A stretch of 64,000 nt of DNA from an uncultured Pelagibacteraceae bacterium (GCA_902579465.1 CACHGV010000002.1:62001-126000); one strand, 5' to 3'; numbered from the stretch's first letter, positions 1-64,000 are shown. Program-made: numbers and translations. Notes: generated from the sequence alone by a model not told the origin.

Positions 1-636
1 CCTCAATATGCGATCGAAAGATTATATGAACTTACTAAAGATAAAGATACTTATATAACAACTGAAGTAGGCCAACATCAAATGTGGGCTGCTCAACACT
101 ACAAATTCAATAAACCAAATAGATGGATGACTTCTGGAGGTCTTGGTACGATGGGATATGGATTGCCAGCAGCAGTTGGAGTCCAAATTGCTCATCCAAA
201 GAAATTAGTAATTGATATTGCTGGCGAGGCGTCTGTTTTGATGACTATGCAGGAAATGTCAACTGCTGTTCAGTACAATTTGCCTATAAAAATATTTATT
301 TTGAATAATGAGTACATGGGAATGGTAAGACAATGGCAGGAATTACTACATGATAAAAATTATTCAGAAAGTTATACAGCTGCATTACCAGATTTTGTTA
401 AAATGGCAGAAGCTTACGGTTGTGTAGGCATAAGAGCAAAAACACCTGAAGAATTAGATGATAAGATTATTGAAATGTTAAATACAGATCGACCAGTAAT
501 ATTTGATTGCCTTGTAGATAAACAAGAAAACTGTTTTCCAATGATACCTTCTGGAAAACCTCATAATCAAATGTTACTTGGTCCTAAAGATCAAAAAGAA
601 AAAAAGATTACTGGAAAGGGTAGAACACTGGTTTAA
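1..636 (+). CDS. ilvI: Acetolactate synthase large subunit, C-terminal part (truncated by window start)
   Basis: Frame 1 is open from base 1 (PQYAIERLYELTKDKDTYITTEVGQHQMW...), continuing into the listed 82..636 ORF. ThDP-binding C-terminal motifs GTMGYGLPAAVG and NNEYMGMVRQWQ. Followed by ilvH and ilvC. Confidence 0.95.
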   Translation, partial: PQYAIERLYELTKDKDTYITTEVGQHQMWAAQHYKFNKPNRWMTSGGLGTMGYGLPAAVGVQIAHPKKLVIDIAGEASVLMTMQEMSTAVQYNLPIKIFILNNEYMGMVRQWQELLHDKNYSESYTAALPDFVKMAEAYGCVGIRAKTPEELDDKIIEMLNTDRPVIFDCLVDKQENCFPMIPSGKPHNQMLLGPKDQKEKKITGKGRTLV

Positions 637-1184
637 TGGCTAACTCAAAATCAGCATATAGTTTTGCGGGAAAAAAACAGAAGTCTGATACTCATATTAT
701 AGTTGTATGGGTAGATAATGAGGCTGGAGTTTTAGCTCGTGTAGTTGGTTTATTTTCTGGAAGAGGCTATAATATCGAGTCCCTTGCAGTAGCAGAGGTC
801 GATCAGAAGCAAAATATTTCAAGAATAACAATTGTAACTACCGGTACACCACAAGTAGTAGATCAGATTAAACTCCAATTAAAAAAATTAGTTCCAGTTC
901 ATAAAGTAGCAGATTTTAAAAGAGAAGATAAAAATGTTATTTTTAAAGAAATGGCATTGTTTAAGTTTGTTGCAAACAATGGCAAATTAAATAAAGCTTT
1001 TGAAGCTTGTAAAAATTTTAATCCAGTAATATTAGATCAAACAAATAAATCCAATGTTATACAAATTACAGCTTTGAGAAGAGAAATAGATACTATGTCA
1101 AAAAATTTAAAAAAATTTGGTTTAGTGAGTGTTTCAAGAACAGGAGCAGTCGCTATGACAAGAGGATCAGAAATATTTAAATAA
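636..1184 (+). CDS. ilvH: Acetolactate synthase small (regulatory) subunit
   Basis: ACT-domain start HIIVVWVDNEAGVLARVVGLFSGRGYNIESLAV; TAATG overlap with ilvI. Confidence 0.96.
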   Translation: MANSKSAYSFAGKKQKSDTHIIVVWVDNEAGVLARVVGLFSGRGYNIESLAVAEVDQKQNISRITIVTTGTPQVVDQIKLQLKKLVPVHKVADFKREDKNVIFKEMALFKFVANNGKLNKAFEACKNFNPVILDQTNKSNVIQITALRREIDTMSKNLKKFGLVSVSRTGAVAMTRGSEIFK

Positions 1185-1196
1185 ATTAAAAATTAA

Positions 1197-2231
<1,035 letters not shown>

Positions 2232-2321
2232 ATAAATAATTGTTTTATTTAGCCTAAAATAGCCATTTTATTTTGCAATCTGAGCGTGAGCATGTATGAT
2301 ACTCATGCTTAAATTAATTAA

Positions 2322-4945
<2,624 letters not shown>

Positions 4946-4950
4946 TTAAA

Positions 4951-5793
4951 ATGTCTAAAGAAATGGGCAGAGATGATTTGGTTATATCTGCTCGTTCAAT
5001 TTTTTTAAATAAAGGTAATAGACAAAAATTTTCACTTTTTACTTTAATAATTGTTTCCATAATTGTTTTATCATTAGAATATTTTAAAACAGGACCTATT
5101 AATCAATTTAGGTCGGTAACTAAAGATGTTGTTTTTAAAACTTCATATTTTATATCATTACCATTTTTATCGTTAAAAAATGCTTATTATAGTGTAAGTG
5201 ATTTTTTAAAAATACTTGAAGAAAATAAACAAATTAAGAATATAAATTTAAATATTGAAGAGTTAAAATTTGAAAATCATTTCCTAAAAGAAGAAAATAG
5301 AAGGCTAAATGCACTGATTGATGAAAAAACCCTTTTTTCAGATAATTATCATGTAACAAATATTTTACTTGATCAGAAGAGCCCATATTTACGATCAATT
5401 GTCATTAACAAAGGCTTTAAACATAACATTAAAATAGGCTCAGCTGTAAGAAATGGATCATATTTTATTGGAAAAGTAGTTGGTGTTAATTACTTAACTT
5501 CCAGAGTTTTATTAATTAATGATCTTAATAGTAAGATACCAGTAATAATTGAACCCAATGGGATCAGCGCTATAGTCTCAGGTAATGGAAGTAAATTAAA
5601 TGGTGATATTGAGTATCTGCCTGAAAACAATCAAGTAGAAGAGGGTCATATTGTTTATACTTCAGGAACTGATGGAATAATTTCTTCTGGAATTCCCATA
5701 GGCAAAATAACTATTATAAATTCAAAAAAATTTGTGAAATTTTTTGCTGATTTTGATCAAATTAAATATGTTAAGGTTTATTTTAAAAAGTGA
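4951..5793 (+). CDS. mreC: Rod-shape-determining protein MreC
   Basis: N-terminal TM plus coiled coil (ENHFLKEENRRLNALI) and MreC-type beta domain; position between mreB and mreD. Confidence 0.93.
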   Translation: MSKEMGRDDLVISARSIFLNKGNRQKFSLFTLIIVSIIVLSLEYFKTGPINQFRSVTKDVVFKTSYFISLPFLSLKNAYYSVSDFLKILEENKQIKNINLNIEELKFENHFLKEENRRLNALIDEKTLFSDNYHVTNILLDQKSPYLRSIVINKGFKHNIKIGSAVRNGSYFIGKVVGVNYLTSRVLLINDLNSKIPVIIEPNGISAIVSGNGSKLNGDIEYLPENNQVEEGHIVYTSGTDGIISSGIPIGKITIINSKKFVKFFADFDQIKYVKVYFKK

Positions 5794-6320
5794 GTTTATT
5801 TGCAAACAGAATATATTCTAAGACAATTACAAGTTTACCCACTTTAATTTTATTTTTAGTCGTAATTTTAGGTTTAAATATAAATATTATTTATAAAAAT
5901 TATGATTTTATCATAAACTTTAGCTACATAATTGTATTCTTCTGGAGTTTAAAAAAACCAGAGCATCTAGGTTATGGATTAATTTTTTTTGCAGGTATTA
6001 TAAATGATGTAGTTCAAAGTTTGCCAATTGGAATATCTTCCCTAGATTATTTATTATTGTCTGCAATTGCAGCATTTATAAGAAATAGGTCGATCATATA
6101 CAATTTAATTTATGATTGGATATCATTTTTCATAGCAATTTTAATTGTAGGATCATTAAATTACATTATATTAATTACAATATTTAAAATTCCGATTGTC
6201 TATGAAAGTTTAATATTGGGTTTATTCGTTACATTTTTAATTTACCCTATATTTTTCAAAATATTTGTTTGGATAGATAATATGGTGCTAGTCAAAAAGA
6301 ATGATAAAAAAAACAGGTAA
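5790..6320 (+). CDS. mreD: Rod-shape-determining protein MreD (GTG start)
   Basis: Small multi-TM protein overlapping mreC; position in mreBCD-mrdA-rodA cluster. Confidence 0.88.
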   Translation: MSLFANRIYSKTITSLPTLILFLVVILGLNINIIYKNYDFIINFSYIIVFFWSLKKPEHLGYGLIFFAGIINDVVQSLPIGISSLDYLLLSAIAAFIRNRSIIYNLIYDWISFFIAILIVGSLNYIILITIFKIPIVYESLILGLFVTFLIYPIFFKIFVWIDNMVLVKKNDKKNR

Positions 6321-8247
6321 CTTAAATAAAAATAGAATTATAAGTAGAAGACTTTTTGTTTTAGTTGCTGCAAAGATTGGGTTACTTGGGATTGTTACAT
6401 CAAGATTATATAATCTTCAAATTTCTGAAAAGCAAAAATATGAAGTTTTATCTGACAAAAATAGAATTAGAGAATGGAAAACTCCACCTCAAAGGGGAAT
6501 AATAACTGATTATTTTAACAACGTTATTGCAGATAATCAAAGAGTTTATCAAGTTCATTTATCTCTTGAAGAAGTTTCCAATTTTAATAATTCAATTTTT
6601 AAACTTAAAAATATTATAAGTCTTAAAGAGGATGAAATAAAAAAAATATATGAGAAGAAAGAAAAGTCTAAGCCGTGGGATACTTTAATAATTTCTGAAA
6701 ATTTATCATGGAAAGAATTTTCCAAATTAAATCTTTACTTGCATGAATTAGATGGAGCGAAGCCAGTTTTGTCTACTTCAAGATATTACCCTTATTCCAA
6801 TGATTTAGTACATGTTGTTGGTTATGTTGGTGATGCAACAACTCAAGATATTCAAAATAAAAAGAAAATAGAAGAAAACTTTGTACCAGGTTTAAAAGTC
6901 GGAAAAATTGGTATTGAAAGTTCAAAAGATACTGACCTAATAGGTAATCATGGAACTAAAAGATTTGAAGTAAATGCATCAGGAAAAAAAATAAGTGAAA
7001 TTAGTTATAATAAAGAGACTCAAGGTGAAAATTTAAGAACGACCATAGACTTAGAAATTCAGCAATTGGCTCAAGAGCTATTAAAAAATCAGGCAGGCTC
7101 AATATGTGTTATGGATATATACACAGGTGAAGTAATTACTATGGCATCCTCCCCAACCTACGATCCAAATAAGTTTACGCATGGAATAAGCACTAAAGAT
7201 TGGAATGAAATTAAAAATAATAAGTTAAGACCTTTACTAAATAAATCATTAGCTGGATTATATTCTCCTGGATCAACTATAAAACCCTTGGTTGCACTTG
7301 CTGCTTTAGAATATGGGATAATAGATACAAAGTTTAAAGTAAACTGCAAAGGTCATGATCATCCATATGAATTGCACGGAGAAAGATATCATTGTTGGAA
7401 AAAAAATGGTCATGGATGGATGAGTATGAGAAATGCCATTAAACAGTCATGTGATATTTATTTTTATGAAGTCGCAAGACTTTTAGGCGTTGATAAACTC
7501 TCATTAATTGCAAAAAGATATGGCCTGGGTTCAAAAGTCTTAGAAGATTTTTTTTCAGAAGAAAAAAAAGGAATTGTACCCTCAACGAAATGGAAAAAAC
7601 AAGTTTTAGAGCAGTCTTGGTATCTTGGCGAAACTGTAATTACTGGAATAGGACAGGGTTACATTCAGACTACTCCACTTCAATTATGTTTGATGACAGC
7701 ACAGTTGGCTAATGGAGGCTATAAGATCAAGCCAAATTTAATCTATGATAAAGAAATAGATATAGATATAATTAAATCAAAGATTGAAAGTGAAAAAAAT
7801 AAATCTGTAGATCAAAATATTTTAAAAGATCATGGATTCAAATACTATGAAAGACTTTACAGAAATCCAAATAATTTAAAGTTTGTTCTGGATGCAATGT
7901 ATGGGTCAACCAATGAACAATTTGGAACCTCTTTTAAATCTAGACACACAGAAGATAAATACAAGTTTGCTGGTAAAACTGGGACTTCTCAAGTTAAAAG
8001 AATTACTGATCAAGATAGAGAGCTTGATTTAGACCTTGAGGAGATAGAATATAAAAATAGAGATCATGCTTTATTTATTGCATTTGCTCCTTATAACAAA
8101 CCAAGATATTCCCTAAGTGTTTTGATAGAGCATGGAGGCTCTGGGAGTAAAGCAGCCGCCCCACTAGCAAACAAATTAATAAAAAAAATTTTAGATAGGC
8201 ATGAATTAAGAGAAAAAATTAGAAAAGATTTAAAAAATATTGCATGA
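6301..8247 (+). CDS. mrdA: Penicillin-binding protein 2 (peptidoglycan transpeptidase)
   Basis: SxxK motif region GLYSPGSTIKPLVALAALE, TPPQRGIITDYFNNVIADN, KTGTSQ; precedes rodA. Confidence 0.95.
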   Translation: MIKKTGNLNKNRIISRRLFVLVAAKIGLLGIVTSRLYNLQISEKQKYEVLSDKNRIREWKTPPQRGIITDYFNNVIADNQRVYQVHLSLEEVSNFNNSIFKLKNIISLKEDEIKKIYEKKEKSKPWDTLIISENLSWKEFSKLNLYLHELDGAKPVLSTSRYYPYSNDLVHVVGYVGDATTQDIQNKKKIEENFVPGLKVGKIGIESSKDTDLIGNHGTKRFEVNASGKKISEISYNKETQGENLRTTIDLEIQQLAQELLKNQAGSICVMDIYTGEVITMASSPTYDPNKFTHGISTKDWNEIKNNKLRPLLNKSLAGLYSPGSTIKPLVALAALEYGIIDTKFKVNCKGHDHPYELHGERYHCWKKNGHGWMSMRNAIKQSCDIYFYEVARLLGVDKLSLIAKRYGLGSKVLEDFFSEEKKGIVPSTKWKKQVLEQSWYLGETVITGIGQGYIQTTPLQLCLMTAQLANGGYKIKPNLIYDKEIDIDIIKSKIESEKNKSVDQNILKDHGFKYYERLYRNPNNLKFVLDAMYGSTNEQFGTSFKSRHTEDKYKFAGKTGTSQVKRITDQDRELDLDLEEIEYKNRDHALFIAFAPYNKPRYSLSVLIEHGGSGSKAAAPLANKLIKKILDRHELREKIRKDLKNIA

Positions 8248-9374
8248 TGCTTTCAATGTCACTAAATTCTACTACCTATTCATTTATTGATAAACTGAAG
8301 GCAGTTGACTACTTTTTAATAATAATCGTTGCCATAATAGGTTCAATAAGTGTTTTTTCAATTTATTCTACAGAAAGTGGGAATTTTTCTTTTTATACCA
8401 AAAATCATTTAATTAGATTTCTGGTATTTTTTTTTATGTTTTTAATTTTATCATTTATAAGAGTTTCAGCTTGGTATAGACAGGCATATATTTTTTATAT
8501 TATAGGAATCTTACTTCTCCTTTATGTAATGTTATTTGGAATATCGGCCTCTGGTTCTAAGCGATGGATAAATCTTTTCGTGATGAACTTTCAACCATCA
8601 GAATTAATGAAAATTGCTATAATAGTTTGTTTTGCAAGATATTATCATCACATACAAAGCTCAGATATTCAGAGTTATAAATATCTATTACAACCAACTG
8701 TACTCTTATTAATTCCTTGTTATTTAGTTATCGCTCAACCTGATTTAGGAACTGCAATCTTGATAGCAGGGAGTGGTTTGGCAATTATTTGGTTAGCAGG
8801 ACTTAATTTAAAATATTTTGTATATTCAGGTTTAATATTATTAGTCTCATTACCATTTGTAATCTCAGTTTTAAAACCATACCAAAAATCAAGGATATTA
8901 ACTTTTTTTAATCCAGAAAGAGATCCTTTAGGTGCAGGCTATCAAATAATTCAATCTAAAATAGCGATAGGTTCAGGAGGTTTTTTGGGTAAAGGTTTCT
9001 TACAAGGTACACAAAGTTATCTCGAATTCTTACCTGAAAAACATACTGACTTTATTTTCACACTTTTTTCAGAAGAATTTGGATTTGTAGGCTCAGCCAT
9101 ATTAATTTTTCTTTATGCTCTATTAATTTATAGAATAATAAGGATTGGTTTTTTAAGTAGATCGTTTTTTGCAAAACTATACTGTTTTGGTTTTGCATCT
9201 GCTTTATTCTTATATATTTTTGTAAATATAGCTATGGTAGTTGGGTTGTTGCCAATAGTTGGAGCACCGCTTCCCATCATGTCATACGGAGGATCATCTA
9301 TGTTATCAATAATGCTTGGTTTAAGTATCGTAATGAGCTGCAAAATTTACAGTCGAGATCCAATTGGAGGCTAA
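8244..9374 (+). CDS. rodA: Rod shape-determining SEDS glycosyltransferase RodA
   Basis: FNPERDPLGAGYQIIQSKIAIGSGGFLGKGFLQGTQSYLEFLPEKHTDFIF and GAPLPIMSYGGSSM. Confidence 0.96.
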   Translation: MMLSMSLNSTTYSFIDKLKAVDYFLIIIVAIIGSISVFSIYSTESGNFSFYTKNHLIRFLVFFFMFLILSFIRVSAWYRQAYIFYIIGILLLLYVMLFGISASGSKRWINLFVMNFQPSELMKIAIIVCFARYYHHIQSSDIQSYKYLLQPTVLLLIPCYLVIAQPDLGTAILIAGSGLAIIWLAGLNLKYFVYSGLILLVSLPFVISVLKPYQKSRILTFFNPERDPLGAGYQIIQSKIAIGSGGFLGKGFLQGTQSYLEFLPEKHTDFIFTLFSEEFGFVGSAILIFLYALLIYRIIRIGFLSRSFFAKLYCFGFASALFLYIFVNIAMVVGLLPIVGAPLPIMSYGGSSMLSIMLGLSIVMSCKIYSRDPIGG

Positions 9375-9447
9375 GACATAGTAAACGGGTATCTCCCGCG
9401 ATCAAATAGCATCTATTATAATTTTTCTTACAAACTATATTTTTTTA

Positions 9448-10689
9448 GTGTCTGAAAAATTGTTCAAAGTAGGTATAATTGGAGCAGGAATTCAAGGAGT
9501 ATGTAATGCTCTTTTTCTTCAAAAAAAAGGCTATCAAGTAATTTTGTTCGATAGAGATGAACCTGGAAATGCTGCCTCTTATGGAAATGCAGGTCATTTT
9601 TCTCCTTATGCATCAGTCCCTTTAAACAGACCAGATATTGTAAGTGATGTTCCATCTATGCTTATGAGCTCAAGAGGACCTTTGGCACTTAAGTGGAATT
9701 ATGTTCCAAAAATGATCCCTTGGTTTTCAAAATTTTTAATGAATTGTACTAATGATAAAATGATGCATACCGCAAAAAATATGCATCAAATTTTAGATCA
9801 ATCATTGCTGGCTTATGATGAATTATTCGAAGAGATAGATCTAGAGGGTTTAGTTGAAAATAATGGAATTTTATATGTCTGGAATGAAAAGAATTTAAAA
9901 AGTAGAGAATTAGAAATAAAGATAAGAGATGATCTTGGTGTTAAACAACAGGTTGTTAATAAAAAAGAAATACATGATCTAGAACCAAACTTAAAACCAT
10001 TTTATCATGGAGGTGTTTTCTATGATTATGCAAGACATGCAAGAAATCCAAAAAAAATATTAATAAAGCTATTTGAAAATTTTATAAAAAAAGGTGGAAA
10101 GTTTTTAAAACTAAATATCCAAGATCTAAATTTTGATGAGGAAAAACCTGTTTTAAGATCTGAAACTCAAAGATTTGTTTTTGATAAGTTGGTTATAGCT
10201 TGTGGTGCTTTTTCAAAAAAACTTACTGATAAACTTCATGAAAATATTCCTTTGGATACAGAAAGAGGGTATCATGTTCATTTCAAAGATTTTGACCATT
10301 TAATATCTAGACCAGTAGTTTATTCTAACAGAGGATTTGGAATGTCACCCATGGACCAAGGACTAAGAGTAGTTGGAACCGTGGAGTTTGGAGGTCTAGA
10401 AAATGCTTTATCAAAATCTAGGATCAAAAACTTAATTTTAAATGCAAAGGATATGCTTGACGGTTTACCTGAGCATAAAGATGAGTGGCTCGGATTTAGA
10501 CCTACACTGCCAGATTTTTTACCAATAATTGGACCATCAAAAAATTATAAAAATGTATTTTATTCTTTTGGCCATCATCATTTAGGGTGGACTTTAGGTG
10601 CAATATCTGGAAAGATTGTTTCAGGAATGATAGCAAATGAAAATACAAATATGGATTTAAAACCGTATAGTTCAGTTAGATTTGCTTAA
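9448..10689 (+). CDS. FAD-dependent oxidoreductase, D-amino-acid dehydrogenase (DadA)-like (GTG start)
   Basis: N-terminal GIIGAGIQGVCNALFLQKKGYQVILFDRDEPGNAASYGNAG; C-terminal GFRPTLPDFLPIIGPS ... GHHHLGWTLGAISGKIVS typical of DAO/DadA family. Confidence 0.87.
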   Translation: MSEKLFKVGIIGAGIQGVCNALFLQKKGYQVILFDRDEPGNAASYGNAGHFSPYASVPLNRPDIVSDVPSMLMSSRGPLALKWNYVPKMIPWFSKFLMNCTNDKMMHTAKNMHQILDQSLLAYDELFEEIDLEGLVENNGILYVWNEKNLKSRELEIKIRDDLGVKQQVVNKKEIHDLEPNLKPFYHGGVFYDYARHARNPKKILIKLFENFIKKGGKFLKLNIQDLNFDEEKPVLRSETQRFVFDKLVIACGAFSKKLTDKLHENIPLDTERGYHVHFKDFDHLISRPVVYSNRGFGMSPMDQGLRVVGTVEFGGLENALSKSRIKNLILNAKDMLDGLPEHKDEWLGFRPTLPDFLPIIGPSKNYKNVFYSFGHHHLGWTLGAISGKIVSGMIANENTNMDLKPYSSVRFA

Positions 10690-10703
10690 TAAAGTTATAT
10701 AGT

Positions 10704-13700
10704 GTGGAAATTAAACTTGAAGATAAATATAAATTAAGTAAAGGCACTAGATTTTTAACTGGTGCCCAAGCTCTTGTTAGAGTTCCAATTGTTCAAGCAA
10801 GAAGAGATAAACAAAAAAACTTAAATACTGCATGTTATATCTCTGGTTATAGAGGATCTCCTTTAGGTGGCTACGATCAGCAGATTTTAAAAAACAAAAA
10901 ATATTTGAATGAAAACAATATCTATTTTCAACCAGGTATTAATGAGGAACTTGCTGCAACTTCTTTATGGGGCACACAGCAAGTAAATCTTAGAAAACAA
11001 GATAAATACGATGGTGTTTTTGGCATATGGTATGGTAAGGGGCCAGGAGTAGATAGAGCAGGAGATGCTTTAAAACATGTAAATCTAGCTGGTACCTCAA
11101 AGTTTGGAGGCGTCATTGCTTTAATGGGAGATGACCATATATGTGAGTCCTCAACAACTTCTCATCAAAGTGAATTTGCAATGATTGATGCGATGATACC
11201 ATTTTTTAATCCAAGTGGTGTTCAAGAAATACTAGATTATGGAATAATAGGAATCGAATTATCAAGAAAAAGTGGGTGTTGGGTAGGTATAAAGTGTGTT
11301 CATGATAACGTTAGCTCAGGAGCAACTGTTGACTTAGACGAAAATAGGTTAAATATTTTAGATATTTCAAGTGAAAAATATCCACCCGAAGGCTTAAATA
11401 TTAGACTCAAAGATACTGCTCAAGATAAGGAATACCGGTTGCACCATCATAAAATAAAATATGTAAAGGAATTTTGTAAATTAAATAGTTTAAATAAATT
11501 AATTTTTGACTCAGAAAATCCAAAAGTTGGAATAATAAGTACTGGAAAGTCTTTTTTAGATACAAAATTAGGGCTAGAAAAAATAGGAATAAATGAAGAT
11601 GTTGCTAATCGAGTAGGAATTAAATTTCTTAAAATTGCTATGCCTTGGCCATTAGAGGAATCAATAATTGAAAAATTTTCGGAAAATTTAGAAAAAATCA
11701 TTGTTGTTGAAGAAAAAAGATCGATCATTGAAACACAAGTCAAAGAAATATTATTTAATAAAAACTTAAATATAAAAGTAGTTGGAAAAAATGATGAAAA
11801 AAACAATGATTTATTTGTTTCATCTGGAGCTTTAGACCCTGGAGAAATTGGTTTAAAAATCTTTGAAATCATTAATTATCTTAACTTACCAAATGAAGTA
11901 CATAATCTCTCAGAAAAATTAAGGTCTTTGAAAGAAAAAACTAATTCAAATATCGCTTTAAAAAGGGTCCCACATTTTTGCTCTGGGTGCCCTCATAATA
12001 CCTCAACTAGAATACCAGAGGGTAGTAGAGCAATTACAGGTATCAGTTGTGCATACCTTGTAGAACATATGGAAAGAGACAACGAAGGCTTTTCACAAAT
12101 GGGATCAGAAGGTGCAACTTGGGTTGGTGAGTCTGTATTTAGTAATACAGACCATATTTTTCAAAATATGGGGGATGGGACTTACATCCATTCAGGAATT
12201 CTATCTATAAGGCATGCAGTTGCAGCAAAAACTAAAATGACATTTAAGATTTTGTATAATGACGCCGTTGCTTTAACAGGAGGTCAAGCATTAGATGGAT
12301 TACCAACAGTTGCTCAAATGTCTAAACAACTTGAAGCAGAAGGTGTTGAAGAAATTGCAATAATCACAGATGAAATTGAAAAATATAGTGATAGAGGAGG
12401 TTTTGCGAAAAATTCAAAAGTTTATGACAGAAAAAATATTATAGATGTTCAAATTGAATTAAGCAAAATTAATGGAACAACTGTTATTATTTATGATCAA
12501 ACCTGCGCGGCTGAGAAAAGAAGGAGAAGAAAAAAAGGTATCTTAGAAGAGCCTAAGAAAAAAATTTTTATTAATAAAGACCTATGCGAGGGTTGTGGAG
12601 ATTGTGGAATACAATCTAATTGTGTTTCTATTGCACCTGTTGAAACTGAATACGGAAGAAAAAGACAAATTGACCAATCTTCTTGTAACAAAGATTACAC
12701 ATGTGTTGATGGATTTTGTCCAAGCTTTGTAAGTCTTGAGGGAGATATAAGACTTAAGAAAAATTATGACGATAATTTAATTAATAAAATAAATTCAAAG
12801 ATAGATGATCCAAAATTACCTCAAATTAATAAATCTTTTGGGATAATGATTGCTGGAATTGGTGGAACAGGAGTTGTTACAATTGGAGCTGTGCTTGCAA
12901 CTGCTGCTCAAATAGATGGAAAAGGATCAGGAGTTTTAGATATGACAGGGTTAGCTCAAAAAGGTGGAGCTGTTAAAAGTTTCTTAAGAATTTTTGAAAA
13001 ACCAGAAGATGTTGGAGCAATAAGGTTATCTTATGGTGATACTAACTTACTTCTAGGATTTGATTTACTTGTATCAAACGATTTAGAAATAATAAAAACT
13101 TTAGATAAAAAAATTTCAAAGTTAATTGTTAATACAGATGAGGTTATGCCTGGAGATTTTACGAGGGATAAAAATTTTAACTTACCTTTTGAAGAAATGA
13201 GAGATAATTTAATTAATATAGTAGGTCAAGAAAATATAAAGTTTATATCATCAAATAAAATTACATCTAAGATTTTAGGAAATTCAATTTTATCAAATAT
13301 GTTTAATGTTGGAGTAGCATATCAATCAGGTTTAATTCCAATTTCAGCTTCATCAATTGAAAAAGCAATTGAGTTAAATGGTGCAAGTGTAAAAGATAAT
13401 ATTGATGCATTCAGATTTGGAAGACATTATGAAAATTTAAAAGATGAAGTTTTAGATATAATTAAAGATGAGCCAGAAGTGCTAGAGGGTTTTGAGGAAA
13501 AATATAAGAATAGATTTAAGTTTTTGGAAGACTATCAAAATATAAAATATGCTGAAAAATTTGGAGATCTCGTAAGCTATGCAAGAAAGATAGATAAAAA
13601 TATAGGAAACGGTAGTCAATTCTCAACTGCAGTTTTAAAAAATTATTTCAAATTAATGGCATACAAAGACGAGTATGAAGTATCGAGATTAATGACTAAT

Positions 13701-14123
13701 AAAAAATTCGTAAACGATATAAACAAAAACTTTGAAGGTAATTTTAATTATAATTTTTATTTAGCCCCTCCAATTTTTAGTAAAAAAAGTAAAGTTGATG
13801 GGAAATTGGTAAAAATTAAATTTGGAGGATGGTTATTTAGTGTGTTTAAACTGCTCTGTAAATTAAAATTCTTAAGAGGCACAAAGTTTGATCCATTTGG
13901 TTATTTAAATGAAAGAAAAAAAGAGAGAGAATTGATAAGAGATTATAAGCAAACAATTACTGGCATAGGAACAAAAATAAATAAATCAAACTACGAAACA
14001 GCAGTTAAAATAGCTTCAATACCTGATCAGATCAGAGGTTTTGGACATGTTAAGGAAAAGAATATAAAAGAAGCAATAAACTATAGGACAGATTTACTAA
14101 ATTCTTTTCATGAAAACACTTAG
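10704..14123 (+). CDS. Indolepyruvate ferredoxin oxidoreductase, fused subunits (IorAB-like; GTG start)
   Basis: 1139 aa. TPP-enzyme region (CSGCPHNTSTRIPEGSRAITGISCAYLVE), Cys-rich FeS stretch (CEGCGDCGIQSNCVSIAP), gamma-domain motif GIGGTGVVTIGAVLATAAQIDGKG. Confidence 0.92.
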   Translation: MEIKLEDKYKLSKGTRFLTGAQALVRVPIVQARRDKQKNLNTACYISGYRGSPLGGYDQQILKNKKYLNENNIYFQPGINEELAATSLWGTQQVNLRKQDKYDGVFGIWYGKGPGVDRAGDALKHVNLAGTSKFGGVIALMGDDHICESSTTSHQSEFAMIDAMIPFFNPSGVQEILDYGIIGIELSRKSGCWVGIKCVHDNVSSGATVDLDENRLNILDISSEKYPPEGLNIRLKDTAQDKEYRLHHHKIKYVKEFCKLNSLNKLIFDSENPKVGIISTGKSFLDTKLGLEKIGINEDVANRVGIKFLKIAMPWPLEESIIEKFSENLEKIIVVEEKRSIIETQVKEILFNKNLNIKVVGKNDEKNNDLFVSSGALDPGEIGLKIFEIINYLNLPNEVHNLSEKLRSLKEKTNSNIALKRVPHFCSGCPHNTSTRIPEGSRAITGISCAYLVEHMERDNEGFSQMGSEGATWVGESVFSNTDHIFQNMGDGTYIHSGILSIRHAVAAKTKMTFKILYNDAVALTGGQALDGLPTVAQMSKQLEAEGVEEIAIITDEIEKYSDRGGFAKNSKVYDRKNIIDVQIELSKINGTTVIIYDQTCAAEKRRRRKKGILEEPKKKIFINKDLCEGCGDCGIQSNCVSIAPVETEYGRKRQIDQSSCNKDYTCVDGFCPSFVSLEGDIRLKKNYDDNLINKINSKIDDPKLPQINKSFGIMIAGIGGTGVVTIGAVLATAAQIDGKGSGVLDMTGLAQKGGAVKSFLRIFEKPEDVGAIRLSYGDTNLLLGFDLLVSNDLEIIKTLDKKISKLIVNTDEVMPGDFTRDKNFNLPFEEMRDNLINIVGQENIKFISSNKITSKILGNSILSNMFNVGVAYQSGLIPISASSIEKAIELNGASVKDNIDAFRFGRHYENLKDEVLDIIKDEPEVLEGFEEKYKNRFKFLEDYQNIKYAEKFGDLVSYARKIDKNIGNGSQFSTAVLKNYFKLMAYKDEYEVSRLMTNKKFVNDINKNFEGNFNYNFYLAPPIFSKKSKVDGKLVKIKFGGWLFSVFKLLCKLKFLRGTKFDPFGYLNERKKERELIRDYKQTITGIGTKINKSNYETAVKIASIPDQIRGFGHVKEKNIKEAINYRTDLLNSFHENT

Positions 14124-15015
14124 CCCTTTATATTTAGCCTCTCTTTATTTGGTTTTAGCTTGTTTATTTTGGGCAGGTAACTTTATAGTAGGAAAAGCTG
14201 CAAGCATTATTGATATTCCTCCAATATCATTAAATTTTTATAGATGGTTTTTGGCTTGGTTAGTTTTGCTTCCATTCACTTATAAAGAATTATTAAATAA
14301 CCAAAAAATTATATTAGATAATATTTTTTTATTTTCATTATTGGGAATTTTGGCTGTGACTGTTTTTAATTCAGCCCTTTTTTACTCTTTAAGACATACC
14401 CAAGTTATTACTGGAGTACTTATGATTTCAACAGTACCAGTTATGATTATATTATTTTCATTCTTACTTAAAATTGAGAAAACAAATTCATTTCAAATCA
14501 TAGGAGTATTTCTCTCACTTACAGGTGTTTTATTTATAATAACAAAAGCAAATTTAAATAATTTATTAAATTTGTCATTTAACAAAGGAGACATTTTTGC
14601 ATTAATTGCAATGTTTGCATGGTCTCTTTATTCAGCACTTCTGAAAAAAAAGGAATTCAATCTATCTCCAATTTCTCTTTTGCAGGTTGTTATTACATTT
14701 GGAGTTATTTTTCTTATTCCGATGTATTTTATTGATTATAGTTTGGGCAGTGTAATCAAATTACAATCTTCTTTTTATTTAGTTTTATTCTATGTTGTTT
14801 TTTTCCCTGGTTTAATGTCATTTCTGTTTTGGATAAAAGGTGTAAAACTTATTGGGGCTAATAGATCTGGAGTTTTTCTTCATTTGATGCCAATTCTAGG
14901 TGCAATAATGGCTATGATAATTTTCAAAGAAAAGATTTTATTTTATCATTTCTTAGGTGCAATTTTTATAATTGCTGGTATTACAATTTCGAATAAAAAA
15001 ACTCAAAATGCTTAA
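14110..15015 (+). CDS. EamA/DMT-superfamily transporter
   Basis: About 10 TM segments, two EamA repeats (CLFWAGNFIVGKAA..., MFAWSLYSALLKKK...). Confidence 0.88.
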   Translation: MKTLSPLYLASLYLVLACLFWAGNFIVGKAASIIDIPPISLNFYRWFLAWLVLLPFTYKELLNNQKIILDNIFLFSLLGILAVTVFNSALFYSLRHTQVITGVLMISTVPVMIILFSFLLKIEKTNSFQIIGVFLSLTGVLFIITKANLNNLLNLSFNKGDIFALIAMFAWSLYSALLKKKEFNLSPISLLQVVITFGVIFLIPMYFIDYSLGSVIKLQSSFYLVLFYVVFFPGLMSFLFWIKGVKLIGANRSGVFLHLMPILGAIMAMIIFKEKILFYHFLGAIFIIAGITISNKKTQNA

Positions 15016-15958
15016 GGTAGCTATTTTAGACGATTATCAAAACGTTGCTCAAGAATTCATAGATTTGAAAAATCTTTCATCAAAGTTTGATATTGAGATT
15101 TTTAGCGAACCTTTTGAAAATGAAGATAATGCTATTGAAAAATTAAAAGAATTTGAAGCCTTACTTATAATGAGAGAGAGAACTTTAATAACTGCAAATC
15201 TAATTAAAAAATTAAAAAAACTAAAATATATTTCAACAAGTGGAATGAGAAATAAAGCGATAGATTTAGATGCAGCTAAAAAGGCAAAAATTATTGTTAC
15301 TGGAACTGAAATAAATTCAAATCCAACTTGTGAGTTAACATGGGCTTTAATCCTGGGTCTTGCAAGAAATATTAAAGTAGAGGTTGATAATATGTATCAA
15401 GGTTATTGGCAGACAACAGTGGGTGTTGAATTAAAAGGAAAAATTCTGGGCCTTATTGGTTTAGGAAAAGTTGGATCTCAGGTCGCTAAAATAGGAAAAG
15501 CTTTTGGAATGCAAGTTATGGCATGGAGTGAAAATTTAAGTCTAGATAAGTGTAAAGATCTTGATGTTTTGCCATCTAGTAAAGAGGATCTTATTCAAAA
15601 CTCTGATTTTATATCAATTCATGTTCAAGGAGGAGAAAGATATAAGAATTGCATAAAGCTTGCTGAATTTGATAAAATGAAAAAAACTGCTTTTATAATT
15701 AATACTTCAAGAGGTCCAATTGTAAACGAAGATGATTTAATTATAGCACTATCAACTAACTTAATAGCTGGTGCTGGCATTGATGTTTATGATAAAGAAC
15801 CTCTACCCAGTAGTCACAAATTAAGATTTGTCCCTAACGCACTTTTGCTTCCACACGTAGGCTACGTTACAGCTGAAAATTATTCTATTTTCTATACTCA
15901 AATGATTGAAAATTTAGAAGCCTGTGTTTCTGGTAAGCCTATTCGAGAAATAAAGTAA
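15008..15958 (+). CDS. D-isomer-specific 2-hydroxyacid dehydrogenase
   Basis: ORF called from 14972 but ATG at 15008 (MLKVAILDDYQNVA) fits better. GLIGLGKVGSQVAKIGKAFGMQV Rossmann motif, INTSRGPIVNEDDLI, DVYDKEPLP, LLPHVGYVT. Confidence 0.93.
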   Translation: MLKVAILDDYQNVAQEFIDLKNLSSKFDIEIFSEPFENEDNAIEKLKEFEALLIMRERTLITANLIKKLKKLKYISTSGMRNKAIDLDAAKKAKIIVTGTEINSNPTCELTWALILGLARNIKVEVDNMYQGYWQTTVGVELKGKILGLIGLGKVGSQVAKIGKAFGMQVMAWSENLSLDKCKDLDVLPSSKEDLIQNSDFISIHVQGGERYKNCIKLAEFDKMKKTAFIINTSRGPIVNEDDLIIALSTNLIAGAGIDVYDKEPLPSSHKLRFVPNALLLPHVGYVTAENYSIFYTQMIENLEACVSGKPIREIK

Positions 15959-15959
15959 A

Positions 15960-16865
15960 GTGGAATTACCAGTTGTAAATCACCCTGATTATGAAGCAAA
16001 AATTGGTGATGATAGTAAATTTCCAATTAAAAAGTTTGGTGAATTAGCAAGTTTTCTTAAAAAAGAAAAGGTAGTTAAAAAATTTTATAAACCTGATCCA
16101 TGCTCAGTAGATACACTTAAAGAAGTTCACTCGGAGCAGTATATTTTTAAAATTAAAAATAAAACATTAGAGCAATCATTGGTAAAAAAAATAGGGTTTC
16201 CTTTAGTTGATAGTGTGGTCAGAAGATCTTTAGTTGCAACAGGCGGAACGGTATTGGCCTCTAAATTAGCAATAAATTATGGAATAGCTTGTAACACAGC
16301 TGGAGGAAGTCATCATGCTATTTATGACGAGGGAGCTGGATTTTGTGTTTTTAATGATGTTGCTGTTGCTGCAAAGTATCTCTTGAATAGAGGGTTGGCT
16401 AACAAAATCCTAATAGTCGATTTAGATGTTCACCAAGGTAACGGAAATTCAGAAATATTTAAAAATGAAAATAATGTTTTTACATTTAGTATGCACACAA
16501 AAGTGAATTATCCACCAATTAAATCAAAAAGTGATCTGGATATTGAACTTGAACAAAACATGGAAGATGATGAGTATTTAGATATTTTAAAAAAAAATAT
16601 AATTTTTCTAAACGATTTTAATTTTGATTTCGTATTTTATATCGCAGGTGTTGACATTCATTTAGATGATAGATTAGGTAAGCTGTGTATTACTGACGAA
16701 GGAATTAATAAAAGAGACGAGATGGTTATTGGAAACTTTTTTAAAAGAAGAGTTCCTATTTGTGGAGTTTTAGGTGGTGGTTACAACAAAGACTTTAAAA
16801 AACTTATTGAATTACATGCAAGTTTACATAAAAATTGTGCTAAATATTTAAATGACAAAAAATAA
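15960..16865 (+). CDS. Histone deacetylase / acetylpolyamine amidohydrolase-family protein (GTG start)
   Basis: AGGSHHAIYDEGAGFCVFNDVAVAAKYLL, ILIVDLDVHQGNGNSEIF, VLGGGYNKD. Confidence 0.9.
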   Translation: MELPVVNHPDYEAKIGDDSKFPIKKFGELASFLKKEKVVKKFYKPDPCSVDTLKEVHSEQYIFKIKNKTLEQSLVKKIGFPLVDSVVRRSLVATGGTVLASKLAINYGIACNTAGGSHHAIYDEGAGFCVFNDVAVAAKYLLNRGLANKILIVDLDVHQGNGNSEIFKNENNVFTFSMHTKVNYPPIKSKSDLDIELEQNMEDDEYLDILKKNIIFLNDFNFDFVFYIAGVDIHLDDRLGKLCITDEGINKRDEMVIGNFFKRRVPICGVLGGGYNKDFKKLIELHASLHKNCAKYLNDKK

Positions 16866-17220
16866 TCCAAATTTAACTCATCAACAAAATAAAGTATTAT
16901 TTGAAGAAGCAACAGAACCTCCAGGTTCAAGTGAACTTAATTTTGAAAAGAGAGAGGGTAGTTATCATTGTGCAAACTGTGGAGCGAAATTGTTTGAGTC
17001 TAACACTAAGTATGAAAGTGGCTCTGGCTGGCCATCATTTTACAAGTCTCTACCTGATGCATTTGAAACTACAACAGACTATCATATCGGTTATGCCAGA
17101 ACAGAGTACCATTGCAAGAAATGTGGAGGACATCACGGCCATATATTTGATGATGGCCCACAACCAACAGGAAAAAGATACTGTAATAATGGAGTTTGTT
17201 TAGTTTTTAAACCTAAATAA
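16852..17220 (+). CDS. msrB: Peptide-methionine (R)-S-oxide reductase
   Basis: Zn CxxC pairs (CANCGAKLF, CKKCGGHHGHIFDDGP), GSGWPSFYKSL, catalytic RYCNNGVCLVF. Confidence 0.96.
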   Translation: MTKNNPNLTHQQNKVLFEEATEPPGSSELNFEKREGSYHCANCGAKLFESNTKYESGSGWPSFYKSLPDAFETTTDYHIGYARTEYHCKKCGGHHGHIFDDGPQPTGKRYCNNGVCLVFKPK

Positions 17221-17233
17221 TTGATTTCAAATT

Positions 17234-18469
17234 ATGAATGTAATTGAAATACAAAAAAAGATTATCTCTGAAAAAATTAAGTTAAAAAATAAATCGAAAA
17301 ATTATTTAAGTAATTTCAAAAATATTGAGAAATATATCAAAAAAGAAGTTGAGATAATTAAAAGTTTTGAGAATTCGATTATCCCAGAAATAGAATTTAA
17401 AAATATTTTAATTGAAAACGAAAGGACTATTAATCAAAAAGTTCTGAAACGTGGTTGTGTAATAATTAGAAATGTTTTTAGTAAAAAAAAAATGAAAGAT
17501 CTGAATAAAAATCTAGATCAATATGTTTTAGAAAACAATTATTTTGAAGATCAAAAAAAAAAGATAGGTATAGATAAATATTTTAGTGAACTCAAATCAG
17601 GAAAACCTCAAATTTTTGGATTGTATTGGTCTAAAGCGCAATCAGAAATTAGACATTCTCAAGAAATGGAAAAGGTTAAAAAATGGCTAAATAATCTTTG
17701 GAACTATAAGTATAAGGATAAGAGCGTTTTTGATCCAAATAAAGAACTTGTATACGCAGATCGAGTAAGAAGAAGAGAACCAGGAGACGATACATTGGGG
17801 CTATCACCACATTGTGATGCTGGATCGATTGAAAGATGGACTGATAATGCATATCAAAAAATTTATAATGATATTTTTTCAGATAATTTCGAAAATTATA
17901 ATCCGTTTGATGCTAAATATAGAGATGAAACAATTGAATTTGAGTCACCTGCGGTAGCGCATGTATTTAGAACATTTCAAGGATGGACAGCCTTAACAGA
18001 ACAAGGTCCAAATGATGGAACTTTACAATTAATTCCTATTGCCAAAGGAATGGCGTATGTTTTAACAAGAGCTTTGCTAGATGATGTGCCTGAAAACGAT
18101 TTATGCGGTTCAAGAGCAGGAAAAGCTTTATCAATAAATGAAAAATATCATAGCTTATTATTAGAAGGTTTAATTTCAATTCCCAAAATGTATCCTGGAG
18201 ATACTATTTGGTGGCACCCTGACGTTGTGCATGCTGTTGAGGAAAAACATATGGGTAAAAGTTTTTCAAATGTTATTTATGTAGGTGCAACTCCATACTG
18301 TAAAAAAAATATTGATTACATAAAAAAACAATCAAAAAAATTTATTGAAGGTAAAAGTCCTCCTGATTTTGCTGCTGAAGATTATGAAGTAAATTATAAA
18401 GATAGAGTTACAATTAATGATTTAAGTGAACTAGCTAAAAAACAATTAGGTTTAGTTGATTGGAATTAA
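17234..18469 (+). CDS. DUF1479 family protein (2OG-Fe(II) oxygenase-like fold)
   Basis: LKRGCVIIRNVF..., RVRRREPGDDTLGLSPHCDAGSIERW, FRTFQGWTALTEQGPNDGTLQLIPIAKGMAYVLTRALLDDVP, GDTIWWHPDVVHAVE: characteristic of the DUF1479 family. Confidence 0.85.
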   Translation: MNVIEIQKKIISEKIKLKNKSKNYLSNFKNIEKYIKKEVEIIKSFENSIIPEIEFKNILIENERTINQKVLKRGCVIIRNVFSKKKMKDLNKNLDQYVLENNYFEDQKKKIGIDKYFSELKSGKPQIFGLYWSKAQSEIRHSQEMEKVKKWLNNLWNYKYKDKSVFDPNKELVYADRVRRREPGDDTLGLSPHCDAGSIERWTDNAYQKIYNDIFSDNFENYNPFDAKYRDETIEFESPAVAHVFRTFQGWTALTEQGPNDGTLQLIPIAKGMAYVLTRALLDDVPENDLCGSRAGKALSINEKYHSLLLEGLISIPKMYPGDTIWWHPDVVHAVEEKHMGKSFSNVIYVGATPYCKKNIDYIKKQSKKFIEGKSPPDFAAEDYEVNYKDRVTINDLSELAKKQLGLVDWN

Positions 18470-18470
18470 T

Positions 18471-18725
18471 TTACTTTAAAGATGCTTCAAGTTGACCATT
18501 TTTTTCAAGATCTCTTAACTCTTGGTAACCACCAATATGTTCATCATTAAAAAAAATTTGAGGTATTGTTCTTCTTCCATTAGCTTTTTGTATCATTTCA
18601 TCTCTAAGCTCTGGACCTGTAGATACATCAATAACTTTGTATTCAAGATTATTTCTATTCAGCAACCTTTTTGCTGCATCACAAAAAGCACACATTGGGC
18701 CTGAATACATAGTAATATTTTTCAT
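18471..18725 (-). CDS. grxC: Glutaredoxin 3 family
   Basis: 84 aa thioredoxin-fold protein MKNITMYSGPMCAFCDAAKRLL ... RRTIPQIFFNDEHIGGYQEL. Confidence 0.92.
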   Translation of the reverse strand: MKNITMYSGPMCAFCDAAKRLLNRNNLEYKVIDVSTGPELRDEMIQKANGRRTIPQIFFNDEHIGGYQELRDLEKNGQLEASLK

Positions 18726-18753
18726 ACTAAAGATATAATTATATTTTTATAAT

Positions 18754-19053
18754 TTACCAGTTAAGAATTTCATTTTTCTTAATTTTTACTCTTATTTGTT
18801 TTCTTGAATATTCAAATTTTTTTCTATGTTTAATACTTTGTGAATTTACTCTTTTTCTCCATAACCTAAAAGATGAAGGTTTAAGACTTCTTCTCATTAT
18901 CTTAATTACATCAGATTCAGTTTTGCCTGTTTTTTTTTCTATCTCCTCAAATGTTATTCTGTCAGCCCAAGCTGCCCAGATAACCCAGTCTGGACTTCCT
19001 GGTTTTGGCTCAGGATTTTTGACTTTGGTTGTAGGCCTGTGACTTTTTTTCAT
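18754..19053 (-). CDS. TIGR03643/DUF2805 family small basic protein
   Basis: DWVIWAAWADRITFEEIEKKTGKTESDVIKIMRRSLKPSSFRLWRKRVNSQSIKHRKKF matches this conserved family pattern. Confidence 0.85.
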   Translation of the reverse strand: MKKSHRPTTKVKNPEPKPGSPDWVIWAAWADRITFEEIEKKTGKTESDVIKIMRRSLKPSSFRLWRKRVNSQSIKHRKKFEYSRKQIRVKIKKNEILNW

Positions 19054-19121
19054 AGATTTTTCAGCAAAACTTTAAATAAATTTTAATGCAAATTTTAATG
19101 CCTATGATATTATCACTTTTA

Positions 19122-19168
19122 GATAGTCCTATCTAGCCATCTTTAGCTCCCGGTTTTTTAGGACTATC
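19122..19168. promoter_or_regulatory. 10-bp perfect inverted repeat just upstream of the LysE-family start codon
   Basis: GATAGTCCTA (19122-19131) and TAGGACTATC (19159-19168), 27-nt loop; ATG at 19174. Confidence 0.55.
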
Positions 19169-19173
19169 CTAAA

Positions 19174-19788
19174 ATGCTCCCATTAAACTATTTCCTTTTT
19201 CTACAAATTATTCTCTTTATGTTTATTACTCCTGGAACACCAAGGATTGTAATCATTTCATATTCAATGAATTACGGAGTTAAGAAATGTGTGTGGACAG
19301 CATTAGGAGATGTTACTGCAAATATTATTCAAGCAACTCTTGTTATATTTGTTATTGGCTCATTTATTTCGGACAATCTTAAGTTGCTTAATACAATTAA
19401 GTGGATAGGAATAATTTATATTCTATATCTTGCTTATGATATCTATAAATCTCGACCAAAAAGCATAAACTCTGATAAAAAATCAGAAAAAACTTTTTTA
19501 TCTTTTTATAAAGATGGTTTTTTAGTTGCAGGGACAAGCCCTAAAGCTTGGATGTTTTTTCCATTTATTTTTCCACAATTTATTAATTTTAATTCTAATT
19601 ATGTGGCTCAATTTATTATTTTAATAACCACATATGTTATTTTAGATTTTTTATCTTTAATCGGATACGCAATTCTAGCAAATAAAATGATTACCTGGGT
19701 TAAAGCTAATGCAAAGATTATAAACACAATTTCTGCGTGCGTTTTAATTGTAATTGCAGCAATAATTGCATTTATGCAACAATATTAG
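19174..19788 (+). CDS. LysE-family translocator
   Basis: LysE/RhtB-type N-terminus (FLQIILFMFITPGTPRIVIISYSMNYGVKKCVWTALGDVTANIIQ) and six-TM layout; DGFLVAGTSPKAWMFF. Confidence 0.85.
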   Translation: MLPLNYFLFLQIILFMFITPGTPRIVIISYSMNYGVKKCVWTALGDVTANIIQATLVIFVIGSFISDNLKLLNTIKWIGIIYILYLAYDIYKSRPKSINSDKKSEKTFLSFYKDGFLVAGTSPKAWMFFPFIFPQFINFNSNYVAQFIILITTYVILDFLSLIGYAILANKMITWVKANAKIINTISACVLIVIAAIIAFMQQY

Positions 19789-19812
19789 TCGTTAATGCGA
19801 TACTACTGATAC

Positions 19813-19842
19813 TTGCAAAAAAATTAATTTCTTAGTTTAATA
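19813..19842 (+). promoter_or_regulatory. Possible sigma70-type promoter for the ABC substrate-binding protein gene
   Basis: TTGCAA - 18 bp - TTAATA upstream of a strong AGGAG Shine-Dalgarno and ATG at 19881. By eye only in an AT-rich background. Confidence 0.3.
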
Positions 19843-19880
19843 TGGTTTAAATTAATTAATTAATAATAAAGAGGAGATAA

Positions 19881-21119
19881 ATGAAAATTAAAAACATTAT
19901 AATTACATTTGTTTCTGCAATAGCAATTTTATTCTCAACTTCAGTTGTATCTTTTGCAAAAGTTGTTGGAGATAAAATTATTTTAGGTGCTGCAATTTCT
20001 TTAACTGGAAAGTATTCATCTAATGGAGTTCATACTCAAAATGGTTACAATATGGCCGTTGACAGAATTAACGACATGGGTGGTATTAAAGTTGGAGGAA
20101 AAACTTACAAGTTTGATATTATCTATTACGATGATGAGTCAAATCCTAAAAGAGCAGCGCAACTTGCAGAAAGATTAATTTCACAAGATGGTGTTGAGTT
20201 TATGCTTGGACCTTACAGTTCAGGTTTAACGAAAGCAATTGCACCTGTTACAGAGAAGTACGGTGTTCCAATGGTTGAGGCTAATGGTGCATCAAGATCT
20301 TTGTTTACTAAAGGTTATAAATATCTATTTGCAGTGCTTGCACCAGCAAACTTATATTTAGATGTTGCGATCGAGACAGCTGTAGAGTTAAACGGTGGAA
20401 AAGGTGTAAGAATAGCACAAGCTTTTGAGCAAGATGCATTCTCACAAGACGTTAGATTAGGTATTTTAGATGCTGCAGAGAGAACAGGATCTAAAATTAT
20501 AATCGATGATAAACTACCAAAAGAGCTAAATGACATGGCAGCGACTTTAGCAAAAGTTAAAGCTGTTAAACCAGATGTCTTAGTTGTATCTGGACACACA
20601 AAAGGTGCTTTAACTGCTATCAGACAAATTGCTGAAATGAAAGTTGATGTACCTATGCTTGCAATGACACACTGTGATGCTGCTAAATTATCTAAGCAAC
20701 ACGGAAAGAACTCACAGTATGCTTTATGTGCATCTCAATGGCACAAAACATTAACTTATAAAGATGATTTCTTCAAAGATGGTATGACATATGCTGCAGA
20801 CTTTGAGAAATTATTTGGTTATGATCCGCCATATCAATCAGCAGAATCATCAGCTGCTTTATTAGTTTTCAAAGATGCATTTGAAAGAGCAAATTCTTTT
20901 GATCAAAAGAAAGTCAGAGATGCACTTGCAGATACTAATATGCAAACATTCTATGGAAATATCAAATTTGCAGAAGGTGGTCAGAACGTTGACAAACCAA
21001 TGGTATTATTCCAGGTAATGTGTGACGATGCAGGAAAATGTGAAAATAAAGTTGTAGCTCCATTAAAATGGGCTTCAGCAGAATTAATTCACCCAATTCC
21101 TAAGTGGTCTGAAAGATAA
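19881..21119 (+). CDS. Branched-chain amino acid-type ABC transporter substrate-binding protein
   Basis: Signal peptide, then ILGAAISLTGKYSSNGVHTQNGYNMAVDRINDMGGIKVGGKTYKFDIIYYDDESNPKRAAQLAERL; upstream of livHMGF. Confidence 0.93.
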   Translation: MKIKNIIITFVSAIAILFSTSVVSFAKVVGDKIILGAAISLTGKYSSNGVHTQNGYNMAVDRINDMGGIKVGGKTYKFDIIYYDDESNPKRAAQLAERLISQDGVEFMLGPYSSGLTKAIAPVTEKYGVPMVEANGASRSLFTKGYKYLFAVLAPANLYLDVAIETAVELNGGKGVRIAQAFEQDAFSQDVRLGILDAAERTGSKIIIDDKLPKELNDMAATLAKVKAVKPDVLVVSGHTKGALTAIRQIAEMKVDVPMLAMTHCDAAKLSKQHGKNSQYALCASQWHKTLTYKDDFFKDGMTYAADFEKLFGYDPPYQSAESSAALLVFKDAFERANSFDQKKVRDALADTNMQTFYGNIKFAEGGQNVDKPMVLFQVMCDDAGKCENKVVAPLKWASAELIHPIPKWSER

Positions 21120-21133
21120 TAAAAAATAACGTT

Positions 21134-21162
21134 AGCCCCCTAGCAATAGGGGGCTTTTTTTT
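21134..21162 (+). terminator. Intrinsic terminator/attenuator between the binding protein and livH
   Basis: AGCCCCCTA-GCAA-TAGGGGGCT followed by a T tract: 9-bp stem, tetraloop. Confidence 0.88.
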
Positions 21163-21180
21163 ATAAAGCATTTAGAGTTT

Positions 21181-22074
21181 ATGGATTTTTTAATTTTCCA
21201 AGTTCCAATGTTAACTTTACAAGCTGTACTAGATGGTTTGTTACTTGGAATTTTATTTGCGTTAATCGCTTATGGAATGGCTCTCCAATGGGGAGTTATG
21301 AATATAATTAATATTGCGCAAGGTGATTTAGTTATATTAGGAGGATACATTGCATACTTTATGTATCTGTATGGAATTCATCCCGCATGGGGAGTAATAG
21401 TTTCACCAATAATAATGTATTTTGTTGGAGTAGTAATTTATAAATTAGTGATAAATAAAGTAGTTGATAGAGATTTATTCATTTCGATTTTAGCAACTTT
21501 TGGAATAAGCATATTATTTATGCAATTAATGAACTTTGCATTTGGTGCGGATGTCGTCCTTGCAAATTCAGGATATGGAACGACAATGTTATTTGATAAC
21601 TCAGTAACATTGCCGAATTCGAAAATATTCTCAGCATTCATAAGTATTGTTTTTGCTATCGGATTAGTAGTTTATATGAAAAAATCTAAGCTTGGACGGG
21701 CTATTAGAGCTACAGCTCAAAACGCAAGAGCAGCTAAGATTTTAGGTGTAGATACTGAGAAAGTTTATGCTGCAACTTTTGGAATTAATGCTGCATTGTG
21801 TGGTGTTGCTGGTGCTTTAATTTCAATAACATTCACAATACACCCATACATGGGACTTCCTTACACAATTAGATCTTTCATGATTGTTATTGTTGCAGGC
21901 TTAGGAAATCTGCCTGGTGTTGCAATGTCAGGTATGGGTTTAGGTGTATTTGAGGAGTTTGCAGATTATATTTTAGGAACAGAATTTAGAATTGGTTCTG
22001 TGTTCTTGCTGTTAGTTTTAATTTTAGTTTACAGAAGATTTAAACTTTCAAGAAAAAGAGAATATTTAAAATGA
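21181..22074 (+). CDS. livH: Branched-chain amino acid-type ABC transporter permease (LivH)
   Basis: LDGLLLGILFALIAYGMALQWGVMNIINIAQGDLVILGGYIAY; RAIRATAQNARAAKILGVDTEKVYAATFGINAALCGVAG. Confidence 0.93.
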   Translation: MDFLIFQVPMLTLQAVLDGLLLGILFALIAYGMALQWGVMNIINIAQGDLVILGGYIAYFMYLYGIHPAWGVIVSPIIMYFVGVVIYKLVINKVVDRDLFISILATFGISILFMQLMNFAFGADVVLANSGYGTTMLFDNSVTLPNSKIFSAFISIVFAIGLVVYMKKSKLGRAIRATAQNARAAKILGVDTEKVYAATFGINAALCGVAGALISITFTIHPYMGLPYTIRSFMIVIVAGLGNLPGVAMSGMGLGVFEEFADYILGTEFRIGSVFLLLVLILVYRRFKLSRKREYLK

Positions 22075-22253
22075 GGAAAGTTAAGATTACTGATGACCAA
22101 GGGAATAATATCGAGGTAGATATTGACAAATTTAAAAAACATCTAGACGAGTTTCATGATAGTGGATCAACTATTCATGAGGAGAATGGACACTATTTTA
22201 CAGTTAATCAATTATTTAGAGATAAAATAAAAAACTTATATGATCAAAAATAA
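22071..22253 (+). CDS. Small 60-aa hypothetical protein between livH and livM
   Basis: ATGA overlap with livH and 14-nt overlap with livM: MRKVKITDDQGNNIEVDIDKFKKHLDEFHDSGSTIHEENGHYFTVNQLFRDKIKNLYDQK. Translationally coupled layout and a protein-like composition argue it is real. Confidence 0.75.
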   Translation: MRKVKITDDQGNNIEVDIDKFKKHLDEFHDSGSTIHEENGHYFTVNQLFRDKIKNLYDQK

Positions 22254-23292
22254 TTTAATTATTTATTTAGCAATTCTAATATTTGGATTAGCAGCACCAT
22301 TTGTATTTCCTGCATTTAAGGTTCAGTTATCAATTCTTTGTATCTTAATTATTCTTGCAATCACTTGGAATGTGCAAGGTGGGGAAATGGGTTATAATAC
22401 TTTTGGAAATATTCTTTTCTATGGTTTGGGAATGTATTTGTGTGCTTCAGTACAGGTTGGAATGTTTTTTCCATTGGGAGAATGGACAGAAGGAGGAGGA
22501 GAAAAGACATTTGTTCATACTCCCGCACAATTCTTCCAAGGATTTGCATTTGGCTTAGCGGTTGCAGCTATAGTTCCAGCAATTGTTGCTGGTTTAATTG
22601 GTTATTCAATTTTAGGATTGAGAGGACATTATTTTGCAATTTGCACTTTAGGATTAGGAGTTGCAGCTGGAGAAATTTCTGGTGGAATAGAAATAATTGG
22701 AGCTGGACAAGGATTCACAACTCCTCCATTTCCAAATGTTGATAGGTTAGAGGCAAGAGGAGAGTTTTTCTATTTTTGTAGTTTTATAGTTTTAATATTT
22801 ACATTTCTTGCAGTTAAAGCAATTTACTCAACACGATTTAAATTAGTTCTGAATGCAATTAGGGACAATGAAGATAAAGCTGAGGCAATGGGAATCCAAA
22901 CTATGAAATATAAAATTATCGGTTGGATGATATCAGCATTCTTTTGTGGATTAGCTGGAGGAATTATGGGGGGATTAGTTGGTTATATTGACTCCACAGA
23001 TGTAGCATTTGATGGAAGAGAAATGGGAGTATTTATGGTTTTGATGGCTATATTAGGTGGTAAAGGAACTTTATGGGGACCTGTAATTGGTGCAACATTG
23101 TTTCATATATTTAAAGAGGGTTTTTGGACATTCTTCCTTGGATGGCAGTATGTTGCCCTTGGAGTTTTAATTGTAGTAATTGTAATTTATTTCCCAGAAG
23201 GAATTATGGGATGGTTAAGAGAAAAATATCCTGAGAGGTTTGGAGAAGTTGTCGATGAAGCTGACCGAAAGGCACAGGTTCAGCTCAAATGA
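22240..23292 (+). CDS. livM: Branched-chain amino acid-type ABC transporter permease (LivM)
   Basis: LGLRGHYFAICTLGLGVAAGEI, LVLNAIRDNEDKAEAMGIQTMKYKIIGWMISAFFCGLAGGIMG. Confidence 0.93.
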   Translation: MIKNNLIIYLAILIFGLAAPFVFPAFKVQLSILCILIILAITWNVQGGEMGYNTFGNILFYGLGMYLCASVQVGMFFPLGEWTEGGGEKTFVHTPAQFFQGFAFGLAVAAIVPAIVAGLIGYSILGLRGHYFAICTLGLGVAAGEISGGIEIIGAGQGFTTPPFPNVDRLEARGEFFYFCSFIVLIFTFLAVKAIYSTRFKLVLNAIRDNEDKAEAMGIQTMKYKIIGWMISAFFCGLAGGIMGGLVGYIDSTDVAFDGREMGVFMVLMAILGGKGTLWGPVIGATLFHIFKEGFWTFFLGWQYVALGVLIVVIVIYFPEGIMGWLREKYPERFGEVVDEADRKAQVQLK

Positions 23293-24029
23293 GTATTTTA
23301 GAAGTAAATAATGTTAGTAAGTCTTTTGGAGGTGTAAAAGCAAATGTTGATATTTCTATGTCTGTTGAAAAAGGGAAAATTGTTGGTTTAATAGGTCCAA
23401 ATGGATCTGGCAAAACAACATTATTTAATTCTATAGTTGGAACATACCCAATTGATCAAGGCTCTATAAAATTCAATGGTAAAGAAGTTTCTGAACTACC
23501 CGTTCCTATAATTGCTAAACTTGGTTTGCTTAGAACTTTTCAACAAACAAGAATATATGGAAAATTAAACTGTGTAGATAATATGCTCATAAGCCATAAA
23601 GCGAGTGATGAAAGTTTAATTTCAATATTTTCTCAAATACCTCAAGATCTTACAGATAAAGCTGAAAATTTATTAAATTTTGTAGGATTATATCAAAAAA
23701 GAAAATTAAGAGCTGGAGATTTATCATTTGGTCAACAGAAATTATTAGAGCTTGCAATGGCATTAATGAATGAGCCTGAAATGCTTTTACTAGATGAGCC
23801 TACTGCAGGAATTAATCCTACTTTGATCAATGGGATCATAGACAGACTAATTAAAGTCAATCAAGAATTTGGAATTACACTTCTTGTTATTGAACATAAT
23901 ATGAGAGTGATCATGCAACTTGCTGAAAGTATATTCTGTTTAGCACATGGTAAAATGCTAGCAAATGGTACACCAGATGAAATTAAAAATGATAAGCGCG
24001 TAATAGATGCATATCTAGGAGCACAATAA
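23289..24029 (+). CDS. livG: ABC transporter ATP-binding protein (LivG)
   Basis: Walker A GPNGSGKTT, signature LSFGQQKLLELA, Walker B MLLLDEPTAGI. Confidence 0.94.
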   Translation: MSILEVNNVSKSFGGVKANVDISMSVEKGKIVGLIGPNGSGKTTLFNSIVGTYPIDQGSIKFNGKEVSELPVPIIAKLGLLRTFQQTRIYGKLNCVDNMLISHKASDESLISIFSQIPQDLTDKAENLLNFVGLYQKRKLRAGDLSFGQQKLLELAMALMNEPEMLLLDEPTAGINPTLINGIIDRLIKVNQEFGITLLVIEHNMRVIMQLAESIFCLAHGKMLANGTPDEIKNDKRVIDAYLGAQ

Positions 24030-24814
24030 TGGCAAATCAGTATGAAGTTTTAGGAAAGGCTCCCGTTGCAGAAGATTTACAAAAATTATCTTCAGAAAAT
24101 GTGCATTTAACTATTAAAGGTTTATCTGCTGGATACGGGAAAATGGAGATACTTCACAATTTTGATTTATTTGTTAGCAAAGCCCAATCTCTTTGTTTAA
24201 TAGGGCCAAATGGAGCTGGAAAATCTACAATACTCCACTCAATTTATGGTTTTACAAATATATTTACAGGAAAGATAGAAATTGATGGCAAAGAAATAAC
24301 TAATCTAACTCCTGCTGAAAAACTTAAATCAGAGGGAATAGCTTATATTCTCCAAGATAATTCAGTTTTTCCGGATATGACAGTAGAAGAAAACCTTCTA
24401 ATGGGAGGATATATTAAAGATAAAACTGAGGAGTCTTTTGAAGAGGCTGAGAGAGTTCTACAAAAGTATGAAAGATTAAGAAATAGGAGAAATCAACCAG
24501 CAAAAGTGTTATCTGGAGGTGAAAGAAGACTTTTGGAAATTTCTAGAGCTCTAGTAATGAAACCATCAATTTTGCTTGTTGATGAACCATCAATAGGACT
24601 TGAGCCTAGATATATTCAAATGGTTTTTGAGATTTTAGACGATCTTCAGAAAAATGAAAAAAAAACAATCATATTAGTTGAACAAAATGCAAAGAAAGGT
24701 TTAGAATTTGCAGACATAGGTTATGTCTTAGTTTCAGGCGAAACAGCTATTGCAGGTAAAGGTGATGATCTTTTAAATAATCCAGATGTTGGCCGTCTTT
24801 TCCTGGGTGGTTAA
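24029..24814 (+). CDS. livF: ABC transporter ATP-binding protein (LivF)
   Basis: Walker A GPNGAGKST, LSGGERRLLEISRAL, ILLVDEPSIGLEP. Confidence 0.94.
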   Translation: MANQYEVLGKAPVAEDLQKLSSENVHLTIKGLSAGYGKMEILHNFDLFVSKAQSLCLIGPNGAGKSTILHSIYGFTNIFTGKIEIDGKEITNLTPAEKLKSEGIAYILQDNSVFPDMTVEENLLMGGYIKDKTEESFEEAERVLQKYERLRNRRNQPAKVLSGGERRLLEISRALVMKPSILLVDEPSIGLEPRYIQMVFEILDDLQKNEKKTIILVEQNAKKGLEFADIGYVLVSGETAIAGKGDDLLNNPDVGRLFLGG

Positions 24815-25518
24815 TGATTAACCCAAAATATTTTTTAAAAGGAGTTCTCTGTTCTAGAAAATTTGACAGTCCAGCAATTGCACTTGGAGCTAGCTTTATT
24901 GCAATAGGAGCATTATTAAAAAATTTAGGTTTTACAATTCAAGAAAGTATCTTCTCTACATTTTTAACTTACGCTTTGCCAGGATCATTGGTTATGGCAG
25001 AATCAATGTTGATTGGAGCTTCTTTAATAAACATTTTTTTAGCAGTATGGCTGGTAAATTCTAGACTATATCCAATGACTGTCTCGATAATGCCTTTACT
25101 CAAACACGAAAGTCAACCACGCTGGAAATATTATTTATCTTGTCACTTTGTTGCTGTTTCTTCATGGTTAATTTTAAAGAGTAATTATGAGGAAATAGAG
25201 AAAAATTATAGAATTGATTTTTGGATTGGCATCGGGACTGCAACTTGGTTGATTGCCATTTTTTCAACAGTATTAGGATACTATGCTGCTGATTTTTTAA
25301 ATAAAGATATGATAATTGGTTTAACAATTGTAAATCCAATTTATTTTATGTGTGCAATGATAGGTGTAATGAAAACAATTCAACTTTCATCAGCAATACT
25401 TTTAGGAGCAATGCTGGGACCAATTTTTTATTTTATATCTCCTGAATGGAGTGTTTTAATAGGAGGAGTAGTTGCTGGAACAGCAGCTTATCTAATAGGA
25501 GAAAAATATGGCAACTAA
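24814..25518 (+). CDS. azlC: AzlC family permease (branched-chain amino acid exporter large subunit)
   Basis: FIAIGALLKNLGFTIQESIFSTFLTYALPGSLVMAESMLIGASL; followed by a small AzlD-like ORF. Confidence 0.85.
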   Translation: MINPKYFLKGVLCSRKFDSPAIALGASFIAIGALLKNLGFTIQESIFSTFLTYALPGSLVMAESMLIGASLINIFLAVWLVNSRLYPMTVSIMPLLKHESQPRWKYYLSCHFVAVSSWLILKSNYEEIEKNYRIDFWIGIGTATWLIAIFSTVLGYYAADFLNKDMIIGLTIVNPIYFMCAMIGVMKTIQLSSAILLGAMLGPIFYFISPEWSVLIGGVVAGTAAYLIGEKYGN

Positions 25519-25834
25519 TATTATTTTAATAATTTTAGTAACATCTTTTGCAACATATATATCAAGATTTCTCGGTGCTTTTACCTCAGAAAAAATTGTT
25601 GAAACTTCTAAAATTTATAAATGGTTTAATTGTGTTGCATATTCAACACTTGCAGCTTTAATTTCAAGAATGCTAATTTTTCCCTCAGGCGATCTCTCTG
25701 ATGTGAATTATATTTTAAGGATAACAGTAATATTGTTATCAATATTAATTTTTTATGTAACAAAGAGAAATTTAGTTTATCCAACTGTATTATCTGCTAT
25801 AATTTTGGCTACATTAAATAGTTTTGCGGTATGA
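25508..25834 (+). CDS. azlD: AzlD family protein
   Basis: 108-aa multi-TM protein (ATYISRFLGAF...AYSTLAALISRML) overlapping azlC. Confidence 0.83.
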   Translation: MATNIILIILVTSFATYISRFLGAFTSEKIVETSKIYKWFNCVAYSTLAALISRMLIFPSGDLSDVNYILRITVILLSILIFYVTKRNLVYPTVLSAIILATLNSFAV

Positions 25835-26337
25835 AAAAGCTCATTTTTATTATATTTTTTTTATTTTTTAGCACTCAAGTAAAAGCAGGATGTGATGATC
25901 CAATAACTGATGGTGTAGATTATACACAGTGCAAGTTTTCGGATGGACAAGATTTACAAGGAAGCTATCTTCCAAATTCTAATCTTTCATTTGCAAGTTT
26001 TATTCAAGTAAATCTTGATAAAAGTATAATGATGAATTCAAACTTAGCTTTTGGTACATTTTCAGAATCTTCATTTATCAGAGCCAACTTGTATGAGTCA
26101 ACATTAACTGGTGCAAACTTTGAACTGTCAAATTTTTCTAGTGCGAATCTTACAAGAGCAGATTTTATGGGAGCTACACTTATTGATGTAAATTTTCAAA
26201 ATTCCAATCTGATGGAGGCAAATTTTACTTCATCAAATATATTAAACGCAAATTTTGAGGGTGCTAATTTAATAGGTGCTACATGGACTAATGGTGAAAT
26301 ATGTGGTCCAGACTCAATAGGTGTTTGCAACAAGTAA
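25831..26337 (+). CDS. Secreted pentapeptide-repeat protein
   Basis: Signal peptide MKKLIFIIFFLFFSTQVKAG, then A(N/D)LxX/ANFxX repeats (SFIRANLYESTLTGANFELSNFSSANLTRADFMGATLIDVNFQNSNLMEANFTSSNILNANFEGANLIGATW). Confidence 0.88.
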   Translation: MKKLIFIIFFLFFSTQVKAGCDDPITDGVDYTQCKFSDGQDLQGSYLPNSNLSFASFIQVNLDKSIMMNSNLAFGTFSESSFIRANLYESTLTGANFELSNFSSANLTRADFMGATLIDVNFQNSNLMEANFTSSNILNANFEGANLIGATWTNGEICGPDSIGVCNK

Positions 26338-26341
26338 TTTT

Positions 26342-27262
26342 ATGAAAGATCTTTTAAAAATAAATGGGTTTGAAATTTCGTATCACGAAAAATCTAATAG
26401 AATAATAAATATTAAAATCGAAGATGAAATTATAGATAGATTAGCATTTCCGTTTAAAAAATTTAATATTACAGCTCTTGAGTATAAACCATTTACAAGA
26501 TTCACTATTGCTAAAAGTTTAGATGAGACAGCATCTAATAAATTAAGTAACTTCATTAATGAAATAATAAAAGATAGAGATACAGGTTGTTTTATTATTG
26601 GCCCAAAAAAAATTTCATCTAAAATTGATCAAACTTTTCTGGTAAAACTTTCAACAGCCATTACTCATTTAATTGGCAATCCAAACCATGACTCCATGGC
26701 AGGTAAATATTATGCAAGATTTCATGTAAAACATGAAGATAATAGTGATTCATATCTGAGAAAAGCTTACACAAATATGGATTTGCATACAGATGGAACT
26801 TATGTTCGAGAAACAACAGATTGGATTTTAATGTCTAAACTCGAAGAAGAAAATGTAGCTGGTGGAGAAACTGCTTTACTGCATTTGGATGATTGGGAAC
26901 ATTTACCTGAACTTTCAGAAGATAAAATTGGTTTACAAAATTTTACTTGGGGATCACCTAAAAGTAAAAATATTGACTATAAAGTTGAACACCCTGTATT
27001 TTCAAAGGATGAAAACGGTAAACCAATTATTTCGTATATAGATCAATTTCCAGAACCTAAAAATATGGAGCAAGGACTATTTTTGCAGAAATTATCTGAT
27101 GCACTCGAGGGTAGCAAAAATAAAATTGTAACTTCCTTACCAGTTGGCAGTGCAGTTGTAGCAAATAATTATTTTTGGCTTCATGGAAGAAAGCCATTTA
27201 TTGAAAATAAAAATTTATCAAGAGAATTATTAAGAATTAGAGGTTCCTTTTTTAATAATTAA
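26342..27262 (+). CDS. glaH: Glutarate 2-hydroxylase (GlaH/CsiD), 2OG-Fe(II) oxygenase
   Basis: Strong resemblance to E. coli CsiD/GlaH from memory: ALEYKPFTRFTIAKSLDE, YYARFHVKHEDNSDSYLRKAYTNMDLHTDGTYVRETTDWILMSKLEEENVAGGETALLHLDDWEHL, YIDQF, NNYFWLHGRKPF, LRIRGSFF. ATG at 26342 preferred over GTG at 26321. Confidence 0.88.
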   Translation: MKDLLKINGFEISYHEKSNRIINIKIEDEIIDRLAFPFKKFNITALEYKPFTRFTIAKSLDETASNKLSNFINEIIKDRDTGCFIIGPKKISSKIDQTFLVKLSTAITHLIGNPNHDSMAGKYYARFHVKHEDNSDSYLRKAYTNMDLHTDGTYVRETTDWILMSKLEEENVAGGETALLHLDDWEHLPELSEDKIGLQNFTWGSPKSKNIDYKVEHPVFSKDENGKPIISYIDQFPEPKNMEQGLFLQKLSDALEGSKNKIVTSLPVGSAVVANNYFWLHGRKPFIENKNLSRELLRIRGSFFNN

Positions 27263-27278
27263 GTATAGTAATTAAACT

Positions 27279-28049
27279 ATGAAACTCGGTTTTATAGGAA
27301 CAGGTAAAATTACTCATTCTGTTGTCACAGGAATTTGTTCATCTAAGATTAAGTTTAATGAAATATTAGTCTCCCCAAGAAACCTAGCAACTGCTAGAAA
27401 ATTGGCCAAATATCACAAAAAGGTTAAAATAGCAAAGTCAAATGATGAAATTGTAAACTCTTGCAATTGGATATTTTTAGCAGTTACTCCAACAGTAGGT
27501 CAAAATCTTATAAAAAAACTTCAATTTAAATCTAATCAAACAGTAATAAGTTTCATATCAACTATTACATTACCACAATTAAAAAAAATGATTAAAGCTA
27601 AGGCAACAATAGTGAGAGCAATTCCTTTACCTCCAATATCTATAAAAAAAGGTCCTGTTCCAATTTTCCCTCCAAATAAAAAAATAAAAAGTTTTTTTAA
27701 CAAATTAGGTACTACAGTTGAAATCAAAAATGAGAACCTTTCAAAAAATTTCTGGTCCACATCAGGTATGATGGCCCCATTCTATGAACTTTTAAATACT
27801 ATGGCTAATTGGTTAGTAAAAAAAGGTGTGAAAAAGGAAAACGCTCAAAAATACATTACATCTTTGTTCCTTGCTTTATCGGAAGATGCAGTTGTAAATT
27901 CAAAAAAAAATCTAAAATATTTAGTAAAAGAATCCCAAACTCCCAAAGGGCTTAACGAACAAGGAGTTAACGAACTTAGAAAATTAGGTTTTTATAAATC
28001 AACTGAAAAAACTTTAAACAGTATTCTTAAAAGACTTAATAAAATATAA
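27279..28049 (+). CDS. Pyrroline-5-carboxylate reductase-like protein
   Basis: MKLGFIGTGKITHSVVTGI Rossmann start, VSPRNLATARKLA, FISTITLPQLKKMI, RAIPLPPI, GMMAPFYELLNTMANWLVKKG; substrate uncertain. Confidence 0.8.
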   Translation: MKLGFIGTGKITHSVVTGICSSKIKFNEILVSPRNLATARKLAKYHKKVKIAKSNDEIVNSCNWIFLAVTPTVGQNLIKKLQFKSNQTVISFISTITLPQLKKMIKAKATIVRAIPLPPISIKKGPVPIFPPNKKIKSFFNKLGTTVEIKNENLSKNFWSTSGMMAPFYELLNTMANWLVKKGVKKENAQKYITSLFLALSEDAVVNSKKNLKYLVKESQTPKGLNEQGVNELRKLGFYKSTEKTLNSILKRLNKI

Positions 28050-28063
28050 TCCTACAGTAGCTT

Positions 28064-28831
28064 ATGTCTAACATTCTACAAATCGAAAATTTATCAAAAT
28101 ATTTTGGTGGGTTAGCTGCAGTTTCAAACTGCTCATTAAAAATAAAAGAGGGTTCTATTACAGGAATTATTGGTCCAAATGGTTCAGGTAAGACAACATT
28201 ATTTAATCTAATTGCTGGTAACTTAAAATCTTCTGAAGGAAATGTTTTATTCAATAATGAAAATATAACTGATGTACCATCCCATGAATTATTCTCAAAA
28301 GGTTTATTAAGAACTTTTCAAATAGCTCACGAGTTCTCAAATATGACAGTACTAGAAAATTTAATGATGGTCCCTGGAAATCAGTCAGGGGAAATTCTTT
28401 TAAATGCACTTTTAAAACCCAACTTAATAAAGCAGGAAGAAGATGAAATTAGAAAAAAAGCTTATGAAGTAACTGAATTTTTAAATTTAAAACATTTAGC
28501 TAATGAGAGAGCTGGAAATTTGTCGGGTGGTCAAAAAAAACTGCTTGAACTTGGAAGAACAATGATGGTCGATGCTAAACTTGTACTGTTAGATGAAGTA
28601 GGAGCAGGGGTGAATAGAACCTTATTAAAAGATTTAGGAACAGCCATACTTAGATTAAACAAGGAAAAAAACTATACTTTTTGCATGATTGAGCACGATA
28701 TGGATTTTATTAGTAGAATGTGTGACCCAGTTATTGTTATGTCAGAAGGATCTGTTTTGTTTGAGGGAACATCAGATGAAGTAAAAAAAAATGATAAAGT
28801 GATTGATAGTTATTTGGGAAGAAAAAAATAG
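28064..28831 (+). CDS. livG: ABC transporter ATP-binding protein (LivG-like, second system)
   Basis: GPNGSGKTT, LSGGQKKLLELGRTMM, LVLLDEVGAGV. Confidence 0.92.
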   Translation: MSNILQIENLSKYFGGLAAVSNCSLKIKEGSITGIIGPNGSGKTTLFNLIAGNLKSSEGNVLFNNENITDVPSHELFSKGLLRTFQIAHEFSNMTVLENLMMVPGNQSGEILLNALLKPNLIKQEEDEIRKKAYEVTEFLNLKHLANERAGNLSGGQKKLLELGRTMMVDAKLVLLDEVGAGVNRTLLKDLGTAILRLNKEKNYTFCMIEHDMDFISRMCDPVIVMSEGSVLFEGTSDEVKKNDKVIDSYLGRKK

Positions 28832-28836
28832 AATAA

Positions 28837-29544
28837 ATGGCCTTTTTTGAGGGAAATAACATGACTGGTGGCTATGGAGATGGTCCTGACATCATAAGTT
28901 CTTGCAGTATAAATGTGGATAAAGGTGAGATAGTTGCAATATTAGGTCCTAATGGTGCTGGTAAATCTACAGCTATGAAAGCAATGCTTGGACTATTAAA
29001 ACTAAAGTCTGGAAATATTATTATTGATGGTGAGGATATCTCAAATTTATCTCCACAGGAACGAGTAAAAAAAGGAATTTCGTTTGTCCCCCAAACTAGA
29101 AACGTATTTGCAGAACTTACTGTTAAGGAAAATTTGGAAGTAGGAGCTTTTTTAAGAACAGATGAAATTAATAAGGTTATTGATGAAATTTATGATCTTT
29201 TTCCAATATTAAAAGAAAAGAAAGATCAAATAGTTGGACAATTATCAGGTGGTCAAAGACAGCAGGTAGCTTTAGGTAGAGCCTTAATGATAAAACCATC
29301 AGTACTAATGTTAGATGAACCAACTGCTGGGGTTTCACCAATCGTAATGGATGAATTATTTGAACATATTCTAAGAGTTAAAGAGACCAAAGTAGGAATT
29401 ATAATGGTTGAGCAAAATGCAAAACAAGCGCTTAGTATTTCTGATAGAGGTTACGTATTAGTGACTGGTGAAAATAAATTTGAAGGTTCTGGAAATGAAT
29501 TATTAAATGATCCAGAAGTACGAAGGTCTTTCTTAGGAGCATAA
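28837..29544 (+). CDS. livF: ABC transporter ATP-binding protein (LivF-like, second system)
   Basis: GPNGAGKST, LSGGQRQQVALGRALM, VLMLDEPTAGVSP. Confidence 0.92.
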   Translation: MAFFEGNNMTGGYGDGPDIISSCSINVDKGEIVAILGPNGAGKSTAMKAMLGLLKLKSGNIIIDGEDISNLSPQERVKKGISFVPQTRNVFAELTVKENLEVGAFLRTDEINKVIDEIYDLFPILKEKKDQIVGQLSGGQRQQVALGRALMIKPSVLMLDEPTAGVSPIVMDELFEHILRVKETKVGIIMVEQNAKQALSISDRGYVLVTGENKFEGSGNELLNDPEVRRSFLGA

Positions 29545-29545
29545 T

Positions 29546-30556
29546 ATGGATTTATTAAATGCAGTAATTGTATTACTTAATTATACGATTATCCCAGCTT
29601 TAACATATGGTTCTCAATTAGCTCTTGGAGCAATATTTGTAACTTTGATTTATGGGATTTTACGATTTGCAAACTTTGCAACAGGAGACATGATGTCTTT
29701 TGGTACAATGTTTGCAGTACTTCTAACTTATTATTTTCAATCTATTGGAATAAATTTTGGGTTTTTACCAACTGCATTACTTACAATTCCATTCGCAATT
29801 ATAATGATGATACTTTACATGTTATTGATTGATAAGACAGTTTTTAATTACTATAGAATAAAAAAAAGTCCTCCTGTTCAACTAGCAATGGTAAGTGTTG
29901 GAGTGATGTTTGTAACTCAAGCAATTATTAGAATAATTATTGGTCCAACAGATAGAAGATTTTTAGATGGTGAAAAATTTATAATGAAAGCATCTGAATT
30001 TAAAGAAATGACAGGACTTGCTGAAGGCTTAACTATTAAATCAACTCAAATGATAACAATTGTTGTAACAATAATTGTTGTTGCAATTATGTTTTGGTTT
30101 TTAAATAAAACCAAAACTGGAACAAGTATGAGAGCATACTCTGATAATGAGGATTTAGCCCTTCTCTCAGGAATAGATCCAAAAAAAGTTGTACTTATAA
30201 CATGGATTATTGCAGGTATATTAGCCACAATTGGAGGGATTTTGTATGGTTTAGACAAGAGTTATAGACCATTTGTATATTTTAATAATATGCTGCCTAT
30301 ATTTGCTGCAGCTATAGTTGGGGGAATAGGAAATCCATACGGGGCTTTTTTTGGTGGATATGTGATTGCATTTGCTGAAATTTTTGTAACTTATGCTTAT
30401 AAACGGGTTTTAGTTTATCTACTACCAGAACCACTTGAACCCAATTCACTAATGCAACTATTATCAACTGATTACAAGTTTGCAATTTCATTTTCTATAT
30501 TAGTAATTGTCTTAATATTTAGACCATCAGGAATATTTGAGGGTAAAAGGATATGA
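29546..30556 (+). CDS. livH: Branched-chain amino acid-type ABC permease (LivH-like, second system)
   Basis: GSQLALGAIFVTLIYGILRFANFATGDMMSFGTMFA; GTSMRAYSDNEDLALLSGIDPKKVVLITWIIAGILATIGGIL. Confidence 0.91.
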   Translation: MDLLNAVIVLLNYTIIPALTYGSQLALGAIFVTLIYGILRFANFATGDMMSFGTMFAVLLTYYFQSIGINFGFLPTALLTIPFAIIMMILYMLLIDKTVFNYYRIKKSPPVQLAMVSVGVMFVTQAIIRIIIGPTDRRFLDGEKFIMKASEFKEMTGLAEGLTIKSTQMITIVVTIIVVAIMFWFLNKTKTGTSMRAYSDNEDLALLSGIDPKKVVLITWIIAGILATIGGILYGLDKSYRPFVYFNNMLPIFAAAIVGGIGNPYGAFFGGYVIAFAEIFVTYAYKRVLVYLLPEPLEPNSLMQLLSTDYKFAISFSILVIVLIFRPSGIFEGKRI

Positions 30557-31923
30557 GAAATTATTATAACATAATAGTTGCATACTCAATAATGATGCTA
30601 CTAATTATTTTAGTTGGAATATTTCAATCATGGTCAATTGCTCTTACAATATTTAATTATTGTATGATCTCAGCAGTAATGACAATGGGTGCTAACATAC
30701 AGTGGGGTTATGCTGGACTTATCAACTTTGGAATTATGGGTTATACCGCGCTCGGAGGTTTGGCAGTTGTTTTGGTGTCTGTTGCTCCAGTCCCAGAGGC
30801 TTGGGGTGCCGGAGGTATAAATATGTTAGCATGCTTAGGTTTAATAATCTTAATGATTTTATCAGTAAGATATATTTTAAAAAATATACAAAAATCAAAT
30901 AAAAGAAATTATTATGTAGCTGGTGTTATTATTATTGGATTAATATTAATTAAAATTATTTCAGGTCCTGCTATAGAACAAATAGAGGCAGTAGATCCAG
31001 CAAAGACAGGTTTTCTTGGTGGGCTTGGAATGCCAGTTTTATTTTCATGGATCGTTGGGGGATTATTTGCAGCTGGTTTAGCGTTTATTGTTGGTAAAGT
31101 TGCTCTAGGATTAAGAGCAGATTATTTAGCGATAGCTACATTATTAATTGCTGAGATTGTTGTATCAATAATTAAACATGAAGATTGGTTAGCAAGAGGT
31201 GTAAAAAATGTAATTGGATTAAAAAGGCCAGCACCTTACGAAATAGACTTACAAACTTCATCTTGGTTTATTAATTTAGTTGAAAAATTTCATTCAAAAA
31301 AATTAGAATTAGTAAGTTCATTAACTGAAAGGCAGGATTTGTTAAACCAATTAGTAATAGATGCATCTTCGGTTTATGTTAAACTATGCTTTGCTGGATT
31401 ATTTTTAATTGTAGTAATTATTTTGTTAATCATAACTCAAAAAGCTCTTTATTCTCCGTGGGGTAGAATGATGCGTGCAATAAGAGATAATGAAGAAGCA
31501 GCTAGTGCTATGGGAAAGAATGTTGTAAAACAACATTTATTCATTTTCATCCTTGGCTCAGCAATCGTAGGTATAGCAGGAGCAATGATGGTAACAAATG
31601 ATGGTTTATTTACTCCAGGAAGCTATAGACCGATGAGATATACTTTTGTTATTTGGGTAATGGTTATTGTTGGAGGAACTGGTAACAACTTTGGAGCAAT
31701 TCTTGGTGGATTTGTTGTATGGTTCTTATGGGTAGAGGCAGCACCAATTGCTCTTTTCTTCATCAATTTATTCACAGCACATTTACCTGAAACAAATGAA
31801 ATTAAAGTTCACCTGATTAACAGCGCACCTTATTTTAGGTTTTTATTAGTTGGAATAGGATTACTTTTCATTATGAGATTTAGACCTCAAGGATTAATTC
31901 CTGAAAAGATTATTAAACAGTAA
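30553..31923 (+). CDS. livM: Branched-chain amino acid-type ABC permease (LivM-like, second system)
   Basis: LGLRADYLAIATLLIAEIVVSI, GRMMRAIRDNEEAASAMGKNVVKQHLFIFILGSAIVGIAGAMM. Confidence 0.91.
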   Translation: MRNYYNIIVAYSIMMLLIILVGIFQSWSIALTIFNYCMISAVMTMGANIQWGYAGLINFGIMGYTALGGLAVVLVSVAPVPEAWGAGGINMLACLGLIILMILSVRYILKNIQKSNKRNYYVAGVIIIGLILIKIISGPAIEQIEAVDPAKTGFLGGLGMPVLFSWIVGGLFAAGLAFIVGKVALGLRADYLAIATLLIAEIVVSIIKHEDWLARGVKNVIGLKRPAPYEIDLQTSSWFINLVEKFHSKKLELVSSLTERQDLLNQLVIDASSVYVKLCFAGLFLIVVIILLIITQKALYSPWGRMMRAIRDNEEAASAMGKNVVKQHLFIFILGSAIVGIAGAMMVTNDGLFTPGSYRPMRYTFVIWVMVIVGGTGNNFGAILGGFVVWFLWVEAAPIALFFINLFTAHLPETNEIKVHLINSAPYFRFLLVGIGLLFIMRFRPQGLIPEKIIKQ

Positions 31924-31931
31924 TTTTTTAA

Positions 31932-32540
31932 GTGAGTTTTTTAATTTTAGGCTTTTTAACCGGATTAAGTTTGATCTTAGCCTTGGGAGCTCAAAATATT
32001 TTTGTAATTGAACAAGGTCTTAAAAAACAATTTATATTTATAGTTTGTTTAATATGTGCATTGTCTGATTTTCTCTTAATTTTTTTAGGAATATTTTTGT
32101 TTCAATATTTTGAAAATTTTTTCTCACAATCAATTGAATTAATTCTTAATATTTTATTACTTTTATTCTTAATCCATTTCATTTTGAAAAAAGTAAAATT
32201 AGTAAACAAGAAAATTTCAATTTATCATAATCAAAATAAGGAAAATTTAGTTAATATAATTTTTAAAACTTTAGGTTTTACTTACCTTAATCCACATGTT
32301 TATTCAGACACAGTATTTTTTTTAGGGAATTTTTCAAAAAATTTTTTATTAAGTCAGAAATACTTATTCGGGATTGGAGCATCGTTATCATCAATCATCT
32401 TTTTCTTTAGTTTAGGATATTTTTCTAAATACTTATCAAGTTATGTAGGTAGCGAAAAGCTATGGAAAATAATCAATTATTCCATAATATTATTTATGTC
32501 TTTGCTATCGATATATGTTTTCTTGAGCATTATAAAATAA
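31932..32540 (+). CDS. LysE/ArgO-family amino acid exporter (GTG start)
   Basis: GFLTGLSLILALGAQNIFVIEQGLKKQFIF, LGFTYLNPHVYSDTVFFLG: LysE/ArgO hallmarks. Confidence 0.9.
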   Translation: MSFLILGFLTGLSLILALGAQNIFVIEQGLKKQFIFIVCLICALSDFLLIFLGIFLFQYFENFFSQSIELILNILLLLFLIHFILKKVKLVNKKISIYHNQNKENLVNIIFKTLGFTYLNPHVYSDTVFFLGNFSKNFLLSQKYLFGIGASLSSIIFFFSLGYFSKYLSSYVGSEKLWKIINYSIILFMSLLSIYVFLSIIK

Positions 32541-32574
32541 AAACCTCAGCGGTCAGATTTAGCCGCTGAGGTTT
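32541..32574. terminator. Bidirectional intrinsic terminator between convergent genes
   Basis: AAACCTCAGCGG (32541-32552) / CCGCTGAGGTTT (32563-32574), perfect 12-bp stem, 10-nt loop, between convergent LysE-family and substrate-binding protein genes. Confidence 0.92.
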
Positions 32575-32587
32575 AATTTAACAAATT

Positions 32588-33778
32588 TTATCTTTGTTTT
32601 TTATCTTTGAATTTTCCACCTTTAATTTCTTTTTCAATAAAGGCACCTGATGCTTCTCCTACATCAGTTAATTCAACACTAGATGCTCCTTCATAGTTAA
32701 CTGCTTTACCACTAGCAAGTAAATCTAATGCTTTTTTTAATTCTCCTGGATAAATTTTTTCTCCTGGAGCATTTGCAACAGACATTACATTTGCTTGAAC
32801 AGTAGCTCTATCAGCTTTTCCACCAGCTTGCATTGCAAGTACAATCAAAGCTGCAGCATCATAAGACTCAGAAGTATAAGGTCCAGATGAATCGATTCCT
32901 GCTCCACCAGCTACACCTTTAAATATTGTAGCACCTTTACCCATTGATCCTGGCAAAGATCCAAATGATTTGTTAAGATCATTTCCAAATCTGTCAGTTA
33001 AAGAGTCACCAATCATTCCATCTGATAAAACAAATACGTCAAACGCACCTGAGTCCAATGAACCATCAATGATACTTCCACCAGCTTGATCTAAGTAACC
33101 TAACACAGCTAAAGCATCGCCACCTGCTGCTGCTAATGTAGCAACTTCAGCACCATAATCACCTTTACCTTCTTCGTGAGCTGTAACAACTGTTACGTTT
33201 ATTCCGTGAGCTTTAACAGCTGCAACATATACATCTGCTAAACCTTTACCGTAGTCGTTATTAGTATGTGTTACTGCAATACTTTTTACTTTTCTGTCTT
33301 TAGTAATATCTGCTAATACTTGACCACCTCTTGCATCAGATGGAGCAGTTCTAAAAAAGTATCCGTTATCTTTAAGATCAGTTAATCCTGGAGAAGTAGC
33401 TGATGGTGAAATCATAACAACACCATTCGGAACAGCAACATTAGTTGCTATTGCTCCAGTAACACCAGAACAATCGGCACCCATAATTGCTACTACACCA
33501 CCAGATATTAAACCTTCAGCAGCAGCTGTTGCAGCAGCTGAATCAACACAAGTTGAGTCTGCTCTTTCAACAGAAATTTTCTTTCCTCCAAGTAATGAGC
33601 CAGAGTCCGAAGCTTCTTTAAATGCAAGCTCTGCAGATGCAGCCATAGCTGGAGTTAGGGACTCAATAGGACCTGTAAATCCTAAAATAATACCCATTTT
33701 TATGCCATGTCCATCTGAATATGCTTTGGATGCAAAGCAAGAAACAAATACGAACATCGCTAATACTAGTTTTTTCAT
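32588..33778 (-). CDS. Branched-chain amino acid-type ABC substrate-binding protein (second system)
   Basis: Signal peptide, IKMGIILGFTGPIESLTPAMAASAELAFKEASDSGSLLGGKKISVERADSTCVDSAAATAAAEGLI; Peripla_BP_6-like. Strong SD AGAGGGAATATATG. Confidence 0.92.
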   Translation of the reverse strand: MKKLVLAMFVFVSCFASKAYSDGHGIKMGIILGFTGPIESLTPAMAASAELAFKEASDSGSLLGGKKISVERADSTCVDSAAATAAAEGLISGGVVAIMGADCSGVTGAIATNVAVPNGVVMISPSATSPGLTDLKDNGYFFRTAPSDARGGQVLADITKDRKVKSIAVTHTNNDYGKGLADVYVAAVKAHGINVTVVTAHEEGKGDYGAEVATLAAAGGDALAVLGYLDQAGGSIIDGSLDSGAFDVFVLSDGMIGDSLTDRFGNDLNKSFGSLPGSMGKGATIFKGVAGGAGIDSSGPYTSESYDAAALIVLAMQAGGKADRATVQANVMSVANAPGEKIYPGELKKALDLLASGKAVNYEGASSVELTDVGEASGAFIEKEIKGGKFKDKKQR

Positions 33779-33851
33779 ATATTCCCTCTAATTGTTAACA
33801 ATTTATATAAATAAAATTAAATCCTATTAGTTTTAATTTTCAATGAGAAAA

Positions 33852-34709
33852 TTATCTCATTTTTTGAGCAAAAAACACAGAAGTTATGACAATTATTCCT
33901 CCTATTACAGTTATTAAAGATGGAATCTCTCCAAAAATAAAAAAAGTGAGAATTAAACCAAATACAGGGAACAAAGCATAGAATGGTAATACCCTATCTA
34001 AAGGATAGAATTTATAAAGATAGAACATCATTAAGTGTCCTAGTAAAGAAATAATTGCTCCAGCATATAAAACTGTAAACCAACTCCCTAAACTGATATT
34101 TTTTATTGTTTGGAAAGTATTACCTTCAAATATTGCAGATAATATTATTAAAATTACAAACCCTGTAAAGCTCATTATAGTATTTGTAAACTTAACATCT
34201 AATTCTTTTAAATATCTAGAAAATACTTGGGATAGTCCGTAGAAAAAAGCCATACCACAAATAAGAAGAGACCCTATTATTTCCTCGACTACTTTTGGGT
34301 CAAAAGCAAGTATAACAACACCAAAAAAAGATATCATAATTAATATCCATTTTTTATAACTTATTTTTTCGTTTAAAAATATTGAGCTTAATATAATCCC
34401 AAAGGGAATTGAAAGTTGAGCACCAATTGTAATTGGTGCAAGTATACTTGATGCATTTATAGATAAATACAAAAACATATTCACTGCAACACCAAAACAT
34501 AATGAAAAACCAATTAAAGGAATAATATATTTTTTATCTATTATTTGAATTTTAAAAAATGGAATTAAACAAATAAAAACAACAGCCATTCTTAATGAGC
34601 CAAAAAGAATTGGTGGAATAGTGTCGTTTAATCCAAGTTTACCAGTTGGATATGCACTTCCTAATAAAAATACAACAAATAAAATAAGTAAAGTATGTTT
34701 TGCAGACAA
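33852..34709 (-). CDS. EamA/DMT-superfamily transporter
   Basis: GSAYPTGKLGLNDTIPPILFGSLRMAVVFICLIPFF plus second EamA repeat. Confidence 0.88.
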   Translation of the reverse strand: MSAKHTLLILFVVFLLGSAYPTGKLGLNDTIPPILFGSLRMAVVFICLIPFFKIQIIDKKYIIPLIGFSLCFGVAVNMFLYLSINASSILAPITIGAQLSIPFGIILSSIFLNEKISYKKWILIMISFFGVVILAFDPKVVEEIIGSLLICGMAFFYGLSQVFSRYLKELDVKFTNTIMSFTGFVILIILSAIFEGNTFQTIKNISLGSWFTVLYAGAIISLLGHLMMFYLYKFYPLDRVLPFYALFPVFGLILTFFIFGEIPSLITVIGGIIVITSVFFAQKMR

Positions 34710-34712
34710 AAA

Positions 34713-36194
34713 TTATCGTATAGAGAAAGGATCTAAAGTTGGTTCATCAGATGTGTAATACCAAGTTGTCTTAACTCTAGTATAATCTTTAATTGAGTCC
34801 ATTCCCGCTTCCTTTCCATATCCACTATCTTTAATTCCACCAAAAGGTGCTGAAGGAGAAATTAATCTATAAGTATTTACAAACGTTATACCTGCTCTTA
34901 TTGCATTAGAAACTCTTAGACCTCTCGAAAAGTCACTAGTATAAACTCCAGAAGATAATCCGTACTGATTATCGTTCATTTTCTCTATTACCTCTTTTTC
35001 TGTATCAAATTTCATAACTGATAAAACTGGTCCAAAAAGCTCATTTTCTGCGGTTGGAAGATTATGATTATCACATTCAATTATTGTAGGAGGAAAATAG
35101 TATCCCTCATTTGAAAATGGATGCCTTTCACCTCCACATTTTATTTTTCCACCCTGTTCAGTGGTTTTCTTTATGTTTTTTTCAATAATTTCTAACTGTT
35201 TATAATTACTCAAAGGTCCCATTTCTGTGTCTGGATCCATGGGAGCACCAATTTTTATTTTTTCAGCTCTTTTTGTGAGTTTATCAAGGAACTCATCGTA
35301 AATTCCTTTTTGAAGATATAGCCTTGAACCTGCAATACAACTCTGTCCGCTAGCTCCAAATATTCCTGCGGTAATTCCATTAATAGCATTTTCTTGATGA
35401 GCATCATCAAATACTGCAACAGGACTTTTTCCTCCAAGTTCTAAGCTTACTTCTGATAAATTTTCTGCAGAATTTCTAATAATATGTCTTGCAGTTTCGG
35501 GCCCTCCAGTAAAAGCAACTTTTTCAACTAAATTATGTGTAGTTAAAGCTTTTCCACATGGGTCTCCAAATCCTGTGATAACATTTACTACTCCTTTAGG
35601 AATACCTGTTTCCTCTATCAATTTTGCAAATTCAAACATTACAGCTGGTGCAAGTTCAGAAGATTTAATAACTACCGTGTTTCCCATAGCTAAAGCAGGT
35701 GCAAGTTTTGTTGCAGTTAAAAACATTTGAGAATTCCATGGAACAATCGCAGCAATAACACCAATAGGTATTCTTGAAGTTATAGCTTGAATATTTGGTT
35801 TATCTATTGGTAGAACTGTACCTTCGACCTTGTCTGCCATACCAGCATAATAATCATAGTACTCTGCAATGTAATTTGCCTGCTTATTTGTTTCTCTAAA
35901 AAGTTTTCCTGTATCTATAGTTTCAATTTTTCCAAGCAATTCTGCATTGTCTCTAAGCTTATTACCAATAGCTCTTAGAAATTTTGCTCTTTCACGCGGC
36001 AGTATTTTAGGCCAATCACCTTCAAAAGCTTTTTGAGCTGATTGAACTGCTTTATCTACATCAGAAGCACTTGCCTCAGGAACAACTGCCCATGGCCTAT
36101 TATCCTCTGGGTTTAAAGTTTCAAAAGTCTTTTTAGTATCTGAGTCAACCCATTGTCCCCCTATAAACATTTTGTATTTTTTTAATTCAGGCAT
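34713..36194 (-). CDS. Aldehyde dehydrogenase family protein
   Basis: IGVIAAIVPWNSQMFLTATKLAPALAMGNTVVIKSSE, VSLELGGKSP, FGASGQSCIAGSRLYLQ. Start at 36194 (MPELKKYKMFIGGQWVDS) preferred over 36218. Confidence 0.95.
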   Translation of the reverse strand: MPELKKYKMFIGGQWVDSDTKKTFETLNPEDNRPWAVVPEASASDVDKAVQSAQKAFEGDWPKILPRERAKFLRAIGNKLRDNAELLGKIETIDTGKLFRETNKQANYIAEYYDYYAGMADKVEGTVLPIDKPNIQAITSRIPIGVIAAIVPWNSQMFLTATKLAPALAMGNTVVIKSSELAPAVMFEFAKLIEETGIPKGVVNVITGFGDPCGKALTTHNLVEKVAFTGGPETARHIIRNSAENLSEVSLELGGKSPVAVFDDAHQENAINGITAGIFGASGQSCIAGSRLYLQKGIYDEFLDKLTKRAEKIKIGAPMDPDTEMGPLSNYKQLEIIEKNIKKTTEQGGKIKCGGERHPFSNEGYYFPPTIIECDNHNLPTAENELFGPVLSVMKFDTEKEVIEKMNDNQYGLSSGVYTSDFSRGLRVSNAIRAGITFVNTYRLISPSAPFGGIKDSGYGKEAGMDSIKDYTRVKTTWYYTSDEPTLDPFSIR

Positions 36195-36960
36195 TTTGTA
36201 TGTGATCTTTAATTGCATTATTTACATCATATGAGCATTCAATACTACATAGATGTTTACCTACAGGTATTATTTTTACTTCAGAGTTTTTAATTTTTTT
36301 ACTCAGATTATCAGACATTTCTGGAGTTGAGCCTACATCACCTTCTCCAGTCATCACAAGTGTTTTGACATTAATATTTTCAAATTTTTCGTTATCCTCG
36401 TGATTTACAAACAATGAGTATACTTTAATAAAGTTATCCATATTATTATTACTAAGAATTGAGAAAATTTTATCTGAAATTTGAGGATTTTTCTCAATAA
36501 AATCCTTATTAAACCATCTTTTGAGTGCGTCTTTTGTCAGTTTTTTATCTTTTTTTGTCTGTTCAAACCTTTCATTTACTATCTTCTGTTCATTATCAGA
36601 TCTATTAAATATTGAGCACAACAATGTTAGGGATTTCAATCTATTACTAAATCTCGTTGCAAAGTTTCTTGCAATCAAAGAGCCTATTGAAAATCCAATA
36701 AGGTGAATTTTACTAAATTTTAATTCATCAATAAGATCAATAATTTGATCTGAAAAATCATCAAAACTTATTTTTTCTTTATTTAAGGGTGTTTTACCGT
36801 GTCCAAGGATATCATAAATTAAAACTGTATTATCAAATTCATTAATTTGTGGATCCCATATATTATGATCAAGACCCACACCATGAATAAATACTATTGG
36901 AATTCCCTCTTTTTGATTTAGTTTATAGAATGTACCTTTAGAATCTGTTGCATTGATCAT
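36187..36960 (-). CDS. Alpha/beta hydrolase (3-oxoadipate enol-lactonase-like)
   Basis: IPIVFIHGVGLDHNIWDPQI, nucleophile elbow GFSIGS, DILGHGKTP, C-terminal His. Confidence 0.88.
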   Translation of the reverse strand: MINATDSKGTFYKLNQKEGIPIVFIHGVGLDHNIWDPQINEFDNTVLIYDILGHGKTPLNKEKISFDDFSDQIIDLIDELKFSKIHLIGFSIGSLIARNFATRFSNRLKSLTLLCSIFNRSDNEQKIVNERFEQTKKDKKLTKDALKRWFNKDFIEKNPQISDKIFSILSNNNMDNFIKVYSLFVNHEDNEKFENINVKTLVMTGEGDVGSTPEMSDNLSKKIKNSEVKIIPVGKHLCSIECSYDVNNAIKDHIQNA

Positions 36961-36962
36961 TA

Positions 36963-37550
36963 TTATTTTGGATCAATGCCCATCTCCTTCATATCTTGGT
37001 ATCTATCGCCTGTTCTTGCATGAGCTCTACCTGTCGAAGCTCCTCCAATTGCAATAACAATTTCATCATCAAATGGAGCATCATGAATTGTAAACTCATG
37101 TGTAAGATAATATGGTCTTAAACCAGAGTCGGTTTTGTGCATCATTGGAATAGATATTTTTGATCCAGCCGGACCTCTTGTATTCGTAAAACTTAAATAA
37201 GAAGTTCCTCCAACAGCATCTCTGAACTTATTTCCAAATCTTAATGTATGAATGAATGCTGATGCATGTTCTATTTCTCCATTCAATCCAACTACACCTG
37301 CTTTCCCGTACGCTAATATTTTATCAGGAGAGCCTATTTCTTTTATAAGTTCAGGAACTAATAAATCTCCAAGTTTAGGAGCTAGGTCTAAAATAATGGG
37401 TTTTAAGTCTTCCACAAAACCTTTTCCATCCCAAGGATCTTTAAAAACTGCAGCAACAGAAACCATCAAAACTGGTTCTTTAGCTTCTTTTCCACCTTCA
37501 ATAAAAGTCTTGTCTACAAATTTAGTAAACTTACGTAATTCTAATTTCAT
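36963..37550 (-). CDS. PF06684 (DUF1185, 'amino acid synthesis') family protein
   Basis: KEPVLMVSVAAVFKDPW, LLVPELIKEIG, YGKAGVVGLNGEIEHASAFIHTLRFGNKFRDAVGGTSYLSFTNTRGPAG, IAIGGASTGRAHARTGDRYQD. Confidence 0.85.
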   Translation of the reverse strand: MKLELRKFTKFVDKTFIEGGKEAKEPVLMVSVAAVFKDPWDGKGFVEDLKPIILDLAPKLGDLLVPELIKEIGSPDKILAYGKAGVVGLNGEIEHASAFIHTLRFGNKFRDAVGGTSYLSFTNTRGPAGSKISIPMMHKTDSGLRPYYLTHEFTIHDAPFDDEIVIAIGGASTGRAHARTGDRYQDMKEMGIDPK

Positions 37551-39247
37551 TTTTTAATTCTATGTGTAAAGCTATCTCTTCTAAAACTGTATAACGCTTT
37601 TGGATCTACATCAACATCTATAACAACTGGTTTATTTACTTTTAATGCACTTTTTACTGCCTCATTAACTTCTGATAATTTTTTAACTTTAATTCCTTTA
37701 GCACCATATAGTTTAGCAACTTCATCAAAAGGAGGACTTTGAATATCAGCTCCTAAATATCTTTCACCATAAAAATCTTTTTGATAAGCTTTTTCTGCTC
37801 CCCAACTCTTATTATTCATCACTATTGTAATGGTGTTTATGCCATGTTCTACAGCTGTACTTAGTTCTGAAATAGTCATTCCGAAACCACCATCACCCAT
37901 TAAACTAACGACAGTTTTATTAGGTTTTGCAACCTTTATGCCTAAGCCACATGCAAATGAGAAGCCTACTAGACCAAAATCAAGGGGAGTGAAAAGAGCA
38001 GGTGGATTGTAATATTCTAAAGCATCTGTTGCTTGAAGGCAGAGTGTGCCAGCATCGAGTGTTATTGCAGTATTTTTCGGTAGTACTTTTCTTAATTCTT
38101 TGAATAGACCTTTTGGTTGGATTGGAAAATTTTTTGACTTTATATTATCTCTATTTTTAAGAAATTTTGATCTCTCTAACAAATAACTATTTGTCCACTC
38201 TTTGTAATTGAAAATTTTCTTTTGTTTTCTTAATTCAACTAAAATTTGATCTGTCACCAGAGCAGCATCCCCATGAATACCTACATTAACTGGAAAGTAT
38301 CTTCCTATCATTGTTTTTTCTAATTCAATTTGTACAATTTTCGCGTTTTTATTTATATTGTCATACGAATAGAAAGTGGAATTGAAACCAAGTCTTGTAC
38401 CAATTGCAATAATTAGCTCTGCTTCTTTGACTAATCTTGATGCAACAATATTTCCTCTAGGCCCCATTTGTCCTGCATTTAACTTATGACTGAATGGAAT
38501 CGCATCTCCATGTCCTGCTGCAGTTACAATTGGAATATTTAAAAATTCAGCAAGCTTTGTTACAGACTTAAATTTTGAATTATATTTTATTCCTCCTCCA
38601 GCAACAATCACAGTTTTTTTTGAGTTGAGAATAAGTTTTACAGTTCTGTCAATTGAATTCTTTTTACTTTTTAAGTCACTTTCGGTTTTATAGGATTTTT
38701 TATTTTCATTAATCTTAAACTTTGCAGTATCAGAAAGAACATTTCTTGGAAGATTTATACAAACTGGTCCTCTTCTAGGCGACATTGCAAGATTAAATGC
38801 ATCTCTAAAAGCCATTGGTATATGACTTGCCTTTTTTACTGTCCAAGTTTTTTTTGTTATAGGATCAAAAAGCGATTGTTGATCAAGTCCTTGAAAGGCA
38901 TCTTCCATCTTGTCTTTAGTAGAATATAAACCTGCAATAGATACCACAGGAGAAAATGCTGCTTTTGCTTGCGCTATGCCTGTAACGAGATTAGTTGCTC
39001 CGGGACCGTTTTGACCAGCAATTATTACACCTGGTTGATTAGAAGCTCGTGCATATCCATCTGCCATATGCGTTCCAGTTCTTTCGTCTCTTACACCGAT
39101 AAATTTAATTTTTTTTTCATGATATAACGCATCAAACATTTCCATTGTAGCTGAACCAATTAAACCAAAGACATGTTTAACTTTTTCTTTTTTTAGAGAT
39201 TTCACTGCCGCTTGACCACCGGTCAAGGTATTCTTGGACTTAATCAC
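37547..39247 (-). CDS. Thiamine diphosphate-dependent enzyme, acetolactate synthase-like
   Basis: KHVFGLIGSATMEMFDALY, DERTGTHMADGYARASNQPGVIIAGQNGPGATNLVTGIAQA, LMGDGGFGMTISELSTAVEHGINTITIVMNNKSWG. Confidence 0.9.
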   Translation of the reverse strand: MIKSKNTLTGGQAAVKSLKKEKVKHVFGLIGSATMEMFDALYHEKKIKFIGVRDERTGTHMADGYARASNQPGVIIAGQNGPGATNLVTGIAQAKAAFSPVVSIAGLYSTKDKMEDAFQGLDQQSLFDPITKKTWTVKKASHIPMAFRDAFNLAMSPRRGPVCINLPRNVLSDTAKFKINENKKSYKTESDLKSKKNSIDRTVKLILNSKKTVIVAGGGIKYNSKFKSVTKLAEFLNIPIVTAAGHGDAIPFSHKLNAGQMGPRGNIVASRLVKEAELIIAIGTRLGFNSTFYSYDNINKNAKIVQIELEKTMIGRYFPVNVGIHGDAALVTDQILVELRKQKKIFNYKEWTNSYLLERSKFLKNRDNIKSKNFPIQPKGLFKELRKVLPKNTAITLDAGTLCLQATDALEYYNPPALFTPLDFGLVGFSFACGLGIKVAKPNKTVVSLMGDGGFGMTISELSTAVEHGINTITIVMNNKSWGAEKAYQKDFYGERYLGADIQSPPFDEVAKLYGAKGIKVKKLSEVNEAVKSALKVNKPVVIDVDVDPKALYSFRRDSFTHRIKK

Positions 39248-40413
39248 GATACTTTTTTAACTTCAGTATCTAGATCATCTTTAAAGTTAGGCATTACTTT
39301 TTCAGTGAATAGTTTAATACTTTTCATGCAATCTTCATGTTTAACACCCGGAAAGTTAGACCAGACTTGAAGATTTTGAAGATTAAGCTCTGATTGAAGT
39401 TCTTTAATCTTATCTGTTACATATTCAGGAGTACCAAATAACATATTTCGCTTATGTAAAAACTCGTAATTAAGAAGATCTAATTTACCCTTTGTTTCTG
39501 GAAGTTCTTCACCGGGATCCATATGATTACCAAGACCTCTCCAATGACAAACCCATTTCATATAATTTACCATATGTTGTCCTGCTTTTTCTTTAGCCTC
39601 TTCCATAGTATCAGCAACAAACATATCTCTAACGAGAGTAACACCTTCACCTAAAGGAACATTTTTTTTAGTAACTTCCGATCTTTTATTTTTGTAAGCT
39701 TCAAATCTTATTTTCAATGCTTTAACTGTAGGTATCCACATAATTACATTTATGTTATTTTCTGCAGCCCACTCTATAGATCTTATACCATCAACAACTT
39801 GATGTATTGGAGGGTGTGGATTTTGATAAGGTTTTGGAAGAACACTAATTTTTTTCATTGTGTTATCTTCCATATTCATAAATTCTTCACTTGGCGGGCT
39901 CATGTCATGCTGCCAAACATAATTTGGTGAAGGGTAAGTATAAAATTCTCCATCATGATTAAAAAATTTTTCTGACCATGCTTTTTTCAAAATTTCTAAT
40001 GTTTCAGCAAATAATCTAAAATTTTTTGCCTGATCTTTTAAATCTGCTTCTTTGTTTAAATTAATTGCCTCTCTCCCATAAACTCCTCTAGCAACACCAA
40101 CTTCTACTCTTCCTTTTGAAAGTTGATCAAGTGTAGCAATATCTTCTGCTAATCTTATAGGATTATGAAAAGTTATTACATTTGCTGCTTGTCCTATTCT
40201 TATATTTTTTGTTCTTGCTGCAGCATCTGCTCCTAGCATTAGGGGATTGGTACACGACTCCATTCCTTCATGGTTAAAATGGTGTTCAGTAAACCAAATT
40301 GAATTCCAATTGTTTTGATCACAATATTCGGTGATCTGTTTAGTTTCATCTAATAATTTATGATACGGTTTGTGTGTCCAATTTGTAGTATTACAAAAAT
40401 AACCAAACTTCAT
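39244..40413 (-). CDS. LLM-class flavin-dependent oxidoreductase
   Basis: WFTEHHFNHEG, LDQLSKGRVEVGVARGVYGREA. Start at 40413 (MKFGYFCNTTNW) has a strong SD AAAGGAGGCT; listed ORF start at 40455 is probably too early. Confidence 0.92.
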   Translation of the reverse strand: MKFGYFCNTTNWTHKPYHKLLDETKQITEYCDQNNWNSIWFTEHHFNHEGMESCTNPLMLGADAAARTKNIRIGQAANVITFHNPIRLAEDIATLDQLSKGRVEVGVARGVYGREAINLNKEADLKDQAKNFRLFAETLEILKKAWSEKFFNHDGEFYTYPSPNYVWQHDMSPPSEEFMNMEDNTMKKISVLPKPYQNPHPPIHQVVDGIRSIEWAAENNINVIMWIPTVKALKIRFEAYKNKRSEVTKKNVPLGEGVTLVRDMFVADTMEEAKEKAGQHMVNYMKWVCHWRGLGNHMDPGEELPETKGKLDLLNYEFLHKRNMLFGTPEYVTDKIKELQSELNLQNLQVWSNFPGVKHEDCMKSIKLFTEKVMPNFKDDLDTEVKKVS

Positions 40414-40513
40414 TAAGCCTCCTTTAAAAATTAATTTAAAGACGACCGATCCCACTTTCGTATATGATTTTACGACGAGTTATGTATCGCTTTATGTAAT
40501 AATATTATTATTC

Positions 40514-41485
40514 TTACCTTTGATATTCAACGAATTTTTTAAGGGATTTATTAAGAAATTTATCATATCTGATACCACTTTTTGCTAATTTCTTATTATT
40601 AAGAAATGAAAGATTCATTTTAAAGTCATATGAGGGTTCAAAAAAGAAAGGTACTGAAAGCCTTTTTTGCTTGTTCCATAATACCCTATGATTAGTTGCT
40701 TTAAACTTGCCTTTGCTTAAATATTCTAGCGCTCTACCTGTATTCACCACCAAGGCATTTTTATTGAAAGGGACATTATACCATTTTTTTGTTTTTCGGT
40801 TTTGAACTTGCAAGCCACCTTTTTTGTTTTGATATAAAACTGTGAAAATACCACTATCAACATGCGTTTCACATCCAAGTGCTACCCCATCTTCTTTAGA
40901 TATTTCGATTGGTTTAGATTGATTAGAGTAATAATTAAATCTTAAAGTACTGAGTGTTTTAAGTCTTGAAAAAACTTTTTTAGATAAATTAGTGTCTTTT
41001 TTATAAATTTTTATAATACTTTTAAAAAGAGTTTCGCTAAGATTAAATAAATTTTCATAATAATCAGATAGTTTTTTGATAGATTGTTTGTTAAATGATT
41101 TTTCTATGCTCAAATGCTCGATGTATTGAGTTTTAGTTTTTTTGGAAAAACCCTTTGTCACTTTCAAGTCACCTAAGTCTAATCCCTCTTTTCCATTAAC
41201 ATCATTTGGAAAATATCCTCGATAAATATTTTTGTTCTTTTTATTCCATTTCTTTGGAGCTAACTTAAATTTGTTGTTTTTATTTGATTTAAAAAAATTT
41301 TCTCCAATTTTGCATACTTTATTTATTTGTTTGAATTTAATTCCATGACCAATTATTTGAAAAAAACCAACTTCGACACAGGCTTTTTCAATTTCTCTTA
41401 TTATTTTTAATGTTGCTTTTGAATTGAAGTTTTTTTTTAGAATAGGATTAATATTGATTGTTGGAATATAATTTTTTCTTATCAT
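40514..41485 (-). CDS. 2OG-Fe(II) oxygenase, isopenicillin-N-synthase-like family
   Basis: ACVEVGFFQIIGHGI, HVDSGIFTVLYQNKKGGLQV (HxD), NHRVLW, RLSVPFFFEPS. Confidence 0.9.
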   Translation of the reverse strand: MIRKNYIPTININPILKKNFNSKATLKIIREIEKACVEVGFFQIIGHGIKFKQINKVCKIGENFFKSNKNNKFKLAPKKWNKKNKNIYRGYFPNDVNGKEGLDLGDLKVTKGFSKKTKTQYIEHLSIEKSFNKQSIKKLSDYYENLFNLSETLFKSIIKIYKKDTNLSKKVFSRLKTLSTLRFNYYSNQSKPIEISKEDGVALGCETHVDSGIFTVLYQNKKGGLQVQNRKTKKWYNVPFNKNALVVNTGRALEYLSKGKFKATNHRVLWNKQKRLSVPFFFEPSYDFKMNLSFLNNKKLAKSGIRYDKFLNKSLKKFVEYQR

Positions 41486-42432
41486 CTATTTGTTGGTGTA
41501 TCTGTAGCAATCATTTGTCCTCGTACTTTTTCTCTAAAATAAATATACGCACCAGCGCCAATAATTATTGTTGCTCCAAGAAAAGTTCTTGGTACTGGAA
41601 TTGTTTCAAATAATATGTAACCAGCTACCATTGCAAACACTATGTATGAATACTCAAATAATGAAACAACCGATGGGGAGGCAATACTATAAGCAGTAAA
41701 TACACAAAAAAACGAAATCGATGCAACTATTCCCATAATTAAAACATAAGGCCAAGCCTCCCCTGGATTAGTAAACCATTCTCTCACAATAAATTGCAAA
41801 GTTGGATCTGTAAAAGTATTAAATTTTCCATCACCACTAACAAAAAATATTACCAAACTTGCAAATAATGCAAAAATATAAAGCCATGTCATTTGAGTAT
41901 AGATAGTATCTTTATTAGATGTATATTTTGTTATAGTCATCGAGATTGAATAACAAAGAGCGCATGCTACAGGTGCTAATTTAAAGAAATTAAAATCATC
42001 TAAAGATGGATTTAAAACAATCAATACACCAATAAATCCAACTACTATTGCACTCCATCTTCTAATTCCAATTTTTTCTTTTAAGAAAAATTTAGCAAAC
42101 ATAGACATAAAGAACGGGCAGGAGAAAAATAGTGCACTTGTCATAGCAAGTGTCATAAAGGTCAGTGAAATATAAAAAAAACTAAAACCAAAGAAAAAAC
42201 ATATAACTCTTATTAGTGTTAATAATGGGTAATGTGTTTTTAAAGATATTGTTTTTTTAGTTATTAAAACAAAGGATAGCAAAAATACTGATTGTATAAG
42301 GGTTCTTCCAAAATAAAGCTCGAATAAAGCAATATCCTCAAAAATAAACTTAATTAGAGAATCTTGTATTGAAAAAAAAGCCATACCAGTCATTATAAAA
42401 AAAATACCTCTGGTATTTTGGTTTGTATCCAT
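41482..42432 (-). CDS. EamA/DMT-superfamily transporter
   Basis: GMAFFSIQDSLIKFIFEDIALFELYFGRTLIQ; RRWSAIVVGFIGVLIVLNPS. Confidence 0.9.
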   Translation of the reverse strand: MDTNQNTRGIFFIMTGMAFFSIQDSLIKFIFEDIALFELYFGRTLIQSVFLLSFVLITKKTISLKTHYPLLTLIRVICFFFGFSFFYISLTFMTLAMTSALFFSCPFFMSMFAKFFLKEKIGIRRWSAIVVGFIGVLIVLNPSLDDFNFFKLAPVACALCYSISMTITKYTSNKDTIYTQMTWLYIFALFASLVIFFVSGDGKFNTFTDPTLQFIVREWFTNPGEAWPYVLIMGIVASISFFCVFTAYSIASPSVVSLFEYSYIVFAMVAGYILFETIPVPRTFLGATIIIGAGAYIYFREKVRGQMIATDTPTNR

Positions 42433-42467
42433 GAGACACCTATATCAAATCAGTAGTAATAATAATA

Positions 42468-44054
42468 TTAATTATTTAAAATTGCCTCTGAACCTTTTTC
42501 AGCAATCATTAGTGTAGGAGCATTTAGATTTGCACTTGGAATTTCAGGTATCACTGATGCATCAATTACTCTTAAATTTCCAATCCCATTTACTTTTAAA
42601 TCCTGGTCTACTACTGCCATACCATCAACTCCCATTTTACATGTTCCACAAGGATGATAAGCAGTATCTGCTTTAGATCTAACATATTCATTTAATTCAT
42701 CATCTGACTGTGCATCAAAACCTGGCCCAACTTCATCACCAGCATGCTCTGCTAAAGCTGGCTGTGATAGAATTTTTCTTGCAACATGAATGCATTCTCT
42801 TGTTTGTTTAAGATCTTCTTCTTCTTTTAAATAGTTAAATAATATTTTAGGATAATCATACGGGTCTGAGGAATTAAGTGTTATTTCACCTCTACTTTTT
42901 GGATGATTTGGACTTGCATGTAATTGGTAACCATGTGAGTCAGGATCTTCTAGGCCATGATTTATCACAAATGACGGAAAAAAATGAAATTGAATGTTAG
43001 CAACTTTTCTATCAGGCGATGATTTTGCAAAACCACCAGCCTCCAAAAATGATTTTGAGCAAGGTCCAGATTTAAACATAAACCATTGCATACCTGCTAA
43101 AATTTTAGGTATTAATTTTGTATATGTGTAAAGTGTATTAGGAGTTTTACATTTTTGCTGTATGTAAGTTTCAAGATGATCTTGTAAATTTTTTCCAACC
43201 CCCTTTGAGTGATGAATAACTCTAATACCATTATCTCTAAGATGAGTTTCGTCACCTATGCCAGATAACATTAATAATTGTGGAGAATTTATAGATCCTC
43301 CACTCAAAATTACTTCTTTATTTGCATAAATCTTTTCAACTTTGTTATTTATTTTTACTTGAAGACCAACTGCTTTTTTTCCTTCAAATAGTATCTTTTC
43401 AACAAATGAGTTTTTTAAAATATTTAAATTTTTTCTATTTTTAACAGGGTTTAAATAATACTTGGCAACTCCAGCTCTCTCACCTTGATGCATTGTTGTA
43501 TCAAACATACCAAAACCCTCTTGTTCTTCACCATTCATATCTATATTTGTTTTGTGACCTGCTTCAGCTGCAGCATCAATAAATGCTTTAAATAGTGGAT
43601 TTGAATTTTTAGATAAATTTATCGGAAGTGGACCCAATGATCCTCTGTATTGATTTTCACCTTCAGACCAAGTTTCAATCTTCTTAAAATAAGGAAGAAC
43701 TTTATCATAGGACCAATCATCCAAACCAAAGTTTTCCCATCTTGTATAGTCATCTCTATTTCCTCTTACAAAGACCATTCCATTATGAGATGAGCATCCT
43801 CCAATCATCTTTCCTCTTGGGCAAAAAACACGTCTATTGTTCAAATATGGCTCAGGTTCTGAATAATATTTCCAATTATATTTGGGATCATGCATCGTAT
43901 ATAGAAGAGCTAATGGCATTTTAACCTTCCAAATATCACTAGATCCTCCTGCCTCAAAAATAGCTACAGAATTGTTAGGATTCTCAGATAGCCTATTTGC
44001 TACTACACATCCAGCTGAACCAGCACCAACTATGAGATAATCGAAAGCTTGCAT
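42468..44054 (-). CDS. GMC-family oxidoreductase (choline dehydrogenase-like)
   Basis: FDYLIVGAGSAGCVVANRLSENP, GKMIGGCSSHNGMVFVRGNRDDYTRW, SGGSINSPQLLMLSGIG, YHPCGTCKMG. Confidence 0.93.
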   Translation of the reverse strand: MQAFDYLIVGAGSAGCVVANRLSENPNNSVAIFEAGGSSDIWKVKMPLALLYTMHDPKYNWKYYSEPEPYLNNRRVFCPRGKMIGGCSSHNGMVFVRGNRDDYTRWENFGLDDWSYDKVLPYFKKIETWSEGENQYRGSLGPLPINLSKNSNPLFKAFIDAAAEAGHKTNIDMNGEEQEGFGMFDTTMHQGERAGVAKYYLNPVKNRKNLNILKNSFVEKILFEGKKAVGLQVKINNKVEKIYANKEVILSGGSINSPQLLMLSGIGDETHLRDNGIRVIHHSKGVGKNLQDHLETYIQQKCKTPNTLYTYTKLIPKILAGMQWFMFKSGPCSKSFLEAGGFAKSSPDRKVANIQFHFFPSFVINHGLEDPDSHGYQLHASPNHPKSRGEITLNSSDPYDYPKILFNYLKEEEDLKQTRECIHVARKILSQPALAEHAGDEVGPGFDAQSDDELNEYVRSKADTAYHPCGTCKMGVDGMAVVDQDLKVNGIGNLRVIDASVIPEIPSANLNAPTLMIAEKGSEAILNN

Positions 44055-44882
44055 TTAATTTGGATTATCGCCCTCTACTGCAATCCTGTCCATAACTCTT
44101 TCATGGCCCAATCCTCTGCCAGGAAAAAAATCAGTCAGACCTTGGTGAAGGGTGCTTCTATTGTCCCAAATTGCTACAGCATTTTCAGTCCATTTAAACC
44201 TGCATGTAAAATCAAGTCTTTCTTGATGTAAAAATATTTCATTTAAAATATCTGAACTTTCATTTTCATCTAAATCTAAAATTCTTTTTGTATACATTGA
44301 ATTTACATACAAAATTTTTTTTCCTGTTTCAGGATGAGTTCTAACTACTGGATGGGAATTTGAATATTCATCTAGATTACCATTCCCTTCCATTTCCTTA
44401 TATGCTTCAACAAATGCTGCCGCACCTAAAGAACTATGAATGGCTTTTTTATCCTTAACCTTATCTTTAATTTCATCACTTAATGTGTCGTAAGCAATTT
44501 CCATATTAGAAAACATTGTATCTCCACCAACTGGAGGAACTTTAATTGATCTTAATATAATTACTTTTGTTGGTTTTGGATTATAACTTACGTCAGTATG
44601 CCAAGTTTCACCCCATTGTCTTTTTTCTTCTGGAGCTTTAATTATTCTTAGTATTTCAGGATAATCTTTTCTTCCTTTAACATAAATATGTCTTTCTAAT
44701 GGACCAAAATGTTTTGCTAAATTTATCTGTTCTTCCGATGTAATATCTTGATCTCTAAAGAATAAAGCCTTGTGTTCTAATAATAAATTATTTATTTTTT
44801 TCCAATTTTCTAAAGAACTATCTTTTAAATCGATGCCTTTTACTTCTGCTCCTAATGCACCTGATACTAATTTTATTTCCAT
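44055..44882 (-). CDS. TauD/TfdA-family 2OG-Fe(II) dioxygenase
   Basis: KALFFRDQDITSEEQINLAKHFGPLERH, WHTDVSYNPKPTKVIILRSIKVPPVGGDTMFSNMEIAYD, VAIWDNRSTLHQG. Confidence 0.93.
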   Translation of the reverse strand: MEIKLVSGALGAEVKGIDLKDSSLENWKKINNLLLEHKALFFRDQDITSEEQINLAKHFGPLERHIYVKGRKDYPEILRIIKAPEEKRQWGETWHTDVSYNPKPTKVIILRSIKVPPVGGDTMFSNMEIAYDTLSDEIKDKVKDKKAIHSSLGAAAFVEAYKEMEGNGNLDEYSNSHPVVRTHPETGKKILYVNSMYTKRILDLDENESSDILNEIFLHQERLDFTCRFKWTENAVAIWDNRSTLHQGLTDFFPGRGLGHERVMDRIAVEGDNPN

Positions 44883-44885
44883 AAT

Positions 44886-45353
44886 CTATTTTTTTAATCT
44901 ACCAGATAATTCTAAGTTTTCAGACTTAAAACTTGATTTATTTTCATTAATAAATTCACCCATTATTTTTAGCTTATCTTCCTCAAATTCTGTGACCTTT
45001 CTTTTCCCCAAGTCAATATAAAGTGATAAACTCTCCATTGTAGCAGCAAGAGTTTTAGTTTCTTTTTCATACATCTCACATTTTAAATGTAATCTTTTTT
45101 TATCATGGTCAAAATGAGTGCAATATACCTCTACTTCTTGATTTTCTTTAACCTCATTATTGTAAGTAGTTCTAGTTTCAACAACCATAGTACTTCTCAG
45201 ATTTGATTTTGCATTTTCACCACCCATTTGAAATTTATTAAGCATCGTTTCCCAGGCTTGATCAAAGATTAAGATATAATAAGCCATATTCATATGTTCA
45301 TTATAATCTGTCCACTCTTTGATAATTTTTCTTGTGGCAAGATGAAACGACAT
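44886..45353 (-). CDS. Hotdog-fold thioesterase; candidate betainyl-CoA thioesterase of carnitine degradation
   Basis: DYNEHMNMAYYILIFDQAWETML is a hotdog thioesterase pattern; location in a carnitine-type cluster supports the specific call. Confidence 0.75.
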   Translation of the reverse strand: MSFHLATRKIIKEWTDYNEHMNMAYYILIFDQAWETMLNKFQMGGENAKSNLRSTMVVETRTTYNNEVKENQEVEVYCTHFDHDKKRLHLKCEMYEKETKTLAATMESLSLYIDLGKRKVTEFEEDKLKIMGEFINENKSSFKSENLELSGRLKK

Positions 45354-45355
45354 TT

Positions 45356-46216
45356 TTAACCCTTATTAATTTTTTCAGCTATTAGTATTTTTCTTTTCAT
45401 TTCTCTAAGAACGGGTTTTTCAATTAGCTTACCATCTATAACTACTAAACCTGTATTTGAGTTATTAAATTCTTCTAATATTTTTTTTGCCTTAGTAATT
45501 TCATCTTTTGGTGGTGTAAATACCTCATTTAAAATTTGAATTTGTTTGGGATGAATTGAGCCTTTTCCAGTAAATCCTAGATTTCTTACTTGTTCAGCCT
45601 CTTTTCTCATTCCATCCATGTTTTCTAGATCTAAATAAGGCACATCTATAACGTCTACACCGACACTAGCTCCCGCATGAACCAACTTTGATCTTGCGTG
45701 AACTAGATTTTCCCATTTATTTTCAACTCTAAGCTCTGCAGCCATATCAACACCACCAAAGTATAAAGCTACTATTCTCTTGCTAGCATGAGCAATATTA
45801 TAAATATTTTCTAAAGCTTCATTTGTTTCCATAATAACATGAAGATCGGTATCTAAATTACAGTCTGTTAGTAGATCGTCTATAAATGTTATTTCATCTG
45901 GTGTTTTAACTTTTGGTAACATAATAGCCTTTAGATTTACTTTACTTGAGATAAAAGCTTCTAGATCTAAAAGACCAAATTTAGTTCTTTGATTATTAAA
46001 CCTTATAACTAGTTCTACATCATTTTTTACTTCGAGCGTTTTAAGAGCTTCTATAGTATTTTTTCGTGCTTGTTCTTTGTCATTTATTGCTATCCCATCT
46101 TCTAATTCAATACAAACCATATCAGCCCCTGATGCAATCGCTTTCGGAAACATTTCAGGGTGAAGCCCTGGTGTAAATATAAAACTTCTTCTTACTTTTA
46201 ATTTATCTAAGTCCAT
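45356..46216 (-). CDS. HpcH/HpaI aldolase / CitE-like lyase
   Basis: RRSFIFTPGLHPEMFPKAIASGADMVCIELEDGIAINDKEQAR, FTGKGSIHPKQIQILNEVFTP. Confidence 0.92.
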   Translation of the reverse strand: MDLDKLKVRRSFIFTPGLHPEMFPKAIASGADMVCIELEDGIAINDKEQARKNTIEALKTLEVKNDVELVIRFNNQRTKFGLLDLEAFISSKVNLKAIMLPKVKTPDEITFIDDLLTDCNLDTDLHVIMETNEALENIYNIAHASKRIVALYFGGVDMAAELRVENKWENLVHARSKLVHAGASVGVDVIDVPYLDLENMDGMRKEAEQVRNLGFTGKGSIHPKQIQILNEVFTPPKDEITKAKKILEEFNNSNTGLVVIDGKLIEKPVLREMKRKILIAEKINKG

Positions 46217-46217
46217 C

Positions 46218-46943
46218 TTAATTTTTATAATCTGGCTCTTCTTTATCTAAAATAATCCTAATTTGAGATAAAAATAAATTTGCAAAATCTGTGGGAAAAT
46301 TTTCATGCTCTCCTGCAGTTTTTTCTGCAATTTCATGGCTCACAACATTAAGTTCCTGGTTTGTTGATAAAGCTGTAAGATACGTCTCTGCTGCTCTCTC
46401 AAAATAATAAAGAGAGTTAAAACCTTCAGCCACGGTTCTTCCTGTGGTTAAAATTCCATGATTTGCAAGCAACATGTGTTGTTTGTTTCCTAAAGCATTT
46501 GCCATCTTAATGGACTCTTCTTCTAGTCCTAGACCTCCAAATTCTTTGAATGCAGATACTCTATTGTAAAACATCATTGTATTTTGATCGATAGGTTTCA
46601 TAACAGGATCTTTAAGAGTGGAGAGGGCAGTTGCATATTTTGAGTGAACATGAAAAATGCATCTTGCATGTGGTGCTTTTTCATGTATCGCGCTATGTAT
46701 ATATAGAGCTGTTGGATCAATTATGTCTGGTTTATTCTTTAGTTCTTCCTTATTTTCTTTTGTTACCAAGATTAAATCACTTGCCTTCATATTACTAAAA
46801 TGAATGCCTGCCTTATTTACATAAAAATCAGATGAGTTAGGGACGCATGCACTAAAATGGTTTGCAACACCCTCGTGCATATTTAGTCTTGCTGTCCATC
46901 TAAAAGTAGCAGCTAATTCTTTCTGTAATTCAGATATTTCCAT
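46218..46943 (-). CDS. Class II aldolase/adducin family protein
   Basis: HIHSAIHEKAPHARCIFHVHSKYATALS metal-binding region; LLANHGILTTGRTVAEGFNSLYYFERAAETYL. Confidence 0.92.
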   Translation of the reverse strand: MEISELQKELAATFRWTARLNMHEGVANHFSACVPNSSDFYVNKAGIHFSNMKASDLILVTKENKEELKNKPDIIDPTALYIHSAIHEKAPHARCIFHVHSKYATALSTLKDPVMKPIDQNTMMFYNRVSAFKEFGGLGLEEESIKMANALGNKQHMLLANHGILTTGRTVAEGFNSLYYFERAAETYLTALSTNQELNVVSHEIAEKTAGEHENFPTDFANLFLSQIRIILDKEEPDYKN

Positions 46944-46978
46944 TTATATGATTTTAAAATATAGTTGAAAAATAAATT

Positions 46979-47866
46979 ATGAACAATAACGTTTTTATCT
47001 CATGCGCGGTTACTGGGTCTGGAGATACCGCAAGCAAACATCCTGATTTACCAAAAACTCCAGAGCAAATAGCTAAATCAGCAATAGAGGCAGCAAAAGC
47101 AGGTGCTGCAATTGCTCATATTCATGTAAGAGAAGAAGACGGAACGCCAAGCAGAAGACTAGAATTATATAAAGAAGTAGTAGATAGAATTAGGTCAAGT
47201 GAAACAGATGTTATTTTAAATTTAACAACTGGGATGGGTGGAGATTTAGACATTGGTCAAGGTAAAAATCCTCTAGAATTCGGTCCAATGACTGATATGG
47301 CAAATGTAATGGAAAGAATAGCTAATGCAGAACAATTTTTACCTGAAATTTGTACTTTAGATGCCGGTACATTAAATTTTGGAGATGGTTCTGTAATTAC
47401 AGTTAATACACCAAATGATTTAAGAAAGGCTGCAAAAAAATTACAAGAGATTAAAGTTAAGCCAGAAATAGAGGCATTTGATTTAGGAAATATGTGGTTT
47501 GGATCGCAATTGTACAAAGAAGGCTTACTTGATGATCCACCAATGTTTCAAATGTGTTTAGGTATTCCTTGGGGAGCTCCCGCTACCCCATTAGCAATGC
47601 AAGCCATGAAAGACATAATGCCTAAAGAAGGAGTGTGGTCAGGTTTTGCAATTTCAAAAAACGAAATGCCATTTGTAGCTCAAACAGTTGTAATGGGAGG
47701 AAACCCAAGAGTAGGTTTGGAGGATAACTTATATTTATCAAAGGGCAAACTAGCAACAAATGCTCAATTAGTAGAGAAAGCAATAAGGATAGTTACAGAT
47801 CTTGGAGCATCAATAATGACAGCAGAGGAAACTAGGACAAAACTTAAGCTTGTTAAACACAAGTAA
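46979..47866 (+). CDS. BKACE (DUF849) family; likely 3-dehydrocarnitine:acetyl-CoA cleavage enzyme
   Basis: FISCAVTGSGDTASKHPDLPKTPEQIAKSAIEAAKAGAAIAHIHVRE, LNLTTGMGGDLDIG, EICTLDAGTLNFGDG, FQMCLGIPWGAPATP, GGNPRVGLEDNLYLSKGKLATN; followed directly by carnitine dehydrogenase. Confidence 0.9.
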   Translation: MNNNVFISCAVTGSGDTASKHPDLPKTPEQIAKSAIEAAKAGAAIAHIHVREEDGTPSRRLELYKEVVDRIRSSETDVILNLTTGMGGDLDIGQGKNPLEFGPMTDMANVMERIANAEQFLPEICTLDAGTLNFGDGSVITVNTPNDLRKAAKKLQEIKVKPEIEAFDLGNMWFGSQLYKEGLLDDPPMFQMCLGIPWGAPATPLAMQAMKDIMPKEGVWSGFAISKNEMPFVAQTVVMGGNPRVGLEDNLYLSKGKLATNAQLVEKAIRIVTDLGASIMTAEETRTKLKLVKHK

Positions 47867-48810
47867 TGTTAAAAATTAAAAAAGTTGCTGTAGTTGGAAC
47901 AGGTGTAATCGGAATAGGGTGGATTATAAGATTTTTAGCTCATAATAAAATCGTTTATGCTTACGACAAAAATCTTAAGCAAAAAAAAATTTTGATTAAC
48001 GAAATAAAAAGAGCACTTCCATATGTAAAAAAACTTTTTAACAAAAAAAAAATAAATTTAAATAATTTAAAATTTTATCTATCTTTAGAAGAAGCAGTTA
48101 AAGATGCTGATTTTATTCAAGAATGTGCACCAGAAAATTATAATTTAAAAACTGTTTTAATGAGGGAAATTTCTAAAAGTTGCAAAAAAAATGTTTTAAT
48201 TTCATCAAGTTCTTCAGGATTGTTGCCATCAAAGATTTTTTCAAAATGTAAAAATATTCAGAGAGGTATTATTGGCCATCCATTCAATCCTGTATATTTG
48301 TTACCTTTGGTAGAAATAGTTCCTGGTAAAAAAACTAGTGAGAAATCTTTAAAAGTTGCGAATAAATTTTATAAGTCAATTTCAATGAATCCGATAGTTC
48401 TAAAAAAAGAATTACCTGGTTATTTATCTGATAGACTTCAAGAAGCCTTATGGAGAGAGGCGTTACATATTATTAATAATGGATATGCTACAACTGAGGA
48501 TTTAGATAGAGCCATAGAGGATGGTCCCGGTTTAAGATATTCTTTAATGGGAACATTTTTAACCTTCCATTTAGCGGGTGGAAAGGCTGGGATGAAGCAT
48601 ATGTTAGAACAGTTTGGGCCAGCATTAAAACTTCCATGGACCAAGCTTAAAGCGCCAAAATTATCAAAAAAACTCTCAGAAAGGTTGATTTCAGGTACCA
48701 AAAAACAATCTAGAGGAAAATCAATTAATCAACTGTCAAATATAAGAGACGAGTATTTAGTCAATTTACAACTATTTAGAAAAAAATATGAAAATAAAAT
48801 TAGAAAATAG
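47866..48810 (+). CDS. L-carnitine 3-dehydrogenase (3-hydroxyacyl-CoA dehydrogenase family)
   Basis: VAVVGTGVIGIGWIIRFLAHN, IIGHPFNPVYLLPLVEIVPGKKTS, DRLQEALWREALHIINNGYATTEDLDRAIEDGPGLRYSLMGTFLTFHLAGGKAGMKHMLEQFGPAL, the carnitine-dehydrogenase-type C-terminus. Confidence 0.88.
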   Translation: MLKIKKVAVVGTGVIGIGWIIRFLAHNKIVYAYDKNLKQKKILINEIKRALPYVKKLFNKKKINLNNLKFYLSLEEAVKDADFIQECAPENYNLKTVLMREISKSCKKNVLISSSSSGLLPSKIFSKCKNIQRGIIGHPFNPVYLLPLVEIVPGKKTSEKSLKVANKFYKSISMNPIVLKKELPGYLSDRLQEALWREALHIINNGYATTEDLDRAIEDGPGLRYSLMGTFLTFHLAGGKAGMKHMLEQFGPALKLPWTKLKAPKLSKKLSERLISGTKKQSRGKSINQLSNIRDEYLVNLQLFRKKYENKIRK

Positions 48811-48846
48811 ATATCTTAAGAAAAATTAAAATGGTAAATTAAACAC

Positions 48847-49881
48847 ATGGACTTTAACCACTTCTTAACTAGCTACATGCCGGATACAAATGTTGGTTCA
48901 AAACAACATTTTAAAAATATGTTGGAAGAATGTGTTGTTGCAGAGAAACTTGGTTATGCAACAGTATCAATTCCTGAACATCATTTAATAAATTTACTTA
49001 TGATGCCATCACCTTTGCAGATGGCTGTAAAAATTGCATCTATCACAAAAAATATTAAAATAACAACTGGAATAGTTGTTTTGCCTCTTCACGATATGAG
49101 AACATATGCTGGTGACGTCGCAACCGCAGATATTTTAACTGACGGCAGATTAATTTTAGGCGTTGGAAGAGGTGCTTTTGCTTGGGAGATGCAAAGATTA
49201 GGAACTCCCATAGAAAAATCAAAAGAAAAATTTATAGAGTCGCTCGAGGTATTACAATTATTGTTAAAAAACAAAGAGGTTTCATATAAAGGTAAATTCT
49301 ATGATTTTGAACCAATCACTATTATGCCTCGACCAATAAGTAATCCTGTACAAATGATGATAGCTGCCATGAATTTAGAAAGTATTAAAGATGCAGCATC
49401 AAGGGGATTTCATGTTCAATCAACAGTATTGTCAGGTACTAAAGATCTTTTATTAAGTAGAGTGAATGCGTTTAAAGAAGGTTGTACAAAGTTAGGGGAA
49501 GAGGGCAAACTGCTAAAACTTTCTATGCAACGTATGGCTTATTTAGCGAAAGATGAAAATGAAGCTAGAGAAAAAACAAAACTTGCTTACGAATATTACA
49601 AACGATTTGATAATATGTTTACTGGTCCTGGTAAAGTAAATGAAGGAAATATTGAAGCTTTGCCTAGAAAACAAACTTTAGACGAATTAAAAGAAAATCT
49701 TTTGATCTGTCCTCTGAATGAGATGATTGATAAGTTAAGTGTCTATGCCGAGGCTGGAGTTGACGAAATTATTCTTAGTTCAAGTTTTGGTCAATCACAA
49801 AAAGATTTAATAGAGTCGATGCATAGAATTGGTGAAAATGTAATTCCATATTTTAAAAAATCAAACATTCAAGTAGCATAA
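48847..49881 (+). CDS. LLM-class flavin-dependent oxidoreductase
   Basis: VSIPEHHLINLLMMPSPLQMAVKIASIT, ATADILTDGRLILGVGRGAFAWEMQRLG. Confidence 0.9.
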   Translation: MDFNHFLTSYMPDTNVGSKQHFKNMLEECVVAEKLGYATVSIPEHHLINLLMMPSPLQMAVKIASITKNIKITTGIVVLPLHDMRTYAGDVATADILTDGRLILGVGRGAFAWEMQRLGTPIEKSKEKFIESLEVLQLLLKNKEVSYKGKFYDFEPITIMPRPISNPVQMMIAAMNLESIKDAASRGFHVQSTVLSGTKDLLLSRVNAFKEGCTKLGEEGKLLKLSMQRMAYLAKDENEAREKTKLAYEYYKRFDNMFTGPGKVNEGNIEALPRKQTLDELKENLLICPLNEMIDKLSVYAEAGVDEIILSSSFGQSQKDLIESMHRIGENVIPYFKKSNIQVA

Positions 49882-49887
49882 ATATCT

Positions 49888-50658
49888 ATGAGTATCATAG
49901 ATTGTAATTTTTCAGTAACAGGATCAGGACCTGCAATTTTTTTTACCCATGGAGTAGGAGGAGCAGAGGATGCATGGAGGTTCATAGCTCCAAAACTCAA
50001 AGATAAGTTCACAGTTGTAACTTATGATTTAAGAGGCCACGGAAAATCACCCGTAAGTAATAAAGATTTTAATCTAGATGATCTTGTTTTAGATCTTGAG
50101 AGAGTTAGAGAAAGAACAGGTATAGAAAAAGCCCATTTTATGGGGCATTCTTTAGGAGGTATGATTGCTCCTGCTTATGCAAGAAAATTTCCCGAAAGAG
50201 TAATTTCAGTAGGTTTATTATCCACGGTGGCAGGAAGATCGGAAGAAGATAAACAAAAAGTGTGGAATGTTATTTCTGATTTAAAAAATAAAGGTGTTGA
50301 ACAAACTTTAAAAAATTTAACCACGAGGTGGTTTACAGATGACTTCATAGAAAAAAATCCTGATCTTGTATCAAGAAGATTAAATCAGGTTATAGATACT
50401 GATAAAGATGTTTTTATCAACGTATTTAAAATATATGCAGAAACTGAGATGATTTCATGGTTAAAAGAAATTAAGAAGCCATGTTTATTTATGACAGGAG
50501 AAAATGATGGAGGTTGTACACCTTCTCACAATGAAAGAATGTCAAATGAGATTGAAATTTCTAAATTGGTTATAATACCAAATGTAAAACACTCTTTTTT
50601 GATAGAGGCTCCTGAGCAAATAACAAATAACTTATTAGGATTTATTGAAAGTTTATAA
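49888..50658 (+). CDS. Alpha/beta hydrolase
   Basis: FFTHGVGGAEDAWRFIAPKL, YDLRGHGKSPVS, GHSLGG elbow, PNVKHSFLIEAPEQI. Confidence 0.92.
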   Translation: MSIIDCNFSVTGSGPAIFFTHGVGGAEDAWRFIAPKLKDKFTVVTYDLRGHGKSPVSNKDFNLDDLVLDLERVRERTGIEKAHFMGHSLGGMIAPAYARKFPERVISVGLLSTVAGRSEEDKQKVWNVISDLKNKGVEQTLKNLTTRWFTDDFIEKNPDLVSRRLNQVIDTDKDVFINVFKIYAETEMISWLKEIKKPCLFMTGENDGGCTPSHNERMSNEIEISKLVIIPNVKHSFLIEAPEQITNNLLGFIESL

Positions 50659-50662
50659 AAAC

Positions 50663-51448
50663 TTAATGCATTCTTAAAGTGTTTCCATCAACACCAACAA
50701 CTTGTCCTGAAATTCTAGAAGACTCATCTGAAATTAAATAGCAACACATATTCCCAATATCTTTTTCATAAACCCAAGTGTTTAGGGATGTCATAGAAAC
50801 GAACTCACTTTCAACAGCTTTTTTAGAAATTTTTAAAAATTTTGCTTTATCTCTGATTACTCTACCCATCCTGTCTCCTTTTACAGTTCCAGGACAAATC
50901 GCATTAACTCTAATTTTAAATTTTCCTAATTCCATTGCTAAGGTTTTTGTCATTCCCACAACTGCCCATTTACTTGCTGAATACGGAGATCTTAATGGAA
51001 AACCAAATATACCTGCAGTAGAAGATAGATTAACTACAGAACCACCTTTATTTTTTTTTAACATTGGAATTGCTAATTTTGAAAAAATAAAATGACTAAT
51101 TACATTTATTTTCAATGTTTGTTCCCAATCTTTTGTCTTAAGTTTTTCCATAGTTCCAGTTGGACCTGCTACTCCAACATTATTAATTAAAGCATCAATT
51201 TTTTGTGTTTTTTTTTTAATTTCTTTAAAAAAATTAGTCACATCGTTTTCATTTGAAGCATCACAATGAAAACTAAACAATCTTTTATTATTTAATGGAT
51301 GTTTTTTTAATTTATTTATTGATTTTTGGTCTATGTCACACAAAAATACTTTTGCACCTTTTTCAAGACACTCTTTTGCTGTCGCCCAACCAATTCCTGT
51401 AGCACCAGCAGAAATAATTATCTTTTTACTTTTAAAATTATATGACAT
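50663..51448 (-). CDS. SDR-family oxidoreductase
   Basis: ISAGATGIGWATAKECLEKG, NNVGVAGPTG, YSASKWAVVGMTKTLAMELG. Confidence 0.93.
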   Translation of the reverse strand: MSYNFKSKKIIISAGATGIGWATAKECLEKGAKVFLCDIDQKSINKLKKHPLNNKRLFSFHCDASNENDVTNFFKEIKKKTQKIDALINNVGVAGPTGTMEKLKTKDWEQTLKINVISHFIFSKLAIPMLKKNKGGSVVNLSSTAGIFGFPLRSPYSASKWAVVGMTKTLAMELGKFKIRVNAICPGTVKGDRMGRVIRDKAKFLKISKKAVESEFVSMTSLNTWVYEKDIGNMCCYLISDESSRISGQVVGVDGNTLRMH

Positions 51449-51456
51449 TATTTTAT

Positions 51457-52308
51457 TTAATCGGCTAAACCGTCAGATCTAACTTTATTTCTTTCTATAT
51501 GTATGGGCAACACCTTTCCATAAATTGCTTTAGAATGTTCAGGTGTATTTACTCTCCATGGATCTAATACATATGCTGGTATACACATGTAACGTGAGTT
51601 TTTTCCTATTATTTTGGTTACTCTATGCATAGTAAATCGTCCTTTAAATATTTGTAAATCACCAGGTTTTAGTTCAAGTTGTTTAACTTTTGAACGATCT
51701 CCATCTAACACTTTTTTTACTTCATCAAATCTTTCATTTCCTGGTTCTCTTATATTTGGACAATACTCAAATATCCCACCTTGCTCTGGTTTTTGTATCA
51801 TAAGACTTAAAGTAAATTCGCAACTATCAAAATGCCAAGGCAATATACCATCAGGCTCCATTACATTATAAGCATGACAAGCTAAGGGATCAGCCCATCT
51901 ATAAATTGGAGAAATTCCTAGACAAGCGGACACGAATTTAAGTAGCTCTTCAGTTTCGTAAAGAAATTTCATTTCAGAATTTTTTGCAAAACAATCAGAG
52001 TTTAGATATCCATTGTATCTGTTCATAAAAATTCTTTTTGGATGATCCTTAGGAAGAGAGGGGTCATCTTTTGCATAAAGATATGCATTGATACTTTCTT
52101 TAGACATATAAACTTCATCTAGCTGTTGCTCTAATTCTTTTCTCATAACTGCTAAAGAATTTGGTAAAATAAAGTTTGGAATTACTGAACAACTATCATT
52201 TTCTAATTCTGCTTTACATTTTTCAATTATTTTTTTTATTTTGTGAGATTGTAAGTCGTGAATAGGATATTTTTCTAAATCAACAATTTTGCTTAAGTTT
52301 TTTTCCAT
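51457..52308 (-). CDS. Phytanoyl-CoA dioxygenase-like Fe(II)/2OG oxygenase
   Basis: ILPWHFDSCEFTLSLMIQKPEQGGIFEYCPNIREPGNE (HxD), ELKPGDLQIFKGRFTMHRVTKIIGKNSRYMCIPAYV. Confidence 0.82.
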   Translation of the reverse strand: MEKNLSKIVDLEKYPIHDLQSHKIKKIIEKCKAELENDSCSVIPNFILPNSLAVMRKELEQQLDEVYMSKESINAYLYAKDDPSLPKDHPKRIFMNRYNGYLNSDCFAKNSEMKFLYETEELLKFVSACLGISPIYRWADPLACHAYNVMEPDGILPWHFDSCEFTLSLMIQKPEQGGIFEYCPNIREPGNERFDEVKKVLDGDRSKVKQLELKPGDLQIFKGRFTMHRVTKIIGKNSRYMCIPAYVLDPWRVNTPEHSKAIYGKVLPIHIERNKVRSDGLAD

Positions 52309-52324
52309 AACTGCACAATATAAA

Positions 52325-53350
52325 TTATGAGCTTCTCAGCGATTCTTGTAATTCTTTATTTGAGATATAACCTTTAGCGTTTCCTTGTTTATCGACAACT
52401 TCGCAATTGGAATTACTACAAACAACTTGAGGTAGAAATTCCTCGATAAATTGATCTTCTTCAACTTTAATCAGGTTTGATTTATCTATGCCATCTGATT
52501 GATTAATAGGTTTCATTATAATTTTTGCTTTTATAACTTTTGTTCTGTTTACATCTTTTACAAATGCCTCAACATATTCATCTGCCGGGTTCATTATAAT
52601 TTCTACTGGCGTTCCTACTTGCACAAGTTTTCCAGCATTTAAAATTCCAATATGATCCCCTAATCGAAGTGACTCATCAAGATCATGAGTAATAAACACT
52701 ATGGTTTTTTTTAATTCTGCTTGGAGATCTATCAATTGTTTTTGCATGTCACTTCTTATCAATGGATCTAATGCTGAAAAAGCTTCGTCCATAAGCATAA
52801 TGTCAGTATCAGTGGCTAAAGCTCTTGCAAGTCCTACTCGTTGCTGCATTCCCCCAGATAGTTGAGCTGGATATTGATTTTCAAATCCAGACAAACCTAC
52901 AGACTCAATTTTCTCCATTGCAGTAGCATTTCTTTTTTCAATTTCCACGCCTTGCATTTCAAGTCCGTAACCAACGTTTTGTAAAACTGTCTTATGCGGG
53001 AACAAGCCAAACCTTTGAAATACCATACTCATTTTTTGCCTTCTAAATTCAATTAGTTGCTCTTTATTGAGAGTGGTAACATCCTTGCCTTCAACTAAAA
53101 TTTCCCCAGAAGTAGGTTCTATCAATCTATTTAAATGTCTTATTAGCGTAGATTTACCAGATCCAGATAAACCCATGCACACAAAGGTTTCTCCTTCCTC
53201 AATTTTTAATGATACATTATCTAATCCAACTGTGTGCCCAGTTTGCTCTAAAACATCCTCTTTTGTAGCACCCTCTTGAACCATTTTAAGAACGCTGGAT
53301 GGTTTAGGTCCAAAAATTTTATATACATTATTGATTTCAATTTTTGACAT
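52325..53350 (-). CDS. proV: Glycine betaine/proline-type ABC transporter ATP-binding protein (ProV-like, copy 1)
   Basis: GLSGSGKSTLIRHLNRLIEPTSGEI, LSGGMQQRVGLARALATD, MLMDEAFSALDPLIR. Confidence 0.93.
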   Translation of the reverse strand: MSKIEINNVYKIFGPKPSSVLKMVQEGATKEDVLEQTGHTVGLDNVSLKIEEGETFVCMGLSGSGKSTLIRHLNRLIEPTSGEILVEGKDVTTLNKEQLIEFRRQKMSMVFQRFGLFPHKTVLQNVGYGLEMQGVEIEKRNATAMEKIESVGLSGFENQYPAQLSGGMQQRVGLARALATDTDIMLMDEAFSALDPLIRSDMQKQLIDLQAELKKTIVFITHDLDESLRLGDHIGILNAGKLVQVGTPVEIIMNPADEYVEAFVKDVNRTKVIKAKIIMKPINQSDGIDKSNLIKVEEDQFIEEFLPQVVCSNSNCEVVDKQGNAKGYISNKELQESLRSS

Positions 53351-53464
53351 TTTTTAAAAGTCTAATTCTTTTAATGCATCAAAGCAAACCTACAATTAAA
53401 TAAATAAAAAGCTTTCAACCATTAATTGAATTGAAATTTTTACCATTTTATATAATTATTTATC

Positions 53465-54598
53465 ATGAATTCAATTTCTAAAATCTCAAAAAATAGCACT
53501 TACCTTCAAATTATTTGGAATGATGGGGAGGAGAGTAAATTCAATTATATGTGGCTAAGAGATAATTGTCCAACCGCGCATGACAAAGATTCACGACATA
53601 GAATGTTTAATATTTTAGAAGTTTCTAAAGATATAAATCCTAAAAAATACTCTCTTAATGATGATGGTAAATTAGAAATTGAGTGGAGTGAGGGAGAACA
53701 CATAAGTTATTATGACCCAAAATGGTTAAGAGAAAATTGCTATACAATCAAAAATAAACAAAAATATATATCTCCTTATCAACTTTGGGATAATAACTTA
53801 AAAAATAATTTTGAAAGTATATGCATTGAGCATGATGAAGTAATTGACTCTGATGAAGGTTTAATAAAATGGCTTGAACTATTACATCATAAAGGTATTG
53901 CCATAGTTAAAAACTCACCAACAGAAAAAAAATCAGGCTTTAAAATTCTTCATCGAATAAGCCATGTCAGAGAAACATTTTTTAAAACCCCTTTTGAGGT
54001 AATAAATATTCCAAAACCAAATAATTCTGCATACACGGCGCATGCTTTAAGAAATCATATGGATTTACCTTGGTTTGAATTACCACCTGGTTATCAGTTT
54101 TTGCATTGTTTAGTAAATGATGCAAATGGTGGAGACTCTTCAGCAATCGATGGGTTTGCTGTAGCCGATTATCTAAGACAAAATGAAAAAGATATATTTG
54201 AGACACTGGTTTCTGTGCCTCTTAAATTTAGAGATAAAGATTATACTCAAGAATCTCACAGAAGCTATCATGCACCCGCAATTAGTTTAACAAAAGATAA
54301 AGATTTTCATGATATTAGATTTAGTGTTGCAACGATGGATGCTTTAGATTGTCATCCAGATAAAATGGATAAAGTTTATAAAGCCCACCATAGATTTGGA
54401 AATCTTCTTCACGATGATAAGTTTCAGATTAAATTTAGATTAGGACCTGGAGACATATTTTCTTTTAATAATAGGCGTGTTTTACACGGCAGAACTGCTT
54501 TTGACCCAAATTCAGGTCATCGTCATCTTCAAGGATATTATTTAGATAGAGATGAAATACTTGGAAGATTGGAATATCTTAAAAAATATAAATCATAA
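53465..54598 (+). CDS. Gamma-butyrobetaine dioxygenase-like (GBBH) 2OG-Fe(II) oxygenase
   Basis: N-terminal GBBH-type domain (WNDGEESKFNYMWLRDNCPTAHDKDSRHRMFNILEV, YDPKWLRENC) and TauD-type catalytic domain (NHMDLPWFELPPGYQFLHCLVNDANGGDSSAIDGFAVADYLRQN, NNRRVLHGRTAFDPNSGHRHLQGYYLDRDEILGRL). Confidence 0.9.
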   Translation: MNSISKISKNSTYLQIIWNDGEESKFNYMWLRDNCPTAHDKDSRHRMFNILEVSKDINPKKYSLNDDGKLEIEWSEGEHISYYDPKWLRENCYTIKNKQKYISPYQLWDNNLKNNFESICIEHDEVIDSDEGLIKWLELLHHKGIAIVKNSPTEKKSGFKILHRISHVRETFFKTPFEVINIPKPNNSAYTAHALRNHMDLPWFELPPGYQFLHCLVNDANGGDSSAIDGFAVADYLRQNEKDIFETLVSVPLKFRDKDYTQESHRSYHAPAISLTKDKDFHDIRFSVATMDALDCHPDKMDKVYKAHHRFGNLLHDDKFQIKFRLGPGDIFSFNNRRVLHGRTAFDPNSGHRHLQGYYLDRDEILGRLEYLKKYKS

Positions 54599-55231
54599 GT
54601 TTTCAAATATAAGATTGTTATCTTTTTCATATTTCAAAAATTCCTTTTTGTTTTTAATCGTGTAATAATATTTCTCTTTATTAATTATTTGTATTCTTCG
54701 ACTATTTAAAAACTTTTTATCTAATATTAGATATTTTATTTTTTTGTTTAGGCTACTTTTTAAAATAGATTTTATGCTAGATTTGTTGGAAAAAGATAAA
54801 CCTACTGATAGTTTTGAGTTAAGTTTAAGAAGATTATAGATATTTTCATGCTTAAAAGAGATAAAAGTACATTTTTTAAAACTTCTAGTTTCTTTAATCA
54901 AATTAGATAAAAGTTCTTTATTAAATAATGGCTTTATTTCAATAAAGATAGGAAATTTTTTTTTTGAAATTTTTAGAACCTCTTTTAATGGTGGTATTTG
55001 AAAGTTTTTATTTTTAATTTTTTTTAGATCTTCATAATTAATATTTTTGATACTTTTGCTTATTTTAAAAATTCTCTTTAAAGTAAAATCATGAAAGCAT
55101 ACAAACTTTTTATCTTTGGTTGAATGAATATCTGTTTCAATCCCAAATCTTTTTTTAAATGATGCTCGAAAAGACTCTAAGCAGTTTTCTTTGTAACTCT
55201 TATTTACAATTCCTCTATGTATTATATGCAT
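54593..55231 (-). CDS. Glycerophosphodiester phosphodiesterase family protein
   Basis: HRGIVNKSYKENCLESFRASFKKRFGIETDIHSTKDKKFVCFHDFTLKRI: GDPD HRG/EN/ExD motifs. Confidence 0.85.
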   Translation of the reverse strand: MHIIHRGIVNKSYKENCLESFRASFKKRFGIETDIHSTKDKKFVCFHDFTLKRIFKISKSIKNINYEDLKKIKNKNFQIPPLKEVLKISKKKFPIFIEIKPLFNKELLSNLIKETRSFKKCTFISFKHENIYNLLKLNSKLSVGLSFSNKSSIKSILKSSLNKKIKYLILDKKFLNSRRIQIINKEKYYYTIKNKKEFLKYEKDNNLIFENL

Positions 55232-55232
55232 G

Positions 55233-55266
55233 TAAAAAAAAAGGGCTCTGTTTCCACAAAGCCCTT
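55233..55266 (-). terminator. Intrinsic terminator downstream of proX (minus strand)
   Basis: On the minus strand: AAGGGCT-TTGTGGAAACAG-AGCCCTT followed by T tract. Confidence 0.85.
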
Positions 55267-55290
55267 AATTATTTTTTTGAAGTTTAATTA

Positions 55291-56301
55291 TTAGTTAGGT
55301 AACCAACTTTTCCATTTATCTGGATTGTTGTCTAACCACTCATTTACAACTTCTTTAACGTCTCTTTTTTTGATGTCAACTTCAACAAGCATCTTAGCTT
55401 GGTCTAAGTTTTCTAATTTCATTCTTTCAAAAAAAGCTTTTGCTTTAGCATGTTCTGGTTTAGCAAATGTGTCAGGATTTCCATAATTCATAGTGTAATC
55501 TTTATCCCAACCAGTTGCTGGCCATCCATCTGTACCGCAAGTTTTCCAGTTGTTTGCTTCAGTAAATGTGTCTCCTGCACAAGTTTTGTATTCAGGAAGT
55601 TGAACTCCTACCATGTCAAACTCACCAAAGAACCAGTGTGGTGACCATAAGTATAACAAGAACGGCTCTTTTCTCATGTAAGCAGCTTTTGCTTCTGCAA
55701 TTGCAGCCGCTTCAGTACCTAGTTCATCTGCTTGGAAATCAATTCCTAAAAGATCAAGTCTTTTTTGGTCATGACAGTTCCAACCAGCTACAGGACATCC
55801 AATTAATCTTCCTTTACCGCCTGTTTCAATAGTTGCAAATTTAGCTTTATGTTTGTTTAGGTCTCTCCAAGTTTTAATGCCCATTTCTTCTGCAGCATAT
55901 CTAGGTATCCAGTAATCTGACATACCGATGATTCCAGTAGTTCCTAAAAGATCAACTGTTCCATCTCCTTTATAAGACTTTACTACTTTGCCGTCATAAA
56001 TTAAATCTTCATTAAACATTACATCGTCTGCCTCTGCATAACTTGGCCAACTCTCGCAAGCGAAATCAAGTTCTCCAGCTGCAATTGCTTCCCATAATCC
56101 AGTACCAGACGGGAAAACTGTTTGTTTAATTTTATAGCCCATTTCTCGTTCAAGAATTGCTACTGCAACTTCACAAGTGATTATTCCACCTGTCCAGTCA
56201 GCAATAGCAGCATGTAATCTTTTTGCATTTGCCTGAGTAAGACTAGCAAGTAAAATTACGAAAGATAAAAATAGAGCTGATATTGTTTTTGATAACCTCA
56301 T
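55291..56301 (-). CDS. proX: Glycine betaine/proline/carnitine-type ABC substrate-binding protein (ProX-like)
   Basis: Signal peptide; IITCEVAVAILEREMGYKIKQTVFPSGTGLWEAIAAGELDFACESWPSYAEAD; LLYLWSPHWFFGEFDMVGVQLPEY (OpuAC-type). SD GAGGAAATAAATG. Confidence 0.92.
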   Translation of the reverse strand: MRLSKTISALFLSFVILLASLTQANAKRLHAAIADWTGGIITCEVAVAILEREMGYKIKQTVFPSGTGLWEAIAAGELDFACESWPSYAEADDVMFNEDLIYDGKVVKSYKGDGTVDLLGTTGIIGMSDYWIPRYAAEEMGIKTWRDLNKHKAKFATIETGGKGRLIGCPVAGWNCHDQKRLDLLGIDFQADELGTEAAAIAEAKAAYMRKEPFLLYLWSPHWFFGEFDMVGVQLPEYKTCAGDTFTEANNWKTCGTDGWPATGWDKDYTMNYGNPDTFAKPEHAKAKAFFERMKLENLDQAKMLVEVDIKKRDVKEVVNEWLDNNPDKWKSWLPN

Positions 56302-56390
56302 TTATTTCCTCTCTTTTAATTAATTAAAGTCTTATTTTAAAACATAAATTACTAGTTTGTAAACTGTGAATAATGATGCTTTTACTTGAC

Positions 56391-58508
56391 TTATAAACCT
56401 AGAGCTTCTCTCTGTTTTTTAGTCCAAGCAAGTGAAATTCTGTCTATAATTATTGCTAATAATACAATTCCTATACCTGCTGCCAACCCTCTACCGGTAT
56501 CAGATCTTGCTAATCCATTAAATACTTCCAAACCTAATCCTTTTCCACCAATTAAAGGTGTAACAATCTGCATTGCGAAAGCCATAATTACTGTTTGATT
56601 AAATCCAATAACTAAACTTGGAATAGCTAATGGAAATTTAATTTTATTTAGAGTTTGCAATAAAGTACCACCAAATGAACGTGAAACCTCTGAGTAAGTC
56701 CCAGATACTTGAGTTAAACCTAAAGATGTTAATCGAATGATGGGTGGTATAGAGTATATAACTGTTGCAAGTACTGCAGATACTATTCCTCCTCCAAAAA
56801 ACATTAAAACAGGAATTAAATAACAGAAGTAAGGTAAAGTCTGCATGGCATCCAAAACCACGTTTTGAACATTTCTAAATCTCTCGTTATAAGAGGCAAT
56901 TATTCCAAGAGGAACTCCAATTATAAAGCATAAAGCTACAGACACTAAAACAGATGATAGTGTTATCATTGATTGTGGCCATATCCCACAAGCACCAATG
57001 AAAAGTAATAATATTGCTGTAATAATTGCAAATCTAATACCGACAGTAAAATATCCAATTGCTGCAAATACCCCTAATGTATACCACCATGGCACATGAG
57101 TTAAGAATATATCAAGTGGTCTTAAGAGTTTAAGATATACAAATCCCCTAAGAGCTTTTGTAAATGCAATAAAACTAGGATTAACAGTTAAAGATTCTAC
57201 ACTACTAGAAATCGGCTGCCTAATTGACAATCTCCACTCTTCAGGAAATGATCCTATACTTACCATATAAGAGTCAACGAATGAAATAGTCAGAACAAGT
57301 AAAAAAGAAGGTATTATATAATATCTTCTAGAAATTATTTCACCAATATCTCTTGCTGTTTCTTTATTTGCTAAAGAAACACAAAATTCAAATACATACG
57401 CAATAAATTTTGTTAAATTTGTACAAACAAAATTAATTAAACCAGCTAAAAATTCTAAAGGCTTTTCTATAATTCTTACTATTGCAAATTTTTCCCAAGA
57501 TTGTGGGAGTAAATAAAATTTTTGAACATTCGATGGAAGTATTTGTTTTGTTTTGCTAAATGACATACTAAATCTATCAAACATTATTGCCATGAAAAGA
57601 ATACAAAGTCCTCCTTCCATTGCCCACCCAACATCAAGTCTTCTAATTGCTTGCCATACTTGACCACCAATTCCTTCAGCTCCAATGAAACATGCCAAAA
57701 CTACAAGTGCTAAAGCCATCATTATCACCTGATTAATTCCCATCATTATACTTGGTAGCGAGAGTGGAATTTTAATTTTAAATAGTAGTTGTAACTTACT
57801 TGATCCAAATGAGGTAGCAGACTCAATTGTTTCTGCTGAAACTTGTCTTATACCAGTATTTGTTAATCTTATTATTGGAGGCATTGAGTAAATCATAGTG
57901 GCTAATATTGCTGGCGCTCCTCCAATTCCAAAAAAGAAAAGAGCTGGAAAAAGATAAACAAACGCAGGCATTACTTGCATTGTATCTAAAATAGGCTTCA
58001 TAAAATTTTCAAACCTGTCACTTTGTGAACAAAGCACACCTAGAGTCACTCCAACTACGACACATAGTAAAACCGATAAACCCATCAATGCTACCGTTTG
58101 CAGAGATGGTTCCCACATTCCTGTTGCACCCCAAAAATAAATGACAAATAAAGAGTACAATCCTAATCTTAATCCACCTGCAATTAAGCAAGGCAAAAAT
58201 ATTAATGCTGCAATTAATAGCCAAGGTGAGTCGATAAGGAAATCTTCAACAAAGTAATATACATTTTTAATATAACTGGCTATTATTTTGGTAATCCATC
58301 TATAATTTTTCTTTAAATAATCTTCACCTTCATTAACCCATGCTGTAAATGTAAATTCATCAGTGACGACTTTTGGCATTTTTGAAGGACCATCGCTTTG
58401 AAAAGATAACCACAGTGCAACTAAAAATGTTATTAAGATTACAGAATATGTAATAATATTTTTTGATGAATTTGGCTTTCCTTGGATACTTGCTACTTCA
58501 GAAGACAT
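56391..58508 (-). CDS. proW: Double-domain glycine betaine/proline-type ABC permease (fused ProW-ProW)
   Basis: 705 aa with two BPD_transp_1 halves: GVTLGVLCSQSDRFENFMKPILDTMQVMPAFVYLFPALFFFGIGGAPAILATMIYSMPPIIRLTNTGIRQV and GVPLGIIASYNERFRNVQNVVLDAMQTLPYFCYLIPVLMFFGGGIVSAVLATVIYSIPPIIRLTSLGLTQV. Confidence 0.93.
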   Translation of the reverse strand: MSSEVASIQGKPNSSKNIITYSVILITFLVALWLSFQSDGPSKMPKVVTDEFTFTAWVNEGEDYLKKNYRWITKIIASYIKNVYYFVEDFLIDSPWLLIAALIFLPCLIAGGLRLGLYSLFVIYFWGATGMWEPSLQTVALMGLSVLLCVVVGVTLGVLCSQSDRFENFMKPILDTMQVMPAFVYLFPALFFFGIGGAPAILATMIYSMPPIIRLTNTGIRQVSAETIESATSFGSSKLQLLFKIKIPLSLPSIMMGINQVIMMALALVVLACFIGAEGIGGQVWQAIRRLDVGWAMEGGLCILFMAIMFDRFSMSFSKTKQILPSNVQKFYLLPQSWEKFAIVRIIEKPLEFLAGLINFVCTNLTKFIAYVFEFCVSLANKETARDIGEIISRRYYIIPSFLLVLTISFVDSYMVSIGSFPEEWRLSIRQPISSSVESLTVNPSFIAFTKALRGFVYLKLLRPLDIFLTHVPWWYTLGVFAAIGYFTVGIRFAIITAILLLFIGACGIWPQSMITLSSVLVSVALCFIIGVPLGIIASYNERFRNVQNVVLDAMQTLPYFCYLIPVLMFFGGGIVSAVLATVIYSIPPIIRLTSLGLTQVSGTYSEVSRSFGGTLLQTLNKIKFPLAIPSLVIGFNQTVIMAFAMQIVTPLIGGKGLGLEVFNGLARSDTGRGLAAGIGIVLLAIIIDRISLAWTKKQREALGL

Positions 58509-58587
58509 ATTATCTAAAATTTAAAATAAATAATTTTACTTTTAAAGAAAAATATTGTCTATTTTTGTGTTATTAAAATAACAAAAT

Positions 58588-59634
58588 ATGAATAATCAAC
58601 CAAAAATAACGTGTTCAAATGTTTGGAAATTATTTGGTTCTGACGAACAAAGAATAATTAAAGATTTAGATAAAAGTTTATCAATAAAAGAAGTTCAAGA
58701 AAAAACCGGACATGTGGTTGCAGTAAAAGATGTTAGCTTTTCAATTGAGAAAGGTGAGACATTTGTTGTAATGGGTTTATCGGGAAGCGGAAAATCAACC
58801 TTAGTTAGATGTATTTCAAGATTAATTGAACCAACGTCTGGAACAGTAAAAATGGATGATGTTGACGTAACGAAAATGAGCGGAAAAGAATTATTAGATT
58901 TAAGAAGAAATAAAATGAGCATGGTTTTTCAACATTTTGGTTTATTTCCACATAGAACAGTTGTGGAGAATATTGGATATGGTTTAGAGATTAGAGGAAA
59001 TAAAAAAAATGATAGAGTAGAAAAATCAATGGAAGTTTTAAAAATGGTTGGTTTAGAAGGTTGGCACAATAATTATCCAAGAGAACTATCAGGAGGAATG
59101 CAACAAAGGGTGGGTTTAGCTCGTGCATTAGCTGTAGATCCAGAAATTTTAATTTTTGATGAACCCTTTTCAGCATTAGATCCATTAATTAGAAGAGAAA
59201 TGCAGGATGAACTATTAAAGATTCAAGAAAAGTTACAGAAGACTATGGTATTTATTACTCATGATTTCTTAGAGGCAATTAAAATGGGTGATCATATTGC
59301 AATTATGAAAGATGGAGAAGTTTCTCAAGTAGGGACACCAGAGGAAATAGTTGCTAACCCCAAAGATCAATATGTAAAAGATTTTTGCGAAGATGTGCCA
59401 AAATACAAAGTCCTTAGTGCAAGCAAAGTAATGAGGGAAGAATGTTGTGACGATACAAAAAAAATGTTTGAAAACGGATCAAATAATATTCCTCACAATT
59501 CAAAAATAGAAACTTTAATTGATAAGCTTGTAGATACAGATCAGAAATTTCCAGTGGTTAATAGTGAGACAGGTGAGCTTATTGGTGAAATTGATAGAGC
59601 AATAGTTATGAAATCAATGAAATCTGCTAGTTAA
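58588..59634 (+). CDS. proV: Glycine betaine/proline-type ABC transporter ATP-binding protein (ProV-like, copy 2)
   Basis: GLSGSGKSTLVRCISRLIEPTSGTV, LSGGMQQRVGLARALAVDPEILIFDEPFSALDPLIR, C-terminal CBS-like tail. Confidence 0.94.
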   Translation: MNNQPKITCSNVWKLFGSDEQRIIKDLDKSLSIKEVQEKTGHVVAVKDVSFSIEKGETFVVMGLSGSGKSTLVRCISRLIEPTSGTVKMDDVDVTKMSGKELLDLRRNKMSMVFQHFGLFPHRTVVENIGYGLEIRGNKKNDRVEKSMEVLKMVGLEGWHNNYPRELSGGMQQRVGLARALAVDPEILIFDEPFSALDPLIRREMQDELLKIQEKLQKTMVFITHDFLEAIKMGDHIAIMKDGEVSQVGTPEEIVANPKDQYVKDFCEDVPKYKVLSASKVMREECCDDTKKMFENGSNNIPHNSKIETLIDKLVDTDQKFPVVNSETGELIGEIDRAIVMKSMKSAS

Positions 59635-60559
59635 TTTCTCTACTCACCTTAGTTTTTTTTTGTTTTACTTTATCTCTCCAAATTATAATCATTCCAGCAA
59701 ACACAATTACGAAAACCCCTGGAAATAATTGTTCCCAAGGAGCTTCATTAAAAAATAACCAGCCCAAAACAAATGATGAAGGAATGCCAAAATATTCAAA
59801 CGAAGCCATCTTACTTGCAGAGATTAATCTGTAAGAATAGATAAAAAGTATTGCTGCAGTACCTCCAAGAATACCAGTCAATGTCATAAGAAAAAAATCT
59901 TGAGTATTTTTTATTTCTGCATGTCCAGTGGTCAATAAAAACAGAACAACACCACCAATTACATTAAATATTAAAGTATATAATTGAATTTTTGCTGTTG
60001 AATGACCATCAGGTATAAATTTTAAAATTATCACACTTAATGCCCAAGCTATCGCAGTTAGAATTGGAAATATTGAGTAAAAACTAAATATGTCACTTCC
60101 TGGCTGAACAATTAAAACAACTCCAAAAAAACCTATAAAAATTGCAGACCATCTATAAATACCAACCTTATCCTTTAAAAAAATTATCGATAAAATTACA
60201 ATGAAAAATGGTGAAGAAAATGTAAGAACCATAGCAGTAGCAAATTCTAAGTTAATAACAGAAATAAATATAAATATATTCATTGATAAGAAAGCCAAAC
60301 CTCTAAAAAAGCTTAAGATAATGAATTTATTGTTTAGGTTCCTAAAAACTGAAATGTACTCTTTGGTAAATAAAATAAGTATAAATAAAGGGATTACCCC
60401 CGCAATATTTCTGAATACTGCTAACTGAATTACAGTATATTCATTACCCAAAAACTTTATTACAACCATATACATATCCACACATAGTATTGCTAAGAGC
60501 ATGGTAAATATTGCTAAATATGTTTTTTTTAAATCTGTTTTTTCTGAGGAAATATTCAT
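59627..60559 (-). CDS. EamA/DMT-superfamily transporter
   Basis: Two EamA repeats; YRWSAIFIGFFGVVLIVQPGSDIFSFYSIFPILTAIAWALSVIILKF. Confidence 0.9.
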   Translation of the reverse strand: MNISSEKTDLKKTYLAIFTMLLAILCVDMYMVVIKFLGNEYTVIQLAVFRNIAGVIPLFILILFTKEYISVFRNLNNKFIILSFFRGLAFLSMNIFIFISVINLEFATAMVLTFSSPFFIVILSIIFLKDKVGIYRWSAIFIGFFGVVLIVQPGSDIFSFYSIFPILTAIAWALSVIILKFIPDGHSTAKIQLYTLIFNVIGGVVLFLLTTGHAEIKNTQDFFLMTLTGILGGTAAILFIYSYRLISASKMASFEYFGIPSSFVLGWLFFNEAPWEQLFPGVFVIVFAGMIIIWRDKVKQKKTKVSREIN

Positions 60560-60595
60560 TTATAATTTTTTAAAATTGTATACTTTATAAAAGAA

Positions 60596-61786
60596 ATGCA
60601 AAGTTTTAAACTTAACGAAACCGATATTCTATCCAATCAAGATTGGACGTTTCCGACTAATATTGCATACGGTCCAGGTAGATTGAAAGAAATAGGTGGT
60701 ATCTGTAATAATTTAAATATTAAAAACCCTTTAATTGTTACAGATAAAGGTAGCACAAAATTACCATTTATAATTAATTTACAAAATTATTTAAAAAGTT
60801 CTGATGTAAAATCCGATTTATTTTTTGATATATCTCCAAATCCAAGAGAAGATGAAGTTTCAAATGGTGTTAGTAAATTTAAAGATGGAAACCATGATGC
60901 TATAATTGCAATCGGTGGAGGCAGTGCCATGGATGGAGGAAAATTAATTTGCCTCACAGCAAACAATGACGTTCCATTAAGAGATTTTGAGTTTGAATTA
61001 ACTCCGCCTAACATCAGTAAGGATAACCCGTTCCCAAAAATTATAACTATTCCAACAACTGCTGGAACTGGAGCTGAAACAGAAATTTCAGCTATGGTTA
61101 CTTATTTAAAAGAAGGCATGAAATTTTGTATGTGGCATCCAGATGTTAGACCTTCCTTAGCATTGTTAGATCCAGAACTAACTATTGGATTGCCAGCAAA
61201 TTTAACGGCATGGACTGGTGCAGATGCTTTAATCCATGGTATAGAGGGTTATTGTGTCCCTGGTTTCAATCCAATGTGTGATGGTGCTGCTTTAGAGGGT
61301 TTATCTTTGATATCAAAATCTTTAATCACAGCTGTAGAAGATCCTAGCAATATAGTTGCAAGAGGTGGAATGCATGTTGGATCTTGTTTAGCGGGAATTT
61401 CTTTTTTAAAAGGTTTAGGATTAGTACATGCTATTGCTCATATGGTTGGAGCCGAATACAATACTCATCACGGACTAACGAATGCAATAATATTACCTGT
61501 AGTTTTAAAATATAATTTACCAGGTATGGAAGAAAAAGTTAAAAGAATGTCAGAGGCTATGCAATTTAAAGATCATTCTGTAGATGCATTTATATCAAAC
61601 ATTGAAAACATTCTTGATAGAATTAAAATTCCAAAAAGTTTGAGCGAAATTGGAGTCCCCGAGGATTGTGTTGATAGAATTGCTGAAAAATCAATGAAAG
61701 ATCAAGCCTATGGACAAAATCCTAGAAAAGCAACTTTAGAAGAAATAAAGGAAATTACTCTAGCATCCATTAAAAAAGCTAGGTAA
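60596..61786 (+). CDS. Iron-containing alcohol dehydrogenase
   Basis: NIAYGPGRLKEIGGI, AIIAIGGGSAMDGGKLICLTAN, IPTTAGTGAETE, GLGLVHAIAHMVGAEYNTHHGLTNAIILPVVLKYN. Confidence 0.94.
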   Translation: MQSFKLNETDILSNQDWTFPTNIAYGPGRLKEIGGICNNLNIKNPLIVTDKGSTKLPFIINLQNYLKSSDVKSDLFFDISPNPREDEVSNGVSKFKDGNHDAIIAIGGGSAMDGGKLICLTANNDVPLRDFEFELTPPNISKDNPFPKIITIPTTAGTGAETEISAMVTYLKEGMKFCMWHPDVRPSLALLDPELTIGLPANLTAWTGADALIHGIEGYCVPGFNPMCDGAALEGLSLISKSLITAVEDPSNIVARGGMHVGSCLAGISFLKGLGLVHAIAHMVGAEYNTHHGLTNAIILPVVLKYNLPGMEEKVKRMSEAMQFKDHSVDAFISNIENILDRIKIPKSLSEIGVPEDCVDRIAEKSMKDQAYGQNPRKATLEEIKEITLASIKKAR

Positions 61787-61798
61787 TAGTAAATTCCC

Positions 61799-63217
61799 AT
61801 GCTTGAAAATAAATCAGTTAAAGAAATTATTTCTTTAATTAAGAAAAAGGATGTTTCAGTAAAAGAAATAGTTGGCTTATATTTTGAAAGAATAAAAAAA
61901 TTTAATCCATCTTTGAATGCTATTGTTTCAATTAAGGATGAAGAGGAAATAATTAAAGAAGCTGAGATTAAGGACAAAAATTTTGAACAGAATAAGCCGT
62001 TATTTGGCTTACCTCTTGCCTCTAAAGATTTGCTAGATGTAGTTGGTTTTCCAACCACTTATGGTTTTCCTGGATATAAAGATTATTTTCCAAAAAAAAA
62101 TTCTATAATTGTTGATCGTCAGATAGATGCTGGTGGATTAATAATTGGAAAGACAAATACTGCTGAATTAGGAGTGGGCGCTCATACAGCTAATAGATTA
62201 TTTGGAATAACACCAAACATATATGGAAATAGTCAATCATCAGGTGGATCGAGTGGTGGAGCTGGTGTTGCAGTTGCAGCAAATTTACTGCCATTTGCTG
62301 ATGGTACAGATATGATGGGTTCTTGTAGAACACCTGCTGCTTACGCAAATGTTTATGGTTTTAGACCAACACCAGGATTACTTCCCGATTATCGAACAAA
62401 TGAAAAAAAGAAAAATCTTCCAGTTATTTCAACACCAGGATGTCTAGCCAGAACACCTGAAGATATGTCTATTTTTTTAGATGTCATAGTTGGAGAACAT
62501 AAAGAAGATCCAATTTCTTTCAGTTTAGATAATTCTTTTAGTGAGGTTAATTTAAGTGACCAGGAATTTTCAAAAATAAAAATTGGATGGTTATCTGATA
62601 TGAATGGTAATTATCAATATGATCCTGAGATAATTGAAATATGCAACAAACAACTTAACAATCTTGAAAAGCATAAAGTTATAATTGAAAACTTAAAACC
62701 AAAAATAGATGCTCATAAATTATGGAATTGCTGGGGAACGTTGAGAGCAAAAAGTATTTATGAGGATATTATTACAATGAATATAAAAGATGTTAATGAA
62801 ATGACTCCACAAGCGATATGGGAATACAATAAAGGTATCAAACTTACAGATGAAGATGTAAAATCTGCTCTTAACTCAAGAATTGAATTATCAAATGATG
62901 TAAATAGTTTATTTGGTGATTTTGATTTTTTAGCTTTACCATCTCAACAATCATTTCCTTTTGATAAAAATTTAAGACACCCAGAAAAAATTAATGATAA
63001 ATTAATGGATACTTATCATAGATGGATTGAAATACATATATTTGCTAGTCTTTTTTACTTACCATCAATTTCTTTACCTATTGGTTTTAATAAAGAGGGA
63101 TTTCCAATAGGTATTCAAATTATAGCAAAACAAAAAGAAGATTTAAAAGTGATATCTTTTGCAAAAAGATATGAAGAAATTTTTAATTATTCTAAAATTA
63201 AACCAAAATTAAACTAA
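61799..63217 (+). CDS. Amidase signature family protein
   Basis: GLPLASKDLLDVVGFPTTYG (Lys), SQSSGGSSGGAGVAVAANLLPFADGTDMMGSCRTPAAYANVYGFRPT. Confidence 0.92.
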   Translation: MLENKSVKEIISLIKKKDVSVKEIVGLYFERIKKFNPSLNAIVSIKDEEEIIKEAEIKDKNFEQNKPLFGLPLASKDLLDVVGFPTTYGFPGYKDYFPKKNSIIVDRQIDAGGLIIGKTNTAELGVGAHTANRLFGITPNIYGNSQSSGGSSGGAGVAVAANLLPFADGTDMMGSCRTPAAYANVYGFRPTPGLLPDYRTNEKKKNLPVISTPGCLARTPEDMSIFLDVIVGEHKEDPISFSLDNSFSEVNLSDQEFSKIKIGWLSDMNGNYQYDPEIIEICNKQLNNLEKHKVIIENLKPKIDAHKLWNCWGTLRAKSIYEDIITMNIKDVNEMTPQAIWEYNKGIKLTDEDVKSALNSRIELSNDVNSLFGDFDFLALPSQQSFPFDKNLRHPEKINDKLMDTYHRWIEIHIFASLFYLPSISLPIGFNKEGFPIGIQIIAKQKEDLKVISFAKRYEEIFNYSKIKPKLN

Positions 63218-64000
63218 TGGTCAGACACAAACATCATTTTAAAATAGCTTTTGCATTAGCAATAGCTGCTGGATCATGGGGAGTTTATTGGCTACCTCAA
63301 AGAATTTTAGAAGATGGGGGACTTACTGGAGGTTGGGGAACAATTTCTCAAATGATGATCGGAATTTTATTACTTACACCCATCTCTTTGTGGAGAAAGT
63401 ATAAAGGTCGTACATCTGGTTTAGAAATTCCTTTTGTTGGTTTTTTAACCGGCAGTGGTTTTATATGTTACGCATTAAGTTTCTTGCTTACAGATGTTGT
63501 AAGAGCATTGATCATGTTTTACATGATACCTGTCTGGACGACTATTTTTGAAATATATTTTTTAAAAAAAAGACCAGGTTTAGAAAGAGTTTTAACTTTA
63601 AGCTTAGCACTTGGGGGCTTGTGGGTAGTTTTCAGTCAATCTAATATCATACCATTACCACAAAATGCAGGAGATTGGTTGGCATTACTAGGAGGTGTAC
63701 TATTTGGCGCTGGATTAGTACGTTTAGAAATTTCTAAAACAGACGGTGTGTTTCCAGTAATCTTTTCTTTCTTCGTTTATGGGACAATATTTAACATTTT
63801 TGCTGGCTTTATTTTAAAAGATTACTTAGGACCTATGCCACCGATTGAAGCCTTTGCATCAATGTTTACTTTTTTAGTTCTTATTTCAGTATTTTATTTT
63901 ATTCCTACCGGAGTAGTTATAATGTGGTCTCCATCTGTTTTAGGTGCAGGCCTTTGTGCAATATTGTATTTAAGCGAAATAGTAGTTGGAGTTATATCAG
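63217..64000 (+). CDS. EamA/DMT-superfamily transporter (truncated by window end)
   Basis: TAATG overlap with amidase; translation MVRHKHHFKIAFALAIAAGSWGVYWLPQRILEDGGLTGGWGTISQMMIGILLLTPISLWRKYK..., open to window end. Confidence 0.82.
   Translation, partial: MVRHKHHFKIAFALAIAAGSWGVYWLPQRILEDGGLTGGWGTISQMMIGILLLTPISLWRKYKGRTSGLEIPFVGFLTGSGFICYALSFLLTDVVRALIMFYMIPVWTTIFEIYFLKKRPGLERVLTLSLALGGLWVVFSQSNIIPLPQNAGDWLALLGGVLFGAGLVRLEISKTDGVFPVIFSFFVYGTIFNIFAGFILKDYLGPMPPIEAFASMFTFLVLISVFYFIPTGVVIMWSPSVLGAGLCAILYLSEIVVGVIS

What the first reader, a model, noticed from the sequence alone, without database searches (positions are those of the whole stretch)
33852..40413. Tight six-gene catabolic operon of unknown substrate: LLM oxidoreductase - ThDP enzyme - PF06684 - alpha/beta hydrolase - ALDH - DMT transporter
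Seen: all on the minus strand, ends overlapping or within 3 bp, led by a strong SD (AAAGGAGGCT) before the LLM gene at 40413. Established: LLM flavoenzymes open or oxidise small molecules (e.g. RutA in pyrimidine degradation, whose pathway also uses an alpha/beta hydrolase). PF06684/DUF1185 has, to my knowledge, a chorismate-mutase-like fold and no firm function. Inference: a Rut-like logic of flavin oxygenation, hydrolysis, aldehyde oxidation and ThDP-dependent C-C chemistry on an N-heterocycle or related dissolved organic compound. This is the best candidate for an undescribed pathway in the window.
Basis: partly seen in the sequence, partly recalled or inferred. Interest (0 to 1): 0.66.

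Follow-up and report, generated by a model that had tools for sequence, protein, structure and literature searches.

The report
SAR11 trigonelline-like ring-opening catabolic operon
About a third of the SAR11 genomes searched (SAR11 dominates ocean surface bacterioplankton) carry this compact gene set, which resembles the known trigonelline pathway but uses a different ring-opening oxygenase, so it probably lets them eat a plankton-made pyridine compound such as homarine or trigonelline.

Summary
The six-gene operon is real, tightly packed and widely co-conserved. The window is SAR11 (Pelagibacteraceae). 100 of 298 SAR11-order genomes carry exactly one copy of its LLM gene. The conserved core is LLM, PF06684, alpha/beta hydrolase and aldehyde dehydrogenase. 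The ThDP gene follows one LLM subtype in 55 of 55 loci and the other in 0 of 28. The DMT gene is optional. A branched-chain-type ABC transporter is often adjacent.

PF06684 and the aldehyde dehydrogenase group with trigonelline (tgn) operons: PF06684-hydrolase-flavin reductase-LLM-ALDH. PF06684 is reported in the literature as TgnF. The LLM, however, lies outside the TgnB clade (23-29% identity), and no flavin reductase is linked.

Best reading: FMN-dependent opening of a pyridine-type betaine (homarine or trigonelline, not resolved), aldehyde oxidation and deformylation. In half the lineage an Xsc-like ThDP enzyme adds a step. A 2026 homarine-catabolism paper that I could not read may already cover this operon.

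The parts
39244..40413 (-). LLM-class FMN monooxygenase, proposed ring-opening oxygenase; type A of a SAR11 clade distinct from TgnB
   Evidence: Pfam PF00296; tree; one copy in each of 100/298 SAR11-order genomes
37547..39247 (-). ThDP enzyme, Xsc-like (sulfoacetaldehyde acetyltransferase superfamily), subtype-specific part
   Evidence: NCBIfam Xsc models best or tied but below cut-off; tree and motif; adjacent in 55/55 type A, 0/28 type B
36963..37550 (-). PF06684 (AA_synth/DUF1185) protein, TgnF-like
   Evidence: 213 bits; 55-58% to tgn-operon copies; tree
36187..36960 (-). alpha/beta hydrolase with Ser-Asp-His triad, proposed TgnD-like deformylase
   Evidence: alignment; tree
34713..36188 (-). 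aldehyde dehydrogenase, sister clade to TgnC
   Evidence: 532.8 bits; 49-52% to tgn-operon ALDH; tree
33852..34709 (-). EamA/DMT-family transporter, optional component
   Evidence: absent from many relatives
32588..33778 (-). Peripla_BP_6 substrate-binding protein of a branched-chain-type ABC importer, likely uptake of the substrate (inferred)
   Evidence: conserved next to the operon in many type A and type B loci and in L023
28064..31923 (+). divergent ABC importer: two ATPases and two permeases
   Evidence: conserved order in five closed SAR11 genomes
27279..28049 (+). P5CR-like imine reductase at the head of the ABC operon; may be the cell's ordinary ProC rather than part of the pathway
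   Evidence: NF005063 323 bits; conserved place in all SAR11-genus loci with room and five closed genomes; only ProC-like hit in G818
40414..40425 (-). Shine-Dalgarno AAAGGAGGCT before the LLM start
   Evidence: sequence

Best explanation
A SAR11 version of the trigonelline-type ring-opening pathway. A pyridine-type betaine or carboxylate (homarine or trigonelline are the likeliest) is imported, perhaps by the adjacent branched-chain-type ABC system. The LLM enzyme, fed with reduced FMN by an unlinked reductase, cleaves the ring next to nitrogen to give an N-formyl enamine carrying an aldehyde. The TgnC-like dehydrogenase oxidises the aldehyde to an acid. The alpha/beta hydrolase removes the formyl group, releasing formate, a methylated amine or amino acid, and a C4-C5 acid or semialdehyde. 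PF06684 supports the aldehyde steps as TgnF is reported to do. In type A genomes an Xsc-like ThDP enzyme processes a further aldehyde or 2-oxo acid. Shown: gene content, order, co-conservation, subtype linkage and phylogenetic placement. Inferred: every reaction and the substrate.
For: The nearest plasmid-borne relatives of PF06684 (56-60%) sit in tgn-type operons PF06684-hydrolase-flavin reductase-LLM-ALDH, one annotated tgnA/tgnB/tgnC. The ALDH groups as sister to the TgnC clade with 99% support, away from gabD, betB and puuC. PF06684 groups with tgn copies and far from other PF06684 at 100/100. The same LLM lineage is found with PF06684, hydrolase, TgnC-like ALDH, flavin reductase and a Rieske oxygenase in an unrelated alphaproteobacterium, L060. 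The core order is kept in SAR11: ALDH and hydrolase in 48/48 and 21/21 loci. Trigonelline and homarine have been measured in marine particles, homarine at high levels (PMC8269262).
Against: The LLM is only 23-29% identical to TgnB and lies in a different LLM clade, so the substrate may not be trigonelline or even a pyridine. The hydrolase does not fall inside the TgnD clade. No PF01613 flavin reductase occurs in any of 37 genomes of the SAR11 genus. No regulator of the tgn type is linked. No biochemical data exist here.
Confidence: 0.58

Rival explanations
1. It is the already published homarine catabolism operon (homABCDER) as found in SAR11: ring opening at C5-C6 of N-methylpicolinate, oxidation, deformylation to an N-methyl imine of 2-oxoglutarate, reduction to N-methylglutamate, then N-methylglutamate dehydrogenase (Mgd). 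This is a sub-case of the best explanation.
For: [quoted passage not shown] From memory its preprint named SAR11 among carriers. Mgd/Sox-alpha-type genes occur in SAR11 genomes. A P5CR-like imine reductase is conserved at the head of the adjacent transporter operon. TgnA/TgnB was judged unlikely to act on homarine for steric reasons (PMC8269262), which fits a different oxygenase here.
Against: The paper is not held, so gene content was not compared. Sox/Mgd-alpha genes occur in all 61 SAR11-order genomes tested, with or without the operon. The P5CR-like gene may be the only ProC of the cell.
Confidence: 0.4
2. It is a trigonelline operon in which the oxygenase has been replaced by an unrelated LLM, with the same intermediates as the known tgn pathway. 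This is also a sub-case of the best explanation.
For: TgnC-like ALDH and TgnF-like PF06684. In L060 and L061 the same LLM lineage sits with an ALDH (62-63% to tgn copies) that is even closer to tgn.
Against: Oxygenase identity normally sets the ring position attacked; LLM and hydrolase have both diverged. Trigonelline is much rarer than homarine in seawater particles (PMC8269262).
Confidence: 0.25
3. A Rut-like pathway on a pyrimidine, hydantoin or similar N-heterocycle.
For: LLM, hydrolase and aldehyde-handling enzymes occur together.
Against: LLM far from RutA; RutD lacks the nucleophile Ser that this hydrolase has; no RutB/C/E/F/G equivalents in the operon; the partners PF06684 and ALDH group with tgn.
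Confidence: 0.05
4. The two subtypes use different substrates, and the ThDP enzyme marks a second, distinct pathway in type A.
For: ThDP 55/55 in type A, 0/28 in type B; the hydrolase diverges most between the types (median 64% against 49% to the window).
Against: The LLMs differ by only 13 fixed positions, many of them conservative, PF06684 is equally conserved in both types, and the SBP does not separate cleanly by type. No genome has both, which fits alternative versions of one function.
Confidence: 0.25

Closest known systems
Trigonelline degradation (tgn) operon of Acinetobacter and rhizobia (Perchat et al. 2018, cited in PMC7913881 and PMC8269262)
   Same: PF06684, alpha/beta hydrolase, LLM monooxygenase and TgnC-type aldehyde dehydrogenase in one operon; ALDH and PF06684 fall next to the tgn clades
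   Different: LLM from another clade, no linked flavin reductase, hydrolase outside the TgnD clade, branched-chain-type ABC transporter instead of cytosine permease or another ABC type, extra Xsc-like ThDP enzyme in type A
Homarine catabolism operon homABCDER (Ferrer-Gonzalez et al. 2026, doi 10.1038/s41564-026-02313-7; operon name from memory)
   Same: Marine pyridinium betaine, expected ring opening and deformylation; may be the same operon
   Different: Could not be compared; paper not held
Sulfoacetaldehyde acetyltransferase (Xsc)
   Same: ThDP fold, catalytic Glu, WGAEKxYQxDFYxxR motif, groups with Xsc away from IlvI and Gcl
   Different: About 29-32% identity, 385 bits against the Xsc cut-off of 676; a closed type A genome also encodes a separate canonical Xsc
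Rut pyrimidine pathway
   Same: LLM plus alpha/beta hydrolase logic
   Different: No orthologues; different LLM clade and different hydrolase active site

Membership tests
tgn trigonelline operon | PF06684 protein of the TgnF type | tested here: met
   55-58% identity, tree 100/100 with tgn, Agrobacterium and SAR11 clades against other PF06684
tgn trigonelline operon | TgnC-type aldehyde dehydrogenase | tested here: met
   49-52% identity, sister clade at 99%
tgn trigonelline operon | TgnB-type LLM oxygenase | tested here: not met
   23-29% identity; TgnB groups with the Agrobacterium-type LLM, the window LLM with another clade
tgn trigonelline operon | TgnA-type flavin reductase in the operon | tested here: not met
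   none in the operon; no PF01613 in 37/37 genomes of the genus
tgn trigonelline operon | TgnD-type alpha/beta hydrolase | tested here: inconclusive
   20-31% identity, same triad, not inside the TgnD clade
tgn trigonelline operon | growth on or turnover of trigonelline | not testable with these tools
   needs culture or enzyme assay
homABCDER homarine operon | orthology to the published hom genes | not testable with these tools
   paper and sequences not held
Rut pathway | RutA orthologue | tested here: not met
   RutA and SsuD form a separate outgroup at 99%
Rut pathway | RutD orthologue | tested here: not met
   RutD on a very long branch and lacks the nucleophile Ser
Xsc | score above the curated Xsc cut-off | tested here: not met
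   TIGR03457 385.1 bits against 676.4
Xsc | Xsc-like catalytic motifs and clade | tested here: met
   alignment and tree
PF06684 family | match above gathering score | tested here: met
   213 bits, cut-off 27

The most novel reading that the evidence does not exclude
SAR11 has its own ring-opening oxygenase lineage for an abundant plankton pyridinium betaine, and in half of its carriers an Xsc-like ThDP enzyme diverts the ring-opening product into an acyl phosphate or a shortened aldehyde, a step not known from trigonelline degradation.
Probability: 0.22. Interest if true: 0.75.

Novelty: new variant of a known kind. Interest (0 to 1): 0.5.

Why it matters
SAR11 dominates surface-ocean bacterioplankton. 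A pathway present in about a third of its genomes would tie it to the turnover of homarine or trigonelline, nitrogen-containing plankton betaines whose consumers were until recently unknown. Several closed SAR11 genomes carry it. By exact length one matches HTCC1062 (1,308,759 bp, type B) and another may be HTCC7211 (1,456,888 bp, type A); both matches are from memory. If so, the question can be tested directly in culture. The strict ThDP/LLM linkage gives a clean natural contrast for working out what the ThDP enzyme does.

Tried and rejected
Rut-like assignment: rejected by LLM tree and hydrolase active site. Use of Mgd/sarcosine-oxidase genes as a marker for homarine: useless, all 61 SAR11-order genomes have them. 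PNPOx-like gene upstream of the LLM in L024 as a flavin reductase: rejected, it matches a pyridoxamine phosphate oxidase, and its 168-aa neighbour has no Pfam hit and begins like a signal peptide. P5CR-like gene as a proven pathway enzyme: not accepted, no second ProC was found in a closed genome, so it may be housekeeping; the one weak second hit looks by eye like a 3-hydroxyisobutyrate dehydrogenase. Unlinked flavin reductase: only weak PF03358 candidates and one nitroreductase in one of five genomes. AlphaFold model of the LLM: mean pLDDT 62, too poor for a fold search. Phage collection: nothing relevant. Phylum-wide sample: no other carrier at E<=1e-60 among 399 genomes. Literature: PF06684 and DUF1185 searches gave 2-3 papers; papers on trigonelline (PNAS 2018), homarine (Nat Microbiol 2026) and SAR11 binding proteins (Nature 2024) are not held. 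Searches in whole-genome collections outside alphaproteobacteria were limited by caps.

Full report
OBSERVATION. The six genes exist as described, with Pfam support for each. Junctions are -4, -4, +2, -2 and +3 bp, and a strong Shine-Dalgarno precedes the LLM start. A substrate-binding protein gene follows 73 bp downstream on the same strand. Beyond it lies a divergent operon of a P5CR-like gene and a branched-chain-type ABC importer.

WHERE IT IS. The genome is a 1.11 Mb bin in 27 contigs, 79% complete. Of the 80 best genome matches of the LLM, nearly all are labelled Pelagibacteraceae or Pelagibacterales, i.e. SAR11. In a sample of 298 SAR11-order genomes at least 80% complete, 100 carry the LLM, always as one copy. 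It is rare elsewhere: 20 of 385 alphaproteobacterial genomes give any match at 1e-30, and only a few exceed 40% identity; no other genome in 399 of the phylum matches at 1e-60.

CO-CONSERVATION. In SAR11 loci the LLM is followed by PF06684, hydrolase and ALDH. Where there is room, hydrolase and ALDH occur in 48/48 and 21/21 loci of the two LLM subtypes, and PF06684 in 50/52 and 24/24. The ThDP gene is strictly linked to subtype: 55/55 of type A (LLM at least 82% to the window), 0/28 of type B (70-82%). In another SAR11-order family ThDP is present in L023-L025 and absent in L027. The two LLM types differ at only 13 fixed positions, while the hydrolase diverges most. The DMT gene is optional. 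The SBP and ABC operon adjoin many, not all, loci of both types. Five closed genomes keep P5CR-ABC-SBP next to the operon. One has the length I remember for HTCC1062 (1,308,759 bp, type B) and one of 1,456,888 bp (type A) may be HTCC7211; names are from memory, not from a tool.

RELATION TO KNOWN PATHWAYS. The closest plasmid-borne PF06684 genes (56-60%) lie, where annotated, in operons PF06684-hydrolase-flavin reductase-LLM-ALDH in Sinorhizobium, Rhizobium, Shinella, Leisingera and Chimaeribacter. The same operon on an Acinetobacter plasmid is annotated tgnA/tgnB/tgnC (trigonelline monooxygenase reductase, oxygenase, and (Z)-2-((N-methylformamido)methylene)-5-hydroxybutyrolactone dehydrogenase), next to folate-, formate- and sarcosine-oxidase-type genes. 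A paper identifies the PF06684 protein as homologous to TgnF, reported to stimulate TgnE-dependent succinic semialdehyde oxidation (PMC7913881). Trees place the window ALDH as sister to the TgnC clade (99%), separate from gabD, betB, puuC and the cell's own other ALDHs. They place the PF06684 with the tgn, Agrobacterium-type and L060 copies, far from copies in nicotinate-type and other contexts. The LLM is different: TgnB groups with the Agrobacterium-type LLM, whereas the window LLM belongs with LLMs of L060-L063 and, more distantly, Peribacillus and others. The hydrolase keeps the Ser-Asp-His triad but is outside the TgnD clade.

BRIDGING CASE. In G271 (locus L060), from outside the SAR11 order, the operon reads Rieske oxygenase - flavin reductase (40% to the Sinorhizobium one) - LLM (53% to the window) - PF06684 (63%) - hydrolase - ALDH (62% to Sinorhizobium TgnC). 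This shows that the SAR11-type LLM belongs in a tgn-like enzyme set and that a flavin reductase is part of it outside SAR11.

THE ThDP ENZYME. It scores best or nearly best with sulfoacetaldehyde acetyltransferase models, well below cut-off. It groups with Xsc and with a Ruegeria pomeroyi megaplasmid ThDP enzyme (40%) that sits with an MttB-type methyltransferase, a class III aminotransferase and two FAD oxidoreductases. It has the catalytic Glu and the WGAEKxYQxDFYxxR motif and lacks the RFDDR segment seen in IlvI. A closed type A genome has separate canonical Xsc and acetolactate synthase genes. The likely role is chemistry on an aldehyde or 2-oxo acid downstream of ring opening; this is inference.

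MECHANISM. By analogy with the trigonelline pathway (steps from my own knowledge of Perchat et al. 2018, which is not held): LLM with FMNH2 and O2 cleaves the ring beside nitrogen to an N-formyl enamine aldehyde; ALDH oxidises the aldehyde; the hydrolase removes formate; the remainder falls apart to methylamine and a C4-C5 acid, or is reduced to N-methylglutamate. For homarine the same logic would give the N-methyl imine of 2-oxoglutarate. Heal et al. judged TgnA/TgnB unlikely to act on homarine for steric reasons and found homarine far more abundant than trigonelline (PMC8269262; its homarine concentrations were later corrected downwards, PMC10134881). A different oxygenase in a marine lineage therefore slightly favours homarine. 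A 2026 paper reports a conserved homarine pathway with Mgd involvement (cited in PMC13390433). I recall, without being able to check, that its operon is called homABCDER and that SAR11 is named among carriers. If so, this operon may be that one.

LIMITS. No reductase is linked, and PF01613 is absent from all 37 genomes of the SAR11 genus tested, although most genomes of the sister family have one; weak PF03358 candidates exist. The P5CR-like gene may be the ordinary ProC. The structure model was too poor to use. Substrate and reactions are untested.

VERDICT. A real, widespread SAR11 catabolic module, a new variant of the trigonelline-type ring-opening pathway with a different oxygenase and a subtype-linked Xsc-like enzyme. 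Substrate probably a pyridinium betaine; possibly already described as homarine catabolism.

Noticed in passing
46979-50658: A second cassette in the window, BKACE - carnitine-dehydrogenase-like - second LLM (48847-49881) - second alpha/beta hydrolase (49888-50658), resembles operons of Parasedimentitalea and Aminobacter plasmids (L192, L195) that hold TgnC-like ALDH, LLM, BKACE, dehydrogenase, RidA, hydrolase and PF06684.
   Followed up: partly
L080:2799-8588; L079:977-8576; L078:1107-8603: An uncharacterised tgn-like operon type: flavin reductase - ALDH - LLM - hydrolase - carboxymuconolactone decarboxylase - (NIPSNAP) - PF06684, near a ProXWV transporter in Agrobacterium.
   Followed up: partly
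L192:4523-6646: A protein annotated CoA transferase (about 707 aa) carries a stretch of about 310 aa matching tgn-type flavin reductases (49% to the Aminobacter one), apparently a fusion.
   Followed up: no
L081:3035-9668: Two tandem PF06684 genes with 6-hydroxynicotinate reductase, UPF0280, molybdenum hydroxylase and Rieske genes and an ABC importer in Pseudosulfitobacter: PF06684 seems tied to pyridine catabolism more broadly.
   Followed up: no
L172:1351-10671: Ruegeria pomeroyi megaplasmid operon MttB-type methyltransferase - class III aminotransferase - two FAD oxidoreductases - Xsc-like ThDP enzyme, conserved in Ruegeria sp. THAF33; looks like an undescribed methylated-amine route.
   Followed up: no
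G000 and 36 relatives of the SAR11 genus: No PF01613 flavin reductase in any of 37 genomes of the window's genus, although most genomes of the sister family have one; the source of reduced FMN for these LLM enzymes is unknown.
   Followed up: partly
40514-54598: Upstream of the operon lies a run of oxygenase, GMC, thioesterase, ProU-type and gamma-butyrobetaine-dioxygenase-like genes that by eye suggest carnitine or other quaternary-amine catabolism.
   Followed up: no
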